NCBI RefSeq assembly: GCF_011947285.1
Contig: NZ_JAAOZT010000003.1
Location: 186,001 to 250,000 of the forward strand
From: Glaciimonas immobilis
Lineage (GTDB): Bacteria > Pseudomonadota > Gammaproteobacteria > Burkholderiales > Burkholderiaceae_D
Direction: 5' to 3'
Length of the DNA stretch: 64,000 nt
The notes under the pieces were generated by a model. The model was not told the origin of the DNA. It was given only the letters and a program-made list of their open reading frames with translations, and ran no database searches. Shown here in pieces: positions 1 through 64,000 of this stretch (positions are counted from its first letter, which is position 1; each line of letters starts with the position of its first letter). The translations under genes and the position numbers were made by a program.

Positions 1-2
1 TC

Positions 3-191
3 CTTTATTTCAGCTTTCGAGATATTCCTCAAAGAATAGCCTCCGTCCGTTCTCCCCGTTTTTATAGAAATATTGGAAGGGCTATCACACTAAGACTCTC
101 AGATGCCGATGTTACCGTAACGATACTTACGGACCCGGCTAAACCGGCGTACTTTGAAATGTTATTTTATTCATCTGAATCTGTTAAATAA
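3..191 (+). CDS. possible C-terminal end of a gene cut by the window start
   Basis: A frame stays open from the first bases of the window to TAA at 189-191, about 62 codons, with no start inside. The encoded end is mixed in composition and finishes in YSSESVK. I do not recognise the family. It lies upstream of the Dyp operon on the same strand, about 100 bases before the first gene. It could be the tail of a real gene or a chance open frame; the sequence left of the window would decide. Confidence 0.3.
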   Translation, partial: LYFSFRDIPQRIASVRSPRFYRNIGRAITLRLSDADVTVTILTDPAKPAYFEMLFYSSESVK

Positions 192-296
192 CACTATTCC
201 CCGATAAGCCTGTTGTCACGGCGCTTACCAGGGTTCAAAACCGCAGTTTGCTCCGGGCATCAACGTTGAGGCGTGCTCCGGTTACGGGAGAGTCCC

Positions 297-1028
297 ATGT
301 CCAACATCGCAGGAAAAGCCTATGCCATGAATGTCATCACACCGATCCGTTGGTACATGACATGGCTAAATAAACTTATTTTTTGGGCTGCACTTCAATT
401 TCCACGGACATTAAAAGGGCTCATGAACCTGTCCCTGATTCATTATGCGCGCTGGGTCATTGTTGGTCGTCATCAGTTCCCGCATCTGGATCCAAGCCAA
501 CCTAAAGAGAATCTGAAGTACGCTTATATGCTGTTTTTCAGTAACTTCAACGGAAGTTGGGATCAGTATGTCGACTCCTTCACATTTGCGATTCCGAGTG
601 GACTAGATATGTTCTGGAAGTGGAATCTACGTTATCCACGATCAGTGCCGTTGTCACCGTTCCATGAATACATTCAGTACAACCAGATTGAAACTTCGCA
701 TTATTACAATGCTTATCCTCTGGCCGCATCAAACGATATCAAGTCGGCTAAGGTCGTCAAGAATGCGTTGATTGCTTTCAATCAGGAATACGCCAACGCT
801 GCGCCGGAAATCTTCATTAAGCAGTATTACGCTCTGTTGCGAAGTGTGCAGAAAGATTTGGGCGATATGTCGCCAAGTCCGATTGTCAGTATGGCCGCAG
901 CTGAGGTGGAAAAAAGATGCGCCGGTGATGCATACCATGCCAAAGTTGCCCGCGATTTACTTGAAGTAATCGCCCATAAAGCCAGACAAAGCGAAATAGC
1001 AAAGAAAAAGGAGCTCGCAGATGGCTAA
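297..1028 (+). CDS. uncharacterised Dyp-operon protein 1
   Basis: A 243-residue protein of unknown function. I chose the ATG at 297 over an ATG 8 codons upstream because GGGAG sits just before it. It opens with NIAGKAYAMNVITPI, which resembles the start of the next protein (NIQGNAYALTILSPI) and the start of the Dyp peroxidase (DIQGNVVRAYG). A later block (FFSNFNGSWDQYV) also matches the next protein (VFSTNFHGELEPYL). It therefore appears to be a paralogue of its neighbour, and both may be remote single-module relatives of the Dyp fold; that part is inference. No heme-ligand motif, signal peptide or clear membrane segment is visible. The stop overlaps the next start by 8 bases, so the three genes form one operon. 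Confidence 0.75.
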   Translation: MSNIAGKAYAMNVITPIRWYMTWLNKLIFWAALQFPRTLKGLMNLSLIHYARWVIVGRHQFPHLDPSQPKENLKYAYMLFFSNFNGSWDQYVDSFTFAIPSGLDMFWKWNLRYPRSVPLSPFHEYIQYNQIETSHYYNAYPLAASNDIKSAKVVKNALIAFNQEYANAAPEIFIKQYYALLRSVQKDLGDMSPSPIVSMAAAEVEKRCAGDAYHAKVARDLLEVIAHKARQSEIAKKKELADG

Positions 1029-1728
1029 TATTCAGGGCAACGCTTATGCATTGACCATTTTGTCGCCGATCATAGAGGGTCATTTCAATGAGATCGCCTA
1101 TTCGGACGAGATCAAAGCGCGGTTGGAACAGTGGAATATGCTTCCGAACAGTCCTATGACGCGGGTACCGCAAACGTATTTATGCCGCTATTTTGTGCTG
1201 GACGATGTGGTTATTCAGTCGACGCCCGGGACCGATATATTTGGTCCGATTATCGATCTCCTGTCGATTTTCTCTGACAAAGTGCGTCGGGGTGCATTGC
1301 CGCAAGAAGATCATCTGGCATCTAAATATTTAGTTTTTTCGACCAATTTCCATGGTGAACTGGAACCGTATTTACGCGCAATGTGGAACGCCATCGGTAA
1401 AGAAATCATACACGTATGGGGCTTTTGTTACGGCTTTAAACTGGTCCACGATGCGGACAGTTTTGTTACGTACATGAAAAAATGTCAGCTGACGGCATCG
1501 CTATTTTTTGTGGGTTCGAATGACGAGTCACTGGATGAACAATTAAAAGCGCTGTATCTCAAACAGCAGTTCACCAATTTTGCTTTGCGAACACAAGGCA
1601 TGCCAGTGGCAGAATTACAAAAAGAATTTAACGATTTCATTCTGCGCGTCGAGCCAGCCAATGTCACCGGACCATCCTGGAAAGCCGGACAATATCGTTT
1701 AGATCAACATGAAAGGACTGCATTGTGA
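1021..1728 (+). CDS. uncharacterised Dyp-operon protein 2
   Basis: A 235-residue protein, paralogous to the preceding gene product. The shared parts are the N-terminal IQGNAYALTILSPI, a central VFSTNFHGELEPYL and a following FVTYMKK segment. A clear AAGGAG lies 7 bases before the ATG, which itself overlaps the upstream stop by 8 bases. The GTG start of the Dyp peroxidase overlaps this stop by 4 bases (GTGA), so translational coupling is likely. The GXXDG and heme-histidine motifs of true Dyp peroxidases are missing, so it is probably not a peroxidase. A role as partner or substrate-positioning protein of the peroxidase is only a guess from context. Confidence 0.75.
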   Translation: MANIQGNAYALTILSPIIEGHFNEIAYSDEIKARLEQWNMLPNSPMTRVPQTYLCRYFVLDDVVIQSTPGTDIFGPIIDLLSIFSDKVRRGALPQEDHLASKYLVFSTNFHGELEPYLRAMWNAIGKEIIHVWGFCYGFKLVHDADSFVTYMKKCQLTASLFFVGSNDESLDEQLKALYLKQQFTNFALRTQGMPVAELQKEFNDFILRVEPANVTGPSWKAGQYRLDQHERTAL

Positions 1729-3233
1729 CGCAAAAACTGGACTTGATGGATATTCAGGGAAATGTCGTTCGCGCTTATGGACGCTTTAATTTTCCTGTTG
1801 CGCGCTATCTTTTTTTAAATGTCATCGCACAAGCGCAAGGTAGAAAATTTATCACCGCTCTGCTGCCACAGATCACGAGTTCGGCAAATTGGGGGGCGGG
1901 CCCTGATGAAGTGCCAAAGCCAGCGGTAACGACCAACATTGCGTTCACGTATGAAGGACTGAAGGCGCTGGGATTACCGGGTGCATCATTGATTGGATTC
2001 CAACCGGAATTTATGATGGGAATGAAGGCGCGTAAAGACATATTGGGTGACGATGGCCCAAGCGCGCCCGAGCATTGGGACGCTATCTGGCAGGGCGACC
2101 AGGTCCACATATTTATTTCCCTCAATGCGCAGGACCAGGCGCATCTGGAAAAAAGCTATCAACAATTATTGGTGCTGATAGCAAACCATCCGGACAGCGT
2201 CATGGTCTTGGAAGGTCATCGCGGTGATGCGGCTGTGGATGATTTGCCGTATCAGGACGCCAGCGTTTTAAGAACTGCGGACGACAAACCTACCAGCAAA
2301 GAGCATTTTGGTTACACAGATGGCATTGGGGATCCTGTGTTTGAAGGATTGCCATGTCCGCCGGCTAGCGTCAATGGGCGCGGCAAGCAAACTGATGCGG
2401 GCTGGTTACCGCTGGCGACCGGTGAATTTATCCTTGGACATCTGGATGAAGCCAAAGAATATCCGGCGGCACCAAGTCCTGTTTCATTTGCGCGCAATGG
2501 TAGCTTTTTGGTATATCGCAAGTTGCATCAAAACGTCGGAAAATTTAACGAATTGTTGGATAAAGAAGCAAAAACCTATCCCGGAGGAAGGGAATTGCTA
2601 GCCGCCAAATTCATTGGTCGATGGCGTGACAACGGCGCGCCGCTGGCGTCCACGCCTGATCAAAAAAGCAAGAATGCGTGGGACATAATTTTCAATAAAG
2701 CAGAGAATCCGGAAAAGGACAATATGCTGAGCAACTTCACTTTCGATGACGATAGAGAAGGCGCGAAATGTCCATTCAGTTCCCACCTGCGAAGAATTAA
2801 TCCGCGTGCATCGATGGAACTTGATAAAGATGCATTTGATACACCCGGAGCGCTATCCAATCGCCGCCGTATTCTGCGGCGCGGTCTGCCTTACGGCATC
2901 GCCAAAGACCAGACAAAAAACGATGGTAATCACGGCATTATCATGATGATGATCAACGTCGATATCAACCGGCAATTCGAGTTTATTCAGCAGCAATGGA
3001 TTAATTACGGGAATGACTTCGGCGCTGGCAACGATAAGGAAATCATTCTCGGCAATCACAATGACGTAAATCCCAGCAAGGCAGTTATTCAGGTCGATCC
3101 GGATAGCGATCAGCCACCTTATTTTGTTCAGAATATTCCACGGCTGGTGGAAACCAGAGGCGGAGATTATTTCTTTATTCCCGGTATCACAGCGCTGCGA
3201 TTGATCGCTAAGGGGCTAGTCGATCCTACGTAG
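1725..3233 (+). CDS. Dyp-type heme peroxidase
   Basis: A 502-residue dye-decolorising-type peroxidase, a heme enzyme that uses H2O2 to oxidise bulky organic substrates. The family's GXXDG signature appears as GYTDGIGDP near residue 196, supplying the distal Asp. The proximal heme histidine is in the segment CPFSSHLRRINPR near residue 354. The length suits the longer Dyp subgroup. There is no Tat or Sec signal peptide, so it is probably cytoplasmic. The start is GTG, overlapping the previous stop, with AAAGGA upstream. The operon context is two small Dyp-like proteins upstream and a broken cytochrome P450 downstream. The physiological substrate is unknown. Confidence 0.9.
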   Translation: MTQKLDLMDIQGNVVRAYGRFNFPVARYLFLNVIAQAQGRKFITALLPQITSSANWGAGPDEVPKPAVTTNIAFTYEGLKALGLPGASLIGFQPEFMMGMKARKDILGDDGPSAPEHWDAIWQGDQVHIFISLNAQDQAHLEKSYQQLLVLIANHPDSVMVLEGHRGDAAVDDLPYQDASVLRTADDKPTSKEHFGYTDGIGDPVFEGLPCPPASVNGRGKQTDAGWLPLATGEFILGHLDEAKEYPAAPSPVSFARNGSFLVYRKLHQNVGKFNELLDKEAKTYPGGRELLAAKFIGRWRDNGAPLASTPDQKSKNAWDIIFNKAENPEKDNMLSNFTFDDDREGAKCPFSSHLRRINPRASMELDKDAFDTPGALSNRRRILRRGLPYGIAKDQTKNDGNHGIIMMMINVDINRQFEFIQQQWINYGNDFGAGNDKEIILGNHNDVNPSKAVIQVDPDSDQPPYFVQNIPRLVETRGGDYFFIPGITALRLIAKGLVDPT

Positions 3234-3433
3234 ATGGTTTGCCAGCGATCCGACGGGCGGGATAATGTTGCCACCCCGGCGAGGGCGCAATAAACACTGA
3301 GATGCATATTGCCGAAATTGATCTGTAATATGATTTTTCAGTGGGGACGCTGCACGTCTGACAACAAGGCAACCATTAATTCTCAGAATGGTATGCATTC
3401 GGTCAATTCAAAAAATTACGCAACAATAAAACC

Positions 3434-3953
3434 ATGTCAATTAAAGAAAAAATCCAGGCCTTCGTTCAAAGTCACCTCCCGTTGTTTTATGGATATTGCG
3501 TAACTTCAAATTAATTTTTACGTTCAATAAAATTACTTTGGTCACCCGTTTACCGATATCCAAAAGGTGTTATCGCGTCCCGATGTATTTGGCGTGACTT
3601 ACGCGGAAAAGATGGCGGTCGTTGCGGCGGGCGGCAATTTCTTTTTGGGGATGGACAATACCCCGTCCTACACGCGAGACGTTTCAAATATGCGGTTGGT
3701 CATACGTCGTGATGGTTTGAGTCAGATTATTGCGCCAATGATTTTACGCCTGACCAATGAGGTAATAGCAAAGCACGCGGGAAAAATTGATATGGTTAAA
3801 GATATCAGTGCGGTAGTCCCGGCCCGTTTCGTCAAAGAATATATGGGCGTTGCCGGGCCTGGCGAAAATAATTTAATTGAGGAGACGACTTATCTCTTTG
3901 AATATTTATTTTATCCAGCAAATCCTTTCAACCAACTCCACATCCAAACTTAA
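3434..3953 (+). pseudogene. cytochrome P450 remnant: two frameshifts and lost C-terminal half
   Basis: Three overlapping frames encode consecutive pieces of a P450 N-terminus. ATG at 3434 gives MSIKEKIQAFVQSHLPLFYG. A second frame from about 3493 gives LRNFKLIFTFNKITLVTR. A third, from about 3549, gives FTDIQKVLSRPDVFGVTYAEK and runs on through LGMDNTPSYTRDVSNMR to a stop at 3953. Each junction is repaired by adding one base, near 3492 and in the CGTTTACC run near 3550. Only about 170 of roughly 400 residues remain. The I-helix, the ExxR motif and the Cys heme-ligand loop are gone, and proB follows 31 bases later, convergently. It cannot be a working P450. P450 genes next to Dyp operons are plausible ancestral partners. 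Confidence 0.85.
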
Positions 3954-3984
3954 TATGTCATTCTCGCCAGATAAGCCATTCAAA

Positions 3985-5103
3985 TTACAGCAACACCATA
4001 TTATCGCGATGGATCAGTTCTGACTTTTCAACGAAGCCTAGAATTGCGGCAATCTCTGATGAAGGGTGGCGGATGATTTTTCTTGCTTCGGCGCTGGTGT
4101 AGTTGGTGATTCCGCGGGCGATTGAGCGGCCATCGCTGGTTACGCAGGTGATGACATCGCCGCGGCCGAATTCGCCCATTACATCTGTGACGCCTATCGG
4201 TAGCAATGACTTGCCCTCTTGGGTCAGTTTTTGTACCGCGCCTGCATCTAGCACTACTTTACCGGCTGTCTTCAGGTGATCCGCCATCCATTGCTTGCGG
4301 GCCGTTAGCTGACCGGTTTGTGCATTTAACTGGGTGCCGATTGCTTCGCCAGCGGCCAGACGCGTCAGTACGTTGGCTTCGCGGCCCCAGGCAATCACTG
4401 TGTGGGCGCCCGAAGTTGCTGCGCGCTTGGCAGCAAAAATTTTGGTGAGCATACCACCGCGACCAATGCTGGTGCCGGCGTCACCGGCCATTATTTCGAG
4501 CGCCGGATCGCCGGCTTGCGCCTCATGAACGAACCTGGCATCTGGATTTTTGCGTGGGTCGGCAGTGAACAGGCCCCTTTGGTCAGTCAAAATAATCAGG
4601 GCTTCAGCCTCGATCAAATTGGCTACCAGCGCACCTAGCGTGTCGTTGTCACCGAACTTGATTTCGTCGGTGACGACCGTGTCGTTTTCATTGATGATTG
4701 GAATAACGCCAAAACGCAGCAACGTAAAAAGGGTGGAGCGCGCATTCAAATAGCGCTCACGATCTGCCAGATCGGCATGCGTCAACAGGACTTGGGCGGT
4801 ATGGATATCGTGCAGGCGAAAGCTGGTTTCGTAAATTTGGGCAAGGCCCATTTGTCCAACTGCGGCACAAGCCTGCAGCTCATCAATACTGGTGGGGCGC
4901 TTGTCAAACCCAAGTCGCTGCATACCCTCGGCGACAGCACCGGAACTGACTAAAACTACTTCTTTGCCCATCGCACGCAACGCTGAAATCTGGGCGGCCC
5001 ATGTCGCAATCGCTTCGCTATCGAGTCCTTTGCCGTCATTGGTGACCAGCGAAGAACCGACCTTGATGATGATACGTTTAGCTTTTTGAATGACGGAATT
5101 CAT
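3985..5103 (-). CDS. proB: glutamate 5-kinase
   Basis: ProB phosphorylates glutamate with ATP, the first step of proline synthesis, in the cytoplasm. The 372-residue protein starts at the ATG at 5103 ([18 protein letters not shown]), which fits the family; the frame is open for 39 codons further upstream but that extension looks non-homologous. The amino acid kinase domain covers roughly residues 1-260, with [18 protein letters not shown] and the GDNDTLGA stretch. A PUA domain follows at about 285-360 (GKVVLDAGA ... GRGDVITC). It lies downstream of obgE on the same strand, the usual betaproteobacterial order. Confidence 0.96.
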
Positions 5104-5375
5104 ATTTTTATCTGCCACAGCCAATAGCACCTTTTCGGCGCTGATAATAAAAAACCGATATCGCCAGAGCAAATAAGCGCTAGCCATATCGGTTGATGGG
5201 CGGACCCAATTTGCCTGCACATTCTACTGCATCTTATCGCAACGTAACATAAGCCACGGTAAACATAACGTAAAAGCAAGGTAGCGCTTAACAGCCCGCA
5301 GCGCCCCGGCATCAGATGGTGCGTTGCTGTCTGGCCCTTGATTCACACGCAGGCCGCGTATCGTTGCCTGCACTC

Positions 5376-7122
<1,747 letters not shown>

Positions 7123-7151
7123 AAAAAGGCTCTACCAGCGGCAGAGCCTTT
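7123..7151 (-). terminator. Rho-independent terminator of rplU-rpmA
   Basis: AAAGGCTCT and AGAGCCTTT form a perfect 9-bp stem around a 9-base loop. Read on the minus strand it ends in a run of five T, about 50 bases after the rpmA stop. Confidence 0.85.
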
Positions 7152-7203
7152 AGCGGCAAAGCTTGCGCCTCGCGCTAATCACTTCAAACGCTGTGCGCTA
7201 TGC

Positions 7204-7497
7204 TTACGCAGCAACAGCGGCAGAAGCTGCTACTGCAGTAGCAGCAGCTACAACAGTAACGTATTGACGCTTTGCAGCGCCCTTGATTACAAATTGTACT
7301 TTGCCTTGAATCAGTGCGAACAGGGTGTGATCCTTGCCCATGCCAACATTTTCGCCTGGATGCGTCTTAGTGCCGCGTTGACGAATAATGATGCCGCCAG
7401 CATTGATAGCCTGACCACCGTAGACCTTGACGCCGAGTCGCTTTGACTCTGAGTCACGGCCGTTGCGCGTAGTGCCGCCGCCTTTTTTATGTGCCAT
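7204..7497 (-). CDS. rpmA: 50S ribosomal protein L27
   Basis: L27 sits in the large ribosomal subunit near the peptidyl transferase centre. The start [16 protein letters not shown] is the conserved N-terminus, and [16 protein letters not shown] is the family signature. At 97 residues it is about ten longer than usual, through an alanine-rich tail ([14 protein letters not shown]) that looks low-complexity. It follows rplU by 70 bases and is closed by the terminator at 7123-7151. Confidence 0.97.
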
Positions 7498-7567
7498 TTA
7501 AAACTCCTGGTATCTGGTTAAGTCAATCAACGATTATTTTGCTAAATACACAAAATAAATATGCAAA

Positions 7568-7879
7568 TTAAGCGTTGATTGAAACGATTTGAATTTCGGT
7601 GTAATTTTGACGATGGCCTTGATGCTTCTGATAATGCTTACGACGACGCATTTTGAAGATCTTGACTTTATCGTGGCGCCCTTGCGCCAATACCTTAACC
7701 GACACCGTAGCACCTTCAACCAAGGGCGCCCCAACCTGCAGGGTATCGCCAGCGCCAACTGCAAGCACTTGATCAATAGTGAGTTCGGTGCCAATGTCTG
7801 CAGGTATCTGTTCTATTTTAAGTTTTTCGCCGGCAATAACTTTATATTGTTTGCCACCGGTTTTTATGACCGCATACAT
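7568..7879 (-). CDS. rplU: 50S ribosomal protein L21
   Basis: L21 binds 23S rRNA in the large subunit. The start is the ATG at 7879 ([14 protein letters not shown]), with GAGG six bases ahead; an ATG four codons upstream is open but lacks this spacing. It has 103 residues, normal for the family, with the basic stretch [16 protein letters not shown] near the C-terminus. It is co-transcribed with rpmA. Confidence 0.97.
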
Positions 7880-8125
7880 ATGAAACCTCATCGAAATAAT
7901 TGAAGAACCAACAACAATTCATCACCCCGCTACGGCATAAAACATCATCCGGAGTCGGGAGAACCTGAGATTATACATAGTCTTGATCCGAACGTCAAAA
8001 ACTCTTGACAATTGTATTAAGCACACCATAATTGTGTCGCATTTCAGTCTCGTCAGCGGCATACGCCACTTTTTCATATAATGACTACATTCTGAATATT
8101 AATCTGAACATTTAAAGGTATTGCC

Positions 8126-8437
8126 ATGAGCGAAGTACAAGCGTGGATCAAAGAAACCGTGACTCAAAACCCAGTGGTTTTGTTCATGAAGGGCACAGCA
8201 CAATTTCCACAATGCGGTTTTTCCGGTCGTGCCATCCAGCTATTAAAAGCTAATGGCGCAGAAAACATCGTCACCATCAACGTGCTGGAAGACCCTGCCG
8301 TGCGCCAAGGCATCAAGGACTATTCTAACTGGCCGACCGTCCCGCAACTCTACGTCAAAGGCGAGTTCGTTGGCGGCTCAGACATCATGAACGAGATGCA
8401 TGAGTCCGGCGAGCTAAAAACCCTATTGGTGCCTTAA
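8126..8437 (+). CDS. grxD: monothiol glutaredoxin Grx4 type
   Basis: A 103-residue CGFS monothiol glutaredoxin. This family carries or relays a [2Fe-2S] cluster, with glutathione as ligand, in iron-sulfur protein maturation. The active site reads FPQCGFSGRA, and the cis-proline segment is WPTVPQLYVKGEFVGGSD. The start follows TAAAGG. ubiX begins 10 bases downstream, so the two genes are probably co-transcribed. Confidence 0.95.
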   Translation: MSEVQAWIKETVTQNPVVLFMKGTAQFPQCGFSGRAIQLLKANGAENIVTINVLEDPAVRQGIKDYSNWPTVPQLYVKGEFVGGSDIMNEMHESGELKTLLVP

Positions 8438-8447
8438 GCAGATCCGG

Positions 8448-9152
8448 GTGTCAGCCACGTCCGCAGAGCACGCAACACCGCTACTCTTGTCGCCCGAGTC
8501 GGTTAACCCGCTGGTAGCAGCGGCGCGTCCTGATCCGTCCGCAGGAACGCGAGCGCGACCGCAACCACGCCGCCTGATTGTCGCCATCACTGGTGCCACG
8601 GGCGTTGCGTATGGCGTGCGGCTATTGCAATTTATGCGAGAGATGCCAGAAATAGAGTCACATTTGTTGATCTCAGACGCCGGCGTACTGAATTTGCATC
8701 AAGAACTGGATATGCGCCGTAAAGAGGTCGAGGCCCTGGCGGATGTGTCGTATAACGTGCGGGATGTCGGTGCATCGATTGCAAGCGGCTCGTTTCAGTC
8801 CGACGGCATGATCGTGGCACCCTGCTCCATGAAGACGCTGGCGGCAGTAGCGAACGGATTATCAGACAACCTGATCACACGTGCGGCGGATGTGGTCCTT
8901 AAAGAGCGGCGGAGGCTGACGTTAATGGTCCGCGAGACGCCCTTTAATTTGGCCCACCTGCGCAATATGACGAGCGTGACCGAGATGGGCGGGATTATTT
9001 TCCCGCCGCTCCCAGGGTTTTACCACCGCCCAAAAAGTATCAACGAGATGATCGATCATACGGTGGGACGCGTACTTGATCTGTATGGCATAACGCATAC
9101 GTTGACACCGCGCTGGGCCGGTATGAAGGCAGACTCTAAAATGGATACTTAA
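8448..9152 (+). CDS. ubiX: flavin prenyltransferase UbiX
   Basis: UbiX makes prenylated FMN, the cofactor of the UbiD decarboxylase in ubiquinone synthesis. The FMN-binding Rossmann start is LIVAITGATGVAYG near residue 43. It also has the SDGMIVAPCSMKTLA motif and the MVRETPFNLAHLRNM stretch typical of the family. The GTG at 8448 gives 234 residues, about 40 more than usual at the N-terminus. That leader is proline- and alanine-rich and may be non-native, so a later start is possible. It lies 10 bases after grxD. Confidence 0.94.
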   Translation: MSATSAEHATPLLLSPESVNPLVAAARPDPSAGTRARPQPRRLIVAITGATGVAYGVRLLQFMREMPEIESHLLISDAGVLNLHQELDMRRKEVEALADVSYNVRDVGASIASGSFQSDGMIVAPCSMKTLAAVANGLSDNLITRAADVVLKERRRLTLMVRETPFNLAHLRNMTSVTEMGGIIFPPLPGFYHRPKSINEMIDHTVGRVLDLYGITHTLTPRWAGMKADSKMDT

Positions 9153-9281
9153 GCAGGTGCCTGCGTAGATACTTTGTAGCTACTCAGGCAAAAAGCCGAC
9201 TTCACAATCAGCTCCTCTGCCATTTCCTGCCTCATTCCCCATTCACCCAGATATCCACACCAGAATTACTCCCCCGCAACG

Positions 9282-11366
9282 CTAGCGCCCGCTACGTCCT
9301 TCTAGCCAGGCATTCCGTGCGCTTAGCAATGCCACTGGTTTCGACTCCACCTTCAGGTCAAATTGTGGGGTCGCATCGGCAAGCAGTTTTACGCTAAAAA
9401 CCAATAACTCATCGCGCCGGAATACATGTATCGTCACACTATCGCCGACGCGATAGCGTGCGAGAAGTACGTCCAGACTGGCCGTAACCCGGATGCCATC
9501 GAGTGCCATCAACACGTCGCCCGCGGACAAACCTGCACGATGCGCCGCACCGCCTTCATACACATTGGCGATCTTGCTTTCTGCACCGATACGGGTGATA
9601 CGTGCGCCTAATCCCGGCTTAGCGCTGTTGCGGCTATCGTTCCGGTTGTCATTAATTACTACCCCGGCGTTGGCAAATAGTTTGGCCAGCGGCAGATCTT
9701 CCGTGCCATGCACATAACGGTCGAAAAAACGTTTTAGTTTAAGTCCGGTTACCGCATCAAACAAGGCTTCGACCTCCGCTTCAGTGACACCACGCCCGGA
9801 CAATGCGTTGTCGGCAAAAAAATCCCGGCCGTATTTTTGCCACAACGCACGCATCACGTCATCGAGTGATTTCTTGTTGCGGGTTTCACTGCGTATCATC
9901 AAATCCAGCGCCAGCGCTACCAGCGAACCTTTAGTGTAATAGCTGATGATCGCGTTTGGTGCGTTTTCGTCCTGGCGGTAATATTTAACCCACGCATCGA
10001 AGCTGGAATCAGCGACGCTTTGTTTGCGACGACCGCTGCCGAGCAAGACGCCGTTAATGGTTTTAGCGACCATTTTCAAATATTGCGCCTCATCAATCAG
10101 GCCGCATCGGAATAGCATCAAGTCGTCGTAATAACTGGTAAAACCCTCAAATAACCACAACAAGGGGGTATAGTTTTCTACCTGTAGATCGTAGGGCGCA
10201 AACGCAGCTGGCTTGATGCGCTTGACGTTCCATGTGTGGAAGTACTCGTGACTACACAAACCCAGAAATGTGCGATAACCATCACTGGTTTCTGGCTGCC
10301 CTTTTACCGGCAGATCGGCCCTGGCGCAAATCAGGGCCGTCGATGCGCGATGCTCCAGCCCACCATAACCATCGCCCACCGCTAACGTCAAAAACACATA
10401 CCGTTGCATCGGAGCCTGTTTGGCAAATTTGCTTCCGGCTGGCTCAAAAAACGCAATCTGCGTTTCACAGATTTTTTTCAAGTCCGCGCTTAGCCGCGTC
10501 ATATCCAGATTCGGCACATTGCCGGTAATGGCGATCTCATGCGGGACCCCATGCGCCTTGAAGGTGGCGAGCTGAAACAATCCCATCTCCACCGGATGGT
10601 CAATCAATTCATCGTAATTGGACGCCGCATAACTGCCGAATGCACCGCGTGCCGCCTTCAATGTCGGCAACGCTGTGGCGATCCGCCAATCGCTATAGGC
10701 GTCACCCGACGGCCGCTGAATGTCGACGATATGGCGAGCGCTTTCTTGCCCGACTACGCGCAAAAATACACTGGTGCCATTGAAGAAACCGTGCGTCTGA
10801 TCCAGGTGCGCCGCCCGCACCGACAAATCCCACGCGTACACTTGGTAATGTAACGTCAGCGGCCCCTCACAAGGCGCAGCTTGCCATGAGTGCTTGTCGC
10901 GTTTTTTTAAGGCGATCGTGCGACCATTTGATTCGCCCCGAATCTGCACAATATGCCGCCCAAACTCGCGGATCATATAACTACCGGGAATCCACGCGGG
11001 TAGCGCGACGATCTGTCCGACTGCTGCTGGCGCATCGATAACCAGCGTCACCGCGAACAAATGCGCTGCAGGGTCGGCTGCCACGATACTGTATTGAAGC
11101 GCGCTGCTGGGCGCGCTAGCGCTGGACAGCACATTGCGTTTAGAGACCGCCGCGGAGGATGACCTAACTAATAATTTAATAGCTGCTTTGCCCGATGTTT
11201 TATCCACTAAGCTGCGTGATAATTTCGCGCACGGCTTGGCATCTGCCTTGATATCGTGCTTGGCTACGCGGGTAGAGGAGCGGTAGCCGATCGACTTATT
11301 GCTCGATTTTTGGACCGCTTTCGCGAGCGTTTTAATGCTGGATTTTTGCATAGATTCAGGCACCAA
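9282..11366 (-). CDS. M61 family metallopeptidase with PDZ domain
   Basis: A glycyl-aminopeptidase-type M61 protease of about 694 residues. The zinc motif HEYFH is near residue 372, followed by the downstream glutamate in LFEGFTSYYDD. The N-terminal beta domain (GSYMIREFGRHI) precedes it and a C-terminal PDZ domain follows (GLSAGDVLMALDG). The first 85 residues are Lys/Ser-rich low complexity and not part of the family. GAGAGG supports a TTG at 11366 or a GTG at 11363, overlapping the upstream gene; an ATG at 11351 is the alternative. The natural substrate is unknown. Confidence 0.9.
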   Translation of the reverse strand: MVPESMQKSSIKTLAKAVQKSSNKSIGYRSSTRVAKHDIKADAKPCAKLSRSLVDKTSGKAAIKLLVRSSSAAVSKRNVLSSASAPSSALQYSIVAADPAAHLFAVTLVIDAPAAVGQIVALPAWIPGSYMIREFGRHIVQIRGESNGRTIALKKRDKHSWQAAPCEGPLTLHYQVYAWDLSVRAAHLDQTHGFFNGTSVFLRVVGQESARHIVDIQRPSGDAYSDWRIATALPTLKAARGAFGSYAASNYDELIDHPVEMGLFQLATFKAHGVPHEIAITGNVPNLDMTRLSADLKKICETQIAFFEPAGSKFAKQAPMQRYVFLTLAVGDGYGGLEHRASTALICARADLPVKGQPETSDGYRTFLGLCSHEYFHTWNVKRIKPAAFAPYDLQVENYTPLLWLFEGFTSYYDDLMLFRCGLIDEAQYLKMVAKTINGVLLGSGRRKQSVADSSFDAWVKYYRQDENAPNAIISYYTKGSLVALALDLMIRSETRNKKSLDDVMRALWQKYGRDFFADNALSGRGVTEAEVEALFDAVTGLKLKRFFDRYVHGTEDLPLAKLFANAGVVINDNRNDSRNSAKPGLGARITRIGAESKIANVYEGGAAHRAGLSAGDVLMALDGIRVTASLDVLLARYRVGDSVTIHVFRRDELLVFSVKLLADATPQFDLKVESKPVALLSARNAWLEGRSGR

Positions 11367-11826
11367 GATTTCCTCTCACACCGGCAGCCAACATCGCTAA
11401 CACCATCGCGCCAACCGCGACACAGGTTAATCGATAGCGTAATTCGGTGAACCATCCCGGCAAACCATACCAGACAAATAAACGTTTATCCACTTGATAA
11501 GCGGCAATGAACCCAAGGATCAATAAAGTATACCCATACGCAAAGAACAAAGTAGAAAACCAGGCAATCATTGTCGGCATGATTCCCCAGATTAGCGCCC
11601 ACTTGGTGCGCTGTGCGGACATATCGGCACGCAAGACCATCGCACCCCAATGAATCCCGCCGAGAAATGATAGCGCTGCGACGCCATACGCCATCTGACC
11701 GCGAATAAACTCACCAAGCCAATCAGGGCTGACCAGCCAGCAAGCAATTGTCAACATGACAAAGGGAACTAAGCCCAGGTAACCGAGGACGAGGATCAAG
11801 CGTTTATTCAGGAAGTGTGGATTCAT
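11356..11826 (-). CDS. DUF3429-like integral membrane protein
   Basis: A small membrane protein of about 156 residues with four to five hydrophobic segments (LILVLGYLGLVPFVML, AALSFLGGIHWGAMVL, WGIMPTMIAWFSTLFF, LLILGFIAAY, VAVGAMVLAMLAAG). The FLGGIHWG motif is characteristic of DUF3429. Its function is unknown. I prefer the ATG at 11826; a GTG at 11865 would add 13 unlikely residues, and neither has a clear ribosome site. Its end overlaps the start of the M61 peptidase, so the pair is probably co-transcribed. Confidence 0.8.
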   Translation of the reverse strand: MNPHFLNKRLILVLGYLGLVPFVMLTIACWLVSPDWLGEFIRGQMAYGVAALSFLGGIHWGAMVLRADMSAQRTKWALIWGIMPTMIAWFSTLFFAYGYTLLILGFIAAYQVDKRLFVWYGLPGWFTELRYRLTCVAVGAMVLAMLAAGVRGNLGA

Positions 11827-12008
11827 TGCGGAGGATAGACTGGTTAGTGAAGCGCAGCAAGGCACCGTGCGGCAAACTGAGGAGTCTGTCGAACCCAGGA
11901 ATTAGCCGGGCGGTGGATGGAAGCAGCCAGTCTACCGGTATTGTTGGGAAACCAATGCAGGCTTAGTCAATTACCGGACCGGTGCACGTTCAAACGACTG
12001 ATAAGGGT

Positions 12009-12608
12009 TCAGGAATGTGGTATATCGGCGACGGTATCGATATCCAGCAAGATACCAGGATCGTCGACAACCACTTCGACCACTGGAAAGCGTTGCAACA
12101 ACCCACGCGCGCCCTGGTCGCCGCGCAGTTGCAATAACTGTGACAAATGCCGATGACTAAAGGCGACCGGATTACCACGACGCCGATTGTGCACGGGCAC
12201 TGCTATATCAGCGCCTTGCGCCAACGCCGCCGTCAACGCCTTAATGGTATCGACGGCAACAAAGGGCATGTCGGCTAATGCAATCACCCACCCTGTCGCT
12301 GCCGAAGTCTGCTGAAGACCATGCACCAGCGTAGCCGCCATGCCATCGTCGGCATCCGCGCAATACAGCAGTGTGCAGCCACCAACAAGTTGCGATAACA
12401 ATTGTGCAGTCAAAGTGGGTGTATCCGGTCGGCAGACGACATAAGTTGGTAACGCCATGGACAACCTGCTGGCAGCGCTGGCCAAAACGGTGTTCCCGTT
12501 CGGAAGAAGTTGCAAAAGTTTACTCTGCTCACCGGTTGGATCAAAGCGGCGACCGCGCCCAGCGGCGAGTAAAATACCTACTATCTGGCCGGTTATCGCT
12601 GTATCCAT
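12009..12608 (-). CDS. MocA-like molybdopterin nucleotidyltransferase
   Basis: A 199-residue NTP-transferase of the MobA/MocA type. These enzymes transfer CMP or GMP to molybdopterin. The nucleotide-binding loop is LLAAGRGRRFDP near residue 12, the metal site is in ALADMPFV, and RGNPVAFS is the family's third motif, closer to MocA and its relatives than to MobA. No molybdenum enzyme gene is seen nearby, so the client is unknown. It stands alone between the DUF3429-like gene and dsbC on the same strand. Confidence 0.85.
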   Translation of the reverse strand: MDTAITGQIVGILLAAGRGRRFDPTGEQSKLLQLLPNGNTVLASAASRLSMALPTYVVCRPDTPTLTAQLLSQLVGGCTLLYCADADDGMAATLVHGLQQTSAATGWVIALADMPFVAVDTIKALTAALAQGADIAVPVHNRRRGNPVAFSHRHLSQLLQLRGDQGARGLLQRFPVVEVVVDDPGILLDIDTVADIPHS

Positions 12609-12708
12609 TTGCGCTTAGACATTGCTTAAATTTGTCGCAGGAGGTTCTATCAAAATATGCGCGTATTTTTGGCTTACCGACTCAATTTAGTGACCCAACT
12701 TACTTACT

Positions 12709-12744
12709 AAGTTGCTTACTAAGTTGGTCAGCAAGTTGCTTATC
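12709..12744. repeat. three 12-bp degenerate tandem repeats
   Basis: AAGTTGCTTACT, AAGTTGGTCAGC and AAGTTGCTTATC follow each other just downstream of the dsbC stop. They are imperfect and probably replication slippage; I see no function. Confidence 0.5.
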
Positions 12745-12760
12745 CAGATAGGTGAATAGC

Positions 12761-13501
12761 TTATTTAATGGATGCGAATTTCGCCTCAAGCGCCGTGGCA
12801 TCGATAAAGCCCGGAATCCGTGATCCATCCGCAAAGATAATCGTTGGCGTACCGCTAACCCCTAGCGACTGTCCAAGCGACAAAACCTTTTCGTTAGGCG
12901 ATGTCAAGCAACTTGCTGGGGCCGTCGCCGGCAGTTTTCCGCTTAGCATCCAGTCATCCCACGATTTGTCGCGGTTAGGACTACACCAGACGTTTTTCGA
13001 TTTGACCGCAGAATCTGGTGCCAGAATATTGTACATAAACGTATAAACGGTAACGTTATCAACTTCCTGCAAGGTTTTACGGAATTTTTTGCAATAGCCG
13101 CAGTTTGGATCTTCAAACACCGCAATCACGCGCTTACCGTTACCCTTTACCGATTTCATCGCCAGATCAAGTGGCAAGTCGGTAAATTTGACTTTGCTGA
13201 TCTCGTCCATGCGTTCTTTAGTGAAATCCCGCGAGCTTTGCGCGTCCAGTATGCGACCTACAAACATGTACTTGGCGCTGGCGTCGGTATAAAAAATGTC
13301 TTTACCGACGCGCACTTCAAACATGCCGAGATACGGCGTTTTGGTCACAGCGTCGACTTTGACGCCATCTCCCAGACGTGGCTCAATAAGCTTCTTAACT
13401 GCTGCTTCCTGCGGTGTTTCTGCCATAGTAGTGGTCATTAAAGACCCTAGCGCGAGCGCCAACAACAATGGTTTTAAATGTACCCAAATCCGTACTTGCA
13501 T
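12761..13501 (-). CDS. dsbC: DsbC-type periplasmic disulfide isomerase
   Basis: A thiol:disulfide isomerase of 246 residues that repairs wrongly paired disulfides in exported proteins. A signal peptide (LLLALALGSLMTTTMAE) leads into the N-terminal dimerisation domain. The thioredoxin domain has the active site PNCGYCKKF near residue 134 and the cis-proline in VSGTPTIIF. An additional Cys pair (VWCSP, ASCLT) matches DsbC. It is followed upstream by a UbiH-type monooxygenase gene on the same strand, 12 bases away. Confidence 0.93.
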   Translation of the reverse strand: MQVRIWVHLKPLLLALALGSLMTTTMAETPQEAAVKKLIEPRLGDGVKVDAVTKTPYLGMFEVRVGKDIFYTDASAKYMFVGRILDAQSSRDFTKERMDEISKVKFTDLPLDLAMKSVKGNGKRVIAVFEDPNCGYCKKFRKTLQEVDNVTVYTFMYNILAPDSAVKSKNVWCSPNRDKSWDDWMLSGKLPATAPASCLTSPNEKVLSLGQSLGVSGTPTIIFADGSRIPGFIDATALEAKFASIK

Positions 13502-13512
13502 TACAACTCCCG

Positions 13513-14820
13513 TTAATTTTTTTCGAATGTGCGACCAAATGCGTGACGCATTAAACGCCGCTTTAAGACCGGTAGCTTGTCCAGCAAGTTCAATCCAGCA
13601 TTTCTTACCAGGCGAAGAGGCGCAATATCGAGTCCAAATAACCGCTCCAGACCGTCAGTCGCAAGTTGCATTAACAGAATCTCTTCCTTGCGTGCTCGCG
13701 CATACCGCGCCAGCACAGCGGCATCGCCACAGTCTCGATGTCGGCCCCGTTCACTCAATACTTTGATCAATGCGGTAACGTCGCCAAACCCCAGATTCAT
13801 CCCTTGCCCGGCCAGCGGATGCACCAAGTGGGCCGCATCGCCAATCAACGCGACCCGCGGTGCCACCAGCGCGTGACTGCGAATCAGGGCCAGTGGAAAA
13901 CTTTGCGCGCCTTCCGGTAGCGACGACTCAAGCGGCGTCAACTGCCCCAATTGCGCACCAGCCAGCACCGACAAGCGCTCAGCTAGTTGCGCCAATGACT
14001 CGTGCAACAAGACCGGCGCCAGAGTTTCGGGGGCGGACCAGACCAGCGACACGCGCTGTCCCGGCAACGGCAACAACGCGATAATACCCTGTTCTGCGGT
14101 GAACCATTGATGCGCCACGCCGTGATGCGGGCGTTCCGTGGCGAAATTAGCGACAATCGCCTGCTGATGATAAGTGCGGTAATCGATACCAATATCGCAC
14201 TGGTTACGGACCCATGACTGCGCGCCGTCGGCACCGACCAGCAACGCTGCACTTAGTATTGATCCATCCTCGAGTTCGAGCGACGCGCCAGCGGCGTCTA
14301 CCGCCATCTTCCGAGCCCGGCCATTTACAACGCGTACGTTATGCGCAAATTTCAACGCCGCATCCAGCGCATGATTGAGATTGCGGTCCTCAACAATCCA
14401 GGCCAGCGCCCCGGTACGGGCACTAAAAGCATCAAAGCTGATCTGCCCTGCGTCCGCTTCGGCACCGCCTTTAACCAGCATACTTTCTACCGCTGCAATC
14501 CGGCTATCATCCAAAGCGTCCCAGACTTTAAGTCCAGCCAGCAGGCTGCGCGCCACGTGATTCAGTGCATACACGCGCTGATCCCAGTCAGCAGACGGAC
14601 TTTCAGGTCGTGCCCCGTTCCCGATCACCATCGCTGGCGCACCCAATAAGGTGACGGACAGACCCGTTTGCGCCAAACCCAGCGCCGCAGCCTTGCCCAC
14701 TGCACCATTTCCTACGATACAAATATCGCTACGGGAAATACTCCGCGCAGATCTGTCGGGGCTAATATGCGCCGCCGCACCAGCGCCGACGCTCTTGAAA
14801 GGTAATCTGGAATCATTCAT
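13513..14820 (-). CDS. UbiH/UbiF/VisC-type FAD monooxygenase
   Basis: A 435-residue flavin aromatic hydroxylase, most likely acting on the ring in ubiquinone biosynthesis. The FAD-binding motif is CIVGNGAVGKAAALGL near residue 32. The second FAD motif, ALIGDAAHLVHPLAGQGMN, is intact and typical of UbiH-family enzymes. Which ring position it hydroxylates cannot be told from the sequence. It is upstream of dsbC with a 12-base gap. The first 28 residues before the Rossmann fold are extra and poorly conserved. Confidence 0.88.
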   Translation of the reverse strand: MNDSRLPFKSVGAGAAAHISPDRSARSISRSDICIVGNGAVGKAAALGLAQTGLSVTLLGAPAMVIGNGARPESPSADWDQRVYALNHVARSLLAGLKVWDALDDSRIAAVESMLVKGGAEADAGQISFDAFSARTGALAWIVEDRNLNHALDAALKFAHNVRVVNGRARKMAVDAAGASLELEDGSILSAALLVGADGAQSWVRNQCDIGIDYRTYHQQAIVANFATERPHHGVAHQWFTAEQGIIALLPLPGQRVSLVWSAPETLAPVLLHESLAQLAERLSVLAGAQLGQLTPLESSLPEGAQSFPLALIRSHALVAPRVALIGDAAHLVHPLAGQGMNLGFGDVTALIKVLSERGRHRDCGDAAVLARYARARKEEILLMQLATDGLERLFGLDIAPLRLVRNAGLNLLDKLPVLKRRLMRHAFGRTFEKN

Positions 14821-14866
14821 GCGATCATTATAACGACTACTAAAATAAAATAATTACATAAGGGGT

Positions 14867-14894
14867 TTGCGAATTCAAAATGTCTTGCTATAAT
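14867..14894 (+). promoter_or_regulatory. sigma-70 promoter of tRNA-Phe
   Basis: TTGCGA at 14867-14872 and a perfect TATAAT at 14889-14894 are 16 bases apart. The GC-rich stretch CGGCTCC follows, as in stringently controlled stable RNA promoters. The tRNA begins 10 bases after the -10 box. Confidence 0.85.
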
Positions 14895-14904
14895 TCGGCT
14901 CCTT

Positions 14905-14980
14905 GGCCTGGTAGCTCAGTCGGTAGAGCAGAGGATTGAAAATCCTTGTGTCGGTGGTTCGATTCCGCCCCGGGCCACCA
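14905..14980 (+). tRNA. tRNA-Phe (anticodon GAA)
   Basis: A 76-base tRNA with encoded CCA end. The acceptor arms GGCCTGG and CCGGGCC pair in full (one G-U). The D arm is GCTCAGTCGGTAGAGC, the anticodon arm GGATTGAAAATCC gives GAA, and the T arm carries GGTTCGATTCC. No copy of its 3' end is seen further along the window, so there is no sign of a tRNA-integrated element here. Confidence 0.97.
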
Positions 14981-15267
14981 AGAAATGGTATGAATATCAA
15001 AGGGTTACTTGCTTCGGCTTGTAATCCTTTTTTGCTTTCTACTGTCAGCATCGTTCAATGTAACCGCTGTATAACCCAATTTGGGAAATTCCCCCGGGTT
15101 TGCGCTTATTTGAATACATCCCACACTGACGGTCTCGAAAATTCAGGAGTCAACGTATCACTGCGAAGATAGCGGGCGCTGTCCTCTCGTCATTTAAACG
15201 AAGATGGCCGATACTGACGCAAGTTCGCCCTATCGGTGTTATGTCCAACGAAGCGTGTGGAGACGGT

Positions 15268-15287
15268 AAAAAGCCCCTTGCGGGGCC
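15268..15287 (-). terminator. Rho-independent terminator of the PEP-CTERM gene
   Basis: GCCCC and GGGGC pair around a 4-base loop; read on the minus strand the stem is followed by five T. It lies about 40 bases after the PEP-CTERM stop. Confidence 0.8.
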
Positions 15288-15324
15288 GTATATTGCGCGG
15301 CGAGTGACCGCCTGACGGGAGATA

Positions 15325-15918
15325 TTATAAAGACTTGCGACGACGAACTATGACCCCAATCAACCCTAGGCCGCCTAGCAGCATGGCGTAGGTTTCTGGC
15401 TCTGGAACTGCGGAGACGAAGCTTCGATAATTGCTCAAGCCGCCACCGCTCCCGCTCCCATTGCTAGTAATCACAAAGTTCGATTTGGTTGGTGTGCTCC
15501 AGTTAAACAACAACTCTCCCCCGCCAACATGTACCGCCAGATAATCGTAGGCCGCCGTGCTTATGATGGTTGCAGTAGAGCCCGAAATGTCGCCGAGTCC
15601 GATGCCAGTCAAGGATTTGGTTGGAGACAATCCAAAAAGATTGCTATTTTTTATATCGGTCAATATTGCTGACTGACTATTATCCCCAAGATTACCATTG
15701 TAGTAACCCACCTTGAGTCCGGGTGTGCTTGGCGTGTCCGTAAAACTGAAAGCATTGCCATCCGCAGCCGTGAAAGATCCTAACCCGGTTTGATTGTTCA
15801 CAATGATCGTCTCAACAGTCCAGGTTGGTGTGGTGGGTGCAGCCTGCGCCCTCAAGGCAACCAACAATCCCACAGAAAATATAATAATATGTGCTGCGAT
15901 GGTTTTTGAAATTTTCAT
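15325..15918 (-). CDS. PEP-CTERM sorted exported protein
   Basis: A 197-residue secreted protein with a signal peptide (IIIFSVGLLVALRAQAA) and a C-terminal sorting signal. That signal has the VPEPETYAMLLGGLG motif, a hydrophobic helix, and a basic end RRRKSL. The exosortase/PEP-CTERM system processes such proteins in exopolysaccharide-making betaproteobacteria. The body is Ser/Thr/Gly/Asn-rich and I do not recognise a functional domain. No exosortase gene is in the window. It is monocistronic, with its own terminator. Confidence 0.88.
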   Translation of the reverse strand: MKISKTIAAHIIIFSVGLLVALRAQAAPTTPTWTVETIIVNNQTGLGSFTAADGNAFSFTDTPSTPGLKVGYYNGNLGDNSQSAILTDIKNSNLFGLSPTKSLTGIGLGDISGSTATIISTAAYDYLAVHVGGGELLFNWSTPTKSNFVITSNGSGSGGGLSNYRSFVSAVPEPETYAMLLGGLGLIGVIVRRRKSL

Positions 15919-16154
15919 TTTTCAACCTTTAGTTGTATATTTATCAATATTTTTGAGTCAGCTATACAATGCACCGCCATCATTTGGCCATTATTGCCGT
16001 TTCCTACGATGCATGAAAAAAGTTTCTATATAAATCACAAATTTCTATTTTATTTATATACCCTGCGGGAATAAAATTCCATAGTTATTTTCTTATGCTT
16101 AAAAATAACTTTTTATGAAAAGGTAAAATACACCCTGTTTCTGTCGTTTAAATA

Positions 16155-16376
16155 TTAGCCATATGCGTTGCTCCCGCCGGAGACAATGCGCATGATGTCA
16201 GCAACGTTCCAAGCCAGGCCGCCCATGATGCGAACAGGGCGCAATGGCCCCGATTTATATACGGCCCATTTTCTCAGTGTCTATGGTTTGCGGCATAAGT
16301 TGAAAGCGGCGGCGTTAGTATCTGGCACAGTGCGATTCTTACGCGCTAGTGGGATGTATTGTAGTTCGGCTTGCAT
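16155..16376 (-). pseudogene. small excisionase-like DNA-binding protein with an in-frame amber stop
   Basis: A 74-codon frame starts at the ATG at 16376, with AAGGA six bases upstream. Codon 32 is TAG (16281-16283). Without it the product reads through KNRTVPDTNAAAFNLCRKP and then TLRKWAVYKSGPLRPVRI and LAWNVADIMRIVSGG. That is the pattern of a small helix-turn-helix protein found in Burkholderiales, in which a Gln (CAG) is expected at the stop. A single C-to-T change explains the loss. It may be a recent pseudogene or a sequencing error. Confidence 0.7.
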
Positions 16377-16429
16377 CTTGATTCCTTACGTTGAGTGAAC
16401 GATTAAGGATTCTATGTATCTTACAGAAT

Positions 16430-16453
16430 GCCAACCTTCGGGTTGGCGTTTTT
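16430..16453 (+). terminator. orphan UUCG-type terminator on the plus strand
   Basis: GCCAACC, loop TTCG, GGTTGGC, then GTTTTTG: a textbook intrinsic terminator. No plus-strand gene lies upstream of it; the nearest feature is the small pseudogene on the opposite strand. It could end an unrecognised small RNA starting somewhere after 16377. Confidence 0.7.
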
Positions 16454-16648
16454 GTTTCCGCTGATTTACGGTCCCCATCCGGACATTCTGCCAGCATTCG
16501 AACCTAGCGCTACGAGGACCGTGCGGTACAAACCGTGCCATCATTCCCCAATGCCCAAGGCGGAGAAATACCAATACGACTACTTGCCGTACTCCTCCGG
16601 ACTCTCCGCGTCACAACTACAGCGACTGACATTTTGGCAACGATCCCT

Positions 16649-16894
16649 TCACTGCCAGCCCTGCAACCACTGACTGCTATCGGCCAACTCACGCCAACGC
16701 ACTGAAAAACTACGGCCTGAATGAACTGCTTCTAGCTGTATCACGTCAATTCCCATCCCCGGAAATTGGGGCGCGATCACCATCGTCACCAGAAAATGTT
16801 TCTCTTTGTTAGCGGGAGAAACCGCCGTCCATTTACTTAGTAATAGTTTGTGGGGGTTGAGTCTGGATGTGACCTGAAACGGCTGAAACGGCAT
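16649..16894 (-). CDS. TIGR02450-type Trp-rich small protein
   Basis: An 81-residue protein of unknown function that matches the pattern of the TIGR02450 family: RLNPHKLLLSKWTAV, KEKHFLVTMV and a C-terminal WRELADSSQWLQGW. The ATG at 16894 has AAGGAG eight bases ahead; an open stretch further upstream lacks such a site. It is single-copy and monocistronic. Confidence 0.85.
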   Translation of the reverse strand: MPFQPFQVTSRLNPHKLLLSKWTAVSPANKEKHFLVTMVIAPQFPGMGIDVIQLEAVHSGRSFSVRWRELADSSQWLQGWQ

Positions 16895-17032
16895 AGCTGT
16901 TACTCCTTGATTGTTTAGCATCGGCAAATTGACTCTTTTTAACCACAAGCAGCTAAAAGCAGATATTAATTTAATTACTGCAAGATAGTTTTTTCCTTGC
17001 CTTTCATTCATTAAAAACTTGCGAACAGTCAC

Positions 17033-17403
17033 CCCAAAAATTGACTCTCTTCGATTATCGTGCCGCTCCCCTGCTGCGACCTGTTAAGTTTTGATTAACA
17101 GACCCTCAGCGCTAAGCATTACACGAATGGATTTGGATTAGCAATATCCTCAAAATTTCCCGGAAGAAAATGGCGCTGCATGCTAACCTTTCCAAATGGA
17201 ACCATTTTTATAAGTTCTGCATAGTCAATAATATTTGCGCATTGCGTACCAGCAACAGAAGGTTGCCAACCTTATCGATGCAAACAGTAAGTTAGTGCGG
17301 TGTGGAAAGCAACGCGCGGCTAGCGGATATTGCATATGGACACTAAAAACTAAAAGATATACATGCAAATTGTAAGCAAGTGCTCTAAAAGAAAAGCGAC
17401 GTA
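17033..17403. other. intergenic region upstream of the GGDEF-EAL gene
   Basis: About 370 bases between two divergent genes. It should hold both promoters. I see no clear hairpin, repeat or confident -35/-10 pair. Confidence 0.4.
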
Positions 17404-20121
17404 ATGCACATCACCCGACTACGCGGTTATATAAACCGAATACCAGCAAACCTCGGATTTCTAAGAGGCAGTTTATACATTATTCTGGCATGGCCGATTA
17501 TCGGCCTGATAATAGCGACTATCATGTGGCAGTTAACCTCGTCACGTATCAACGCGGAACGAGACAGATTACACAAAAGCGGTATTGCCGAAGTCGCACT
17601 GCTTTCTGGTGCCTATGCCGAGCAACTCGCCCGACCGCTTGAGCAAATCAATCAAATTACGCTCAACCTTAAATATTATTGGCGCATCAGCGGCGGCACG
17701 CTAAAACTTGAGGAGCAAAATCGGGCTGGCTTGTATCCTCTTACCGACCGACTATATGTCACCATCGCTGATCGAGACGGCAATATCGTCACTACTACGC
17801 TAGCGAGAAAAAGAGTCAACCTCGCTCAACGAGACTATTTTCAAACGCTAAAAAATAGCGATACCGACCAATTAGTAATAACCAGCCCTTCCATTGGCGC
17901 CGGTTCCGGAAAGCTGATCGTCCGTTTCTCCCGTCGACTAACCAAAAGTGACGGTAGCTTCGACGGCATTGTCATGGTGTCGGTAGAACCTAGCTATTTT
18001 GCCAGTCCCACCGTGGATGGCGCGCTGGGAAAAGACGGGTTTCTTTCGCTGCGCACTCAGGATGGGATCGTTCTCGCAAAACGCATGGGCGCAAACATAC
18101 GCGCGCGGCCCACGATATTCAAATCGCCCCCGACATTTTCGACCTTAACAGGTTTCGAATTTATAGAAAAAGATCACTTTGTGGACGGACGCGCGCGCCT
18201 TGTTGCGTGGAAAGAAATAAAAAACTTTCCGCTGATCGCCGTCGCTGGCTTGTCCGAAGATGAGTTGCAACAGCCACTGGCCGCCATTGCACGCGAGGAT
18301 CGAATATTTGCTTTTGCGCGCATCTCCGGGGTGATAATTTTTATCATGATCGGCATTTTTTTTTCCTGCCGTCTGGCATGGCGCAAGCATCAGTTCACGC
18401 AAGCACGTCAGGCCTATGGTATCTCTAGCGAAGGCGGTAGCGAAGGTTTTTTTATGCTTGCATCCCAACGACGACGCACTGGCACGGTATCGGACTTTAT
18501 TATTGTCGACTGCAACGAATACGGCGCGGCACTGTATGGTACTTCGAGAGGAGATTTAATTGGACGCCGACTCTCGACTCTTTACGCCGACCGCCCTTAT
18601 TTCGAGGAGCTGGTGCGGACGTTCGTTGAAGCGATCAAGGATAATTTCTATGAAGATGATTTTTTGGTTCCCCCGGAATGCCCATTAAAAATGCGCTGGA
18701 TTCATCGCAAAATGACGCGCTCCAATGCCGGATTGGCCCTCACACTGCGCGACATAAGCGAAAATAAGGCGCATGAAGAAGCGCTATTAGTAATGGCCAA
18801 CTCCGATGCGCTTACTGCCCTGCCTAACCGCCACTGGTTAATGGGATTCTTGCCGCTAGCGATCGAACGTTCTCGCGTCGAGGAGACCACGCTCGCGCTA
18901 CTATTTGTCGATCTTGATGATTTTAAAAACATCAACGATACAATGGGACACGCAGCGGGCGACGAGTTGCTTCAAGCCGTTGCGGCGCGCTTGCGCTCGG
19001 TGATACGACCATTTGATAACGTAGTACGTTTGGGCGGCGACGAATTCACTATCATTCTCGATAATCCAGAAAACACAGGCGCCGTGGCGGGCGTCAGCGA
19101 ACGCGTTATTACCGCGCTTCGGAAACCGTTTCTGCTTTCCGGCCATAGCAATCACGTCATTTCCGCCTCCATCGGAATCAGTCTTTTCCCCAAAGATGGC
19201 GATGACGTCGAGACTCTGATCAAACACGCAGATATCGCCATGTATGTAGCCAAAGCAAATGGCAAAGCCAGTTATCAGTTCTTCCGCCCACAACTTTCTC
19301 AGAACCTGGTCATCAAACTCAACAACGAGCAATCCCTGCGGGAGGCGATTGATGGCAATGAATTTGTGCTTTACTATCAGCCCCGCGTGGATGCCGCGAG
19401 CGGAGAATTACGTAGCCTGGAAGCACTCGTGCGCTGGATACATCCTGTGCGCGGCCTGATACAACCCGATGAATTTATTCCACTCGCAGAAAAGACCGGA
19501 TTGATCGTCAAACTAGGCGAGCTAGTCATTGAGAAAGCCTGTGCGCAGTTAGCGCTATGGAAGCAGCAAGGCGTGCCGCTGGTGCCGGTTTCAGTCAATG
19601 TCTCGTCGCCGCAATTTAATCAGGGCAATTTTGATGCGATATTTGAGTCGCACTTGATAGAACATGGGATCGACCCATCGTTCGTAGAAATCGAGCTGAC
19701 CGAATCCTGCATGATGGGCGAGGACCAGGCGATATTTTCGCAGTTGGCCGCCCTAAAATCGCTCGGCGTTAAGTTGTTACTAGATGATTTTGGCACCGGC
19801 TATTCATCGCTGTCCCAACTGCAGCGACTTGATCTGGATATATTGAAAGTGGACCGGGCTTTCACTGCCAAGCTTGGCGAGAGCAAAGAAGGCGAAGTAT
19901 TTTTTATGGCAATCATCTCAATGGCCCATGTACTGAATATGCGCGTCGTCGCAGAAGGCGTTGAGACCGTCGAGCAACTGCATATTCTGCAAGCCCTATC
20001 CTGCAACGAAATACAAGGCTATTATATTTCCCGTCCTGTGCCTGCGAACGAAATAGAGAGGCTAATGCATAAACGCTTTCTATTCCCCAACGACGCCATT
20101 CCGACAGAAATAAACGGGTAA
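17404..20121 (+). CDS. membrane sensor with PAS, GGDEF and EAL domains
   Basis: A 905-residue cyclic-di-GMP protein. It starts with a membrane helix (IILAWPIIGLIIATIMW, about 26-45), a periplasmic Cache-like sensor (about 46-300) and a second helix (ISGVIIFIMIGIFFSC, near 307-322). A PAS-like segment follows (FIIVDCNEYGAALYG). The GGDEF domain has an intact RLGGDEF near residue 542 and the EAL domain an intact SLEALVRW near 670 with DDFGTGYSS. Both diguanylate cyclase and phosphodiesterase activity are therefore possible; which dominates cannot be told. It stands alone on its strand. Confidence 0.92.
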   Translation: MHITRLRGYINRIPANLGFLRGSLYIILAWPIIGLIIATIMWQLTSSRINAERDRLHKSGIAEVALLSGAYAEQLARPLEQINQITLNLKYYWRISGGTLKLEEQNRAGLYPLTDRLYVTIADRDGNIVTTTLARKRVNLAQRDYFQTLKNSDTDQLVITSPSIGAGSGKLIVRFSRRLTKSDGSFDGIVMVSVEPSYFASPTVDGALGKDGFLSLRTQDGIVLAKRMGANIRARPTIFKSPPTFSTLTGFEFIEKDHFVDGRARLVAWKEIKNFPLIAVAGLSEDELQQPLAAIAREDRIFAFARISGVIIFIMIGIFFSCRLAWRKHQFTQARQAYGISSEGGSEGFFMLASQRRRTGTVSDFIIVDCNEYGAALYGTSRGDLIGRRLSTLYADRPYFEELVRTFVEAIKDNFYEDDFLVPPECPLKMRWIHRKMTRSNAGLALTLRDISENKAHEEALLVMANSDALTALPNRHWLMGFLPLAIERSRVEETTLALLFVDLDDFKNINDTMGHAAGDELLQAVAARLRSVIRPFDNVVRLGGDEFTIILDNPENTGAVAGVSERVITALRKPFLLSGHSNHVISASIGISLFPKDGDDVETLIKHADIAMYVAKANGKASYQFFRPQLSQNLVIKLNNEQSLREAIDGNEFVLYYQPRVDAASGELRSLEALVRWIHPVRGLIQPDEFIPLAEKTGLIVKLGELVIEKACAQLALWKQQGVPLVPVSVNVSSPQFNQGNFDAIFESHLIEHGIDPSFVEIELTESCMMGEDQAIFSQLAALKSLGVKLLLDDFGTGYSSLSQLQRLDLDILKVDRAFTAKLGESKEGEVFFMAIISMAHVLNMRVVAEGVETVEQLHILQALSCNEIQGYYISRPVPANEIERLMHKRFLFPNDAIPTEING

Positions 20122-20216
20122 TGCTTGCAACACGTATGCATTTCCCGCCGTTGAAGGCGCTACCGGTTACCAGTTACTGCCTAAGACTTAAGACTCAAGA
20201 GCGCAGAGATAAAAGC

Positions 20217-21284
20217 TTACGAACGCGCAGCGGCATCGAACTCGCCTTTGGCATACCCTTGTGCCATACGATCGAGCGGAACGACCTTAATTTTAGAGGC
20301 TTTGCCAGCTGAACCAAACGCTTCAAAACGCACCTGACAGATATCTTTGGCCGCCGCTGTTGCATCCTTGAAAAACTTGCGCGGATCGAACTCAGCCGGG
20401 TGTTGCGCCATACTGCGACGCATAGCGCCGGTCATTGCCAGGCGAATATCGGTGTCAATGTTTACCTTGCGCACACCGTGTTTAATCCCCAGCAGGATTT
20501 CTTCTACCGGCACACCGTAGGTCTCTTTCATATCGCCACCATATTGGCGAATAATATCCAGCCATTCTTGCGGTACCGATGATGAGCCGTGCATAACCAG
20601 ATGGGTGTTCGGAATCCGCGCATGGATTTCTTTGATGCGATTAATCGCGAGAATATCTCCCGTTGGCTTGCGACTGAATTTATATGCGCCGTGGCTGGTG
20701 CCAATCGCAATTGCCAACGCATCCACGCCGGTGCGTCTGACAAAATCGGCAGCCTGTGCCGGGTCGGTCAACATCTGGTCGTGCGACAAAACACCTTCTG
20801 CGCCAGAGCCATCTTCTTCACCGGCTTGACCGGACTCTAACGATCCCAGGCATCCTAATTCGCCCTCCACGGAGACGCCGATGTAGTGGGCGAAGTCGAC
20901 TACCTTGCGCGTTACTTCGATGTTGTAATCGTAGGTCGAGGGTGTTTTCATGTCTTCCATTAACGAGCCGTCCATCATTACGCTGGAGAACCCGGAGCGA
21001 ATGGATGCCTGACAAACGGCTGGACTGCCGCCGTGATCCTGGTGCATACAGATTGGGATGTGTGGATAGGCTTCAACGGCGGCTTCTACCATTTTGCGTA
21101 GAAAAGCTTCACCGGCATATTTGCGTGCGCCAGCGGAGGCTTGCAGGATTACCGGGCTGTCGCAGGCGTCTGCGGCTTGCATGATGGCGAGGATTTGTTC
21201 AAGATTGTTGACGTTGAAGGCGGGGAGGCCGTATTGGTGGTCGGCGGCGTGGTCTAGAAGTTGGCGTAGTGAGACTAGGGACAT
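20217..21284 (-). CDS. cbbA: class II fructose-bisphosphate aldolase (Calvin cycle type)
   Basis: A 355-residue zinc aldolase joining glyceraldehyde-3-phosphate and dihydroxyacetone phosphate (and erythrose-4-phosphate in the Calvin cycle). Zinc ligands are in [30 protein letters not shown] and [10 protein letters not shown] are class II motifs of the cbbA subtype. A GGAG site precedes the ATG. It is the last gene of the cbb cluster but is separated from cbbK by 1.15 kb containing a repeat element, so it probably needs its own promoter. Confidence 0.95.
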
Positions 21285-21486
21285 AGAGATCTCCTTGGTG
21301 GTTTTTTGGCGAAAATTTTAGTGAGTCAGGGTGAATTTAATTTTTTTGTTTATGTTAAGTGATTGGATTTCTCTTGGTCCGGGGGTGCGCTTAATATTGA
21401 GTATTCGAATACTTTTTTGGACTGTTTTGGTTGTGCTGTAGCCGATTTTTAAAACGGAGAAGGTCGTCGTTAAATAATTCGTTTTC

Positions 21487-22400
21487 TTCTCCGTGGATGC
21501 TGGTCGGGGGTGGCCCGACAGCCAGTTACTTTTTTTTGCTTCGCCAAAAATAAGTAACCAAAAAAAAGGCGACCGCAGAGACGCTGCCCTTCGGGTCCCC
21601 AAGCGTTTTAGCCATCAGTCGGGTCGAAATACCAACTCGCTACGCTCAAACATGTATTCCGACAATTCCCGCCTGATGACTAAAACACTTGGCAGCGCCA
21701 ATGACGGGGTACGTCAAGGACCGCTTCAAAAGCAACCGCAACGTCAAAGGTGGCTGCGCCTGCAACTTCAAGAACAACGTCAAAGGTGGCTGCGCCTGCA
21801 ACTTCAAGAACAACATCAAAGGTGGCTGCGCCTGCAACTTCAAGAACAACATCAAAGGTGGCTGCGCCTGCAACTTCAAGAACAACGTCAAAGGTGGCTG
21901 CGCCTGCAACTTCAAGAACAACATCAAAGGTGGCTGCGCCTGCAACTTCAAGAACAACATCAAAGGTGGCTGCGCCTGCAACTTCAAGAACAACATCAAA
22001 GGTGGCTGCGCCTGCAACTTCAAGAACAGCATCAAAGGTGGCTGCGCCTGCAACTTCAAGAACAACATCAAAGGTGGCTGCGCCTGCACGGTCGTCTTGT
22101 GATTTACGAGAACAACTCTGCCAATACAAAGGCTGCGGTTTTTGACGTTGACGTACCCCGTCATAGGCGTTGCCGATTATTTCGGCTGTCAGCCGGGAAT
22201 TGTCGGCATACATGTTTGAGCGAAGCGAGTTGGTATTTCGACCCGACTGATAGTCGAAATAATCGGGGACCCGCCAACGGCGGGCGACGCGTCTGCGGTC
22301 GCCTTTTCTTTGGTTACTGTTCTTTTAGTCGGGGCGCCTAGCCAAGCAAAAGAAAGTGCCCGGCTGTCGGGCCGCCTCCGGCTAGCACCCACGGAGAAGT
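21487..22400. repeat. 0.9-kb palindromic repeat element
   Basis: Two long imperfect inverted arms, about 21487-21720 and about 22142-22400, flank a 36-bp tandem array. Each arm carries, from outside in, CTTCTCCGTGG, GGCCCGACAGCC, a GTAACCAAA block, AAGGCGACCGCAGA, CAGTCGGGTCGAAATACCA, CTCAAACATGTAT and TGACGGGGTACGTCAA. The arms contain smaller hairpins. Elements with the GTAACC/GGCGACCGC motif are, to my recollection, dispersed in Burkholderiales intergenic regions. Open frames run through it on both strands but look like by-products of the repeats. It separates cbbK from cbbA. Confidence 0.8.
21740..22087. repeat. 36-bp tandem repeat array, 9.7 copies
   Basis: Nine complete units and one of 24 bases. 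Each unit begins AACGTC or AACATC, continues AAAGGTGGCTGCGCCTG and ends CAACTTCAAGAAC. Copies differ almost only at one G/A position (one copy has AACAGC at the start). There are no spacers. As 36 is a multiple of three, five of six frames stay open, giving 12-residue repeats such as WLRLQLQEQHQR or KGGCACNFKNNI, so openness is not evidence of coding. Confidence 0.92.
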
Positions 22401-22437
22401 AACCGCGTTAAGCATCAACGTCCTCAAAAAAACCAAT

Positions 22438-23631
22438 TCACCCTTCCGCCCGACGACCAAGCGCCGCAACCGCCGGCAAACTCTTCCCCTCCAAAAACTC
22501 CAAAAACGCCCCACCAGCAGTAGAAATATAATCAATCCGATCTGCAATCCCAAACGCATTTATCGCCGCAACAGTATCTCCACCACCAGCAATCGAATAA
22601 GCCGGCGACGCAGCAATCGCATGCGCCAACACCCGCGTACCTTCTGAAAACGCCGCAAACTCAAACACCCCAACCGGCCCGTTCCAGACTATCGTTCCCG
22701 CCGTCTGTAAGGTACGTGCCAATGCAGCCGCACTATCCGGCCCAATATCAAAAATCAGATCATCAACCTCAACCTCGTTGATCGATTTAATCGTCGCCGG
22801 TGCATCGGGAGAAAACCGTTTAGCACACACTACGTCAGTCGGCAACGGCACTCCCGCACCACGCGCCTGCATTTTTGCGATGATCAGACGCGCTTCATCG
22901 ACCAGATCGGCCTCAGCCAACGACTTTCCGATGGGCGAACCCTGAGCCAACAAAAACGTATTTGCGATCCCGCCACCAACGATTAACAGGTCTACCTTTT
23001 CAGCCAGTGCGTTCAAAATAGTAAGTTTGGTCGACACTTTGGAACCTGCAACGATTGCCACTAACGGCCTCTTCGCATTTGCTAACGCGGCCGTAAGCGC
23101 GTCCAGTTCCGCCGCCATCAAAGGTCCGGCGCAAGCGATCTTTGCGAAGTGCGCCATGCCTTCTGTGCTGGCTTCGGCCCGATGTGCCGTACCGAACGCA
23201 TCGTTAACATAAATATCGCACAGTCCTGCCATGGTTTTGGACAAGGCCGCTGAATTGCTCTTTTCACCGACATTACCCCGACAATTTTCCAGCAAGACGA
23301 TTTCACCATCCGCCACAGCGAATTCGCTATCGATCCAATTTTTGACGAGTCGGACCGGTTGACCCAAATGCTGGCTCAGTGCAGCGGCGATTAATGACAA
23401 TGACTCCAACGGTTTCAACTCCCCTTCCGTTGGCCGCCCTAAATGCGACGTCACCATCACGCGCGCGCCAGCGTCAGCAGCAAAGCGCAATCCCGCCAAT
23501 GCTGCACGGATGCGGGTATCGTCCGTAATGTTGCCCGCTTCATCCACCGGCACGTTCAGGTCCGCACGGATGAACACTCGCTGGCCAACTAAGTCAGTGG
23601 AGGAGAAATCGGTCAGTTTTTTGAATAGCAT
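22438..23631 (-). CDS. cbbK: phosphoglycerate kinase
   Basis: Pgk phosphorylates 3-phosphoglycerate with ATP, the second step of the Calvin cycle's reductive phase, and works in reverse in glycolysis. The 397-residue protein starts at the ATG at 23631 ([14 protein letters not shown]). [13 protein letters not shown] and [11 protein letters not shown] are substrate-binding motifs, [11 protein letters not shown] and NGPVGVFEF are in the nucleotide domain. It lies 100 bases after cbbZ. The usual partner cbbG (glyceraldehyde-3-phosphate dehydrogenase) is absent here. Confidence 0.96.
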
Positions 23632-23732
23632 GTTGCAGCTCGCTTTGCATGTTGGTTCGTGCGGCCGTCTGTTGAGCGACCTCCGCGGCATCGCTATCGA
23701 GGGTCCATGACGGAACAATGTTATCGCGTCGT

Positions 23733-24425
23733 TCAGGTCTCACATACCGGTGCTGGGACTGACAATTGTTGCGCCAACTCCAAAAGCGAATCTATAAATC
23801 CATCACATTTCAGCGCGCTCAGTCCAGCCGGGCCAGGATAACCGTAATTAACGATATACACCGGCATGCTTGCAGCGCGGGCGGACGCAACGTCAGATTC
23901 TGAATCGCCCACCATCACCGCCCGTTCCGGCAGCGTCCCCATCACCTCGCAAGCGTGGTAAAGCGGCTCAGGCGCTGGCTTCATAAATGGCAACGAGTCG
24001 CCGCCCACCAACACATCAAAATAGCCGTCAAGCCCAGCTATTTGCAGCAATGGCTCGGCCAGTGCAAACGGTTTATTGGTGACGCATCCCAATCGAAAAC
24101 CGGCCTCTTTCATGGCGATCAATCCCTCATGCACGCCAGGAAATACAAAGCCGAAGTGACCGTTTGTTTCCCGATAATGCCGATAAAAAATGGCGCATGC
24201 ATCGGCGTCCGGAATAGTGGTGATCTTTGCCGCAATGAGTACGCGGTGCACCAGATTAGGTACACCCTTTCCGATAAAATCGCACACTGTCTGGTATGGC
24301 AATGCCTCAGCCTTCAGATCGTTCAGCATGCGACTGACCGCCTCAAAAATGTCTGGCGCTGTATCTATCAAGGTACCGTCCAAATCGATTAAAACTGAAC
24401 GTTGCGATGTGTTAATCTGTTCCAT
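23733..24425 (-). CDS. cbbZ: phosphoglycolate phosphatase
   Basis: A 230-residue HAD phosphatase that removes 2-phosphoglycolate, the product of RuBisCO oxygenation. Motif I is [14 protein letters not shown], motif II VTNKP, motif III KPAPEPL, motif [15 protein letters not shown]. The ATG shares one base with the tkt stop (TAATG), so it is translationally coupled. Its place between cbbT and cbbK matches the Cupriavidus cbb operon. Confidence 0.93.
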
Positions 24426-26452
24426 TACGATTCCTTGATGACTGCCAGCGCACGTTCTACCATATGCTCAGGCGTGAGTTTAAAGTGCGCATACAACTGC
24501 TCTGCAGGCGCCGATTCGCCAAATGTATCGATACCCATGGCGCTGCCGCTTTCCCCTACAATTGCCCGCCAGAACCAGGTCACCCCGGCCTCAATACTGA
24601 CCCTTGGAATGCCATCCGGCAGCACATGTTTTCTGTACATTGCATCCTGTGCATAAAAGGCCTCTACGCAAGGCATCGATACTACGCGTACCGCAATCCC
24701 TGCGTTGCTCAATTGGACGGCGGCGGCGGCGGCGATCTCGACTTCCGATCCGGTCGCGATCAACACTACCTGCGGCGTTGACAATCCCGATAGGGTCTCG
24801 CTCAGAACATAACCGCCCTTTGCTGCATCACTAATCTGTGTAGTACTGCGTGAAAACGGTGTCAATGCCTGTCGCGACAAAATCAGGCAGGTCGGGCCGT
24901 CCGTACGCGAGATGGCCGCTTGCCACGCGATGGCTGTCTCGACGCCGTCACACGGACGCCAGAGTCGGTTATTCGGTATCAGACGCAAGCTGGCGGCATG
25001 TTCAATCGGTTGGTGGGTCGGTCCGTCTTCGCCCAGACCAATCGAGTCATGCGTGAGAACGTGAATCACGCGTTGCTTCATCAGCGCCGCCATCCGAATC
25101 GCATTGCGCGAATAATCGGAGAAGGTCATGAAGGTCCCGCCGAATGGGATAAAACCGCCATACAGCGCCATGCCGTTCATCATCGCGGCCATGCCAAACT
25201 CACGCACGCCATAACTCAGATAATTGCCACTCCCGTGATGATTGACCCATACCGATGCCTTGACATTGGTGAGGTTAGAGCCGGTTAAATCAGCCGAGCC
25301 ACCGAAGAACTCTGGCAAGGTGGCACTAATATGTTCGAGCACAATTTGCGAAGCTTTACGGGTCGCTACTTTCTTCTGCAAATCGCCATCGGCGTGCACT
25401 AACTGAGAGAAAACTTCGGTCAGATTGGCAGGTAAAGTTCCCCCCATACGTCGCAGTAACTCACCCGCCAACGCCGGATGTTCCGCCTGATATGCGGAAA
25501 ATAGTTCGTTCCATTCGGCCTGACGCGCCGCGCCTGTGGTACGCGCATCCCAAGCTTTTGCAATATCGGACGGCACCTCAAAGGGTCCTGCGGTCCAGCC
25601 TTTTTGTGCGCGCATTGCAGCAATTTCGATGGCACCCAATGGCGCGCCATGCACGTCATGTCCACCCGCTTTAGTTGGGGCGCCTTTACCAATCACGGTC
25701 TTGCAACAGATCAACGTCGGCTGGCTATTTTGCGATTTAGCCTGACGAATAGCGAGGTCAAGCGCGTCCACGTCATGGCCATCCACCGCAGCAATCACGT
25801 TCCAGCCATAGGCGGCAAAACGTTTTGGCGTATCGTCCGCAAACCATCCGGCGACGTTGCCATCGATGGAAATACCGTTATCGTCATAAAAGCAAATCAG
25901 CTTGCTCAGACCTAATGTACCGGCGAGTGAGCTGACCTCATGACTGATGCCCTCCATCATGCAACCGTCGCCGACGAACACGTAAGTGTGGTGATCGATG
26001 ACCACGTGCCCCGGACGATTGAAGCTGGCCGCGAGCATTTTTTCTGCCAGCGCCATGCCGACCGCATTGGATAAACCCTGACCCAACGGACCGGTCGTCG
26101 TTTCTACACCCGGGGTGACTTCCACCTCTGGATGGCCTGGCGTTCTGGAATGCATCTGGCGGAACTGTGCCAGTTCTTCCATCCGCAAATCGTAGCCGGT
26201 CAAATGCAAAAGGGAATAAAGCAGCATCGAGCCGTGGCCGTTGGACAGGACGAAACGATCGCGGTTTAGCCATTTTGGGTCGGCCGGATTATGCCGCAAG
26301 TGCCCGCGCCATAAAACGTCGGCGATATCGGCCATGCCCATTGGTGCGCCGGGATGACCGGACTTGGCTTTTTCTACCGCGTCGGCTGCTAAGAAACGCA
26401 AAGCGTCTGCCGGTGTCGCCGTCGTCGCTGTAATTTTTTCTGGTGCATTCAT
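24425..26452 (-). CDS. cbbT: transketolase
   Basis: Transketolase moves two-carbon units with thiamine diphosphate, regenerating pentose phosphates for the Calvin cycle. It has about 675 residues from the ATG at 26452 ([11 protein letters not shown]), preceded by GAGGA. Landmarks are [16 protein letters not shown], the TPP site GDGCMMEG with YDDN, and the central [18 protein letters not shown] 33 bases upstream would overlap the end of cbbP and is less likely. It sits 13 bases after cbbP. Confidence 0.96.
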
Positions 26453-26465
26453 GATGATTCCTCGG

Positions 26466-27350
26466 TCAGAGTAAGCTTGCTGCACGTTTTTTACGTTCCA
26501 TCATCCGCAGGATAAAAGGCGTAAAAATCAATTGCATCGCCAGTTCCATCTTGCCGCCGGGAACCACGATCGTATTGGCCCGTGACATAAACGAGTCATT
26601 CACCATATTGCGCAAATACTGAAAATCAATGCCTTTAGGATTAGCAAAGCGAATCACGACCAGACTTTCATCAGGGGCCGGAATTTCTCGCGCAATAAAT
26701 GGATTGGATGTATCGACACACGGTACCCGCTGAAAATTGACGTGTGTGTGCGAAAACTGCGGACAGATGTAATTTACATAGTCAGGCATACGTCGCAGGA
26801 TGGTGTCAGTCACCGCTTCAGTGGAGTAACCGCGCTTGGACTTATCGCGCCATAACTTCTGGATCCATTCCAGATTGATGACTGGGACGACGCCGATCAG
26901 CAAATCGGGATGTTGCGCGATATTAACTTTATCGGTCACTACGCCCCCGTGCAGGCCCTCGTAGAACAACAAGTCATTGTCGGCGGAGAGGTCCTCCCAT
27001 GGAGTAAAGGTGCCCGGGTCTTGCTTGTAAGGCGCGGCTTCTTCTACATCATGCAAATATTTACGACGGCGTCCGGTGCCAGTCTTGGCATAGTTGGCGA
27101 ACAACGCCTCCAACTCAGGAAAGAGGTTGGTATCCGGGCCGAAATGGCTAAAATTATTGTCGCCGCGGGCCTCTGCAGCCGACAGTTTTATTTTCATCTC
27201 GTTGCGATCATAGCGATGGAAACTGTCCCCTTCGACGATAACGGAACGAACATTTTCACGCCGGAAAATATTTTCAAAGGTACGGGTGACTGAGGTAGTA
27301 CCTGCCCCGGAAGAACCGGTTATCGCGATGATTGGATAGCGTTCAGACAT
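26466..27350 (-). CDS. cbbP: phosphoribulokinase
   Basis: The Calvin-cycle-specific kinase making ribulose-1,5-bisphosphate from ribulose-5-phosphate and ATP. It has 294 residues and is of the bacterial (class I) type. The P-loop is [16 protein letters not shown] near residue 9, the substrate Asp/Arg region is [10 protein letters not shown], and YEGLHGG is the Walker B region. It lies between cbbF and cbbT in the operon, 98 bases after cbbF. Confidence 0.96.
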
Positions 27351-27448
27351 GATGGTCTCTCAAATAAGGGGTGAGCATTGAGCGGGTTACACAGCAAATC
27401 AGGCGCGCAAATCACGTGCGCTATAAGCTACGCAACTAAGGTACGTAA

Positions 27449-28546
27449 CTAAGCTGGAACCCGGAACAGACTACGTTCGTTAAACAGTGGACTCGGCATA
27501 TCATCAGTTTGCGGCGCATTGTGATAGGCCTGAATCCGGTCTACCTCGTTACGCGATCCAAAGATCAGACCGATGCGCTGATGCAGCGAGGTCGGCTGAA
27601 CTTCCATGATCGACTGACGACCGGTACTTGCCCTGCCGCCCGCCTGCTCCATCAGGAAGCCGATCGGATTAGCTTCATACAATAAACGCAGACGACCGGA
27701 TTTGCTCGGATCCTTGGTATCGCGCGGATACATGAACACGCCGCCACGCATCAAGATACGATGGGCCTCAGCCACCATGGAGGCGATCCAGCGCATATTA
27801 AAATCCTTGTCGCGCGCACCGCTTTTGCCTGCCACGCATTCATCTACATAGCGCTTGATCGGCTCTTCCCAAAAACGGCTGTTAGAGGCATTGATCGCAA
27901 ACTCGTTGGTATCCGGGGGAATCTGCAAATCGGGATGGGTCAGCATGAACTCGCTCAGATTAGGGTCGAGCGTAAAGCCGTTAACGCCGGTTCCTACCGT
28001 CAGTACCAACATGGTTGACGGGCCGTAAATCGCATAACCTGCGGCGACTTGCTGCGATCCGGGCTGCAAAAAATCCTCTTCTTTTACATCCTCAATGCCA
28101 TCTGCCGCACGCAATACAGAAAAAATGCTACCAACCGATACGTTAACATCAATGTTTGATGAACCATCCAGCGGGTCAAACACCAGCAGGTATTTTCCTT
28201 TCGGATATTGACTAGGAATTTGATACGGCAATTCCAGTTCTTCGGAGGCCATGCCCGCCAGTTGACCACCCCATTGCGTGACGTGCAAAAAGGTATCATT
28301 GCTCATGATGTCCAACTTTTTTTGCGTCTCGCCCTGGACGTTGACTGAGGCGTCCGCGCCCTCGGCGCCGGCAGCATTACCAAGCATCCCGCCCAGAGCA
28401 CCAAAAGCCACCGCGCGTGCGATGCTTTTACACGCCAGCGCGACGTTCAAAATAAGACTGTTGAAATCGCCGCTGGCATCTGGAAAACGCCGACGCTCTT
28501 CGATTAAGAACTGGGTTAATGTCGTGCAATGTTGGGTTAAAGGCAT
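27449..28546 (-). CDS. cbbF: class I fructose-1,6-bisphosphatase
   Basis: Removes the 1-phosphate of fructose-1,6-bisphosphate (and in some bacteria sedoheptulose-1,7-bisphosphate). The 365-residue protein starts at the ATG at 28546 ([12 protein letters not shown]), behind GGAG. The metal motif [17 protein letters not shown] is intact, and YIRWIA-like and [13 protein letters not shown] segments match class I enzymes. It lies 25 bases after rpe. Confidence 0.95.
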
Positions 28547-28571
28547 GGTGATCTCCAAAAATTTTAATTTT

Positions 28572-29303
28572 TTATAGTTGCGTCAACTGCGTACGCAGTT
28601 GCTGCATGATCGTTCGATAACCCTGATCAGCGTCGGGCGCGCCAAACACCGCACTGCCAGCCACAAAGGTATCTGCCCCGGCCCGTTGAATGGCGTGGAT
28701 GTTATCAACCTTGACGCCGCCGTCCACCTCCAGCCAGATGTCCTGTCCGCCAGCGGCGACATGGGCATCAATGCGAGCGCGGACTGCCTTTAATTTAGTG
28801 AGCGTGCTGGGAATAAATTTTTGTCCGCCGAAGCCTGGATTGACGCCCATGAGAAGAATGATATCGAGCTTGTCCATGACGTAATCCAGCACATCGAGCG
28901 GTGTCGCCGGATTGAATACTAACCCGGCCCGACAACCATGCTCGCGAATCAGACTTAGTGTACGGTCAACGTGCCGGCTAGCCTCGGGATGGAAAGTGAT
29001 GATATTTGCCCCAGCCTTTGCAAATAAAGGTATTAATGCGTCTACCGGTTCGACCATCAAGTGCACGTCAATCGGAATCGTTACATGCGGCCGGATCGCC
29101 TCGCACACCATTGGGCCCATAGTAAGATTAGGGACGTAATGATTATCCATTACATCAAAATGGATCAGGTCGGCACCGGCGGCTTGGATGGCGCGCACTT
29201 CTTCGCCGAGACGGGAGAAATCTGCTGACAAGATCGATGGCGCAATGCGTAGCCCAGAAGCTTGCACTATATTTGCAGCGGGTGGCGTGTTGTGGATGGT
29301 CAT
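28572..29303 (-). CDS. cbbE: ribulose-phosphate 3-epimerase
   Basis: Interconverts ribulose-5-phosphate and xylulose-5-phosphate. The ATG at 29303 gives 243 residues, about 20 longer than usual at the N-terminus before [17 protein letters not shown]. Metal ligands and catalytic Asp lie in [18 protein letters not shown] and EVDGGVK. It begins one base after the cbbY stop (TGACATG), indicating tight coupling. Confidence 0.95.
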
Positions 29304-29304
29304 G

Positions 29305-30123
29305 TCATGCCGCCTCAAAAAGTGTACCGTTATGCCAGCGACGCAAAGCCGCCAGGTCAACCCAGCGCTGGTCGGCACCGGGAACGTGTTGTAACATCGG
29401 TTGATCAGGATCACCGAGATGCGGCAGAACCAGCATAGCATCGGTGAACTGCTGTCCTGACGTGTAGGCACTTGGCGTGATCAGGGTCGGGATACCTGCT
29501 GCACGGGCAGCACGCAAGCCGTTTTCGGAGTCCTCGAAAGCCAGACAATCGGCACCGGGCAATCCAAGCGCCTGCAATGCCGCAAGATACACGTCCGGGG
29601 CGGGCTTTTTCTTCTGGACCGTAGAGGCGTCGCATACTGCAACAAACAGATGCCGCCAGTCGGTTCCAAAAGATGAGCGCAGCAGGGCATCGATATTTGC
29701 CGGTGTAGTAGTGGTCGCAATCGCCATTGGCATGCCGGTTGCATGCGCCTCAAGAATCAATCGCTGCACTCCCGGGCGCATCCCCAGCTTGCCGCCACAA
29801 ACCATGGCTTCGTAATGTTCGGTCTTGATGGCATGTACTGCGTTGATGGTTTCTTTTACTTTGTGACCGCCGGATTCGTCTGGATCAAGAATGTTCCAGT
29901 AATGCAAAAGCCGTTCCTTACCGCCCGCCACGTCAAGCAAACCGGCGTATAGGGTTTCGGTCCAGTACCAATCCAGACCGACATCCACAAACGCCGCATT
30001 GAACGCGTTACGGTGTGCTTCCTCGGTATCGGCTAACGTCCCGTCCACATCAAAAATCAACGCGCTCAAGGAACCTGGAGTTGCGGCTCCCCATACTTTT
30101 GCCACGCTCGAGTTGGCTTGCAT
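29305..30123 (-). CDS. cbbY: CbbY HAD-type sugar phosphatase
   Basis: A HAD hydrolase of 272 residues. In red-type RuBisCO systems CbbY dephosphorylates xylulose-1,5-bisphosphate, a misfire product that blocks RuBisCO. Motif I is [14 protein letters not shown] near residue 23, followed by the cap domain with HRNAFN; later motifs are [15 protein letters not shown] and [11 protein letters not shown]. The ATG at 30123 has AGGAG eight bases ahead, and lies five bases after the cbbX stop. Confidence 0.94.
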
Positions 30124-30128
30124 TATTT

Positions 30129-31067
30129 TCACTCCTGTATGTCAATCAGCGGATTTCCCTGCGCAAATACGCGACTTGCCAATAGATCGGGGGCGGTAAT
30201 AGTGGTCAAGGCCGTGTCGCTCGCGGTTGAATGAAGATCGTTCATCAGTCGCGATGCGTGACGCAAGCGAGCGCGGTCCAATGCATTACGTACGCTGCGG
30301 GCGTTAGCAAAATGCGGCAACAACATGCGGCGATTCAGATAATCCGAAAATACGGCAACCGCCTCATCATCAAACCGATACTGCATCGTCTGCAACATCA
30401 GGTCTGCTATTTGCGATAGCTCGCCAGTGCTGTAATCAGGAAAATCAATGTGATGCGCAATCCGTGACGACATGCCGGGGTTGGACTCAAAAAACTTATC
30501 CATGCGGTCTTTATAACCCGCCAGAATCACGACCAGATCGTCGCGACTATTTTCCATCACCTGTAACAAAATTTCGATTGCTTCTTGTCCGTAATCACGT
30601 TCGTTTTCGGGACGATAAAGATAATAAGCTTCGTCGATAAACAATACGCCGCCCATCGCTCTTTTTAATACTTCTTTAGTCTTAGGCGCGGTGTGACCAA
30701 TATATTGTCCAACCAGATCATCGCGCGTTACGGCGATCAAATGCCCCTTACGTACATAACCCAAACGATGCAAAATCTCTGCCATTCGTAACGCAACAGT
30801 CGTTTTACCTGTGCCAGGATTGCCCGAGAAACACATGTGCAAACTAGGCGCGCCCGCCGAAAACCCCCGCTCCGCCCGTAGTTTATCTACCAGTAATAAT
30901 GCGGCAATATCGCGGATGCGTTGTTTGACCGGTGCCAGGCCAATCAACTCGCGGTCCAGCTGCGCCAACAGTTCCGTAATGCCGGAAGTTGCCAACGCCT
31001 GCGCAAATGGATTTGCTGATAGCGCAAAATCTACTGGCGCTGCTGATATGATATTCGGCGTTTGCAT
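30129..31067 (-). CDS. cbbX: red-type RuBisCO activase CbbX
   Basis: An AAA+ ATPase that frees inhibited red-type RuBisCO by pulling on the C-terminus of the large subunit. It has 312 residues. Walker A is [17 protein letters not shown] near residue 85, Walker B is [13 protein letters not shown], and the pore-loop region [13 protein letters not shown] is visible. The sensor Arg segment is [12 protein letters not shown]. It follows cbbS by 51 bases. Its presence agrees with the form IC large subunit. Confidence 0.96.
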
Positions 31068-31118
31068 AATTAACTCGCTCTATAAATTAATTAACTAGTC
31101 TTGAATTACTGACTGGTC

Positions 31119-31550
31119 TTAAGTCTCTGACTGGTACCGCACGCCTTCTGGCTTGGCTTGTACCGCATAGCTTTCCATGCTGTAGCGGATAGTCCGACCA
31201 GCTTCTTCGTGCCGTACCAGACGGAAGCCCGGCTCAATATCCGGACGGTTGACGATGAAAGCCATGACCAGCGATTCCACGCCCGCGCTTGAATCAAACG
31301 CCGTCAGGCGAATGTAATAGTTCGGAAACGTTTTACGGCAATTGTTCAGCTCGATCATAATTCCCGCAGGATCGCGCAGATCAAACATCGGTGGTCCGAA
31401 CATTTCCCAGTAAGTATTCCGGGGATGTGGATCATCGGTATATTCAACGGCCAGCGCCCAGCCTTTTCCCAAACAATAGTCAATTTGCTTGACGATTTGC
31501 GCATCGGTAAGATCGGGCAAAAATGAAAATGTGCCTTGAGTAACTCGCAT
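31119..31550 (-). CDS. cbbS: RuBisCO small subunit (red type)
   Basis: A 143-residue small subunit of form IC RuBisCO. It starts [16 protein letters not shown] and contains [20 protein letters not shown] and RNC-type core residues ([19 protein letters not shown]). The longer C-terminal extension after residue 110, with [12 protein letters not shown], is the red-type feature that lines the central pore. It lies 66 bases after cbbL. Confidence 0.97.
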
Positions 31551-31616
31551 GATATTCCTTCAATTCTTTATGTAACAGTTTGAGCAATATGATCGGACTA
31601 TTTCCAACTTAAACTA

Positions 31617-33293
<1,677 letters not shown>

Positions 33294-34205
33294 ATGCGTC
33301 GCTATACTCTCCGTCAGCTGGACACTTTTCTTGATGTCGCACGCGAGCTATCGATATCTCGCGCTGCCGAAAATCTCCACGTCACCCAACCTGCTGTGTC
33401 GATGCAAATGCGTCAATTAGAAGAAGCGATAGGCCTGCCGCTGTACGAGCAAACCGGACGCAAAATAAAACTCACGGACGCAGGTGAAGATTTTCAGCAA
33501 TATGCGATCGGCGCCGTTGCACAACTCAAACAACTTGAAGATGCGATGGCAGAAAGACGCGGCCTGAAGAAAGGACGCGTGGCGCTCGCCATCGTCAGTA
33601 CCGCAAAATATTTTGTGCCGATGCTATTGGTTTTATTTCGTAAGAAATTTCCGGATGTCCAGGTGGTTCTCCATATACACAATCGCGAGAGCATCATGAA
33701 TTTGTTGGCGCGCAATGAAATCGACCTGGTTATTATGGGACGCGCACCCGACTCTATAGACTGCACCGCGAACATATTTGCGACCAATCCGTTAGCGGTT
33801 ATCAGCGCGCCGCAACATCCGCTTTCGCGCAGACGAAATGCGCCGATATCGATCCTGAAGGACCATGAATTTGTCGTACGGGAAAAAGGTTCAGGCACGC
33901 GCCAGTTAATGGAACGGCTGTTCGCAGAAAACAATATCAAGCCGCCCATCGTCATGGAAATGCCGAGCAACGAAACCATCAAACAGGCGGTTATGGCGGG
34001 TATGGGACTGAGTTTTTTATCGTTACGAACCATCCGGCACGAACTGGCGTCCGGCCATTTGGTGCTATTGGATATAGAGGGTTTGCCGATCATCCGGCAC
34101 TGGCACGTCACACACCTGACGTCCAAAAGATTGTCCCCGGCGGCCAGCGTACTCAAAACTTTTTTGATAGAAGAAGCGGCACCGCTGATCAACCTATGGG
34201 CTTAA
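33294..34205 (+). CDS. cbbR: LysR-type regulator CbbR
   Basis: A 303-residue LysR regulator that should activate the cbb operon in response to redox or phosphorylated metabolites. The winged HTH is at residues 3-60 (LDTFLDVARELSISRAAENL, TQPAVSMQMRQLEE). The effector domain starts near 90 (GRVALAIVSTAKYFVP). It is divergent from cbbL with 213 bases between, the standard arrangement. It stands alone on its strand. Confidence 0.95.
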   Translation: MRRYTLRQLDTFLDVARELSISRAAENLHVTQPAVSMQMRQLEEAIGLPLYEQTGRKIKLTDAGEDFQQYAIGAVAQLKQLEDAMAERRGLKKGRVALAIVSTAKYFVPMLLVLFRKKFPDVQVVLHIHNRESIMNLLARNEIDLVIMGRAPDSIDCTANIFATNPLAVISAPQHPLSRRRNAPISILKDHEFVVREKGSGTRQLMERLFAENNIKPPIVMEMPSNETIKQAVMAGMGLSFLSLRTIRHELASGHLVLLDIEGLPIIRHWHVTHLTSKRLSPAASVLKTFLIEEAAPLINLWA

Positions 34206-34276
34206 AAGGATTGAACGCTTTTTGGTAATGCAGATGTTCAATCCTAAACCGATCAACCAGCGGCACCAAGGTTTTT

Positions 34277-34867
34277 TTAAGGCAGCATCCGCTGGAACAC
34301 ACCGTCCCGATCAATCAGCCTGTGCTTGAGTGCCGCCAGAACATGCAGTATGACGAGCGCTGCAAAAATAGCCCCTGCCACGTAATGAATCAAGCCAAAC
34401 ATATCGCGTAAAAAAGGATCTTCCCATCCCCATTTGGGCAGAGGAATGCCAAAAAATTTGACGCCGTACTTATTGAAAGACGATGACAGATATCCGGACG
34501 CTGGTTGCACGATCATGCTGAGGTATAACAGGCGATGACTCCATTGTGCCGACTTGACTTCCCATTGCGGCATACTTGATGGAAAAGGCGGTACGCGATG
34601 TGTGAAGCGCCATGCCAGTCGCAGCAAGATAAGCACGCCCGTCATTACCCCGAGCGATTTATGCAGGTTAAAATAATCAGCGCGCCCCGGCGTACCTTTA
34701 GGAATATTGATCATGTAATAGCCCAGCACCAGCAGACTAATAATCAACAGCCCGACCACCCAATGCATGACTATAGCGGGCGGGCGATACTTGGTCGCCT
34801 TGCCAACGCTGCTGACGCCTGACGTTAAATTTCTGGTGTCCGCCCCTCTGATGTTTTGCGCGCTCAT
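34277..34867 (-). CDS. cytochrome b561-type diheme membrane protein
   Basis: A 196-residue cytochrome b561 family protein. Four membrane helices are visible: IVMHWVVGLLIISLLVLGYY, GVMTGVLILLRLAWRF, LLYLSMIVQPASGYL and YVAGAIFAALVILHVLAAL. Histidines at MHW, LHKS, SHRLLY and HYV/LHVLAALKH are the likely heme ligands. Such proteins move electrons between periplasm and quinone pool. The ATG overlaps the stop of the beta-propeller gene by four bases (ATGA). It is the last gene of the receptor-propeller-b561 operon. Confidence 0.88.
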   Translation of the reverse strand: MSAQNIRGADTRNLTSGVSSVGKATKYRPPAIVMHWVVGLLIISLLVLGYYMINIPKGTPGRADYFNLHKSLGVMTGVLILLRLAWRFTHRVPPFPSSMPQWEVKSAQWSHRLLYLSMIVQPASGYLSSSFNKYGVKFFGIPLPKWGWEDPFLRDMFGLIHYVAGAIFAALVILHVLAALKHRLIDRDGVFQRMLP

Positions 34868-35904
34868 CTGATCGCAACACCCCAAGGTAAGGTGCCTACA
34901 GGGATTTCCTTGCTCACGGTATTTGTGGCGGTATCAATCACTGAGACGGAGTTGGAACGCCCGTTGGCCACGTACAGTTTTTTGCTATCAGGTGTGATCG
35001 CCATGTTCCATGGACGCTGGCCGACAGGGACGGTCGCTACCACTGTATTGTTGCTTGTATCGATAACCGAGACCGAAGCATCCTTGCCATTGGAAATATA
35101 AACGTGCTTGCCGTCGGGTGCCATCGCGACGCCATTGGAGAAGCTACCGGCCTTCACTTGCGCGATTACTTTATGGGTTGCCACGTCAAGCACATAGACC
35201 ATACTACCTAGTTCCGCAGCGATGTAAGCAGTTTTTCCATTGGGCGTAAATGCGATGCCGCGCGGGCGCTTGCCGAGGACCACCAAGTCAACTTGTTCGC
35301 GCTTGGTCATGTCGATAATATCGAGCGAGTCTGCCTCTTCCGCACTGACATAAAGCCATTTTCCATCAGGACTGAATTCGGCATGCTCCGGATTTTTGCC
35401 TTTGGTTTTGATGATGAACTCTTGCTTGTTGGTGTCGGTTGAAATGAAATTGACCGAGTTGGTTATTTCGCTTGCCGCGACCACCCATTTACCATCAGGG
35501 GAAATGCCAACGCCTTCTGGTGACTCACCCACGGCGACTTTACCAACGACCGCTTTTTTTTGAAGATCAACGATTAATAAGGAATTGGTCGGTTGATCGC
35601 TGACATACAACGCCTTGCCGTCGTGTCGCACAGCAAGACCGCGTGGTTTGGTACCGGCTTTGATTTCGTTTACAACCATATCGGTGGCAGTATCAATCAC
35701 GGAAATAGTGCCTGACTTTTCATTTGGAACGTAGGCGAACGGACTAGCGCTTGCAATCGACGGCAACACCCCTAATGACAGCGCCGATAATACCGCGCCC
35801 ACCATTATTGTTTTACGTGCAGCACCGATTGCGGACAAAGGCCGGACATAAATCCCATGTGGGAATGTGGTCAGCGATGGTTGCTGCAAAAAATTTAACT
35901 TCAT
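34864..35904 (-). CDS. periplasmic YVTN beta-propeller protein
   Basis: A 346-residue exported protein with about seven repeats of the YVTN type (TISVIDTATDMVV, LYVSDQPTNSLLIVD, VYISNGKDASVSVIDT, LYVANGRSNSVSVIDT). It resembles the PQQ-dependent catabolism-associated propeller family. A signal or anchor helix spans about residues 33-53 (TIMVGAVLSALSLGVLP), after a longer than usual leader. It lacks the Trp-docking motifs and CC pair of PQQ enzymes, so it is not a dehydrogenase. It lies between a TonB receptor and a cytochrome b561, suggesting a role in metal or cofactor handling for alcohol oxidation. Confidence 0.85.
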   Translation of the reverse strand: MKLNFLQQPSLTTFPHGIYVRPLSAIGAARKTIMVGAVLSALSLGVLPSIASASPFAYVPNEKSGTISVIDTATDMVVNEIKAGTKPRGLAVRHDGKALYVSDQPTNSLLIVDLQKKAVVGKVAVGESPEGVGISPDGKWVVAASEITNSVNFISTDTNKQEFIIKTKGKNPEHAEFSPDGKWLYVSAEEADSLDIIDMTKREQVDLVVLGKRPRGIAFTPNGKTAYIAAELGSMVYVLDVATHKVIAQVKAGSFSNGVAMAPDGKHVYISNGKDASVSVIDTSNNTVVATVPVGQRPWNMAITPDSKKLYVANGRSNSVSVIDTATNTVSKEIPVGTLPWGVAIR

Positions 35905-35978
35905 GGTAAAGCCTCTCTAATAATGTAATTCCGACTATTCAGCTACAAGGCATGACAGCCTCTTCAAGTAAGCTGCCA

Positions 35979-38246
35979 TTAACTCCATGAATATCTTAAA
36001 CCAACCCAGCCTCCGCGCGGTGCGCCGGGACCGATAAATTGCTCATTAGAAACGCTATTACCGTCCAACGAACGTCCTGGTCCGTTAAAGTAGTTTTGTC
36101 CAAGCACGCCAAAGTTTGCGTACTGGCGGTTGAACAGATTGTCAACCCGCGCGAAAATTTGCAACCGCTTGGTGACCAAATACGTGGCGTCAAGATTGAC
36201 CATGGTATAGCCAGAAATTTTGCCGTTAGCATCCTGATTATTTTCATCGCCACGGGCATAAATACTGCTGCGATACACGAAGTTGGTGCCGACATTCCAC
36301 GCCGATGTCGGCGCATAATCCAGACGCAGCTTGAGGGTATTTTGCGGGATGCCCGGTAGCTTATTCCCGCGATTGACCGCGATATCGCCGATGGCGTTGG
36401 CGCTTGAGTTACTACCGCTATGTTCCACGAAAGCAGTCTGATAAGTGGCATCAATATAGCTGTAGCTGATTGTCACGCCAACTGGGCCAACGACAGTATG
36501 ACCCGCCAGTTCCAGGCCTTGTCGACGGGTTTTACCGACGTTTTGAAAATACCCGGTGCTGGCTGACGCCCCGCTACTGCTGATAAATTGAATGTCATTA
36601 TCAAGCGCGGTCCTGAATATTGACCCGCTCCAGCCAGAGGCGGCACCCAGTTTGCCGCGCAGGCCAAACTCACCTGTTCTGGCGATCACGGGCTTTAACG
36701 CCGGATCCGCAATAAAGTTATTTGGCAACGTGCAAGGGGCGTTTGGGTCCGCGCAGGCTAGTTCGATGGCGGTCGGGGTACGCATGCCTTCGTTATACGT
36801 TGCATACGCCGTTAGCGCAGCGTTGGGGTTATACGTCACACCCACACCGGGATTGAAGCGCGTAAAAGTATTCTTGCTGTTCAGCAGCGGCTGATTGCCG
36901 GTCTGGTCGCTGATGTTAACCCGCGCATAGTTGTAACGACCAGAACCGGTCACCGACCATTGATCGTTAAGTGCTAACGTGTCGGAAACAAAAATACTGA
37001 GGTTGCTATTATGCGTTTTGGCATCCGTACCTAACGTAAAGTCGTTCAATCCTAACGTGTCGCGGCTGGCAGTAAAATTAGCATCCTGCCGCAGTTGCTT
37101 GAAACGTGAATTTGCAAAATCACCAGAAATACCGCCCACAATATGATTGTCCATTGTGCCAAGCTTTCCGATATAGCTCAGTTGCGTCCCGAATCCATAA
37201 CTGCCCTGCTTCACCATAGAGCGCGTGTTATTGGCCGAGACCGGATTTGTTATCGCGTCGTAGTTTTGATTCACATTGCTACTAGAATTATCGTTGCGAT
37301 AATTGCGATAGTACGCATTGGTCGATAGCTGCAAATTATCATTATAAAAATGACTCGCGGATAAATTCCATAGCTGCGCGCGGTTTATATTCTTATCGGG
37401 AAAAGTATAAGCCTGGCGCCGGTTGTCCAGGAACGCACGCGGAATCGTTTGCATGCCCTGCAGGTCGTTATCAGCCGCCGTTAAACTTAACGAGGCTGTT
37501 GTGGCTGCGTCCTGATAACCTATTTTTCCAAAAAACTGTTTGACGCTACTCGGGTTGTGGTCGGCCCAGCCCTTGTCTTTGGAGTCGTTCGCGGTCAAAA
37601 AATAATCGATATTACCGACGGTTCCGCCTTGCTCCACCTCAACGGTCTTGCGACCAAACGCGCCACCGGACACTTCAACCTGACCGCCAGGATTAGTCCG
37701 ACCGTTCTTGGTCGTAATCGCCAGCGCGCCGCCGAGTGTGTTAAGGCCAAAAACCGGATTGGAACCGGGCATCACCTGCAAGTTGGCAATTGCCGACTGT
37801 GGCAACAGATCCCAGTTGACGACATCGCCGAATGGTTCGTTGATGCGTACGCCGTCCTGAAACACGGAAAGACCTTGCGGCGTGCCCAGCAAAGGCGATG
37901 CAGTAAAACCACGATAGTTAACATCCGGCTGATAGGGATTACCCTGCGCCGAATTGATCGTGACACTGCTCAGATTTTGCTCAAAAAATTCAGTAATATT
38001 GCCAGCGTGCTGGCGCGTAATATCTTTGCCGGATACTGACTGTACGCTTGCCGCGACATCGCGCAAGGGCAGACCCAGGCCGGGTAACGGCGTTGTGCCG
38101 GTTACGACGATCTCGGGCAAATTTTTATCGGTTGCGGTAAATGTTTCGGCTGCAAAAATTGGACCGTGGAGCAATAATATGACACTCCCCAAAAGACTAC
38201 TCAAAGCCAATTCAGTAGCGCCGGGCACAGATTTCCAGTACGCCAT
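35979..38246 (-). CDS. TonB-dependent outer membrane receptor
   Basis: A 755-residue outer membrane receptor. It has a signal sequence (ALSSLLGSVILLLHGPIFAAE), a TonB-box-like PEIVVTGT, a plug domain (about 50-170, with VNYRGFTASP, GLSVFQDGVRINEPFGDVVNW and GLNTLGGALAITTKNG) and a 22-strand barrel ending in the aromatic WVGLRYSWS. AGGAG precedes the ATG. The ligand is unknown. A sigma-54 promoter match upstream, like those at pqqA and xoxF, points to a substrate tied to methanol oxidation. A lanthanide chelate is my favoured guess; iron siderophore or cobalamin are alternatives. Confidence 0.92.
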   Translation of the reverse strand: MAYWKSVPGATELALSSLLGSVILLLHGPIFAAETFTATDKNLPEIVVTGTTPLPGLGLPLRDVAASVQSVSGKDITRQHAGNITEFFEQNLSSVTINSAQGNPYQPDVNYRGFTASPLLGTPQGLSVFQDGVRINEPFGDVVNWDLLPQSAIANLQVMPGSNPVFGLNTLGGALAITTKNGRTNPGGQVEVSGGAFGRKTVEVEQGGTVGNIDYFLTANDSKDKGWADHNPSSVKQFFGKIGYQDAATTASLSLTAADNDLQGMQTIPRAFLDNRRQAYTFPDKNINRAQLWNLSASHFYNDNLQLSTNAYYRNYRNDNSSSNVNQNYDAITNPVSANNTRSMVKQGSYGFGTQLSYIGKLGTMDNHIVGGISGDFANSRFKQLRQDANFTASRDTLGLNDFTLGTDAKTHNSNLSIFVSDTLALNDQWSVTGSGRYNYARVNISDQTGNQPLLNSKNTFTRFNPGVGVTYNPNAALTAYATYNEGMRTPTAIELACADPNAPCTLPNNFIADPALKPVIARTGEFGLRGKLGAASGWSGSIFRTALDNDIQFISSSGASASTGYFQNVGKTRRQGLELAGHTVVGPVGVTISYSYIDATYQTAFVEHSGSNSSANAIGDIAVNRGNKLPGIPQNTLKLRLDYAPTSAWNVGTNFVYRSSIYARGDENNQDANGKISGYTMVNLDATYLVTKRLQIFARVDNLFNRQYANFGVLGQNYFNGPGRSLDGNSVSNEQFIGPGAPRGGWVGLRYSWS

Positions 38247-38320
38247 ATTTCTGTCTCCTGATTATATTTTTTTATTTACTGCCTTGTGACTGTAAACCAT
38301 CGGCAATGCCAATTCCCTGA

Positions 38321-38337
38321 TGCAATATCCATGCCGG
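38321..38337 (-). promoter_or_regulatory. sigma-54 promoter of the TonB-receptor operon
   Basis: On the minus strand: CGGCATG, GATA, TTGCA. The invariant GG and GC are 10 bases apart and 10 of 12 consensus positions (TGGCACG-N4-TTGCW) match. It would start transcription about 65 bases before the receptor ATG. Confidence 0.7.
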
Positions 38338-38390
38338 CTATGGTTTTGACCTTAACCGGTCTCTTCAGGACACATATCAGGGGAGGTGCG

Positions 38391-39065
38391 TTACCGGGCC
38401 TGTAATATTTTTACAATGTCCAGATGGCTATTCTCCTGTGCCATTTCCAGCACACCCTTGCCACGATTATCGAGCAGCTGCGAGTCTGCGCCGCGCGCCA
38501 ATAGCGCCTCAACCGTGGCCGGGAAACCGGAGGCCCCGGCCCACATCAGCGCCGTGAGGCCATTTTCGTAGGAAGTATTGACCTTGATCCCGCTCTCAGG
38601 ACCCGTTTGCAGCAACATATTAACGATCTCAGTTTGCCCAGTGCCGGCGGCGTAGACCATAGCTGTTTTATGCACTTGATCGATTGCGTTGACGTCTGCC
38701 TTTTTGTCGATCAACACCCGCGCCATGGCAGGACGCCCAAAGTACGCAGATGCCATCAAAGGCGTGACTTTTGCCACGTTTGCCAGATTAACGTCTGCTC
38801 CGCGCGCTATGAGCAATAACATGATGTCCATCTGACCGTTTTTAATGGCGCTCATCAATAACGAATCGCCGAGCCGATTACGGGTATCGGGTGAAGCCCC
38901 TGCCTCAATAAAGCCCTTGAAAGTCTGGGCATTGCCGCTACGGGCGGCAGCCAGGGCCTGGCGGTTCAGATCAACCTGCGCATCGTTGGCGGAGGCGTTG
39001 CTGAAAAATGCCGAAACAGCTAAAGACAAAATACATTTTAAAAATATGGAACGACCTGTATACAT
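38391..39065 (-). CDS. exported ankyrin repeat protein
   Basis: A 224-residue protein with a signal peptide (ILSLAVSAFFSNASAND) and about five ankyrin repeats (for example GDSLLMSAIKNGQMDIMLLL, VTPLMASAYFGRPAMARVL, LTALMWAGASGFPATVEALL). Ankyrin repeats bind other proteins; the partner is unknown. It lies between the TonB receptor (same strand, downstream) and the divergent PQQ alcohol dehydrogenase. Periplasmic ankyrin proteins often accompany redox enzymes such as catalases, but that is only an analogy. Confidence 0.87.
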   Translation of the reverse strand: MYTGRSIFLKCILSLAVSAFFSNASANDAQVDLNRQALAAARSGNAQTFKGFIEAGASPDTRNRLGDSLLMSAIKNGQMDIMLLLIARGADVNLANVAKVTPLMASAYFGRPAMARVLIDKKADVNAIDQVHKTAMVYAAGTGQTEIVNMLLQTGPESGIKVNTSYENGLTALMWAGASGFPATVEALLARGADSQLLDNRGKGVLEMAQENSHLDIVKILQAR

Positions 39066-39362
39066 ACTAAATTATCCTGTTGAAATGTGCTGAATTGTGG
39101 CCAAATTACTTGCCGCCTGGTGCCGACTTATTTGCAGGCTCCACGCTAGTTATTTTTCCGAATTATGATGCTAGACCTAGAAAGGAGAATATTACCGACC
39201 CATTTTATATTTAATACATTGCAATATGAATTAGAGATATTATGCTGACGGGGAATTATCATACAAGAAATCAAGTTTCAAATTTTGATTTAAACCCTTC
39301 AAAACAATAAAGTATTGCCTAAAGCTAACGTTGCACAAAACAACATCATTAAGGGAATCAGT

Positions 39363-41090
39363 ATGAGAATGGCAAATTACAAAATAATAGGACAGATTGC
39401 TCTGGCGACGAGCATGTTAGTCGCCACGGTAGTAAGCAGCGCACAAGAGACGGAAGGCGGCGCTGGCATCAAGATTCCACCAATGGCTAAAGCACTGGCA
39501 CCGGTCAATCAAGCCATGCTTGATGGCGCGGCCAAAGACAGCAAGAATTGGCTGCACACCAACGGAGATTACGCGCAAACGCGTTTTTATCCATCAGCGC
39601 AAATTAATTCAAAAAACGTAGCAACACTAAAGCCTAAGTTCGTGTTCCAGACTGCTATTGTCGAGTCTATGGAGACGGCACCAATTGTGGTCAATGGCGT
39701 GATGTTTTTGACTACTTCCTATAATCATGTGTACGCAGTAGATGCTGTCACAGGTCAGGAATTCTGGCACTTCAAACACAAAATGGGACCAGTAACAACA
39801 TTTTGCTGCGGACCAAACAATCGTGGTGTCGCCGTTTCGGATGGCAAACTGTACATGGGCACGCTGGATTCCAAGTTGATTGCACTGGACACCAAAACCG
39901 GCAAACTGCTATGGGAAACCGAAATCGCTGACCCGGAAAAAGGTTACAGTGAAACCATGGCACCAACGGTTGTAGACGGCAAAGTGCTGATCGGCACCAA
40001 TGGCGGCGAATACGGCATCCGCGGTTTCGTTAAAGCCTTCGACGCTGCGTCAGGCAAGCTAATCTGGACGTTCTATACCATCCCAGAAAAAGGCCATGAA
40101 GGCGTATGGGCTAAGAACGATGCAACCGGTCGTGATTTGCACCGTGACATCGCTGCAGAAAAAGTTGCCTTTGCGAAAAAATCAAATTTTCACGAGACTT
40201 TGGGTGGCGGCGTCTGGACAACCCCAGCAATTGATCGTGCGACTAAAACGGTCTTTTTTGTTGTAGGCAATCCATCTCCTGATTTGTATGGTGCTGAGCG
40301 TCCTGGCGACAATCTGTACACGGATTCACTGGTCGCAATCAATCTTGATACTGGCGCATACAAGTGGCACTTTCAATACATCGCTCATGACGTATGGGAT
40401 TTGGACTCGGTCAGCCCACCGATCCTGGTCGATGTAAAAGACAAGAGCGGCAAGATGGTTCCTGCAGTGATCCATGCTGGCAAAACCGGTCATGTATATG
40501 TGCATAACCGTAACGACGGCACTTTGATTCGCTTCTCTGAAGCCATGGTTCCTCAAGAAAACATGTGGGCGCTTCCAACCGCTGCGGGTACGCGTATGTT
40601 GCCGGGTGCTAACGGTGGTGTGGAATGGTCCCCAATGGCCTATAACGCCGGTGCACGCCTGACTTATGCCTTGAATTTGAACCAACCGATGACTTATCAG
40701 GTAGATGGATCAAACTATCCAAACGGCAAATTGTGGTTAGGCGGCGCGTTTAAAAACGCTGCGGGCGAAGAGCAATCAGGCAACGTAACCGCCGTCAATA
40801 TCGATACCGGCAAGATCGCATGGCAGGCAAAAACCGACCAACCAATGATCGGTGGCGCATTGGCAACAGCGGGCAATCTGGTGTTTGCAGGCGAAGGTAA
40901 TGGCTTGTTCAAGGCTTATGACGCTAAAACCGGCAAAGTGCTATGGCAATTCCAATGCGGCGCGGGCGTTAATGCACCGCCAGTGTCCTACTCTGTCAAC
41001 GGCAAGCAATACATCGCTGTCGCTGCGGGCGGCAACTCACAGATGGACTTCAAGCGCGGTAACAGCGTTTTTGTCTTTGCTCTACAATAA
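39363..41090 (+). CDS. PQQ-dependent alcohol dehydrogenase, probably lanthanide type
   Basis: A 575-residue periplasmic quinoprotein oxidising alcohols. The ATG at 39363 has AAGGGA ahead and gives a signal peptide ([18 protein letters not shown]). The eight-bladed propeller has the vicinal cysteines TTFCCGPNN near residue 147, and repeated DxKTGKxLW blades. The metal-site segment is [11 protein letters not shown] near residue 346: the second Asp, two residues after the catalytic one, is the mark of lanthanide enzymes. It has no fused cytochrome domain. It is more like PedE/ExaA-type enzymes than XoxF, so its substrate may be ethanol or another alcohol. A cytochrome c gene follows. Confidence 0.88.
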
Positions 41091-41284
41091 GTCTCAGGGA
41101 AGTTCATTTGCGATCTGATGCGGCTTACAAAAATCATTACCGCGCAATAGGATTGTGAATGCCGTTTAAGAGATATTATGTCTGTCATCTCAGGCATGTA
41201 ATTTGCAAGTAAGTACCGGAAAGAGGGCGCATTCATAGTGAAGCGGCCTCTTTCCTTATAGTTGACCACTGGATACCGAATAAC

Positions 41285-41869
41285 ATGAAAGTTGCACACA
41301 TCGTTTTTGCGGCAATAACCGCACTCTCCGCCCTCTCCTTTCAAAGCCATGCCGCCGATATCGAAGCGGGCAAGAAAAAAGCGGAAACCTGCATAGCCTG
41401 CCACGGGGTTGCCGGCAATTCGACCGTGCCGATGTTTCCGGTATTGGCGGGTCAAAGCGCACGCTATCTCTACCTTGAGCTCCGCGACTTTAAAGAAGGC
41501 GCGCGCGTTAACCCGATGATGAGCCCGATGGCCGCGAATCTATCGAAGGAAGACATGCAGGACCTGGCGGCTTATTTTGCCGCCCAAATACCAACCCCGA
41601 TCAATTTTAAGGCCGACCCGGCAAAGGTAAAGTTGGGTTTTGCCAAGGCCGAAGAAGTGCTGTGCTCCATGTGTCATCTGGGCGCGATGAAGGGACAGAA
41701 CGAGATTCCTAAACTGTCCGGGCAACACTATGACTATATTGCTAAGCAACTTACCGACTTTAGAGCTCGCGCGCGGACCAATGACGCTGGCAACATGACA
41801 GCCGTGACCAAAAATCTGACTGACGATGACATTGTTAATTTGTCACAGTACATCGCTAACATTCACTAA
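41285..41869 (+). CDS. diheme cytochrome c (c4-like)
   Basis: A 194-residue periplasmic cytochrome with a signal peptide (VFAAITALSALSFQSHAAD) and two heme motifs, CIACHG near residue 37 and CSMCH near 126, each with a downstream Met (NPMMSPMA, AGNMTAV). The two halves resemble each other as in cytochrome c4. It lies 194 bases after the PQQ alcohol dehydrogenase and is its most likely electron acceptor. Confidence 0.9.
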   Translation: MKVAHIVFAAITALSALSFQSHAADIEAGKKKAETCIACHGVAGNSTVPMFPVLAGQSARYLYLELRDFKEGARVNPMMSPMAANLSKEDMQDLAAYFAAQIPTPINFKADPAKVKLGFAKAEEVLCSMCHLGAMKGQNEIPKLSGQHYDYIAKQLTDFRARARTNDAGNMTAVTKNLTDDDIVNLSQYIANIH

Positions 41870-41938
41870 CGGCTAGCAGAGCGCCATTGCGTCCAATTCT
41901 GCGCCAAACGGCGAAAGCGCAGTTGGCGTAATAATTAG

Positions 41939-42082
41939 ATGCAATTAAAGTGTCCCATTTGTCGCGTCATGTTCCCATGGAATATTAAGTGGGTCGTTAA
42001 TGGCAAAATAGCGCGTCCGGCGATGGTCCACATATTGAACAGTTTGTGCAACGACTGTATCAATTTCGCACACATTATTTAG
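41939..42082 (+). CDS. possible 47-residue double-CxxC protein
   Basis: ATG at 41939 opens a 47-codon frame with two CxxC pairs: MQLKCPICRVMFPW near the start and LNSLCNDCINFAH near the end, 31 residues apart. The four cysteines could bind zinc. There is no good ribosome site (TAATAATTAG precedes the ATG), so it may not be translated. It sits between the cytochrome c gene and the pqqA promoter. I do not recognise a family. Confidence 0.35.
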   Translation: MQLKCPICRVMFPWNIKWVVNGKIARPAMVHILNSLCNDCINFAHII

Positions 42083-42254
42083 GCGTGGGACAATCAGCAT
42101 GCTTTTAACTGCCGACCGGTGGGTAGCTTTAAAAACATAATAATGCCGGTCTTAGCATAATTAAAAGAGGCCACCCTCTGACAAGTAATTTAAAGATGTT
42201 TTACGAAACACTCTTTTAAACAGGTAACGAGGCTGGAAGATTTTAAAGAAATTT

Positions 42255-42270
42255 GGGCATGAAAATTGCT
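42255..42270 (+). promoter_or_regulatory. sigma-54 promoter of pqqA
   Basis: GGGCATG, AAAA, TTGCT: GG and GC are 10 bases apart and 10 of 12 consensus positions match. Transcription would start near 42281, about 95 bases before the pqqA ATG. Confidence 0.7.
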
Positions 42271-42374
42271 CCAAATGAGTGTGATTGTCGGAATAATCAG
42301 TGAAGAACTGAGTAGTATGCAATCGAGTTTCCCCGTAGCAAATCCTAGTATTTTAATAACATTGGAGATTAATT

Positions 42375-42449
42375 ATGAACTGGACTACACCTGCATTTAC
42401 AGATCTACGTTTTGGTTTTGAAATCACTATGTACATTGCAAATCGTTAA
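42375..42449 (+). CDS. pqqA: PQQ precursor peptide PqqA
   Basis: The 24-residue peptide from which PQQ is built. It reads MNWTTPAFTDLRFGFEITMY then IANR; Glu16 and Tyr20 in E-x3-Y spacing are the residues cross-linked by PqqE. GGAG lies eight bases before the ATG. It is followed by a hairpin that should lower read-through into pqqB. Confidence 0.95.
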   Translation: MNWTTPAFTDLRFGFEITMYIANR

Positions 42450-42472
42450 TAGCGTTTTGTAACGCGGACTTG

Positions 42473-42503
42473 ACGGCGATTGCTAAACCAATCGCCGTTT
42501 TTA
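42473..42503 (+). terminator. terminator or attenuator between pqqA and pqqB
   Basis: ACGGCGATTG and CAATCGCCGT form a perfect 10-bp stem with a 6-base loop, followed by five T. Partial termination here would make pqqA mRNA more abundant than pqqBCDE mRNA, as the stoichiometry of the pathway demands. Confidence 0.85.
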
Positions 42504-42600
42504 TCTCTAGAATTTAATGCTGGGTTCGTAAACAGGATCACATCCTGCGAATTACTCCCATACTCAATCGCAACATTTCCTCGCTTGAAACCATTAAATT

Positions 42601-43527
42601 ATGCAAATCATTGTGTTAGGCTCGGCCGCTGGTGGTGGATTTCCACAATGGAACTGCAATTGCCATAACTGCAATGGGCTGCGCAATGGCACCATTAACG
42701 CAACGGCTCGCACGCAATCATCGATTGCCGTCTCCGCCAACGGCAGCGATTGGGTGTTGATCAACGCGTCCCCCGATATTTTGACCCAGATTCGTAATAC
42801 ACCGGCACTGCAACCCAACCGTCACCAACGCGACTCCGGTATTGCAGCGGTCGTCCTGATGGATGCGCAAATCGATCACGTGACCGGTTTGCTGATGCTG
42901 CGTGAGGGCAAGCAATTGCCGATTTATTGCACCCCATCGGTGTGGGACGATCTCACCACCGGCTTGCCGTTAATGCATGTGCTGTCGCACTATTGCGGGG
43001 TGCAATGGCATCCGCTGCCAACCAACAACCACGTCACCCAATATCCTGCGATCCAGGTTCCTGGCATAGACGGCATCAGCTTTACTGCGCTGCCGCTTAA
43101 AAGCAAAGCCCCGCCCTACTCTCCGCATCGCGAGCAACCGCAGGTAGGGGACAATATCGGTTTGCTGATTGAAGAAATAGCGACTGGCAAAAAACTGTTT
43201 TATGCGCCCGGTCTGGGCGCACTGGAGCCACACATCGAGAACGCCATGCGCACTGCAGATTGCGTTCTGGTGGATGGCACCTTATGGACCGAAGACGAGA
43301 TGATCACACTGGGATTTTCCAAAAAGAAATCCGCGGATATGGGGCATTTGCCGCAAACCGGTCCCGGCGGGATGATAGAGGTGTTGGACGCGATGGACAC
43401 GCCTCGCAAAATTCTCATTCACATTAATAATACCAATCCAATTCTGGACGCCGATTCGCATCAGCGCGCGACCTTGACGCAGCACGGAATTGAAGTGGCC
43501 TTCGACGGTATGGAGATTACGCTATGA
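42601..43527 (+). CDS. pqqB: PqqB, metallo-beta-lactamase-fold PQQ synthesis protein
   Basis: A 308-residue cytoplasmic protein that hydroxylates or otherwise processes the PqqE/F product during PQQ synthesis. The start [19 protein letters not shown] is the family hallmark, with the zinc-binding CNCHNC. The metal region [12 protein letters not shown] is the modified lactamase motif. It begins about 150 bases after pqqA and its stop overlaps pqqC by four bases (ATGA). Confidence 0.96.
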
Positions 43528-44240
43528 ACGCCAACACAAAAGAAGCCACCGCAGTCGCCGCGCCGTGGGACCGCACCGAATTCGAAGCGCAGTTACGCGC
43601 CAAAGGTGCCGGCTACCACATCCATCATCCGTTCAACGTCAAGATGACCAACGGCGAATTGACCCACGAGCAGATTCGCGGATGGGTCGCCAACCGGTTC
43701 TACTACCAGATCATCATTCCGCAAAAAGACGGTGCCATCATTTCAAATTGCGATGACCGCGAGACCCGCCGCAAATGGGTGCTACGTATTCTCGATCATG
43801 ACGGCTGGGAAGATAACGAAGGCGGGATCGAAGCATGGACCGCACTAGGTAAGGCTGTCGGCATCTCCCGCGAAGATTTATGGTCATTGAAATTTGTTGT
43901 GCCGGGCGTTCGTTTTGCCGTCGACGCGTATCTTAATTTTGCCCGCCGTTCACCATGGCAAGAGGCGGTCTGCTCATCGCTGACAGAGATGTTTGCGCCC
44001 AAAATTCACAAGGACCGGTTAGCTAACTGGCCGCAACATTATCCGTGGATAGAAACCACCGGATTACAATATTTCCGCAGTCGCATTTCGCTGGCAGAAC
44101 GCGATGTCGAACACGGATTGGCAGTAACGCTGGATCACTTTACGACGCGCGTGCAGCAAGATCGTGCGCTGGATATTTTACAGTTGAAGCTCGACATTTT
44201 GTGGTCAATGCTGGATGCGATCGATAAGGCGTATCCTTAA
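43524..44240 (+). CDS. pqqC: pyrroloquinoline-quinone synthase PqqC
   Basis: A 238-residue cofactor-free oxidase for the last step: ring closure and eight-electron oxidation to PQQ. Landmarks are [37 protein letters not shown], and [16 protein letters not shown], which hold the catalytic His, Tyr and Arg. The ATG overlaps the pqqB stop. The C-terminal helix [16 protein letters not shown] is typical. Confidence 0.97.
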
Positions 44241-44419
44241 GCTATCAAGCGGTCGTTCACTTTCGATAAACGAGCGACTCAACACTTATGCGTAAAAAGA
44301 TTGGCAAAAAACTTGTAAAAGTTTGGCAATAAAAAAGAGACAAATTGCATGCTGAGCACTCCTCAGTAGCGATTCAGCCACCCTTGACCCTATCTTCCGT
44401 GATCACATCCGACACCACT

Positions 44420-44683
44420 ATGAGCGCTTATCCTGAGAAACCAAAGTTATCCAAACTGTTTCGATTGCAATGGGAAGAGACGCAGAATAATTACGTGCTG
44501 TTGTACCCAGAGGGCATGGTTAAACTCAACCAAAGCGCCGCAGAAATCTTGAAACGCTGCGATGGTGAGCGCGATTGCGCTGCCATCGTCAGTGATTTGG
44601 AGACCACTTTCGGGATGCAAAATTTGCTCGCTGATGTAGAGGAATTTTTGCGTACCGCCGATGCACAAGGCTGGATAAGGTGA
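44420..44683 (+). CDS. pqqD: PqqA-binding chaperone PqqD
   Basis: An 87-residue carrier that binds PqqA and presents it to the radical SAM enzyme PqqE. The conserved core is [20 protein letters not shown] and [17 protein letters not shown]. The ATG at 44420 matches the usual length. The frame is open upstream, with a GTG at 44399, but no ribosome site decides. Its stop overlaps the pqqE start, as in most pqq operons. 180 bases separate it from pqqC. Confidence 0.93.
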
Positions 44684-45915
44684 TCAACATGACCGGACAG
44701 ACACAGCAAGCTGATCAGGCCCAAGAGGTTGAGGTGGTCAATCGGGTGGCGGATAGCGCGGTCCAGGATTTTGTCGTAACACCGCCATTGTGGCTGCTGG
44801 CCGAACTCACTTATCGCTGCCCTCTGCATTGCGTATTTTGTTACAACCCGCTGAATTACGCAGAAAACCGCAACGAATTAACCACCGATCAATGGTTTGA
44901 CGTAATGCGTCAGGCGCGCAAACTCGGTGCCGCACAGCTCGGCTTTTCTGGCGGCGAACCACTGCTGCGGGATGATTTGGAAGAGTTGATCGCTGAAGGT
45001 CACCGACTGGGTTATTACACCAACCTGATTACTTCCGGCGTCGGATTAACCGAACCGCGAATCGCCCGCATGAAGGAATTGGGCCTGGATCACATCCAGC
45101 TATCGTTCCAGGACTCGACCAAGGAAATGAACGATTTCCTGACCAGTACCAAAACCTTTGATTTGAAATCGAAGGTCGCCAAACTGATTAAGCAATACGA
45201 CTACCCAATGGTGCTAAACGTCGTCCTGCACCGCTACAATCTGGATCATATCGACCGCATTATCGAGATGGCGATTGAGATGGATGTGGAGTATCTGGAA
45301 CTCGCCAACACGCAATATTACGGCTGGGGTCTGGTCAACCGCGCGCATCTGCTGCCATCGCGTGAGCAGTTACAACGTGCCGAAGCGACTGTGAATGAAT
45401 ATCGCGCCAAGCTTGGTAACAAGTTGCGTATTTTGTTCGTAGTGCCGGACTATTTTGAAGAGCGCCCGAAGGCTTGCATGAACGGCTGGGGTTCGGTATT
45501 TTTAGCCGTCGCCGCCGACGGCGCAGCGTTGCCGTGTCACGCTGCAAGATCGTTACCCGGCCTTACTTTCCCCAACGTGCTGGAAGACAGCATCCACGAT
45601 ATTTGGCACCACAGTGACGCATTCAACCGCTACCGCGGCGACGCCTGGATGAAAGAGCCGTGCAAGACTTGCCCTGACAAAAAGAAAGATTTTGGCGGTT
45701 GCCGCTGTCAGGCCCTCGCCTTGACCGGTGACGCAACCAACGCCGACCCGGTATGCAGTAAATCGCCACACCATGACGCGCTACAAACCATCGTTCTGCA
45801 CGCCCAACCGACTAAGAACGGCGTACCGCAAACTGTTACGCAACCGATACTGTTCCGTACTGATGCCAACTCGATGCGATTTGCTAGCGCTGGTGCTGAG
45901 TCCTCAAATAAGTAA
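44680..45915 (+). CDS. pqqE: PqqE radical SAM enzyme
   Basis: Joins Glu and Tyr of PqqA by a carbon-carbon bond, the first step of PQQ synthesis. It has about 411 residues. The SAM cluster is CPLHCVFC (Cys 47, 51, 54), [10 protein letters not shown] is the GGE motif, and the SPASM region has CMNGWGS, PCHAARS, CKTCPDK and GGCRCQA for two auxiliary Fe-S clusters. The start is a GTG overlapping the pqqD stop; an ATG nine bases on is equally possible. The operon ends here: no pqqF is seen. Confidence 0.97.
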
Positions 45916-45942
45916 AAAACCTAGAGCAAAGAGGCGCACAAG

Positions 45943-45974
45943 TATTGTATTGTGTATATATACGCGATACAATA
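45943..45974. promoter_or_regulatory. higBA operator palindrome
   Basis: TATTGTAT and ATACAATA flank a central GTATATATAC; 26 of 32 bases are symmetric. It lies just before the higB ATG and overlaps the expected promoter, so it is the likely binding site of the HigA antitoxin. Confidence 0.75.
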
Positions 45975-45980
45975 GGTTTC

Positions 45981-46259
45981 ATGATAAAGAATTTTCGACA
46001 TAAAGGATTACAGCGGTTCTTTGAAACAGGAAGCAAGGCCGGAATTCAAGCAGCTCATGCAGTAAAGCTGAAACTTCAACTTGCTGCACTTGATCAAGCC
46101 ATCGCGCCAGAAGATCTTTCTGCGCCATCGTGGGGGTTGCATCCACTACAGGGCGATTTAAAGGGACATTGGGCAATCACGGTCAATGGAAACTGGCGAA
46201 TGGTATTCGCTTTTGAAGGTACAGACGCTATTCTTGTCGATTACCTTGATTATCACTAA
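45981..46259 (+). CDS. higB: HigB-type mRNA interferase toxin
   Basis: A 92-residue RelE-superfamily toxin that cuts mRNA at the ribosome. It starts MIKNFRHKGLQRFFETGS and includes LHPLQGDLKGHWAITVNGNW and RMVFAFEG, the HigB/GraT pattern with catalytic basic residues. The toxin gene precedes the antitoxin, the hallmark of hig modules. The upstream palindrome overlaps its promoter. Confidence 0.93.
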   Translation: MIKNFRHKGLQRFFETGSKAGIQAAHAVKLKLQLAALDQAIAPEDLSAPSWGLHPLQGDLKGHWAITVNGNWRMVFAFEGTDAILVDYLDYH

Positions 46260-46278
46260 AATTTTAAGGAGATTTATA

Positions 46279-46566
46279 ATGATACGTATGCACAATCCTC
46301 CTCATCCAGGCGAGGTTTTAAGAGAATATCTAGGTGACGTAACCGTGACGGCCGCAGCGAAGCAGATAGGCGTAGGTCGGGTCACATTACAGCGCATAGT
46401 CACTGGCGCATCAGGTGTTTCGCCTGATATGGCATATCGTCTTGGTGCGGCTTTTGGCACCAGTCCCGAATTGTGGGCGGGCATGCAGCTTCAGTACGAC
46501 TTATATCAGGCCAGCAAAATAAGCCGACCCAAGATCGAGCGATTGAGTGTAACGACTTCAATGTAG
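46279..46566 (+). CDS. higA: HigA-type antitoxin
   Basis: A 95-residue XRE-family antitoxin. It starts MIRMHNPPHPGEVLREYL with the helix-turn-helix TVTAAAKQIGVGRVTLQRIV and the family SPDMAYRLGAAFGTSPELW. It neutralises HigB and should repress the operon at 45943-45974. AAGGAG precedes the ATG; the gene follows higB by 19 bases. Confidence 0.94.
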   Translation: MIRMHNPPHPGEVLREYLGDVTVTAAAKQIGVGRVTLQRIVTGASGVSPDMAYRLGAAFGTSPELWAGMQLQYDLYQASKISRPKIERLSVTTSM

Positions 46567-46585
46567 CGCGAGAGTTCTATATGCA

Positions 46586-46774
46586 TCACTTCTCCGCAGC
46601 GTTGGCGATTGCCTGATACTTGCGCTCAAGGCGGTTCAACACGTCGTCAGCCGAGATGCCTGATGACTTGTCGTTCAACGCTTCCTGCCAGACGCAACCG
46701 GGCGATTGCCCCTCCTTTAGTTCCCCATCTGGGACGTAAGGATCAAACCATCCCTTTCCGTTAAAACCTGTCAA
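46586..46774 (-). pseudogene. antitoxin-like C-terminal fragment
   Basis: An open frame of about 62 codons whose end (ISADDVLNRLERKYQAIANA) looks like the C-terminal toxin-binding tail of small antitoxins. The only start is a TTG without ribosome site, and the N-terminal half is not a recognisable DNA-binding domain. It is probably a 5'-truncated antitoxin. No partner toxin lies downstream; higA converges on it. Confidence 0.4.
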
Positions 46775-46890
46775 TACCCTAATGATGTATTATTTTTATA
46801 CCTTATTCTGTTTTTTTAATTTTTAAAACGGAGGGTACAGCATAGAACTCATTACAACTCTGGCCTGTGTCGGAAAGCATCTGTTTCCCA

Positions 46891-47319
46891 TCACTGCGAT
46901 ACATCCCATGGATTGATAAGGGGGACTCCTGTTTGCTTAAAATCAGCGATGTTGCGAGTAACCACCGTCATGCCATGCACAAGGGCGGTTGCCGCGATGA
47001 GTGCATCGCGCTCGCCTCGCTTATCGGGTACATGCAGCCTGGCGCAGCGTTGCGCCACGGCAGTATCGACAGACAGCGTGCGACCGGAGAACTCAGGCAA
47101 TACGTGATGCTCTAGCCACGAGCGCAACATGGCCCCCTGAGTGGCGTCCTTTCGTTCAATTGACAGAACGCCAAGCTCCAGTTCCATGATTGTAATGGCC
47201 GATACAAAGAGGTCAGCGGCATCAACGCTTTCCGTCCATGCTGTCACATTGGCATCAGCTTTACCAAGCCGCACCTTGCGCAGTTCGGACACTACGTTGG
47301 TATCCAATACAAACATCAT
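46891..47319 (-). CDS. vapC: VapC-type PIN domain toxin
   Basis: A 142-residue PIN ribonuclease toxin. Acidic metal ligands are in MFVLDTNVVSELRK (Asp), ITIMELELGV (Glu), RGERDALIAATALVHGM (Asp) and VVTRNIADF (Asp). The start overlaps the antitoxin stop by four bases; an ATG one codon in is equally good. It is paired with a Phd/YefM-type antitoxin rather than an AbrB-type VapB. Confidence 0.94.
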   Translation of the reverse strand: MMFVLDTNVVSELRKVRLGKADANVTAWTESVDAADLFVSAITIMELELGVLSIERKDATQGAMLRSWLEHHVLPEFSGRTLSVDTAVAQRCARLHVPDKRGERDALIAATALVHGMTVVTRNIADFKQTGVPLINPWDVSQ

Positions 47320-47570
47320 GTGAAATCAGCCGGACGAATTTCGATATTTACACGCGGCGGCTCAAACTCGATGTCGGCAATACTGGGCATAGCCAGCGCA
47401 TCGGCAATGTTGCGCCGCTGTTTTGTGAGCCGCTGATAGTCCTCAAAGCTCATAAGCACATGGGCCGGCCGGCCGCGATCCGTGATGAACACTGGCCCGT
47501 TGTTTGCGGCCCGTTTTGCCTCGCTCGCCTTTTGGTTGAACTCGCGGCTTGATAAGGTGGTAATGATCAT
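47316..47570 (-). CDS. Phd/YefM-type antitoxin of the PIN toxin
   Basis: An 84-residue antitoxin. The N-terminal Phd/YefM domain is MIITTLSSREFNQKASEAKR and PVFITDRGRPAHVLMSFEDY; the C-terminus (IADIEFEPPRVNIEIRPADF) should wrap the PIN toxin. The start at 47570 is preferred to an ATG five codons earlier because that matches the family N-terminus. It is transcribed with vapC. Confidence 0.92.
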   Translation of the reverse strand: MIITTLSSREFNQKASEAKRAANNGPVFITDRGRPAHVLMSFEDYQRLTKQRRNIADALAMPSIADIEFEPPRVNIEIRPADFT

Positions 47571-47700
47571 GACGACACCCCGCATGCTTGAATAATGTAG
47601 CTATGTTACTACTTCACTCAAGCGAGTGCAAGTGTTTCAGAGTCTATAGAAGGGCAACGAACGCGGTTAGAGGTTAGTCCGGCCATCGGCGTTGGTCGCG

Positions 47701-47756
47701 TTGAGCGTTGAGCGTAGAGCGTAGAGCGTTGAGCGTTGAGCGTAGAGCGTAGAGAC
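47701..47756. repeat. 7-bp tandem repeats in a 28-bp higher-order unit
   Basis: The blocks TTGAGCG, TTGAGCG, TAGAGCG, TAGAGCG occur twice in a row (last block TAGAGAC). The array abuts the stop of the RelE gene, so it forms the 3' end of that transcript. Slippage is the simplest origin. Confidence 0.85.
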
Positions 47757-48022
47757 TACCGATATACCTCACGCCGGTTGCCAACCTGCACCACAAGAAC
47801 GCACAAAGCGCCGTCCTGTATGTCACAGATTACGCGGCAGTCACCTACCCGATAACGCCAGAGGGTATCAAGCGGGCCGCTCAACGCTTTGCCCGTGGTA
47901 CGGGGGTTCTCCAGTCCGGCAATGCGTTCATCCATGTAATCGACGATGCGCCGCGCCATTTGCTTGTCGAGTTTTCGAAGCTGCCCCTTGGCAGTATCGG
48001 CGTAATCAATCGTCCAAGCCAA
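47756..48022 (-). CDS. RelE/ParE family toxin
   Basis: An 88-residue RelE-type toxin: MAWTIDYADTAKGQLRKLDK, then LSGPLDTLWRYRVGDCRVI and VVQVGNRREVYR. The Arg residues in WRYRVGDCR and the C-terminal Arg/Tyr are the usual catalytic positions. Its start lies inside the antitoxin gene (17-base overlap), so the two are translationally coupled. Confidence 0.93.
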   Translation of the reverse strand: MAWTIDYADTAKGQLRKLDKQMARRIVDYMDERIAGLENPRTTGKALSGPLDTLWRYRVGDCRVICDIQDGALCVLVVQVGNRREVYR

Positions 48023-48233
48023 GGTCTCTCCTCACGTCAGCAGCAGAGTGTACTTGTTCTTGCCCCTTGCGTACACGTTCCAACACGTTGGCCGCAAGGT
48101 AGTAGTCCTCCATGTCCTCAATGCCCCGCTCAATAATTTCTCGCAGGTAGTACGCTTTTGTGCGACCAGTGCTTGAGGCGAGGAAATCAAGCCGTTGCTC
48201 CGTTTCTTGAGCGAGACGTACAGAGGTAGCCAT
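48006..48233 (-). CDS. RHH-family antitoxin (RelB/CopG type)
   Basis: A 75-residue ribbon-helix-helix antitoxin. The RHH segment is TSVRLAQETEQRLDFLAS and TGRTKAYYLREIIERGIED; the C-terminus (AADVRRDLGLDD) is the toxin-binding part. It precedes and overlaps the RelE gene. A short palindrome upstream is its probable operator. Confidence 0.92.
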   Translation of the reverse strand: MATSVRLAQETEQRLDFLASSTGRTKAYYLREIIERGIEDMEDYYLAANVLERVRKGQEQVHSAADVRRDLGLDD

Positions 48234-48249
48234 AATAAAATCTCCAAGT

Positions 48250-48263
48250 GAATATATGTATTC
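48250..48263. promoter_or_regulatory. operator palindrome of the RelE-RHH module
   Basis: GAATA-TATG-TATTC lies 17 bases before the antitoxin start, in an AT-rich promoter stretch. This is the usual position for an RHH antitoxin operator. Confidence 0.5.
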
Positions 48264-48365
48264 ATTGTATCATTTACATTCGGCGTCAGTTTTGGTGTCG
48301 AGGCGCTGCTGCTCACTATATGGATACGAGGCATCAAACTATTCGTTTTACCGCTCATAACTCAT

Positions 48366-48554
48366 CGTGAGCGCCTGATTCTGGTCGAGAAACTGCCGGA
48401 ATTTTTCGGCACTAAAGCAAGGATACGTTTGCAGGGCCGATGGCTGGCGGCAGCAGGATTCTTGCCCCGAACACGCGTCAGGGTCAGCGTCATGACGGGA
48501 TGTCTGGTCATCACACGCGAGGATTGTCCGCCCATATCGTTCGACATGCTCTAA
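48366..48554 (+). pseudogene. SymE-like toxin remnant without a start
   Basis: The plus frame to TAA at 48552-48554 encodes IRLQGRWLAAAGFLPRTRVR followed by VSVMTGCLVITRED, the core of SymE-family toxins (LxGxWLxxAGF pattern). The frame stays open upstream but has no ATG, GTG or TTG start and no SymE-like N-terminus. It is therefore most likely a 5'-truncated remnant. No antisense RNA promoter can be judged. Confidence 0.6.
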
Positions 48555-48642
48555 TGTTGATGAAGCAACGCTTCATGTGCGGCGTTTTGACCGTGCTACC
48601 ATATATGTACTAATATTTGTACATATTTATGAGGAACAAATC

Positions 48643-48900
48643 GTGGATGCCTTATATTATAGCTATACAAGACAGCACCTTACGGCTGTGATGGATAAGG
48701 TGGGACAAGATCGCGCCCCTATCTTGATTACACGCCAAAAGGGCGAGCCGGTAGTGATGATGTCGCTTGATGACTACAACGCACTTGAAGAAACAGCTTA
48801 TCTCTTACGCAGCCCTAAAAATGCTAAAAGGTTAGCTAAGTCGATTGAGTCTTTACGGGCCGGTCGCGGCGTGGTGCGAGAGTTGCTCAATGAAGATTGA
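48643..48900 (+). CDS. yefM: YefM-type antitoxin
   Basis: An 85-residue Phd/YefM antitoxin. It starts at the GTG at 48643, with GAGGA ahead (VDALYYSYTRQHLTAVMDK), and contains PILITRQKGEPVVMMSLDDY and the C-terminal toxin-neutralising part AKSIESLRAGRGVV. It overlaps the start of the yoeB frame by 11 bases. As yoeB is broken, this antitoxin is now an orphan. Confidence 0.93.
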   Translation: MDALYYSYTRQHLTAVMDKVGQDRAPILITRQKGEPVVMMSLDDYNALEETAYLLRSPKNAKRLAKSIESLRAGRGVVRELLNED

Positions 48901-49144
48901 GTGGTCTGAAGAAGGCTGGGAAGATTACATTTATTGACAAACGAATAATAAAATTCTACTAAAACGTATTAATGCCCTTATTAAAGATATTCAGCGCGAT
49001 CCTTATATCGGTATCGGCAAACCCGAACCACTGAAACACCATCTGTCAGGCTTTTGGTCCAGGCGCATCGATGATGAGCATCGACTTGTCTATGCCGTTG
49101 AGAATGCCGCGCTGCAAATCGCGCAATGCCGTTCTCATTATTAA
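48890..49144 (+). pseudogene. yoeB: YoeB toxin inactivated by one nonsense codon
   Basis: An 84-codon frame starting at the ATG at 48890 reads MKIEWSEEGWEDYIY, then TGA at 48935-48937, then [48 protein letters not shown] and a final CRSHY. YoeB has Trp (TGG) exactly at the stop, so one G-to-A change explains the loss. All catalytic parts downstream, including EHRLVY and the final His-Tyr, are intact. No ribosome start is evident after the stop. Confidence 0.88.
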
Positions 49145-49154
49145 AAAGAATACA

Positions 49155-49350
49155 TCAGACTAGCGGTAAAAATATTGCAGGGCTAATCCCAAAGAACTTA
49201 CCTAATTTTCGCCAGGGAAGCACTTATTTTTCGCTTGCCAGCCAGAATTGCCGACAGATTGCTCTGGTGAACAATTTCTGCCAATTCTTCTTGTTTCAGC
49301 TCGCGACTATCCATCAAAAAACGTAACGCGTCTTTGCTTCAGGATGTTTT
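49155..49350 (-). pseudogene. frameshifted HigA-like HTH antitoxin
   Basis: Three minus-strand frames join into one HTH antitoxin C-terminus: HPEAK, then DALRFLMDSRELKQEELAEI and SAILAGKRKISASLAK, then KLGKFFGISPAIFLPLV to TGA at 49155-49157. The middle part is open at 49198-49332. Each join needs one extra A, in short A runs near 49335 and 49208. The N-terminal half and partner toxin are missing. It is a dead remnant. Confidence 0.7.
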
Positions 49351-49402
49351 TGGGACTAACTATGCCCATTTTTTATGTTCAAATTATGGTAAGTGGGTAT
49401 TT

Positions 49403-49432
49403 GTGAGCCGTATATAATGAAATACGGCTCAC
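49403..49432. promoter_or_regulatory. palindromic operator around the fic -10 box
   Basis: GTGAGCCGTAT and ATACGGCTCAC form a perfect 11-bp inverted repeat with an 8-base spacer. TATAAT (49413-49418) overlaps the inner edge, so a bound repressor would cover the promoter. It ends 18 bases before the fic ATG; the Fic protein's own winged-helix C-terminus is the obvious candidate repressor. Confidence 0.75.
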
Positions 49433-49450
49433 GAATTGATTTGAAAATCC

Positions 49451-50617
49451 ATGAATGCACCTCACCAACGCGCATATGTCTGGCAACACTCTTCTTGGCC
49501 AGCATGGGAATACGACAGCGAAGTCATCAGTGCATCGCTTACGCAAGCACGTCTTCAACAGGGAAAAGTACTAGGTAAAGCCCAAGTAATCGACATGTCC
49601 GGCGACGCCCTTACCCAAGTGGTTAATGACATCTGGGTTCAGGAAGTTCTTGCGACCGCTGCGATCGAAGGTCATAAACTCGACTTCGACCAGGTACGCT
49701 CCTCCGTTATGCGCAAACTCGGCATGGCAACGGCAGGACCATCCCCACGTCACGTCGATGGTTTGGTGGACGTCATGCATGATGCGATCCAAAATTTCTC
49801 CGTGCCGTTAGATTTTGACCGTCTGTTCCGGTGGCAGTCAGCGCTCTTTCCGGGTGGCACATCAGGGATACAGCGCATTGAGGTGGGAAAGTTTCGCACC
49901 TGCCAAGATCCGATGCAAATAGTAAGCGGGCGACCGGGCAAGGAAGTCGTACATTATCGTGCGCCAGATTCCAGACAAGTGCCCCAGGAAATGGCGCAGT
50001 TTTTAGCGTGGTTTAACAAGCCCAGTGAAATAGAGGGCATTGTGCGCGCGGCGATCACTCACTTGTGGTTCGAGACAATCCACCCGTTCGAGGACGGAAA
50101 CGGCCGCGTCGGTCGCGCCATAATGGATATGGCCATCGCGCAAGACGCTCAGTCGGCGGTTCGCCTCTATAGCATGTCGCGCCAACTGCAAGAAAACCGC
50201 ACGGCCTACTATGACGCGTTAAAGGCTGCGCAAACAGGTAACCTTGACATCACTCCATGGATTGATTGGTTCGCAAAGCAGTTCGCTTTAGCGTGCATCA
50301 AATCGGAACGCATCATCGACCAGGCCCTTGAGAAGGCCGCGTACTGGGCCAAGCATGTCACCCATTCATTCAATGCGCGCCAGCGCAAAGCACTGCAAAA
50401 ACTTCTCGATGCTGGCGATGGAGGATTCCTAGGTGGTTTGACAGCGGAGAAATACTGCAAAATTACGGGCGTATCAAAGGCTACTGCCACACGCGATTTA
50501 TCTCACCTATTGCAACAGGAAGCATTAGTCGTACGTGGCGTCGGCAAGGCAACCAAGTACTATATAAATGTTTCTGGCTGGCACCAAAAAGGTAGCGATG
50601 AAGGCGCTATCGTATAA
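49451..50617 (+). CDS. class II Fic protein with DUF4172 and winged-helix parts
   Basis: A 388-residue Fic enzyme, which transfers AMP from ATP to a protein target. The N-terminus (YVWQHSSWPAWEYDSE) fits DUF4172. The inhibitory helix motif TAAIEG is near residue 68, before the Fic core, so it is class II and self-inhibited. The catalytic motif HPFEDGNGRVGRA is complete near residue 211. A C-terminal HTH (AEKYCKITGVSKATATRDL) suggests autoregulation through the palindrome upstream. The target is unknown. It ends the toxin-antitoxin island. Confidence 0.92.
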   Translation: MNAPHQRAYVWQHSSWPAWEYDSEVISASLTQARLQQGKVLGKAQVIDMSGDALTQVVNDIWVQEVLATAAIEGHKLDFDQVRSSVMRKLGMATAGPSPRHVDGLVDVMHDAIQNFSVPLDFDRLFRWQSALFPGGTSGIQRIEVGKFRTCQDPMQIVSGRPGKEVVHYRAPDSRQVPQEMAQFLAWFNKPSEIEGIVRAAITHLWFETIHPFEDGNGRVGRAIMDMAIAQDAQSAVRLYSMSRQLQENRTAYYDALKAAQTGNLDITPWIDWFAKQFALACIKSERIIDQALEKAAYWAKHVTHSFNARQRKALQKLLDAGDGGFLGGLTAEKYCKITGVSKATATRDLSHLLQQEALVVRGVGKATKYYINVSGWHQKGSDEGAIV

Positions 50618-50811
50618 GGTGAGGCAAAGTCCCATACACCCTCTCAGCGGAGGGTGTCAATAATGATGAAACATCGTTACAGCGCTTGCCCTCACGCTGT
50701 CAGGTTTTCCCTCTACAGATAGAATGCATGGCATCATCACGGCTTGCTTGCACGGCGCATGCACGTCACAGTCCGTATTTATACATTCCAGCTCAAATAA
50801 CACCAGCAACT

Positions 50812-51810
50812 ATGCACAAAGAAGTACAGCACTACAAAACACACACCGTAGATATCATCATCTATCCGGGCTTTAAAGCGCTGGAAGCTATCGGACCGCT
50901 GAAGGTATTTGACTACACCAATAGTTGTCTGCGGCAGCGCCAGTTAGCAGGGGGTTATCAGGTCGCGATAGCGTCAACCAAAATCGGCATGATCGTGTCC
51001 GACACGTTGATGGCGCTTGAGGCGACCAAAGCAATCAGTATGCTTGCCTTGCCTGATCTTGCGCTGATAGTCGGTGCGCCTGACATCGAAAAAGCGCTCA
51101 AGGATTCATTTGAAATAGTGGAATGGGTAACTAGCGCCGCGCCTAAAATGCAGCGTCTGGCAGCGCTGTGCACCGGGAGTTTCTTTCTGGCCGAAGGTGG
51201 CGCGCTGGATGGTCGGCGCGCCACCACGCATTGGCGGTTTTCTGAATTGTTAAGTAAAAAATATCCAGCGGTCAAAGTAGACGCTGATGCGATCTTTATA
51301 CGCGAAGGCAACATCTGGACCTCTGCGGGCGTGACGGCTGGAATGGACCTGGCGCTAGCAATCGTAGAGGAAGATTTTGGCCGTGAAATCGCCCTTGAGG
51401 TGGCGCGCGATTTGGTGATCTACCTGAAAAGACCGGGCGGACAGTCGCAATTTAGCGTACATCTTTCTAGCCAGATGACGACCCACCCAACCATCCGTGA
51501 GTTACAAAGCTGGATCATGCTGCATCTGGGCGAGGACCTCAGCATCCCCAAATTAGCGGCACGGGTAGCGATGAGCGAACGTAATTTTGCCAGAGTATTT
51601 CAACGAGAAACCGCAGAAAGCCCAGCCGAATTTATAGAAAGCGCACGCTTCGAAGTAGCCCGACGCATGCTGGAAGAAAACGAATCGGCGTTAAAACAAA
51701 TTGTGTTGAAGACTGGATTTCGCACTGAAGAAAAGATGCGACGGGTGTTTCAGAAAAAAATCGGCGTGACCCCAAAAGTCTATCGTGAACGCTTTTCAAC
51801 AACGCTATGA
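50812..51810 (+). CDS. GlxA-type AraC family regulator
   Basis: A 332-residue regulator with an N-terminal DJ-1/PfpI-like domain (VDIIIYPGFKALEAIGPLKV, AALCTGSFFLAEGGALDGRR, ATTHW) and a C-terminal AraC HTH pair (LSIPKLAARVAMSERNFARV and IVLKTGFRTEEKMRRVF). The ATG at 50812 starts the conserved part; the frame is open 42 codons further but that looks unrelated. Homologues control catabolism of small amines and aldehydes. It is convergent with gfa and may control the formaldehyde genes. Confidence 0.9.
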   Translation: MHKEVQHYKTHTVDIIIYPGFKALEAIGPLKVFDYTNSCLRQRQLAGGYQVAIASTKIGMIVSDTLMALEATKAISMLALPDLALIVGAPDIEKALKDSFEIVEWVTSAAPKMQRLAALCTGSFFLAEGGALDGRRATTHWRFSELLSKKYPAVKVDADAIFIREGNIWTSAGVTAGMDLALAIVEEDFGREIALEVARDLVIYLKRPGGQSQFSVHLSSQMTTHPTIRELQSWIMLHLGEDLSIPKLAARVAMSERNFARVFQRETAESPAEFIESARFEVARRMLEENESALKQIVLKTGFRTEEKMRRVFQKKIGVTPKVYRERFSTTL

Positions 51811-51937
51811 TTACTATTTTCAGATCCATACTGCAGCGTGTTGACCCTGAAGCACTTCCAGAGCCAACAGCTTACATAAAACAGTCGTTCTAATGGTCAA
51901 CTAATGACCACCTTTTCGAGTGTTTCACACTTACCGG

Positions 51938-52507
51938 TTACAGACTTTTTGACTTAGCAGAATGCGCAGCAATAGCGTCCATTAACGGTGGTGACAGGCA
52001 ATCGTAAGGTGGCAGATTCAGTTCAACCAAGCGTGCGCGCACTGCGCCCATACCGTCTGGCTTATAGCCGGCTTCGATGATCGATGATACAAACGCCGCA
52101 AATTCCGGAGGTGCCCATCCGCTTGCTGTAGAACGCTCTGTATGAACAAAATCCAGACCATGAAATGGATGACCGGTGTTTTCGATGCGGCCGTACATGT
52201 GAACGCCGCACTCTTTGCATGCATGACGCTGAATCGCTGCGTTGGTATCGACGACGGCTAGTTTATCGCCGTTTGCAGTAACGCTAACGTTGTCACGTGA
52301 GACAACGGCGATTTGCGCGAACAAAGCACCTTCTGGCTTCCAGCATTTTGAACAACCGCATACGTGGTTGTGCGCTACCTGACCTTTGATTGCTACTTCC
52401 ACTTTATTGGAAGAACAGCCGCAAGAAAGCGTGCCGCCCGCGAAATTTTCTGCAGCTGGCTTTAGTCCGTTATCGACGGCTGGATGGATCTTGACTGAAG
52501 CATTCAT
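51938..52507 (-). CDS. gfa: Gfa, S-(hydroxymethyl)glutathione synthase
   Basis: A 189-residue zinc protein that speeds condensation of formaldehyde with glutathione. Zinc ligands are in [21 protein letters not shown] and [12 protein letters not shown], the GFA/CENP-V fold pattern. [10 protein letters not shown] is further family signature. It lies 72 bases after fghA, with adhC first in the cluster, so the three probably form one operon for formaldehyde detoxification. Confidence 0.93.
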
Positions 52508-52579
52508 GAAACTTCTCCTGATAGATTTTATGGATGAAAATAGCTGTGTAATAAATGGGGAGGAAATAATGTTGTGCCG

Positions 52580-53443
52580 TTACCGGGCGGCTCCATTTAG
52601 TTGTTGGTGGTGAAATCGCAAATGATCTTCAACGAAGGTCGAAATAAAATAATACCCATGGTCATAACCTGCATGTCTGCGTAATTCCAAAGGCTGCTGC
52701 GCTTTTGCACACGCGGCTTCAAATGCCTCCGGAAACAACTGGCCTGGTAAAAACTTATCGCTCAGACCCTGATCAATCAGGATGCCGTTCGGGTAAGGCG
52801 TGGCCTGCTGTTCCATCAATGCAGTGGCGTCATAGTGACGCCAGGTTGCCTGATCGCTGCCCAGATATCCAGTGAACGCCTTAACGCCCCAAGGACACTG
52901 AATCGGTGCACAAATCGGTGCAAATGCTGACACCGACTTGAATAACCCTGGATTACGCAGCGCCAGCACCAGCGCACCGTGACCGCCCATCGAGTGACCC
53001 GTAATACCAACCCGAGACGGCTCAACTGGCAGGCTTTCCGTCACCAATGCGAGTAGTTCCAGCACGTAGCTGTACATCCGATAATGCTTGCTCCATGCCG
53101 CTTCTGTTGCGTCGACATAGAACCCCGCACCGAGACCGAAATCCCAACCGTCTGCCTCACCCGGCACATTAGCACCGCGCGGACTGGTATCCGGCGCGAT
53201 CAGTATCATGCCCTGCTCTGCGGCGATGCGCTGCGCACCGCCCTTGGTCATGAATGTTTCTTCGGTACACGTCAGACCGGCAAGATAAATCAAGGCCGGA
53301 ACCTTGCCATCCTGCGCCTGCGGTGGCAAAAATACCGAGAACCGCATCGGTAAGCCGATCTCTTTGGAGTGATGGCTATAAAACCGCTGCACTCCGCCAA
53401 AACAAGCGTGTTCGCTGATAATTTCGAGAGAAGAAGCCGACAT
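52580..53443 (-). CDS. fghA: S-formylglutathione hydrolase
   Basis: A 287-residue serine esterase that hydrolyses S-formylglutathione to formate and glutathione. The nucleophile elbow is ITGHSMGGHGALVLAL, the catalytic Asp is in LIDQGLSDKFLP and the His in YDHGYYF. The ATG at 53443 (MSASSLEII) has GGAG ahead. The gene begins 20 bases after the adhC stop. Confidence 0.95.
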   Translation of the reverse strand: MSASSLEIISEHACFGGVQRFYSHHSKEIGLPMRFSVFLPPQAQDGKVPALIYLAGLTCTEETFMTKGGAQRIAAEQGMILIAPDTSPRGANVPGEADGWDFGLGAGFYVDATEAAWSKHYRMYSYVLELLALVTESLPVEPSRVGITGHSMGGHGALVLALRNPGLFKSVSAFAPICAPIQCPWGVKAFTGYLGSDQATWRHYDATALMEQQATPYPNGILIDQGLSDKFLPGQLFPEAFEAACAKAQQPLELRRHAGYDHGYYFISTFVEDHLRFHHQQLNGAAR

Positions 53444-53463
53444 ATTGGTCTCCGTCAGCTGAT

Positions 53464-54570
53464 TCAATACAGCACGACGGATCGGATCGATTCGCCACTT
53501 TTCATCAAATCGAAACCTTCGTTGATGCGCTCAAGCGGCAACGTATGTGTGATCAGATCATCGATATTGAGTTTGCCGTCCATGTACCAGTCAACAATTT
53601 TCGGTACGTCGGTGCGACCGCGTGCGCCGCCGAAAGCAGAACCTTTCCACTCGCGCCCGGTGACTAGCTGGAACGGACGTGTACTGATTTCTTGTCCTGC
53701 TGCAGCCACACCGATGATGTAAGACTGACCCCAGCCTTTATGCGTGCATTCCAACGCTTGACGCATGGTAGTGGTGTTACCGATGCACTCAAACGAGTAG
53801 TCTGCGCCGCCGTCGGTTAGTTGAATAATGTGATCAACGACGTTGCCGACTTCTTTCGGATTCACGAAGTGCGTCATACCAAACTTGCGCGCCATTTCAA
53901 TGCGGCCCGGATTGATATCGACACCGATAATTTTGTCAGCGCCGACCATCTTGGCACCCTGAATCACGTTCAGTCCAATACCGCCGAGACCGAACACAAC
54001 GACGTTTGCGCCAGCTTCAACTTTGGCCGAAAATACCACTGCTCCAACGCCAGTCGTCACACCGCAACCGATATAGCATGCTTTATCGAATGGGGCATCT
54101 TCACGAATTTTTGCCAATGCGATTTCCGGCACGACGATGTAATTTGAAAAGGTCGAGGTACCCATATAATGGAAAAGCGGCTTACCATCCAGCGAGAAAC
54201 GCGACGTTGCATCCGGCATCAGGCCGCGTCCCTGAGTCGAACGGATCGCCTGGCATAAGTTAGTTTTGCGCGATAGGCAAAATTTGCACTGACGACATTC
54301 CGGCGTGTACAGCGGAATAACGTGATCGTCTCTTTTAACAGAGGTAACGCCGGGGCCGACCTCCACCACGATGCCTGCGCCTTCATGACCCAGAATGGAG
54401 GGGAAAATTCCTTCAGGATCCGCGCCTGAGAGCGTGTAATAGTCGGTATGACAAATACCAGTCGCTTTAATTTCTACCAGTACTTCGCCTTCTCGCGGCC
54501 CTTCCAGATCAACTTCTTCGATCGTAAGTGGCGCTCCGGCTTTCCATGCGACTGCGGCTTTCGTTTTCAT
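53464..54570 (-). CDS. adhC: S-(hydroxymethyl)glutathione dehydrogenase (class III ADH)
   Basis: A 368-residue NAD-dependent zinc dehydrogenase that oxidises S-(hydroxymethyl)glutathione to S-formylglutathione. Catalytic zinc ligands are in GICHTDYYTLSG and LGHEGAGIV, structural zinc Cys in CRQCKFCLSRKTNLC. The nucleotide site is FGLGGIGLNVIQGA. It is the first gene of the adhC-fghA-gfa set. A 547-base gap separates it from the divergent sigma-54 activator. Confidence 0.97.
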   Translation of the reverse strand: MKTKAAVAWKAGAPLTIEEVDLEGPREGEVLVEIKATGICHTDYYTLSGADPEGIFPSILGHEGAGIVVEVGPGVTSVKRDDHVIPLYTPECRQCKFCLSRKTNLCQAIRSTQGRGLMPDATSRFSLDGKPLFHYMGTSTFSNYIVVPEIALAKIREDAPFDKACYIGCGVTTGVGAVVFSAKVEAGANVVVFGLGGIGLNVIQGAKMVGADKIIGVDINPGRIEMARKFGMTHFVNPKEVGNVVDHIIQLTDGGADYSFECIGNTTTMRQALECTHKGWGQSYIIGVAAAGQEISTRPFQLVTGREWKGSAFGGARGRTDVPKIVDWYMDGKLNIDDLITHTLPLERINEGFDLMKSGESIRSVVLY

Positions 54571-55117
54571 CAGGTGGCTCCAAAATATTTAATAGACGTA
54601 TTCTGCTATCGGAGAAAGGAGGCAAATCGAATCCGGATAAATTTTGGCTGAAAATGCCGCAATTACGTCCGCATTTGCGTCCCATCCTTTCTAGCAGTAA
54701 GCTTCACTCCATACGGCGGGCAAATCGAGATCACAGCGTTTACAATGTCATACGTGAAGTAATCTGCGTTCCGTAGCGCGACGTCGGAAAAAGCTGCGAC
54801 GTAGCGCCATATACTCATGCATTCATTATTTGTATTGATCAGTGCAAATTGTTACGCTTCCGCACCACTAAAACTTCGCACTGCTCCGAAAATCACCCAT
54901 TGCTTATCAACAACACATTCTTATTTGACACCATTCGTTCACCACTGTAGCCCATGAGACGCCGTGTTGAGGTAGTATCAAGTAACAAATAAAACAATTG
55001 CAAAGAGTATGCGGGATAGTTATACCCGATATAAGCAAAAACCAGTCCACAAAATACGATCGACGTTTAACGCGCGCAATCCCACGTCAGATTGAAATGT
55101 TGGTCAGAGGAGACACC
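54571..55117. other. divergent control region of adhC and the sigma-54 activator
   Basis: About 547 bases without a convincing gene, though the frame of the activator is open from 54998. It should hold both promoters. A weak minus-strand -24/-12 candidate lies at 55033-55048 (TGGACTG, GTTT, TTGCT), but it is 460 bases from adhC. TTGACA at 54925 lacks a good -10 partner. Confidence 0.45.
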
Positions 55118-57079
55118 ATGACAGTACTAGCCGCAAGTCACGTTAAACACGTGCGCTCGGTTGTTCAAAGAGGCATGCAGCCCGGTAGTGGTCTCGCGGG
55201 CGATCCGATCGTTAATTCCTGGATAAGATGTCTGAACGAATATAGTCTGGACCCGGACAATTGTGATGAGCCCGTCATCATCGGGCATGTCGAACTGCAG
55301 GAGCGACAGGCGCGTCTGGCCGATGTTCAAGAAGTAGCTAAAATTGAAATGGCGAACCTGTATCAGCAACTGGCTGGCTCCGGCTACGCTATCATGCTGA
55401 TGGATTGTGATGGCGTTTTGCTTAATTATTTCGGCGATCCCAGCTTTACCCACGCGGCGTCCAAAACCGGTCTCATGCAAGGCGCGGTCTGGAGCGAGCG
55501 CCTGCAAGGTACTAATGGCATGGGCACATGCCTGGTAGAGAAAAAGCCGATCATTGTGCATCAAAACGAGCACTACCTTTTACGCAATATCGGCATCAGT
55601 TGTGCCGCAGCACCTATCTGCAATCATCGGGGCGATGTACTGGCGGTACTGGACGCATCGGGCGAGTCACGCCTTGCACAACAGCACACATTGGCACTGG
55701 TCAATATGTCGGTACAGATGATCGAAAATCGGGTTTTTCTGCAGCAGTTCCATCGCGAGTATATCGTGCGGTTTCATAACCGCCCGGAGTTCGTGGGTAC
55801 GCTTAGCGAGGGTGCCATTGCGTTCGACAGCGCGGGGACCATTTTGGCCGCGACGCGCTGTGCGCAGTTCCAGCTTGGGGTACGTTCACCTGCCGAGATT
55901 TACGGCCGCAACATCACTGAATTGTTTAACGTATCGTTACCGGGCTTACTGGATAGCAGTCTTAAAAAAGCGTTCCATCCGACCCCGATTTTTGAAGTCC
56001 GCAGCGGTGCCCGTTATTTTGCAGTGATTTATCCCCCCGAGCCGACACCCGGCGCATCGCGCCTGTTGACCGTCAAACACGATTCAGGCAAGCCAGCATC
56101 GACTCAGCGCAGCGCGCTTGATGAACTGCATTTTGGCGACCTGACGATGCTCAATAACGTGCAGGCCACCAAGCGCGTTCTGGAGCGCGATGTGGCTATC
56201 ATTCTGTGCGGCGAGACTGGGACCGGCAAAGAGATGTATGCCAAGGCAACGCATCTTTCCGGCAGTCGCTCGCAGCAACCGTTTGTCGCTATCAACTGCG
56301 CCTCTATTCCGGAATCGTTGATAGAGAGTGAACTGTTTGGCTATAAGTCTGGCGCGTTCACGGGCGCTAGCAAAGACGGACAGCGCGGCAAGATATTTCA
56401 GGCTAACGGCGGAACATTATTTCTCGATGAAATTGGTGATATGCCGATGTCTTTGCAAGCGCGCCTGTTGCGGGTTTTGGAGGAGCGCGAAGTTACGCCG
56501 CTGGGCGCAGACAAGCCGGTTAAACTAGACATTCGGTTGATCAGCGCGACGCATTGCGATTTGCAGGAAAAGATCGCACAGAATTTATTTAGAGAAGATT
56601 TGTATTACCGCCTTCTGGGCTTGACCGTGACACTTCCCGCGCTGAGAGAACGCACAGATCGCCATGGATTGATCAAGCATCTTCTGCTGAAAGAAGCTGG
56701 CGACGAGGTGGTAGAGATTGATGATGCGCTATTAGCTGTATTTGATCACCACCGCTGGCCGGGCAATATTCGCCAGATGCGTCATCTTTTACGCACAATG
56801 ATCGCACTGCGTGAAGGCGACCTGCTCACCGCTTGCGACCTGCCTAATGGCTTCTACACCGGCCCGTTGCCGACCGCTGGCTGTGGTGACTGCGCTGGAG
56901 CTTCCGAGGAAGCCCGCAATCCTCTGGAGAACGCAGAACGCGATGCGCTGATTCAGGAACTGGAACAACACAACTGGAATATCACCACGCTGGCCAAACA
57001 ATTGAAGATGAGCCGTAACACGCTGTATCGAAAAATGCGTCGTCTGGACGTCAAGGATCTGGATAAAATATCGCTGTAA
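55118..57079 (+). CDS. sigma-54 activator with GAF, AAA+ and Fis-type HTH (AcoR-like)
   Basis: A 653-residue enhancer-binding protein that drives sigma-54 promoters. The N-terminal sensor is GAF-like (about 70-240, AIMLMDCDGVLLNYFGD ... QGTNGMGTCL), then a PAS-like part. The AAA+ domain has GETGTGKEM near residue 366, GAFTGA near 412 (sigma-54 contact) and FLDEIGD. The C-terminal Fis HTH reads NITTLAKQLKMSRNTLYRKM. AGGAG supports the ATG at 55118. Its position between adhC and the xoxF cluster, plus three -24/-12 promoters nearby, makes it the likely activator of methanol oxidation. Confidence 0.93.
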   Translation: MTVLAASHVKHVRSVVQRGMQPGSGLAGDPIVNSWIRCLNEYSLDPDNCDEPVIIGHVELQERQARLADVQEVAKIEMANLYQQLAGSGYAIMLMDCDGVLLNYFGDPSFTHAASKTGLMQGAVWSERLQGTNGMGTCLVEKKPIIVHQNEHYLLRNIGISCAAAPICNHRGDVLAVLDASGESRLAQQHTLALVNMSVQMIENRVFLQQFHREYIVRFHNRPEFVGTLSEGAIAFDSAGTILAATRCAQFQLGVRSPAEIYGRNITELFNVSLPGLLDSSLKKAFHPTPIFEVRSGARYFAVIYPPEPTPGASRLLTVKHDSGKPASTQRSALDELHFGDLTMLNNVQATKRVLERDVAIILCGETGTGKEMYAKATHLSGSRSQQPFVAINCASIPESLIESELFGYKSGAFTGASKDGQRGKIFQANGGTLFLDEIGDMPMSLQARLLRVLEEREVTPLGADKPVKLDIRLISATHCDLQEKIAQNLFREDLYYRLLGLTVTLPALRERTDRHGLIKHLLLKEAGDEVVEIDDALLAVFDHHRWPGNIRQMRHLLRTMIALREGDLLTACDLPNGFYTGPLPTAGCGDCAGASEEARNPLENAERDALIQELEQHNWNITTLAKQLKMSRNTLYRKMRRLDVKDLDKISL

Positions 57080-57090
57080 CTGGTGATATT

Positions 57091-57197
57091 AAGAGGTTGG
57101 TGGGTTCTGCATTAATGCAGGCTGCGCACGCATTAATATTACGTAAGAGGTTGGTGGGTTCTGCATTAATGCAGGCTGCGCACGCATTAATATTACG
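57091..57197. repeat. 54-bp direct tandem duplication
   Basis: Two copies (57091-57144 and 57145-57197) of a unit beginning AAGAGGTTGGTGGG. Each contains the perfect palindrome CTGCATTAATGCAG followed by a further GCATTAAT. It lies in the gap between the convergent activator and ATP-grasp genes. The following stretch to about 57282 has coding-like composition but no start. Confidence 0.9.
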
Positions 57198-57321
57198 GCA
57201 GATTTTGCAGTAGAAAAGGCAGTAGATGCCGCAGCAGAAACCGCAGCGCATGTCGATTTAAAAATAGGTGGTGGCCACACCTGACAGTCTTTTCGGCCTG
57301 TCCGACGATAGCGTTATTGAA

Positions 57322-58350
57322 TTATTGCAGCGTGTCAAATGTCGCTACATCAATACTAACGCTAGTGGCCTTCAAAGTCTTTTCCAATAATGAGCCCATG
57401 CCGGTTTCGTGTAATAGGCCAAGCACCAGTTCCGCCGGATTACAATCGATTGAGGCATGCAAGCCGGCACAGGAGCTGGTCATTTGCGGATTGACTTCAA
57501 GGACCACCGGACCTGTATCGGTGAAGATAAAATCGACCCCTACATAACCCCATAAGCCGGGAATGGCCGCGGCAATATCCTGCGCCAGTCGATCCAGATC
57601 CCCGGTGACGTCAACAAAACTATTGATGGTACTTCCAAGAAAATACAATTGATTATCGCGTACGGCGATCCGTTGCTTGTTGCAGCTAAGGACCCGCGCG
57701 ACCCCGTTACAACATATCAGACAAAGGCTGCATGGCTGGCCTGACATAAACGGCTGCAATATAAAATTGTCGTCACTATTGGCCGCGATCCAGGCCAATG
57801 CTTTGGGCGGGGAGCTAAAGATGCGGCTATTGCGGCAACCAGCACCTTTGTCCGGCTTAACCACCCATGCCGATGCTGCGATATGCTGCGGCAAAACATC
57901 TTCCGGCGTATAAGTTTCCACTACCGGAATACCCGCTTCGGCCAACGCACGCACGGTACGCAATTTACTCGCAGCAATATGAATTGCCGCGGGCGTGCTG
58001 CCCAGCAAAATGCGGTTATGGCTAAGAATCTGACGCGACAGGTTCTCCAATATATCATCGGATTCCGGTGCGATCAGCCAGACTGCGTCGGCCTGTTCCA
58101 TACAATCGGTAAAGTAAGATTCAAACCCATTTCGCACGGGAATTACCACGGCAGCCCCCGTCGGGGACAGACATAAATCCATTTTTGGCAAGCGTGCGTC
58201 GCGCGTGGTAATGATATCAATTCCAGCAATCGCGGAAAGATCGGACAGCAATGCACGATGCCGTATCTCGCCCGGACGCATTAGCGAATGATCCAATGGT
58301 TGCATCGACAAACCACCGCCGGATGCATAATCGAAAAGAAATACTTTCAT
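57322..58350 (-). CDS. ATP-grasp ligase, MfnD-like
   Basis: A 342-residue ATP-grasp protein, from the ATG at 58350 (MKVFLFDYASGGGL); an earlier start at 58389 is open. ASAWVVKPDKGAGC is the ATP-binding Lys loop, and GYVGVDFIF with VVLEVNPQMTSS gives the metal-binding Glu and Asn. The N-terminal pattern resembles tyramine-glutamate ligases (MfnD) and relatives in methylotrophs, which help build methanofuran for the tetrahydromethanopterin pathway. That reaction is inference. It is the last gene of the xoxF cluster. Confidence 0.75.
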   Translation of the reverse strand: MKVFLFDYASGGGLSMQPLDHSLMRPGEIRHRALLSDLSAIAGIDIITTRDARLPKMDLCLSPTGAAVVIPVRNGFESYFTDCMEQADAVWLIAPESDDILENLSRQILSHNRILLGSTPAAIHIAASKLRTVRALAEAGIPVVETYTPEDVLPQHIAASAWVVKPDKGAGCRNSRIFSSPPKALAWIAANSDDNFILQPFMSGQPCSLCLICCNGVARVLSCNKQRIAVRDNQLYFLGSTINSFVDVTGDLDRLAQDIAAAIPGLWGYVGVDFIFTDTGPVVLEVNPQMTSSCAGLHASIDCNPAELVLGLLHETGMGSLLEKTLKATSVSIDVATFDTLQ

Positions 58351-58606
58351 GGGAACACCGTTTTTGGGAATTTTAGAGGGCTTACCCACGCTTAGTTATT
58401 GAGAGTTCCGTTTTTATTTAAATGCGCTCAATACAAAACTTTACTCATTCCGTTAATACCGCATCACCTCGCTAATAGGGTTGCGCTGCCTGCCTGCTCA
58501 AGATTAACGCAACTGTTTCTCTGCTGGCAATCAATCTTTCTTAAAATCAAAATTTACATTTACCAAGGCCTTTAAATGCAGCCCTGCTCTATGTACCACC
58601 TGCAAA

Positions 58607-59452
58607 TTACTTCTTGCTATCTTCTTTTACTAACGTAATAGTTTCATCCGTGCGCATATTTTCCTGCGCAACTGTACTGACGGTTAACGCCCCGACCTTT
58701 TCCGTGCTGAGCTGAGTACCGATTTGGTACACTCCACCGGGAACCTTATTACTGAAAACAAACGTGTAACGCTTGTCCACATATTTCTCAAATTTTTCAT
58801 GCATGGGATCATTCCGATACGGCTGGAAACTGACCTCTTGCGCATCCAGTTTCTTACCCTTGTAGGTAATAGTTGTGGGCCGAATCACTGCGGCCTCGGC
58901 GAGAGCAATCCTGATCCGTCTCCGAAAATAACCCGTTGATCCGCCGGTCAATGCCTTCATCTGCGCAATATCCCACTCTAGAAATCCTAGTAACAACGGG
59001 TTTCCTTTTGAGTGTTCGACTTCAGGAATTGCTAGTTTTCTGGTGCCGGTCAAGAATCGTAGCGATACTGTTGCAGTACCGTCAGGATTAATTTTGGTCA
59101 CATCAACGTGGATCAGGTCATCAATACCCGGCGCGCTAACGACAGCCTTCTTATACGCATAGGTAAGGTCAACGGGCGAGTGAATATTTTGCATATGATT
59201 GGTTTGAAACACCATCACTTCGGCCGGCGAAATCTCCTGAGTCGGGGCTGAAGGAGCCGCCGGGGCCGCTGGCGCTACCGGGGTCTCAGGGGTCTCAGGG
59301 GTCTCAAGGGTCGCCCCGATCGCTGCTGTCGAAACGGCTACCGACACCGCCACGCAGATCGCCGTCGACACCACGACGTTCATGGGCAGGCGACCCGCTC
59401 TGCGCATCCATTGCGGCAATCCGCTACTACGATGCCCGAATATAGAATGCAT
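58607..59452 (-). CDS. uncharacterised exported protein of the xoxF cluster
   Basis: A 281-residue protein I cannot assign. After an N-terminal helix (VVVSTAICVAVSVAVSTAAIG) comes a proline-rich repeat stretch of ETP and APAAP units, coded by 9-bp repeats near 59280-59310. The rest is a beta-rich domain with VDLTYAYKKAVVSAPG, GTATVSLRFLTGTRKL, TITYKGKKLDAQEV and YTFVFSNKVPGGVYQIGT. The helix and linker suggest a periplasmic protein anchored to the inner membrane. It lies 140 bases after the xoxJ-like gene, so a role in methanol oxidation is plausible. Confidence 0.8.
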   Translation of the reverse strand: MHSIFGHRSSGLPQWMRRAGRLPMNVVVSTAICVAVSVAVSTAAIGATLETPETPETPVAPAAPAAPSAPTQEISPAEVMVFQTNHMQNIHSPVDLTYAYKKAVVSAPGIDDLIHVDVTKINPDGTATVSLRFLTGTRKLAIPEVEHSKGNPLLLGFLEWDIAQMKALTGGSTGYFRRRIRIALAEAAVIRPTTITYKGKKLDAQEVSFQPYRNDPMHEKFEKYVDKRYTFVFSNKVPGGVYQIGTQLSTEKVGALTVSTVAQENMRTDETITLVKEDSKK

Positions 59453-59592
59453 TTATCTTCCTTTAAGATCCGCGCTAAAATAACTGATTTACCATACTGT
59501 GCGCGACCTCAACCATTAAACTAATGGTTCCCACCCAGCCTTCAGAAAAAGAGACCAGAATGGGTTAACGCGTGAGCGAGGGGGCAGCGCAG

Positions 59593-60528
59593 CTAGTTTG
59601 CCGATACTAAAAGATTACCTTGATCATCGACCAGCAAAACACCGTACTCTCGCAGGATCGCTGTAATTTGTGGCTGATTTTTTGCGATCAACTGATCAAT
59701 ACGGTCCTTGAAACCCTTTTCGCCATATCGAACGCCCATCGCGATACTAAAATCCATACGCATGTTGGGCTGTGATTTAAACGGGATAGCGGCGATCGGT
59801 ACGGTAGTGGCCTTTTTAGCAAAGTAGCCGCCAATCGGTCCCCACACAAAAGCCACGTCGATCTTGCCGGAAGTCAGATCCTTCTCGACCATTTCACCCG
59901 GGTATTGCGCTGGATCGCCGGTCTGGGTCTGATAGGACACCATCTGATCGGCTAGTCCATTTTTAAGCATCCAGTCCACGACCGGGGACCGTCCGAATAC
60001 GCCTAGCCGTAATGTTTTTAATCTGGCAGGATCGAGCTTGAGCAGGTCATCCGGCGTTTTGATATCGTCAAAGCCCTTACCCTTTACATACGCCATTGAA
60101 TAGGTGGAGTGGTAATAAGGCCTGGTAGTGGCACCCAGATCAAATCCGACTGCAACACCGGTCACCAGATCGCATTCGTACTGGTCCGAATCAGGCAGTT
60201 TCTTCTTCAATGTGTTCCTTACGTAGCCCATGCGTTGCGGGTACCACGTGTACTCAATTTTCCAACCTAATTCTTTCGCGAAAAGTGCCGCAATCTTGTT
60301 TTCAAAGCCCATTAGTTTCTGGTTTGAAAACGGCATGTTGTTAGGGTCCTGACAAACCCGTAAAACTTTCTCATGTTCAGGTTCAGGTGCGGGTACTTCA
60401 GCCATAGTGAGATTTGAAGCCAAGGCAGCGCTCAAGAAAATCCCAGCCATACTGCAGTGCCACATACCGTGCAAAGGACGGCTCAGCCTTGCAACAATTG
60501 CGATACCAGAATTTGAGAGTGAGTTCAC
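59593..60528 (-). CDS. xoxJ: XoxJ-like periplasmic binding protein
   Basis: A 311-residue solute-binding-type protein, of the quinoprotein-dehydrogenase-associated family. A signal helix (MAGIFLSAALASNLTMAE) precedes VLRVCQDPNNMPFSNQ, GFENKIAALFAKELGW and VDVAFVWGP, the family landmarks. XoxJ/MxaJ proteins bind and probably mature or activate the dehydrogenase. The start is a GTG overlapping the cytochrome gene by four bases; a later start at MWHCSMAG is possible. Confidence 0.9.
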   Translation of the reverse strand: MNSLSNSGIAIVARLSRPLHGMWHCSMAGIFLSAALASNLTMAEVPAPEPEHEKVLRVCQDPNNMPFSNQKLMGFENKIAALFAKELGWKIEYTWYPQRMGYVRNTLKKKLPDSDQYECDLVTGVAVGFDLGATTRPYYHSTYSMAYVKGKGFDDIKTPDDLLKLDPARLKTLRLGVFGRSPVVDWMLKNGLADQMVSYQTQTGDPAQYPGEMVEKDLTSGKIDVAFVWGPIGGYFAKKATTVPIAAIPFKSQPNMRMDFSIAMGVRYGEKGFKDRIDQLIAKNQPQITAILREYGVLLVDDQGNLLVSAN

Positions 60529-60947
60529 TTTGGTATCAACTTCAGGTTGCCTGTTTTGATGGCACCATCGGAGCGGCCTTTAAGAAACGCATAAAGGTTA
60601 TCGATATTATCTGTCACTTGCTTGCTGCCGTTAAAGTTCGGCATACCTTTTTCCATCCGGCCTAAAAGAACCGTCGTTTTGAACTGCTCTTTTGTCAGAA
60701 CTTTGAGACTGTCCACTAATGCGGGACCAACTAATCCCTGCTGGTTTGCACCATGGCAGCGTTCGCATGCCATGGCGCGCCAGGTGTGCCAGCCATCAAG
60801 CGTGCCCTGATCCACTTTGTTGCCATCGACCACTGTATAGGGCGTGTCTGCAGCATTGGCGACACCGACTGCTCCTAACAGTACGCCGCTAAAAATCGCA
60901 GCCTGAACTGCTGCCTGAAATATTGTTTTTATGATGCTTGTAGTCAT
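60525..60947 (-). CDS. xoxG: XoxG-like cytochrome c
   Basis: A 140-residue periplasmic monoheme cytochrome with a signal peptide (AAIFSGVLLGAVGVANAAD), heme motif CERCHG near residue 61 and a distal Met in KGMPNFNG. It should take electrons from XoxF. It follows xoxF by 110 bases, a gap occupied by a long perfect hairpin, and overlaps the xoxJ-like gene. Confidence 0.9.
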   Translation of the reverse strand: MTTSIIKTIFQAAVQAAIFSGVLLGAVGVANAADTPYTVVDGNKVDQGTLDGWHTWRAMACERCHGANQQGLVGPALVDSLKVLTKEQFKTTVLLGRMEKGMPNFNGSKQVTDNIDNLYAFLKGRSDGAIKTGNLKLIPK

Positions 60948-60983
60948 GTAAACCTCTCAGTTCGGCGTTCATCCCGCCATTTT

Positions 60984-61017
60984 CGCTGACATTCCGGCAT
61001 CTGCCGGAATGTCAGCG
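60984..61017 (-). promoter_or_regulatory. 16-bp stem hairpin between xoxF and xoxG
   Basis: CGCTGACATTCCGGCA and TGCCGGAATGTCAGCG are perfect inverted copies separated by two bases. No T run follows, so it is less likely a terminator than an mRNA processing or stabilising element. It would protect the upstream xoxF message and lower xoxG expression. Confidence 0.8.
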
Positions 61018-61057
61018 TCAATGTGCAGAGTTGTCTATAAAAATGTTGCTGTCGTGC

Positions 61058-62869
61058 TTACACGTTGCCTGGCAAAGCGAATACAGTCAAGACGCCGCCC
61101 AACTCTGTGTACTTAGCCAGATCTCTATAACCACCTACTGCGCCCAGACCTTCGGTGTCTTTTTCAAGACCTGCTGCAAGGCCAATCCCAGCCCAGCCGC
61201 CAATACCGGACAACACGCCGATGTACTGTTTACCTTTAAACGACCATGTGTGAACGTTGCCGATGATGCCGGAAGGTGTTTTGAACTTCCATAGTTCCTT
61301 GCCGTTTGCATCCACTGCTTTGATATAACCTTCCAGCGTACCGTAGAAAACTACATCGCCAGCAGTCGATAATGCACCACTCCATACAGAGAATTTCTCT
61401 GGCTTGGACCAGACAATTTTGCCTGTACCTGCATCCCAGGCGATAAAGTTACCCATGTTGCCTTTTGCTTTTTCGGCAGGATACATAGAGAGAGTTGCAC
61501 CAACATATGGCTGACCCGCTGTGTAGTCAACTTTGAACGGCTCGTAGTCCATGCAGACGTGGTTGGTCGGTACGTAGAACAGGCCAGTTTTTGGAGAAAA
61601 TGAAGCTGGTTGCTGATCTTTGGTGCCGAGTGCAGTCGGGCAAATGCCTTTGATATTAACGTCCGGTCCTTGACGATCGGTGCTGTACTTGGCATCAAGA
61701 ATTGGACGACCTGTTTTCATGTCAACGCCTGAAGCCCAGTTAACTGTTGGATCGTATTTTTGTGCTACTAGCAGTTCACCCGTCGAACGGTCCATGGTGT
61801 ATGCAAAGCCGTTACGATCCATATGGACCAACGTCTTACGCATTTGACCTTTGACCTTGATATCGGCCAGAATCATTTCATTGACGCCGTCATAATCCCA
61901 CTCATCATGCGGTGTCATCTGGAAGGCCCACTTGGCTTTACCTGTATCCAGATCGCGAGCAAAAATAGTCATGGACCATTTGTTATCGCCGGGACGTTGG
62001 CTCGGATTCCAGGTGCTTGGATTACCGGTGCCGTAGTACACAAGGTTCAGCGCTGGATCGTAGCTGTACCACCCCCAGGTTGTACCGCCGCCAAGTTTCC
62101 ATTGGTCCCCACTCCACGTTTTAAGTGATGAATCCTTACCAACCGGTGCCATCTTGCCATCGGTCCAGGTCATGGTTTTCTGGGGATCCATCAACATATC
62201 CGCGTCAGGCCCGGTGCTGAAGGCTTTCCACATCAACTTGCCGGTTTCAACGTCATAGGCAGCCAGACGACCGCGGACACCAAACTCACCACCGCTGATT
62301 CCGGTAATGATTTTGTCTTTAAAAACGTGTGGGGCATTAGTAGTCGTTTCACCGACCTTTGGATCGCCGACTTTTACTTTCCAAATTTCTTTACCTGTCT
62401 TCGCATCCAGTGCAACCAAGGTCGTGTCGGCTTGTTGCAAGAAAACTTTTCCGCTAGCGTATGCCACACCACGGTTTACCGTATCGCAACACATAACAGG
62501 AATAACTGAGGCATCTTGCTTAGGCTCGTATTTCCATTTAATCGTTTGATCGCCTAGATTAACTGCGAAGACTTTATTCGGGAACGGGCTGTGAACATAC
62601 ATCGTGTCACCCACCACCAAGGGTCCGCCTTCGTGACCGCGCAGAACGCCCGTCGAAAAGGTCCACGCGACTTGCAGATTCTTCGCATTGTCCTTATTGA
62701 TTTGCTTTAATTCACTATAACGCTGACTTGAATAATTACCAGACTGCGTCGCCCAGTTATCTGGATTTTTAGTGAGTGCCTCAATATCTGAATTGGCAAA
62801 TGCTAGAACCGGTACTGCAAGCAGAACGGCGCATTGCACCAAGCCTTTTAGGCTCTTTCGGGATGACAT
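61058..62869 (-). CDS. xoxF: lanthanide-dependent methanol dehydrogenase XoxF
   Basis: A 603-residue periplasmic PQQ enzyme oxidising methanol. A signal peptide ([19 protein letters not shown]) leads into the mature start [19 protein letters not shown]. The vicinal cysteines are in [11 protein letters not shown] near residue 125. The metal site is [12 protein letters not shown] near residue 322: catalytic Asp plus a second Asp two residues on, the XoxF lanthanide mark (Ala in calcium MxaF). The [10 protein letters not shown]-terminal segment is typical of XoxF5. AGGAG precedes the ATG, and a sigma-54 promoter lies 145 bases upstream. Confidence 0.96.
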
Positions 62870-63015
62870 GTGTAATCTCCTGTTAATTTTTTTAAATAGA
62901 ACTCAACGAACCCACCTGCCACCAACCCTCTTTGGAAGTGAAGTTTTTGATCCGTTATTGGTACTACCTTTTGTATTGCCCACTTCGCTTCGCACTGTAC
63001 TTCGAATGATTACTC

Positions 63016-63032
63016 AGCATAGAACGTGCCAA
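63016..63032 (-). promoter_or_regulatory. sigma-54 promoter of xoxF
   Basis: On the minus strand TTGGCACG, TTCT, ATGCT: 11 of 12 positions of TGGCACG-N4-TTGCW match, with GG and GC 10 bases apart. Transcription would start about 135 bases before the xoxF ATG. Confidence 0.8.
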
Positions 63033-63033
63033 G

Positions 63034-63756
63034 CAAAGGTCTTTACGCTGGCGCCGGGCGCGCTGCCCATAGGGAGCGTCGACATTCATTGTGCAGGCAC
63101 CGCAACAGGCATTCGATGCTGCATAGCACCATGTTCAGATTGATGAACAGTGGGCTAAACGCTCTGTATCACTTTCGTGTCAAACCGGGTTCTAGTGAGC
63201 GTCGGAGATGATTAAAAGTATGGACGCCGGGCAGAGGGTTTACCAGACTAAAAGCGCTGGAATAAAAATTGAAAGGCACAGTAACCGCATGCCAATCCGA
63301 ACCAGTGATTCATGGCAACAGTGATATCTGCAGAGTGGGATCTGGGGCGTGGGCGTGGCAATACCGGGTGTGGTTATTGAAGGCAACGGCAAGGCACCTA
63401 CTGCACCTTGCCACGTTGCATATTTCAGCCATAAACAAAGGCAAATACCAGGCTGTAGCATGGCGATTCTGGCAGCACCCGCTATATTGAGCGGCTTAGT
63501 TTCTTTATCTGCATACAAAGGTTACAAATTACAACTGATGCCACCCAGAAAGCAAAGATTCGACTGCCTATCTGGCGAAAATTTCAACCCGACAACTACG
63601 TGCGACGAGCAGGTAGCAGCAATCATGCCCTACCAAGTTGCAGGGCAGTGATTGCTTGGGATGCGCGTACGGGTGCGCTCGTTACGACCTGTGAAGCCGA
63701 GGCCAAGGCGTAAATCGGCCTCAGTGCGCGCCCGGTGAGTGATGGTAGGAAAATGG
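63034..63756. other. long intergenic region upstream of xoxF
   Basis: About 720 bases with no gene I can support; short open frames on both strands lack family patterns and ribosome sites. A hairpin at 63382-63419 pairs GCAACGGCAAGG with CCTTGCCACGTTGC (two bases bulged). Activator sites for the sigma-54 promoter should lie here, 80-250 bases upstream of it. Confidence 0.45.
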
Positions 63757-64000
63757 TTATTGCACGAAGCAGGCTTGGTCGGCGGCGGCTTGAATTGTTT
63801 TGAATTTTTTGGCCATTGTTTTCACTATTTCGGGATCGCGAAATTCCGAACCGCGTTGGCCTCCGGTCATTTGTGGGCGCGCCGCAAGAGAAATTTCTAC
63901 AAACTCGTCATATTTTACCGAGGTCGCAATATTGTCCAGTGCACAGGAACACTTGTACAAATATTCGTATTTTCCTGCATGATTTTTCATACATTCAAGC
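63757..64000 (-). CDS. partial Cys-rich, probably exported protein
   Basis: The C-terminal part (about 81 codons) of a gene running off the window; the frame stays open to the last base, so an ATG at 63990 is probably internal. The sequence has CMKNHAGKYEYLYKCSCALD and a final QAACFVQ-like Cys (ADQACFVQ), suggesting disulfides, plus GQRGSEFRDPEIVKTMAKKF. I do not know its function. It is on the xoxF strand, upstream of its promoter. Confidence 0.7.
   Translation of the reverse strand, partial: LECMKNHAGKYEYLYKCSCALDNIATSVKYDEFVEISLAARPQMTGGQRGSEFRDPEIVKTMAKKFKTIQAAADQACFVQ

Follow-up and report, generated by a model that had tools for sequence, protein, structure and literature searches.

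Genetic evidence shows that M. extorquens depends on LutH to take up La (PMC7391723), as M. aquaticum 22A does on the related TonB_Ln (PMC9301485). Among the transporters of methanotrophs, LutH-like receptors have been described as having the widest distribution (PMC12482762), and the conservation of receptors with XoxF was already known from earlier work cited in PMC6839425, which also places LanA at less than 20% identity to the M. extorquens receptors. A TonB receptor and a YncE propeller have been drawn beside xoxF3 for Acidobacteria and Gemmatimonadetes (PMC10875860).

We scrutinized a 64,000-nucleotide stretch of the Glaciimonas immobilis genome (hereafter the window) that carries an operon encoding a TonB-dependent receptor, a YVTN beta-propeller, and a cytochrome b561. 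The receptor shares its family, clade, and family-specific residues with LutH of the Methylorubrum/Methylobacterium lut cluster and with TonB_Ln of strain 22A and, as in the lut cluster, a propeller gene (there lutB) is part of the cluster and the locus is linked to PQQ and XoxF genes. Unlike the lut cluster, the window operon has an additional b561 and a sigma-54 type promoter, and its receptor is only 31% identical to LutH. The xoxF3 loci likewise place a receptor and a propeller beside a lanthanide methanol dehydrogenase, a likeness drawn from their description rather than their sequence (PMC10875860). PqqU (YncD) with YncE is also a TonB receptor with a propeller and represents the nearest solved fold; in contrast to PqqU, the window receptor lacks the PQQ signature and falls in a separate clade, and the genome encodes a separate PqqU. 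PedA2/LutB of the lanthanide ABC importers are also secreted YVTN propellers; the window propeller is 37% identical to LutB, but scores below the family cut-off and has no adjoining ABC genes. In LcoA-BcnA of Burkholderia, a b561 and a secreted partner are again encoded in one operon, but that partner is a YceI lipocalin and its role concerns lipid peroxidation (PMC9113575).

Our search of freely accessible journal papers returned no published b561 partner of a lanthanide TonB-dependent receptor, the main text of PMC10875860 does not contain the term cytochrome b561, and no LutH-type receptors in Burkholderiales were described in the titles and abstract openings found. What appears to be new is therefore the b561 as a partner; the receptor type was known and a receptor with a propeller near xoxF3 had already been drawn. 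Most likely, the operon supplies the envelope components for acquiring lanthanides, with putative helper roles for the propeller and b561 and probable sigma-54 co-control. A pairing of propeller and b561 would indicate a step missing from the lut model. The receptor recurs with identified partners in genera of which strains are in culture (Paraburkholderia, Caballeronia, Collimonas), so that its role can be tested directly.

Organization of the operon and its surroundings

On the minus strand, from 38246 down to 34277, the genes run in the order receptor, propeller, b561 (Table 1). A gap of 74 bp separates the receptor and propeller genes, and the propeller stop TGA and the b561 start ATG overlap as ATGA, bearing out the first-pass annotation, which had described three tightly arranged genes overlapping at the last junction. 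Its assignment of lanthanide-type DxD motifs to both dehydrogenases of the window also stood, these reading WDLD in the PQQ alcohol dehydrogenase, whose TIGR03075 score of 473 bits lies slightly below the cut-off of 480, and WDYD in the XoxF-type enzyme.

Table 1. Features of the receptor operon and its genomic surroundings (window coordinates)
Feature	Coordinates	Strand	Basis and remarks
Cytochrome b561, 196 aa from ATG	34277..34867	-	PF01292, 113 bits
Periplasmic (secreted) YVTN beta-propeller, 346 aa, distantly LutB/PedA2-like	34864..35904	-	YVTN repeats, TIGR03866
TonB-dependent receptor, LutH family, 755 aa	35979..38246	-	Pfam Plug and TonB_dep_Rec_b-barrel
-24/-12 (sigma-54 type) site CGGCATGGATATTGCA	38321..38336	-	Ends 74 bp upstream of the receptor ATG
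Secreted ankyrin-repeat protein	38391..39065	-	Ank_2; upstream of the receptor, between receptor and dehydrogenase
Lanthanide-type PQQ alcohol dehydrogenase, DxD motif WDLD	39360..41090	+	TIGR03075; ORF opens at TTG 39315
-24/-12-like site before the cytochrome c gene	41192..41207	+	
Cytochrome c, two matched stretches	41285..41869	+	PF00034/PF13442
-24/-12-like site before pqqA	42255..42270	+	
pqqA	42375..42449	+	24 aa; name by reading; coordinates counted from the translation
pqqB, pqqC, pqqD, pqqE	42601..45915	+	Names by reading the sequence
AcoR-like sigma-54 activator: GAF, AAA+ with GAFTGA, Fis HTH	54998..57079	+	Pfam; GAFTGA read
Cytochrome c and periplasmic binding protein, labelled xoxG/xoxJ by us	59593..60947		Beside xoxF
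XoxF-type methanol dehydrogenase with DxD (WDYD)	61058..62869	-	Motif
-24/-12-like site TGGCACGTTCTATGCT before xoxF	63016..63031	-	

The order receptor-propeller-b561 was repeated in all three same-genus neighborhoods with the receptor (L032, L033, and L035), where the ankyrin-repeat protein was also kept at 65 to 72%; a fourth same-genus genome (G014) gave no receptor match. The nearest named match to the window receptor, among the best 80 of 553 relatives, was the receptor of a metagenome-assembled genome called Glaciimonas (L105; 80% identity), the same record as L034 (G053). Propeller and b561 were absent from the stretch of L034 read. In this locus (7939..12465), a gene whose product carries a transposase-associated domain flanks the receptor on both sides; one of its two copies was scanned. 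Elsewhere in the window, a repeat stretch (21493..22341) has several frames open, giving repetitive mock proteins.

The receptor belongs to the LutH family

LutH rows were found using lanmodulin as bait, which matched 20 of 398 phylum-wide genomes at E 1e-8, and 15 of the resulting neighborhoods were read. Two of these (L085 and L086) had a lut-like order with the receptor directly beside lanmodulin and ABC genes, the propeller of L086 being LutB by place and family (517.5 bits to TIGR03866), and in a third (L098) the receptor adjoined lanmodulin. No similar receptor was present among the called ORFs of the other 12 neighborhoods; in five genomes (G179, G255, G476, G506, and G525) a receptor match lay on the same contig, 17 to 22 kb from lanmodulin and outside the stretches read.

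The window receptor scored 326 to 328 bits (31% identity) against the LutH rows of lut clusters and 263 bits against the receptor of L098, vs. 117 bits against Escherichia coli PqqU and at most 55 bits against CirA, BtuB, FepA, FecA, and FhuA. In the receptor tree, 31 rows of the window family and LutH type formed one group (SH-aLRT 100) and four PqqU rows stood apart (100); branches to the outgroups were long, drawing a program warning, and less confidence attaches to the root, the placement of the outgroups, and the branching within the LutH-like group. The receptor thus groups with LutH and apart from PqqU, FhuA, FepA, FecA, CirA, and BtuB; clustering with an iron or B12 clade, which the first-pass annotation had named as refuting its proposal, was not observed. 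Residues invariant in 14 LutH-like rows and mostly different in nine other receptors include D146, R489, E495, C498, C505, D514, R530, D551, and E668 (window numbering); these are candidates for a carboxylate-rich site. The AlphaFold model of the receptor reached a pLDDT of 79.9 and a pTM of 0.82. We consider it probable that the receptor is an importer of a lanthanide complex, as was first proposed from the window alone, on the basis of its LutH clade and its co-occurrence with DxD dehydrogenases and lanmodulin.

Receptor distribution follows lanthanide-type dehydrogenases and lanmodulin

In a family sample of 145 genomes, 51 were receptor-positive at a threshold of E 1e-40 and 59 had a TIGR03075 match at E 1e-60, all of which were covered by the 90 regions read for 123 dehydrogenase matches. 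At least one DxD enzyme was present in 56 of these 59 genomes. A DxD dehydrogenase was found in 48 of 51 receptor-positive vs. 8 of 94 receptor-negative genomes (p 3e-26, a guide only, since the genomes are related and p values overstate their independence), with G007, G010, and G053 being the receptor-positive genomes in which no DxD enzyme was found. The three genomes with dehydrogenases but no readable DxD all lacked the receptor, the site being masked in one of them; G072, without the receptor, was the sole genome in which just a D-x-S enzyme was read and represents a single case. As a control, another, unrelated TonB receptor encoded in this genome showed no link to PQQ dehydrogenases across the same 145 genomes (8 of 25 vs. 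51 of 120, p 0.38).

The DxD motif was also tried as a means of telling a lanthanide ligand from PQQ, and was abandoned as nearly all dehydrogenases read carry it. Because DxD enzymes are the majority in the family sample, their co-occurrence alone cannot separate lanthanide from PQQ, and lanmodulin served better. In the phylum sample of 398 genomes, 37 had the receptor and 66 an XoxF-like dehydrogenase (E 1e-100, a looser criterion), the latter occurring in 35 of 37 receptor-positive vs. 31 of 361 receptor-negative genomes. The receptor was present in 16 of 20 lanmodulin genomes, which are confined to few families, vs. 21 of 378 without lanmodulin. Within the 66 dehydrogenase genomes, it was present in all 16 with lanmodulin vs. 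19 of 50 without. The four lanmodulin genomes lacking the receptor were among the weakest lanmodulin matches, two having internal stops. This co-occurrence with lanmodulin speaks for a lanthanide, not PQQ.

A conserved sigma-54 type site precedes the receptor

The operon had been read as carrying a sigma-54 promoter like those of pqqA and xoxF, and the corresponding sites were recovered at all three (Table 1). Six sites in the window scored at least 42 of 46, vs. one to four in each of 10 simulated sequences; scores like that of CGGCATGGATATTGCA were thus also reached in simulated sequences, and score alone proves little. Besides the receptor site, the six best included those before the cytochrome c gene, pqqA, and xoxF, which are rightly oriented and score at least as high, while the other two are intragenic (coding).

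Conservation, rather than score, is the convincing basis for the receptor site. Of five relatives checked, four retain the -24/-12 element ahead of the receptor gene, which it precedes by 81 and 84 bp in same-genus L032 and L033 (G077 and G054) and reading CGGCACGGATGTTGCT in L035 and L034 (G096 and G053); L036 (G087), the fifth relative, had no -24/-12 site upstream of its receptor. Similar sites preceded pqqB in both same-genus loci holding that gene (L032 and L035) and the cytochrome c gene in two of three loci (L033 and L035, none in L032). Across 79 of 80 named receptor loci, one having been left out for too little upstream sequence, a site scoring at least 40 occurred within 450 bp upstream in 19, vs. 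58 of 1580 stretches drawn at random from these loci (Fisher 5e-10, relatedness ignored). Since 60 of the 79 lacked such a site, sigma-54 control of the receptor is not general. The AcoR-like activator encoded in the window would be the likely driver of the receptor promoter. In Collimonas (L037, 7555..11295), a perfect -24/-12 site lies 41 bp before a run of cytochrome c, SBP_bac_3 protein, and receptor genes, and the order in L038 is similar.

Propeller and b561 recur as partners of the receptor

The named loci are the best 80 of 553 relatives and belong mostly to Burkholderia, Paraburkholderia, Caballeronia, Trinickia, and Collimonas. Within about 10 kb of the receptor, homologs of the window's pqqB, pqqC, and pqqE were found in 65 of these loci, an XoxF-like dehydrogenase in 26, and an AcoR-like activator in 27. 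A b561 was encoded in 41 and a propeller in 38, with both present in 36 and one alone in seven, confirming the propeller-b561 set noticed at first pass as real and unusual. Neither pqq nor dehydrogenase genes were within reach in 10 of the 80 loci, several of which lie on short contigs. In the family sample, 11 of 27 neighborhoods with a LutH-like receptor showed a pqq, dehydrogenase, propeller, or b561 homolog and 16 showed none; this set excludes the receptors of L058, L063, and L064, high-GC loci in which antisense ORFs had been called. All 35 dehydrogenases read in this set, 26 from the named loci, seven from family loci, and the two of the window, carried DxD.

Two architectures were common, one joining the receptor with a sigma-54 activator and a dehydrogenase and the other joining it with b561, pqq genes, and the propeller; an AcoR-type activator was within reach in just one of 43 loci with a propeller or b561. 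The genus of the window combines the sigma-54 site with the propeller and b561. In L117 (3382..13289) and L135 (Caballeronia/Paraburkholderia), a GXGXG-domain protein, formylmethanofuran dehydrogenase subunit-like by reading, is encoded together with b561, pqq, receptor, and propeller genes, and L117 also holds a response regulator and a kinase; L135 is the locus of Paraburkholderia xenovorans LB400.

The window propeller scored 254 bits against TIGR03866, below the cut-off of 287.3, and 176 bits (37% identity) against LutB. Its identification as a LutB ortholog was not accepted, given this score and a tree that did not resolve. The operon b561, one of seven PF01292 members over the cut-off in this genome, is 58 to 60% identical to the linked b561s of Sideroxydans, 41 to 48% to those of Burkholderiaceae, and 38% to the nearest own paralog compared. 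Receptor- and pqq-linked b561s grouped at 93/92 in a tree with the two nearest paralogs, which is not decisive; the tree with paralogs was distorted by long branches, and one of six paralogs had no match and was left out.

A proposed route for lanthanide acquisition

We propose that the LutH-family receptor takes a lanthanide complex across the outer membrane, energized by TonB. The periplasmic propeller would then hold the metal or complex, or hand it on for the loading of XoxF and the neighboring DxD alcohol dehydrogenase, a hand-over role suggested by its likeness to LutB. The b561 is a heme protein of the inner membrane that would be in electron exchange with the quinone pool and may work with the propeller on the periplasmic side of PQQ/lanthanide metabolism. 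Through its sigma-54 promoter, the set would be induced jointly with pqqA and xoxF, with the AcoR-like activator as the probable trigger. The b561 can be read in two ways, as the propeller's redox partner during handling of the complex or as a CybB-like protective enzyme. The suggestion in the first-pass annotation that it reduces the chelated metal was not supported. Ln(III) other than Eu is not known to be reducible by biological donors; reduction of Ln(III) as such by b561 is implausible on chemical grounds and was rejected, and nothing was observed of b561 acting on a metal or chelate.

CybB is described as a superoxide:ubiquinone oxidoreductase (PMC9113575, PMC11869295), and the protective reading keeps lanthanide uptake by the receptor while making the b561 a CybB-like superoxide:quinone oxidoreductase that guards against superoxide from PQQ enzymes, with the propeller as a structural partner. 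For the helper proteins this is a credible, if tentative, account. The sole solved relative found for the b561 was CybB (5oc0), five histidines were invariant in 18 of 18 b561 rows, and in most named loci having a b561 its gene precedes pqqB and is not beside the receptor. However, similarity to CybB was weak (33.5 bits to 5oc0, and 34.1 bits to the CybB-type model NF008566, below its cut-off of 170), in the window's genus, as in two loci of Sideroxydans, the b561 gene follows the receptor or propeller, and propeller and b561 are mostly present or absent as a pair (both in 36 loci, one alone in seven).

Returning to the proposed route, lanthanide use confined to the periplasm is possible, since this genome has no good match to LutF (best E 1.9e-9, 24% identity) and no lanmodulin at E 1e-8. 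An unlikely form of it would have the propeller and b561 as a redox module replacing the Lut ABC importer, with lanthanides staying periplasmic and the b561 passing quinol electrons via the propeller to a redox-active lanthanophore or Ce(IV), freeing the metal for XoxF. The strains then known to produce lanthanide dehydrogenases carried homologs of the ABC system (PMC6839425). If true, this reading would mean a second, ABC-free way of lanthanide use, widespread in Burkholderiales.

PQQ and iron as alternative ligands

Since the solved structures nearest to the receptor, both by sequence (E 2e-22) and by model fold, were YncD/PqqU and its best NCBIfam hit was also PqqU, PQQ was tested first. 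The identification of the receptor as PqqU, our first lead, was dropped after the signature residues were checked. The PqqU signature comprises an aromatic residue at position 99, R304, and R365 (PMC12124388), whereas the window receptor has L, Y, and F in place of Y99, R304, and R365, the Y99 position being securely aligned and the two barrel positions less sure at 23% identity. None of 27 family homologs aligned with the window receptor carried the signature. Three other aligned rows kept it and are taken, from these residues, as true PqqUs, one of them from this genome (G000:C12:800257-802191), where it coexists with the pqq genes. Against NF041535 (PqqU, cut-off 1200), the window receptor scored 133.6 bits, and even the genome's own signature-bearing PqqU reached just 542.

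It could still be argued that the receptor imports PQQ or a PQQ-metal complex instead of a lanthanide chelate, forming a second PQQ scavenging system beside PqqU. Such a reading draws on the PqqU-like structures and NCBIfam hit, on the pqq genes that accompany the receptor in 65 of the 80 named loci, and on four Burkholderiales genomes in which PqqU is syntenic to pqq genes (PMC12124388). It also draws on the propeller: E. coli pqqU adjoins yncE and, in L041 (13282..17282), a propeller 68% identical to that of the window comes directly after a signature-keeping PqqU, with no gap between them, so that this propeller type accompanies both receptor kinds. We nevertheless regard it as improbable, with the key residues replaced and with pqq genes and a PqqU already present in the genome. 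PqqU occurred in 81 of the 145 family genomes, with a less strong link to PQQ dehydrogenases (48 of 81 vs. 11 of 64), and in 41 of 51 receptor-positive genomes vs. 40 of 94 others, which is unlike two alternatives for one ligand. Moreover, the receptor follows lanmodulin even within dehydrogenase genomes, and LutH, its closer relative, has a lanthanide phenotype.

A reading in which the receptor serves ordinary iron-siderophore or heme uptake and lies beside PQQ genes by chance is very improbable: its siderophore and heme model scores resemble its PqqU score and a b561 in an iron-uptake setting might act as a ferric reductase, but it scored below the cut-offs of the siderophore, heme, and B12 models (TIGR01783, 126.3 of 223.5 bits; TIGR01785, 116.7 of 316.85; TIGR01779, 69 of 599.7) and at most 55 bits against FhuA, FepA, FecA, CirA, and BtuB, a sigma-54 site lies upstream, and its presence follows PQQ dehydrogenases while that of another receptor of the same genome does not.
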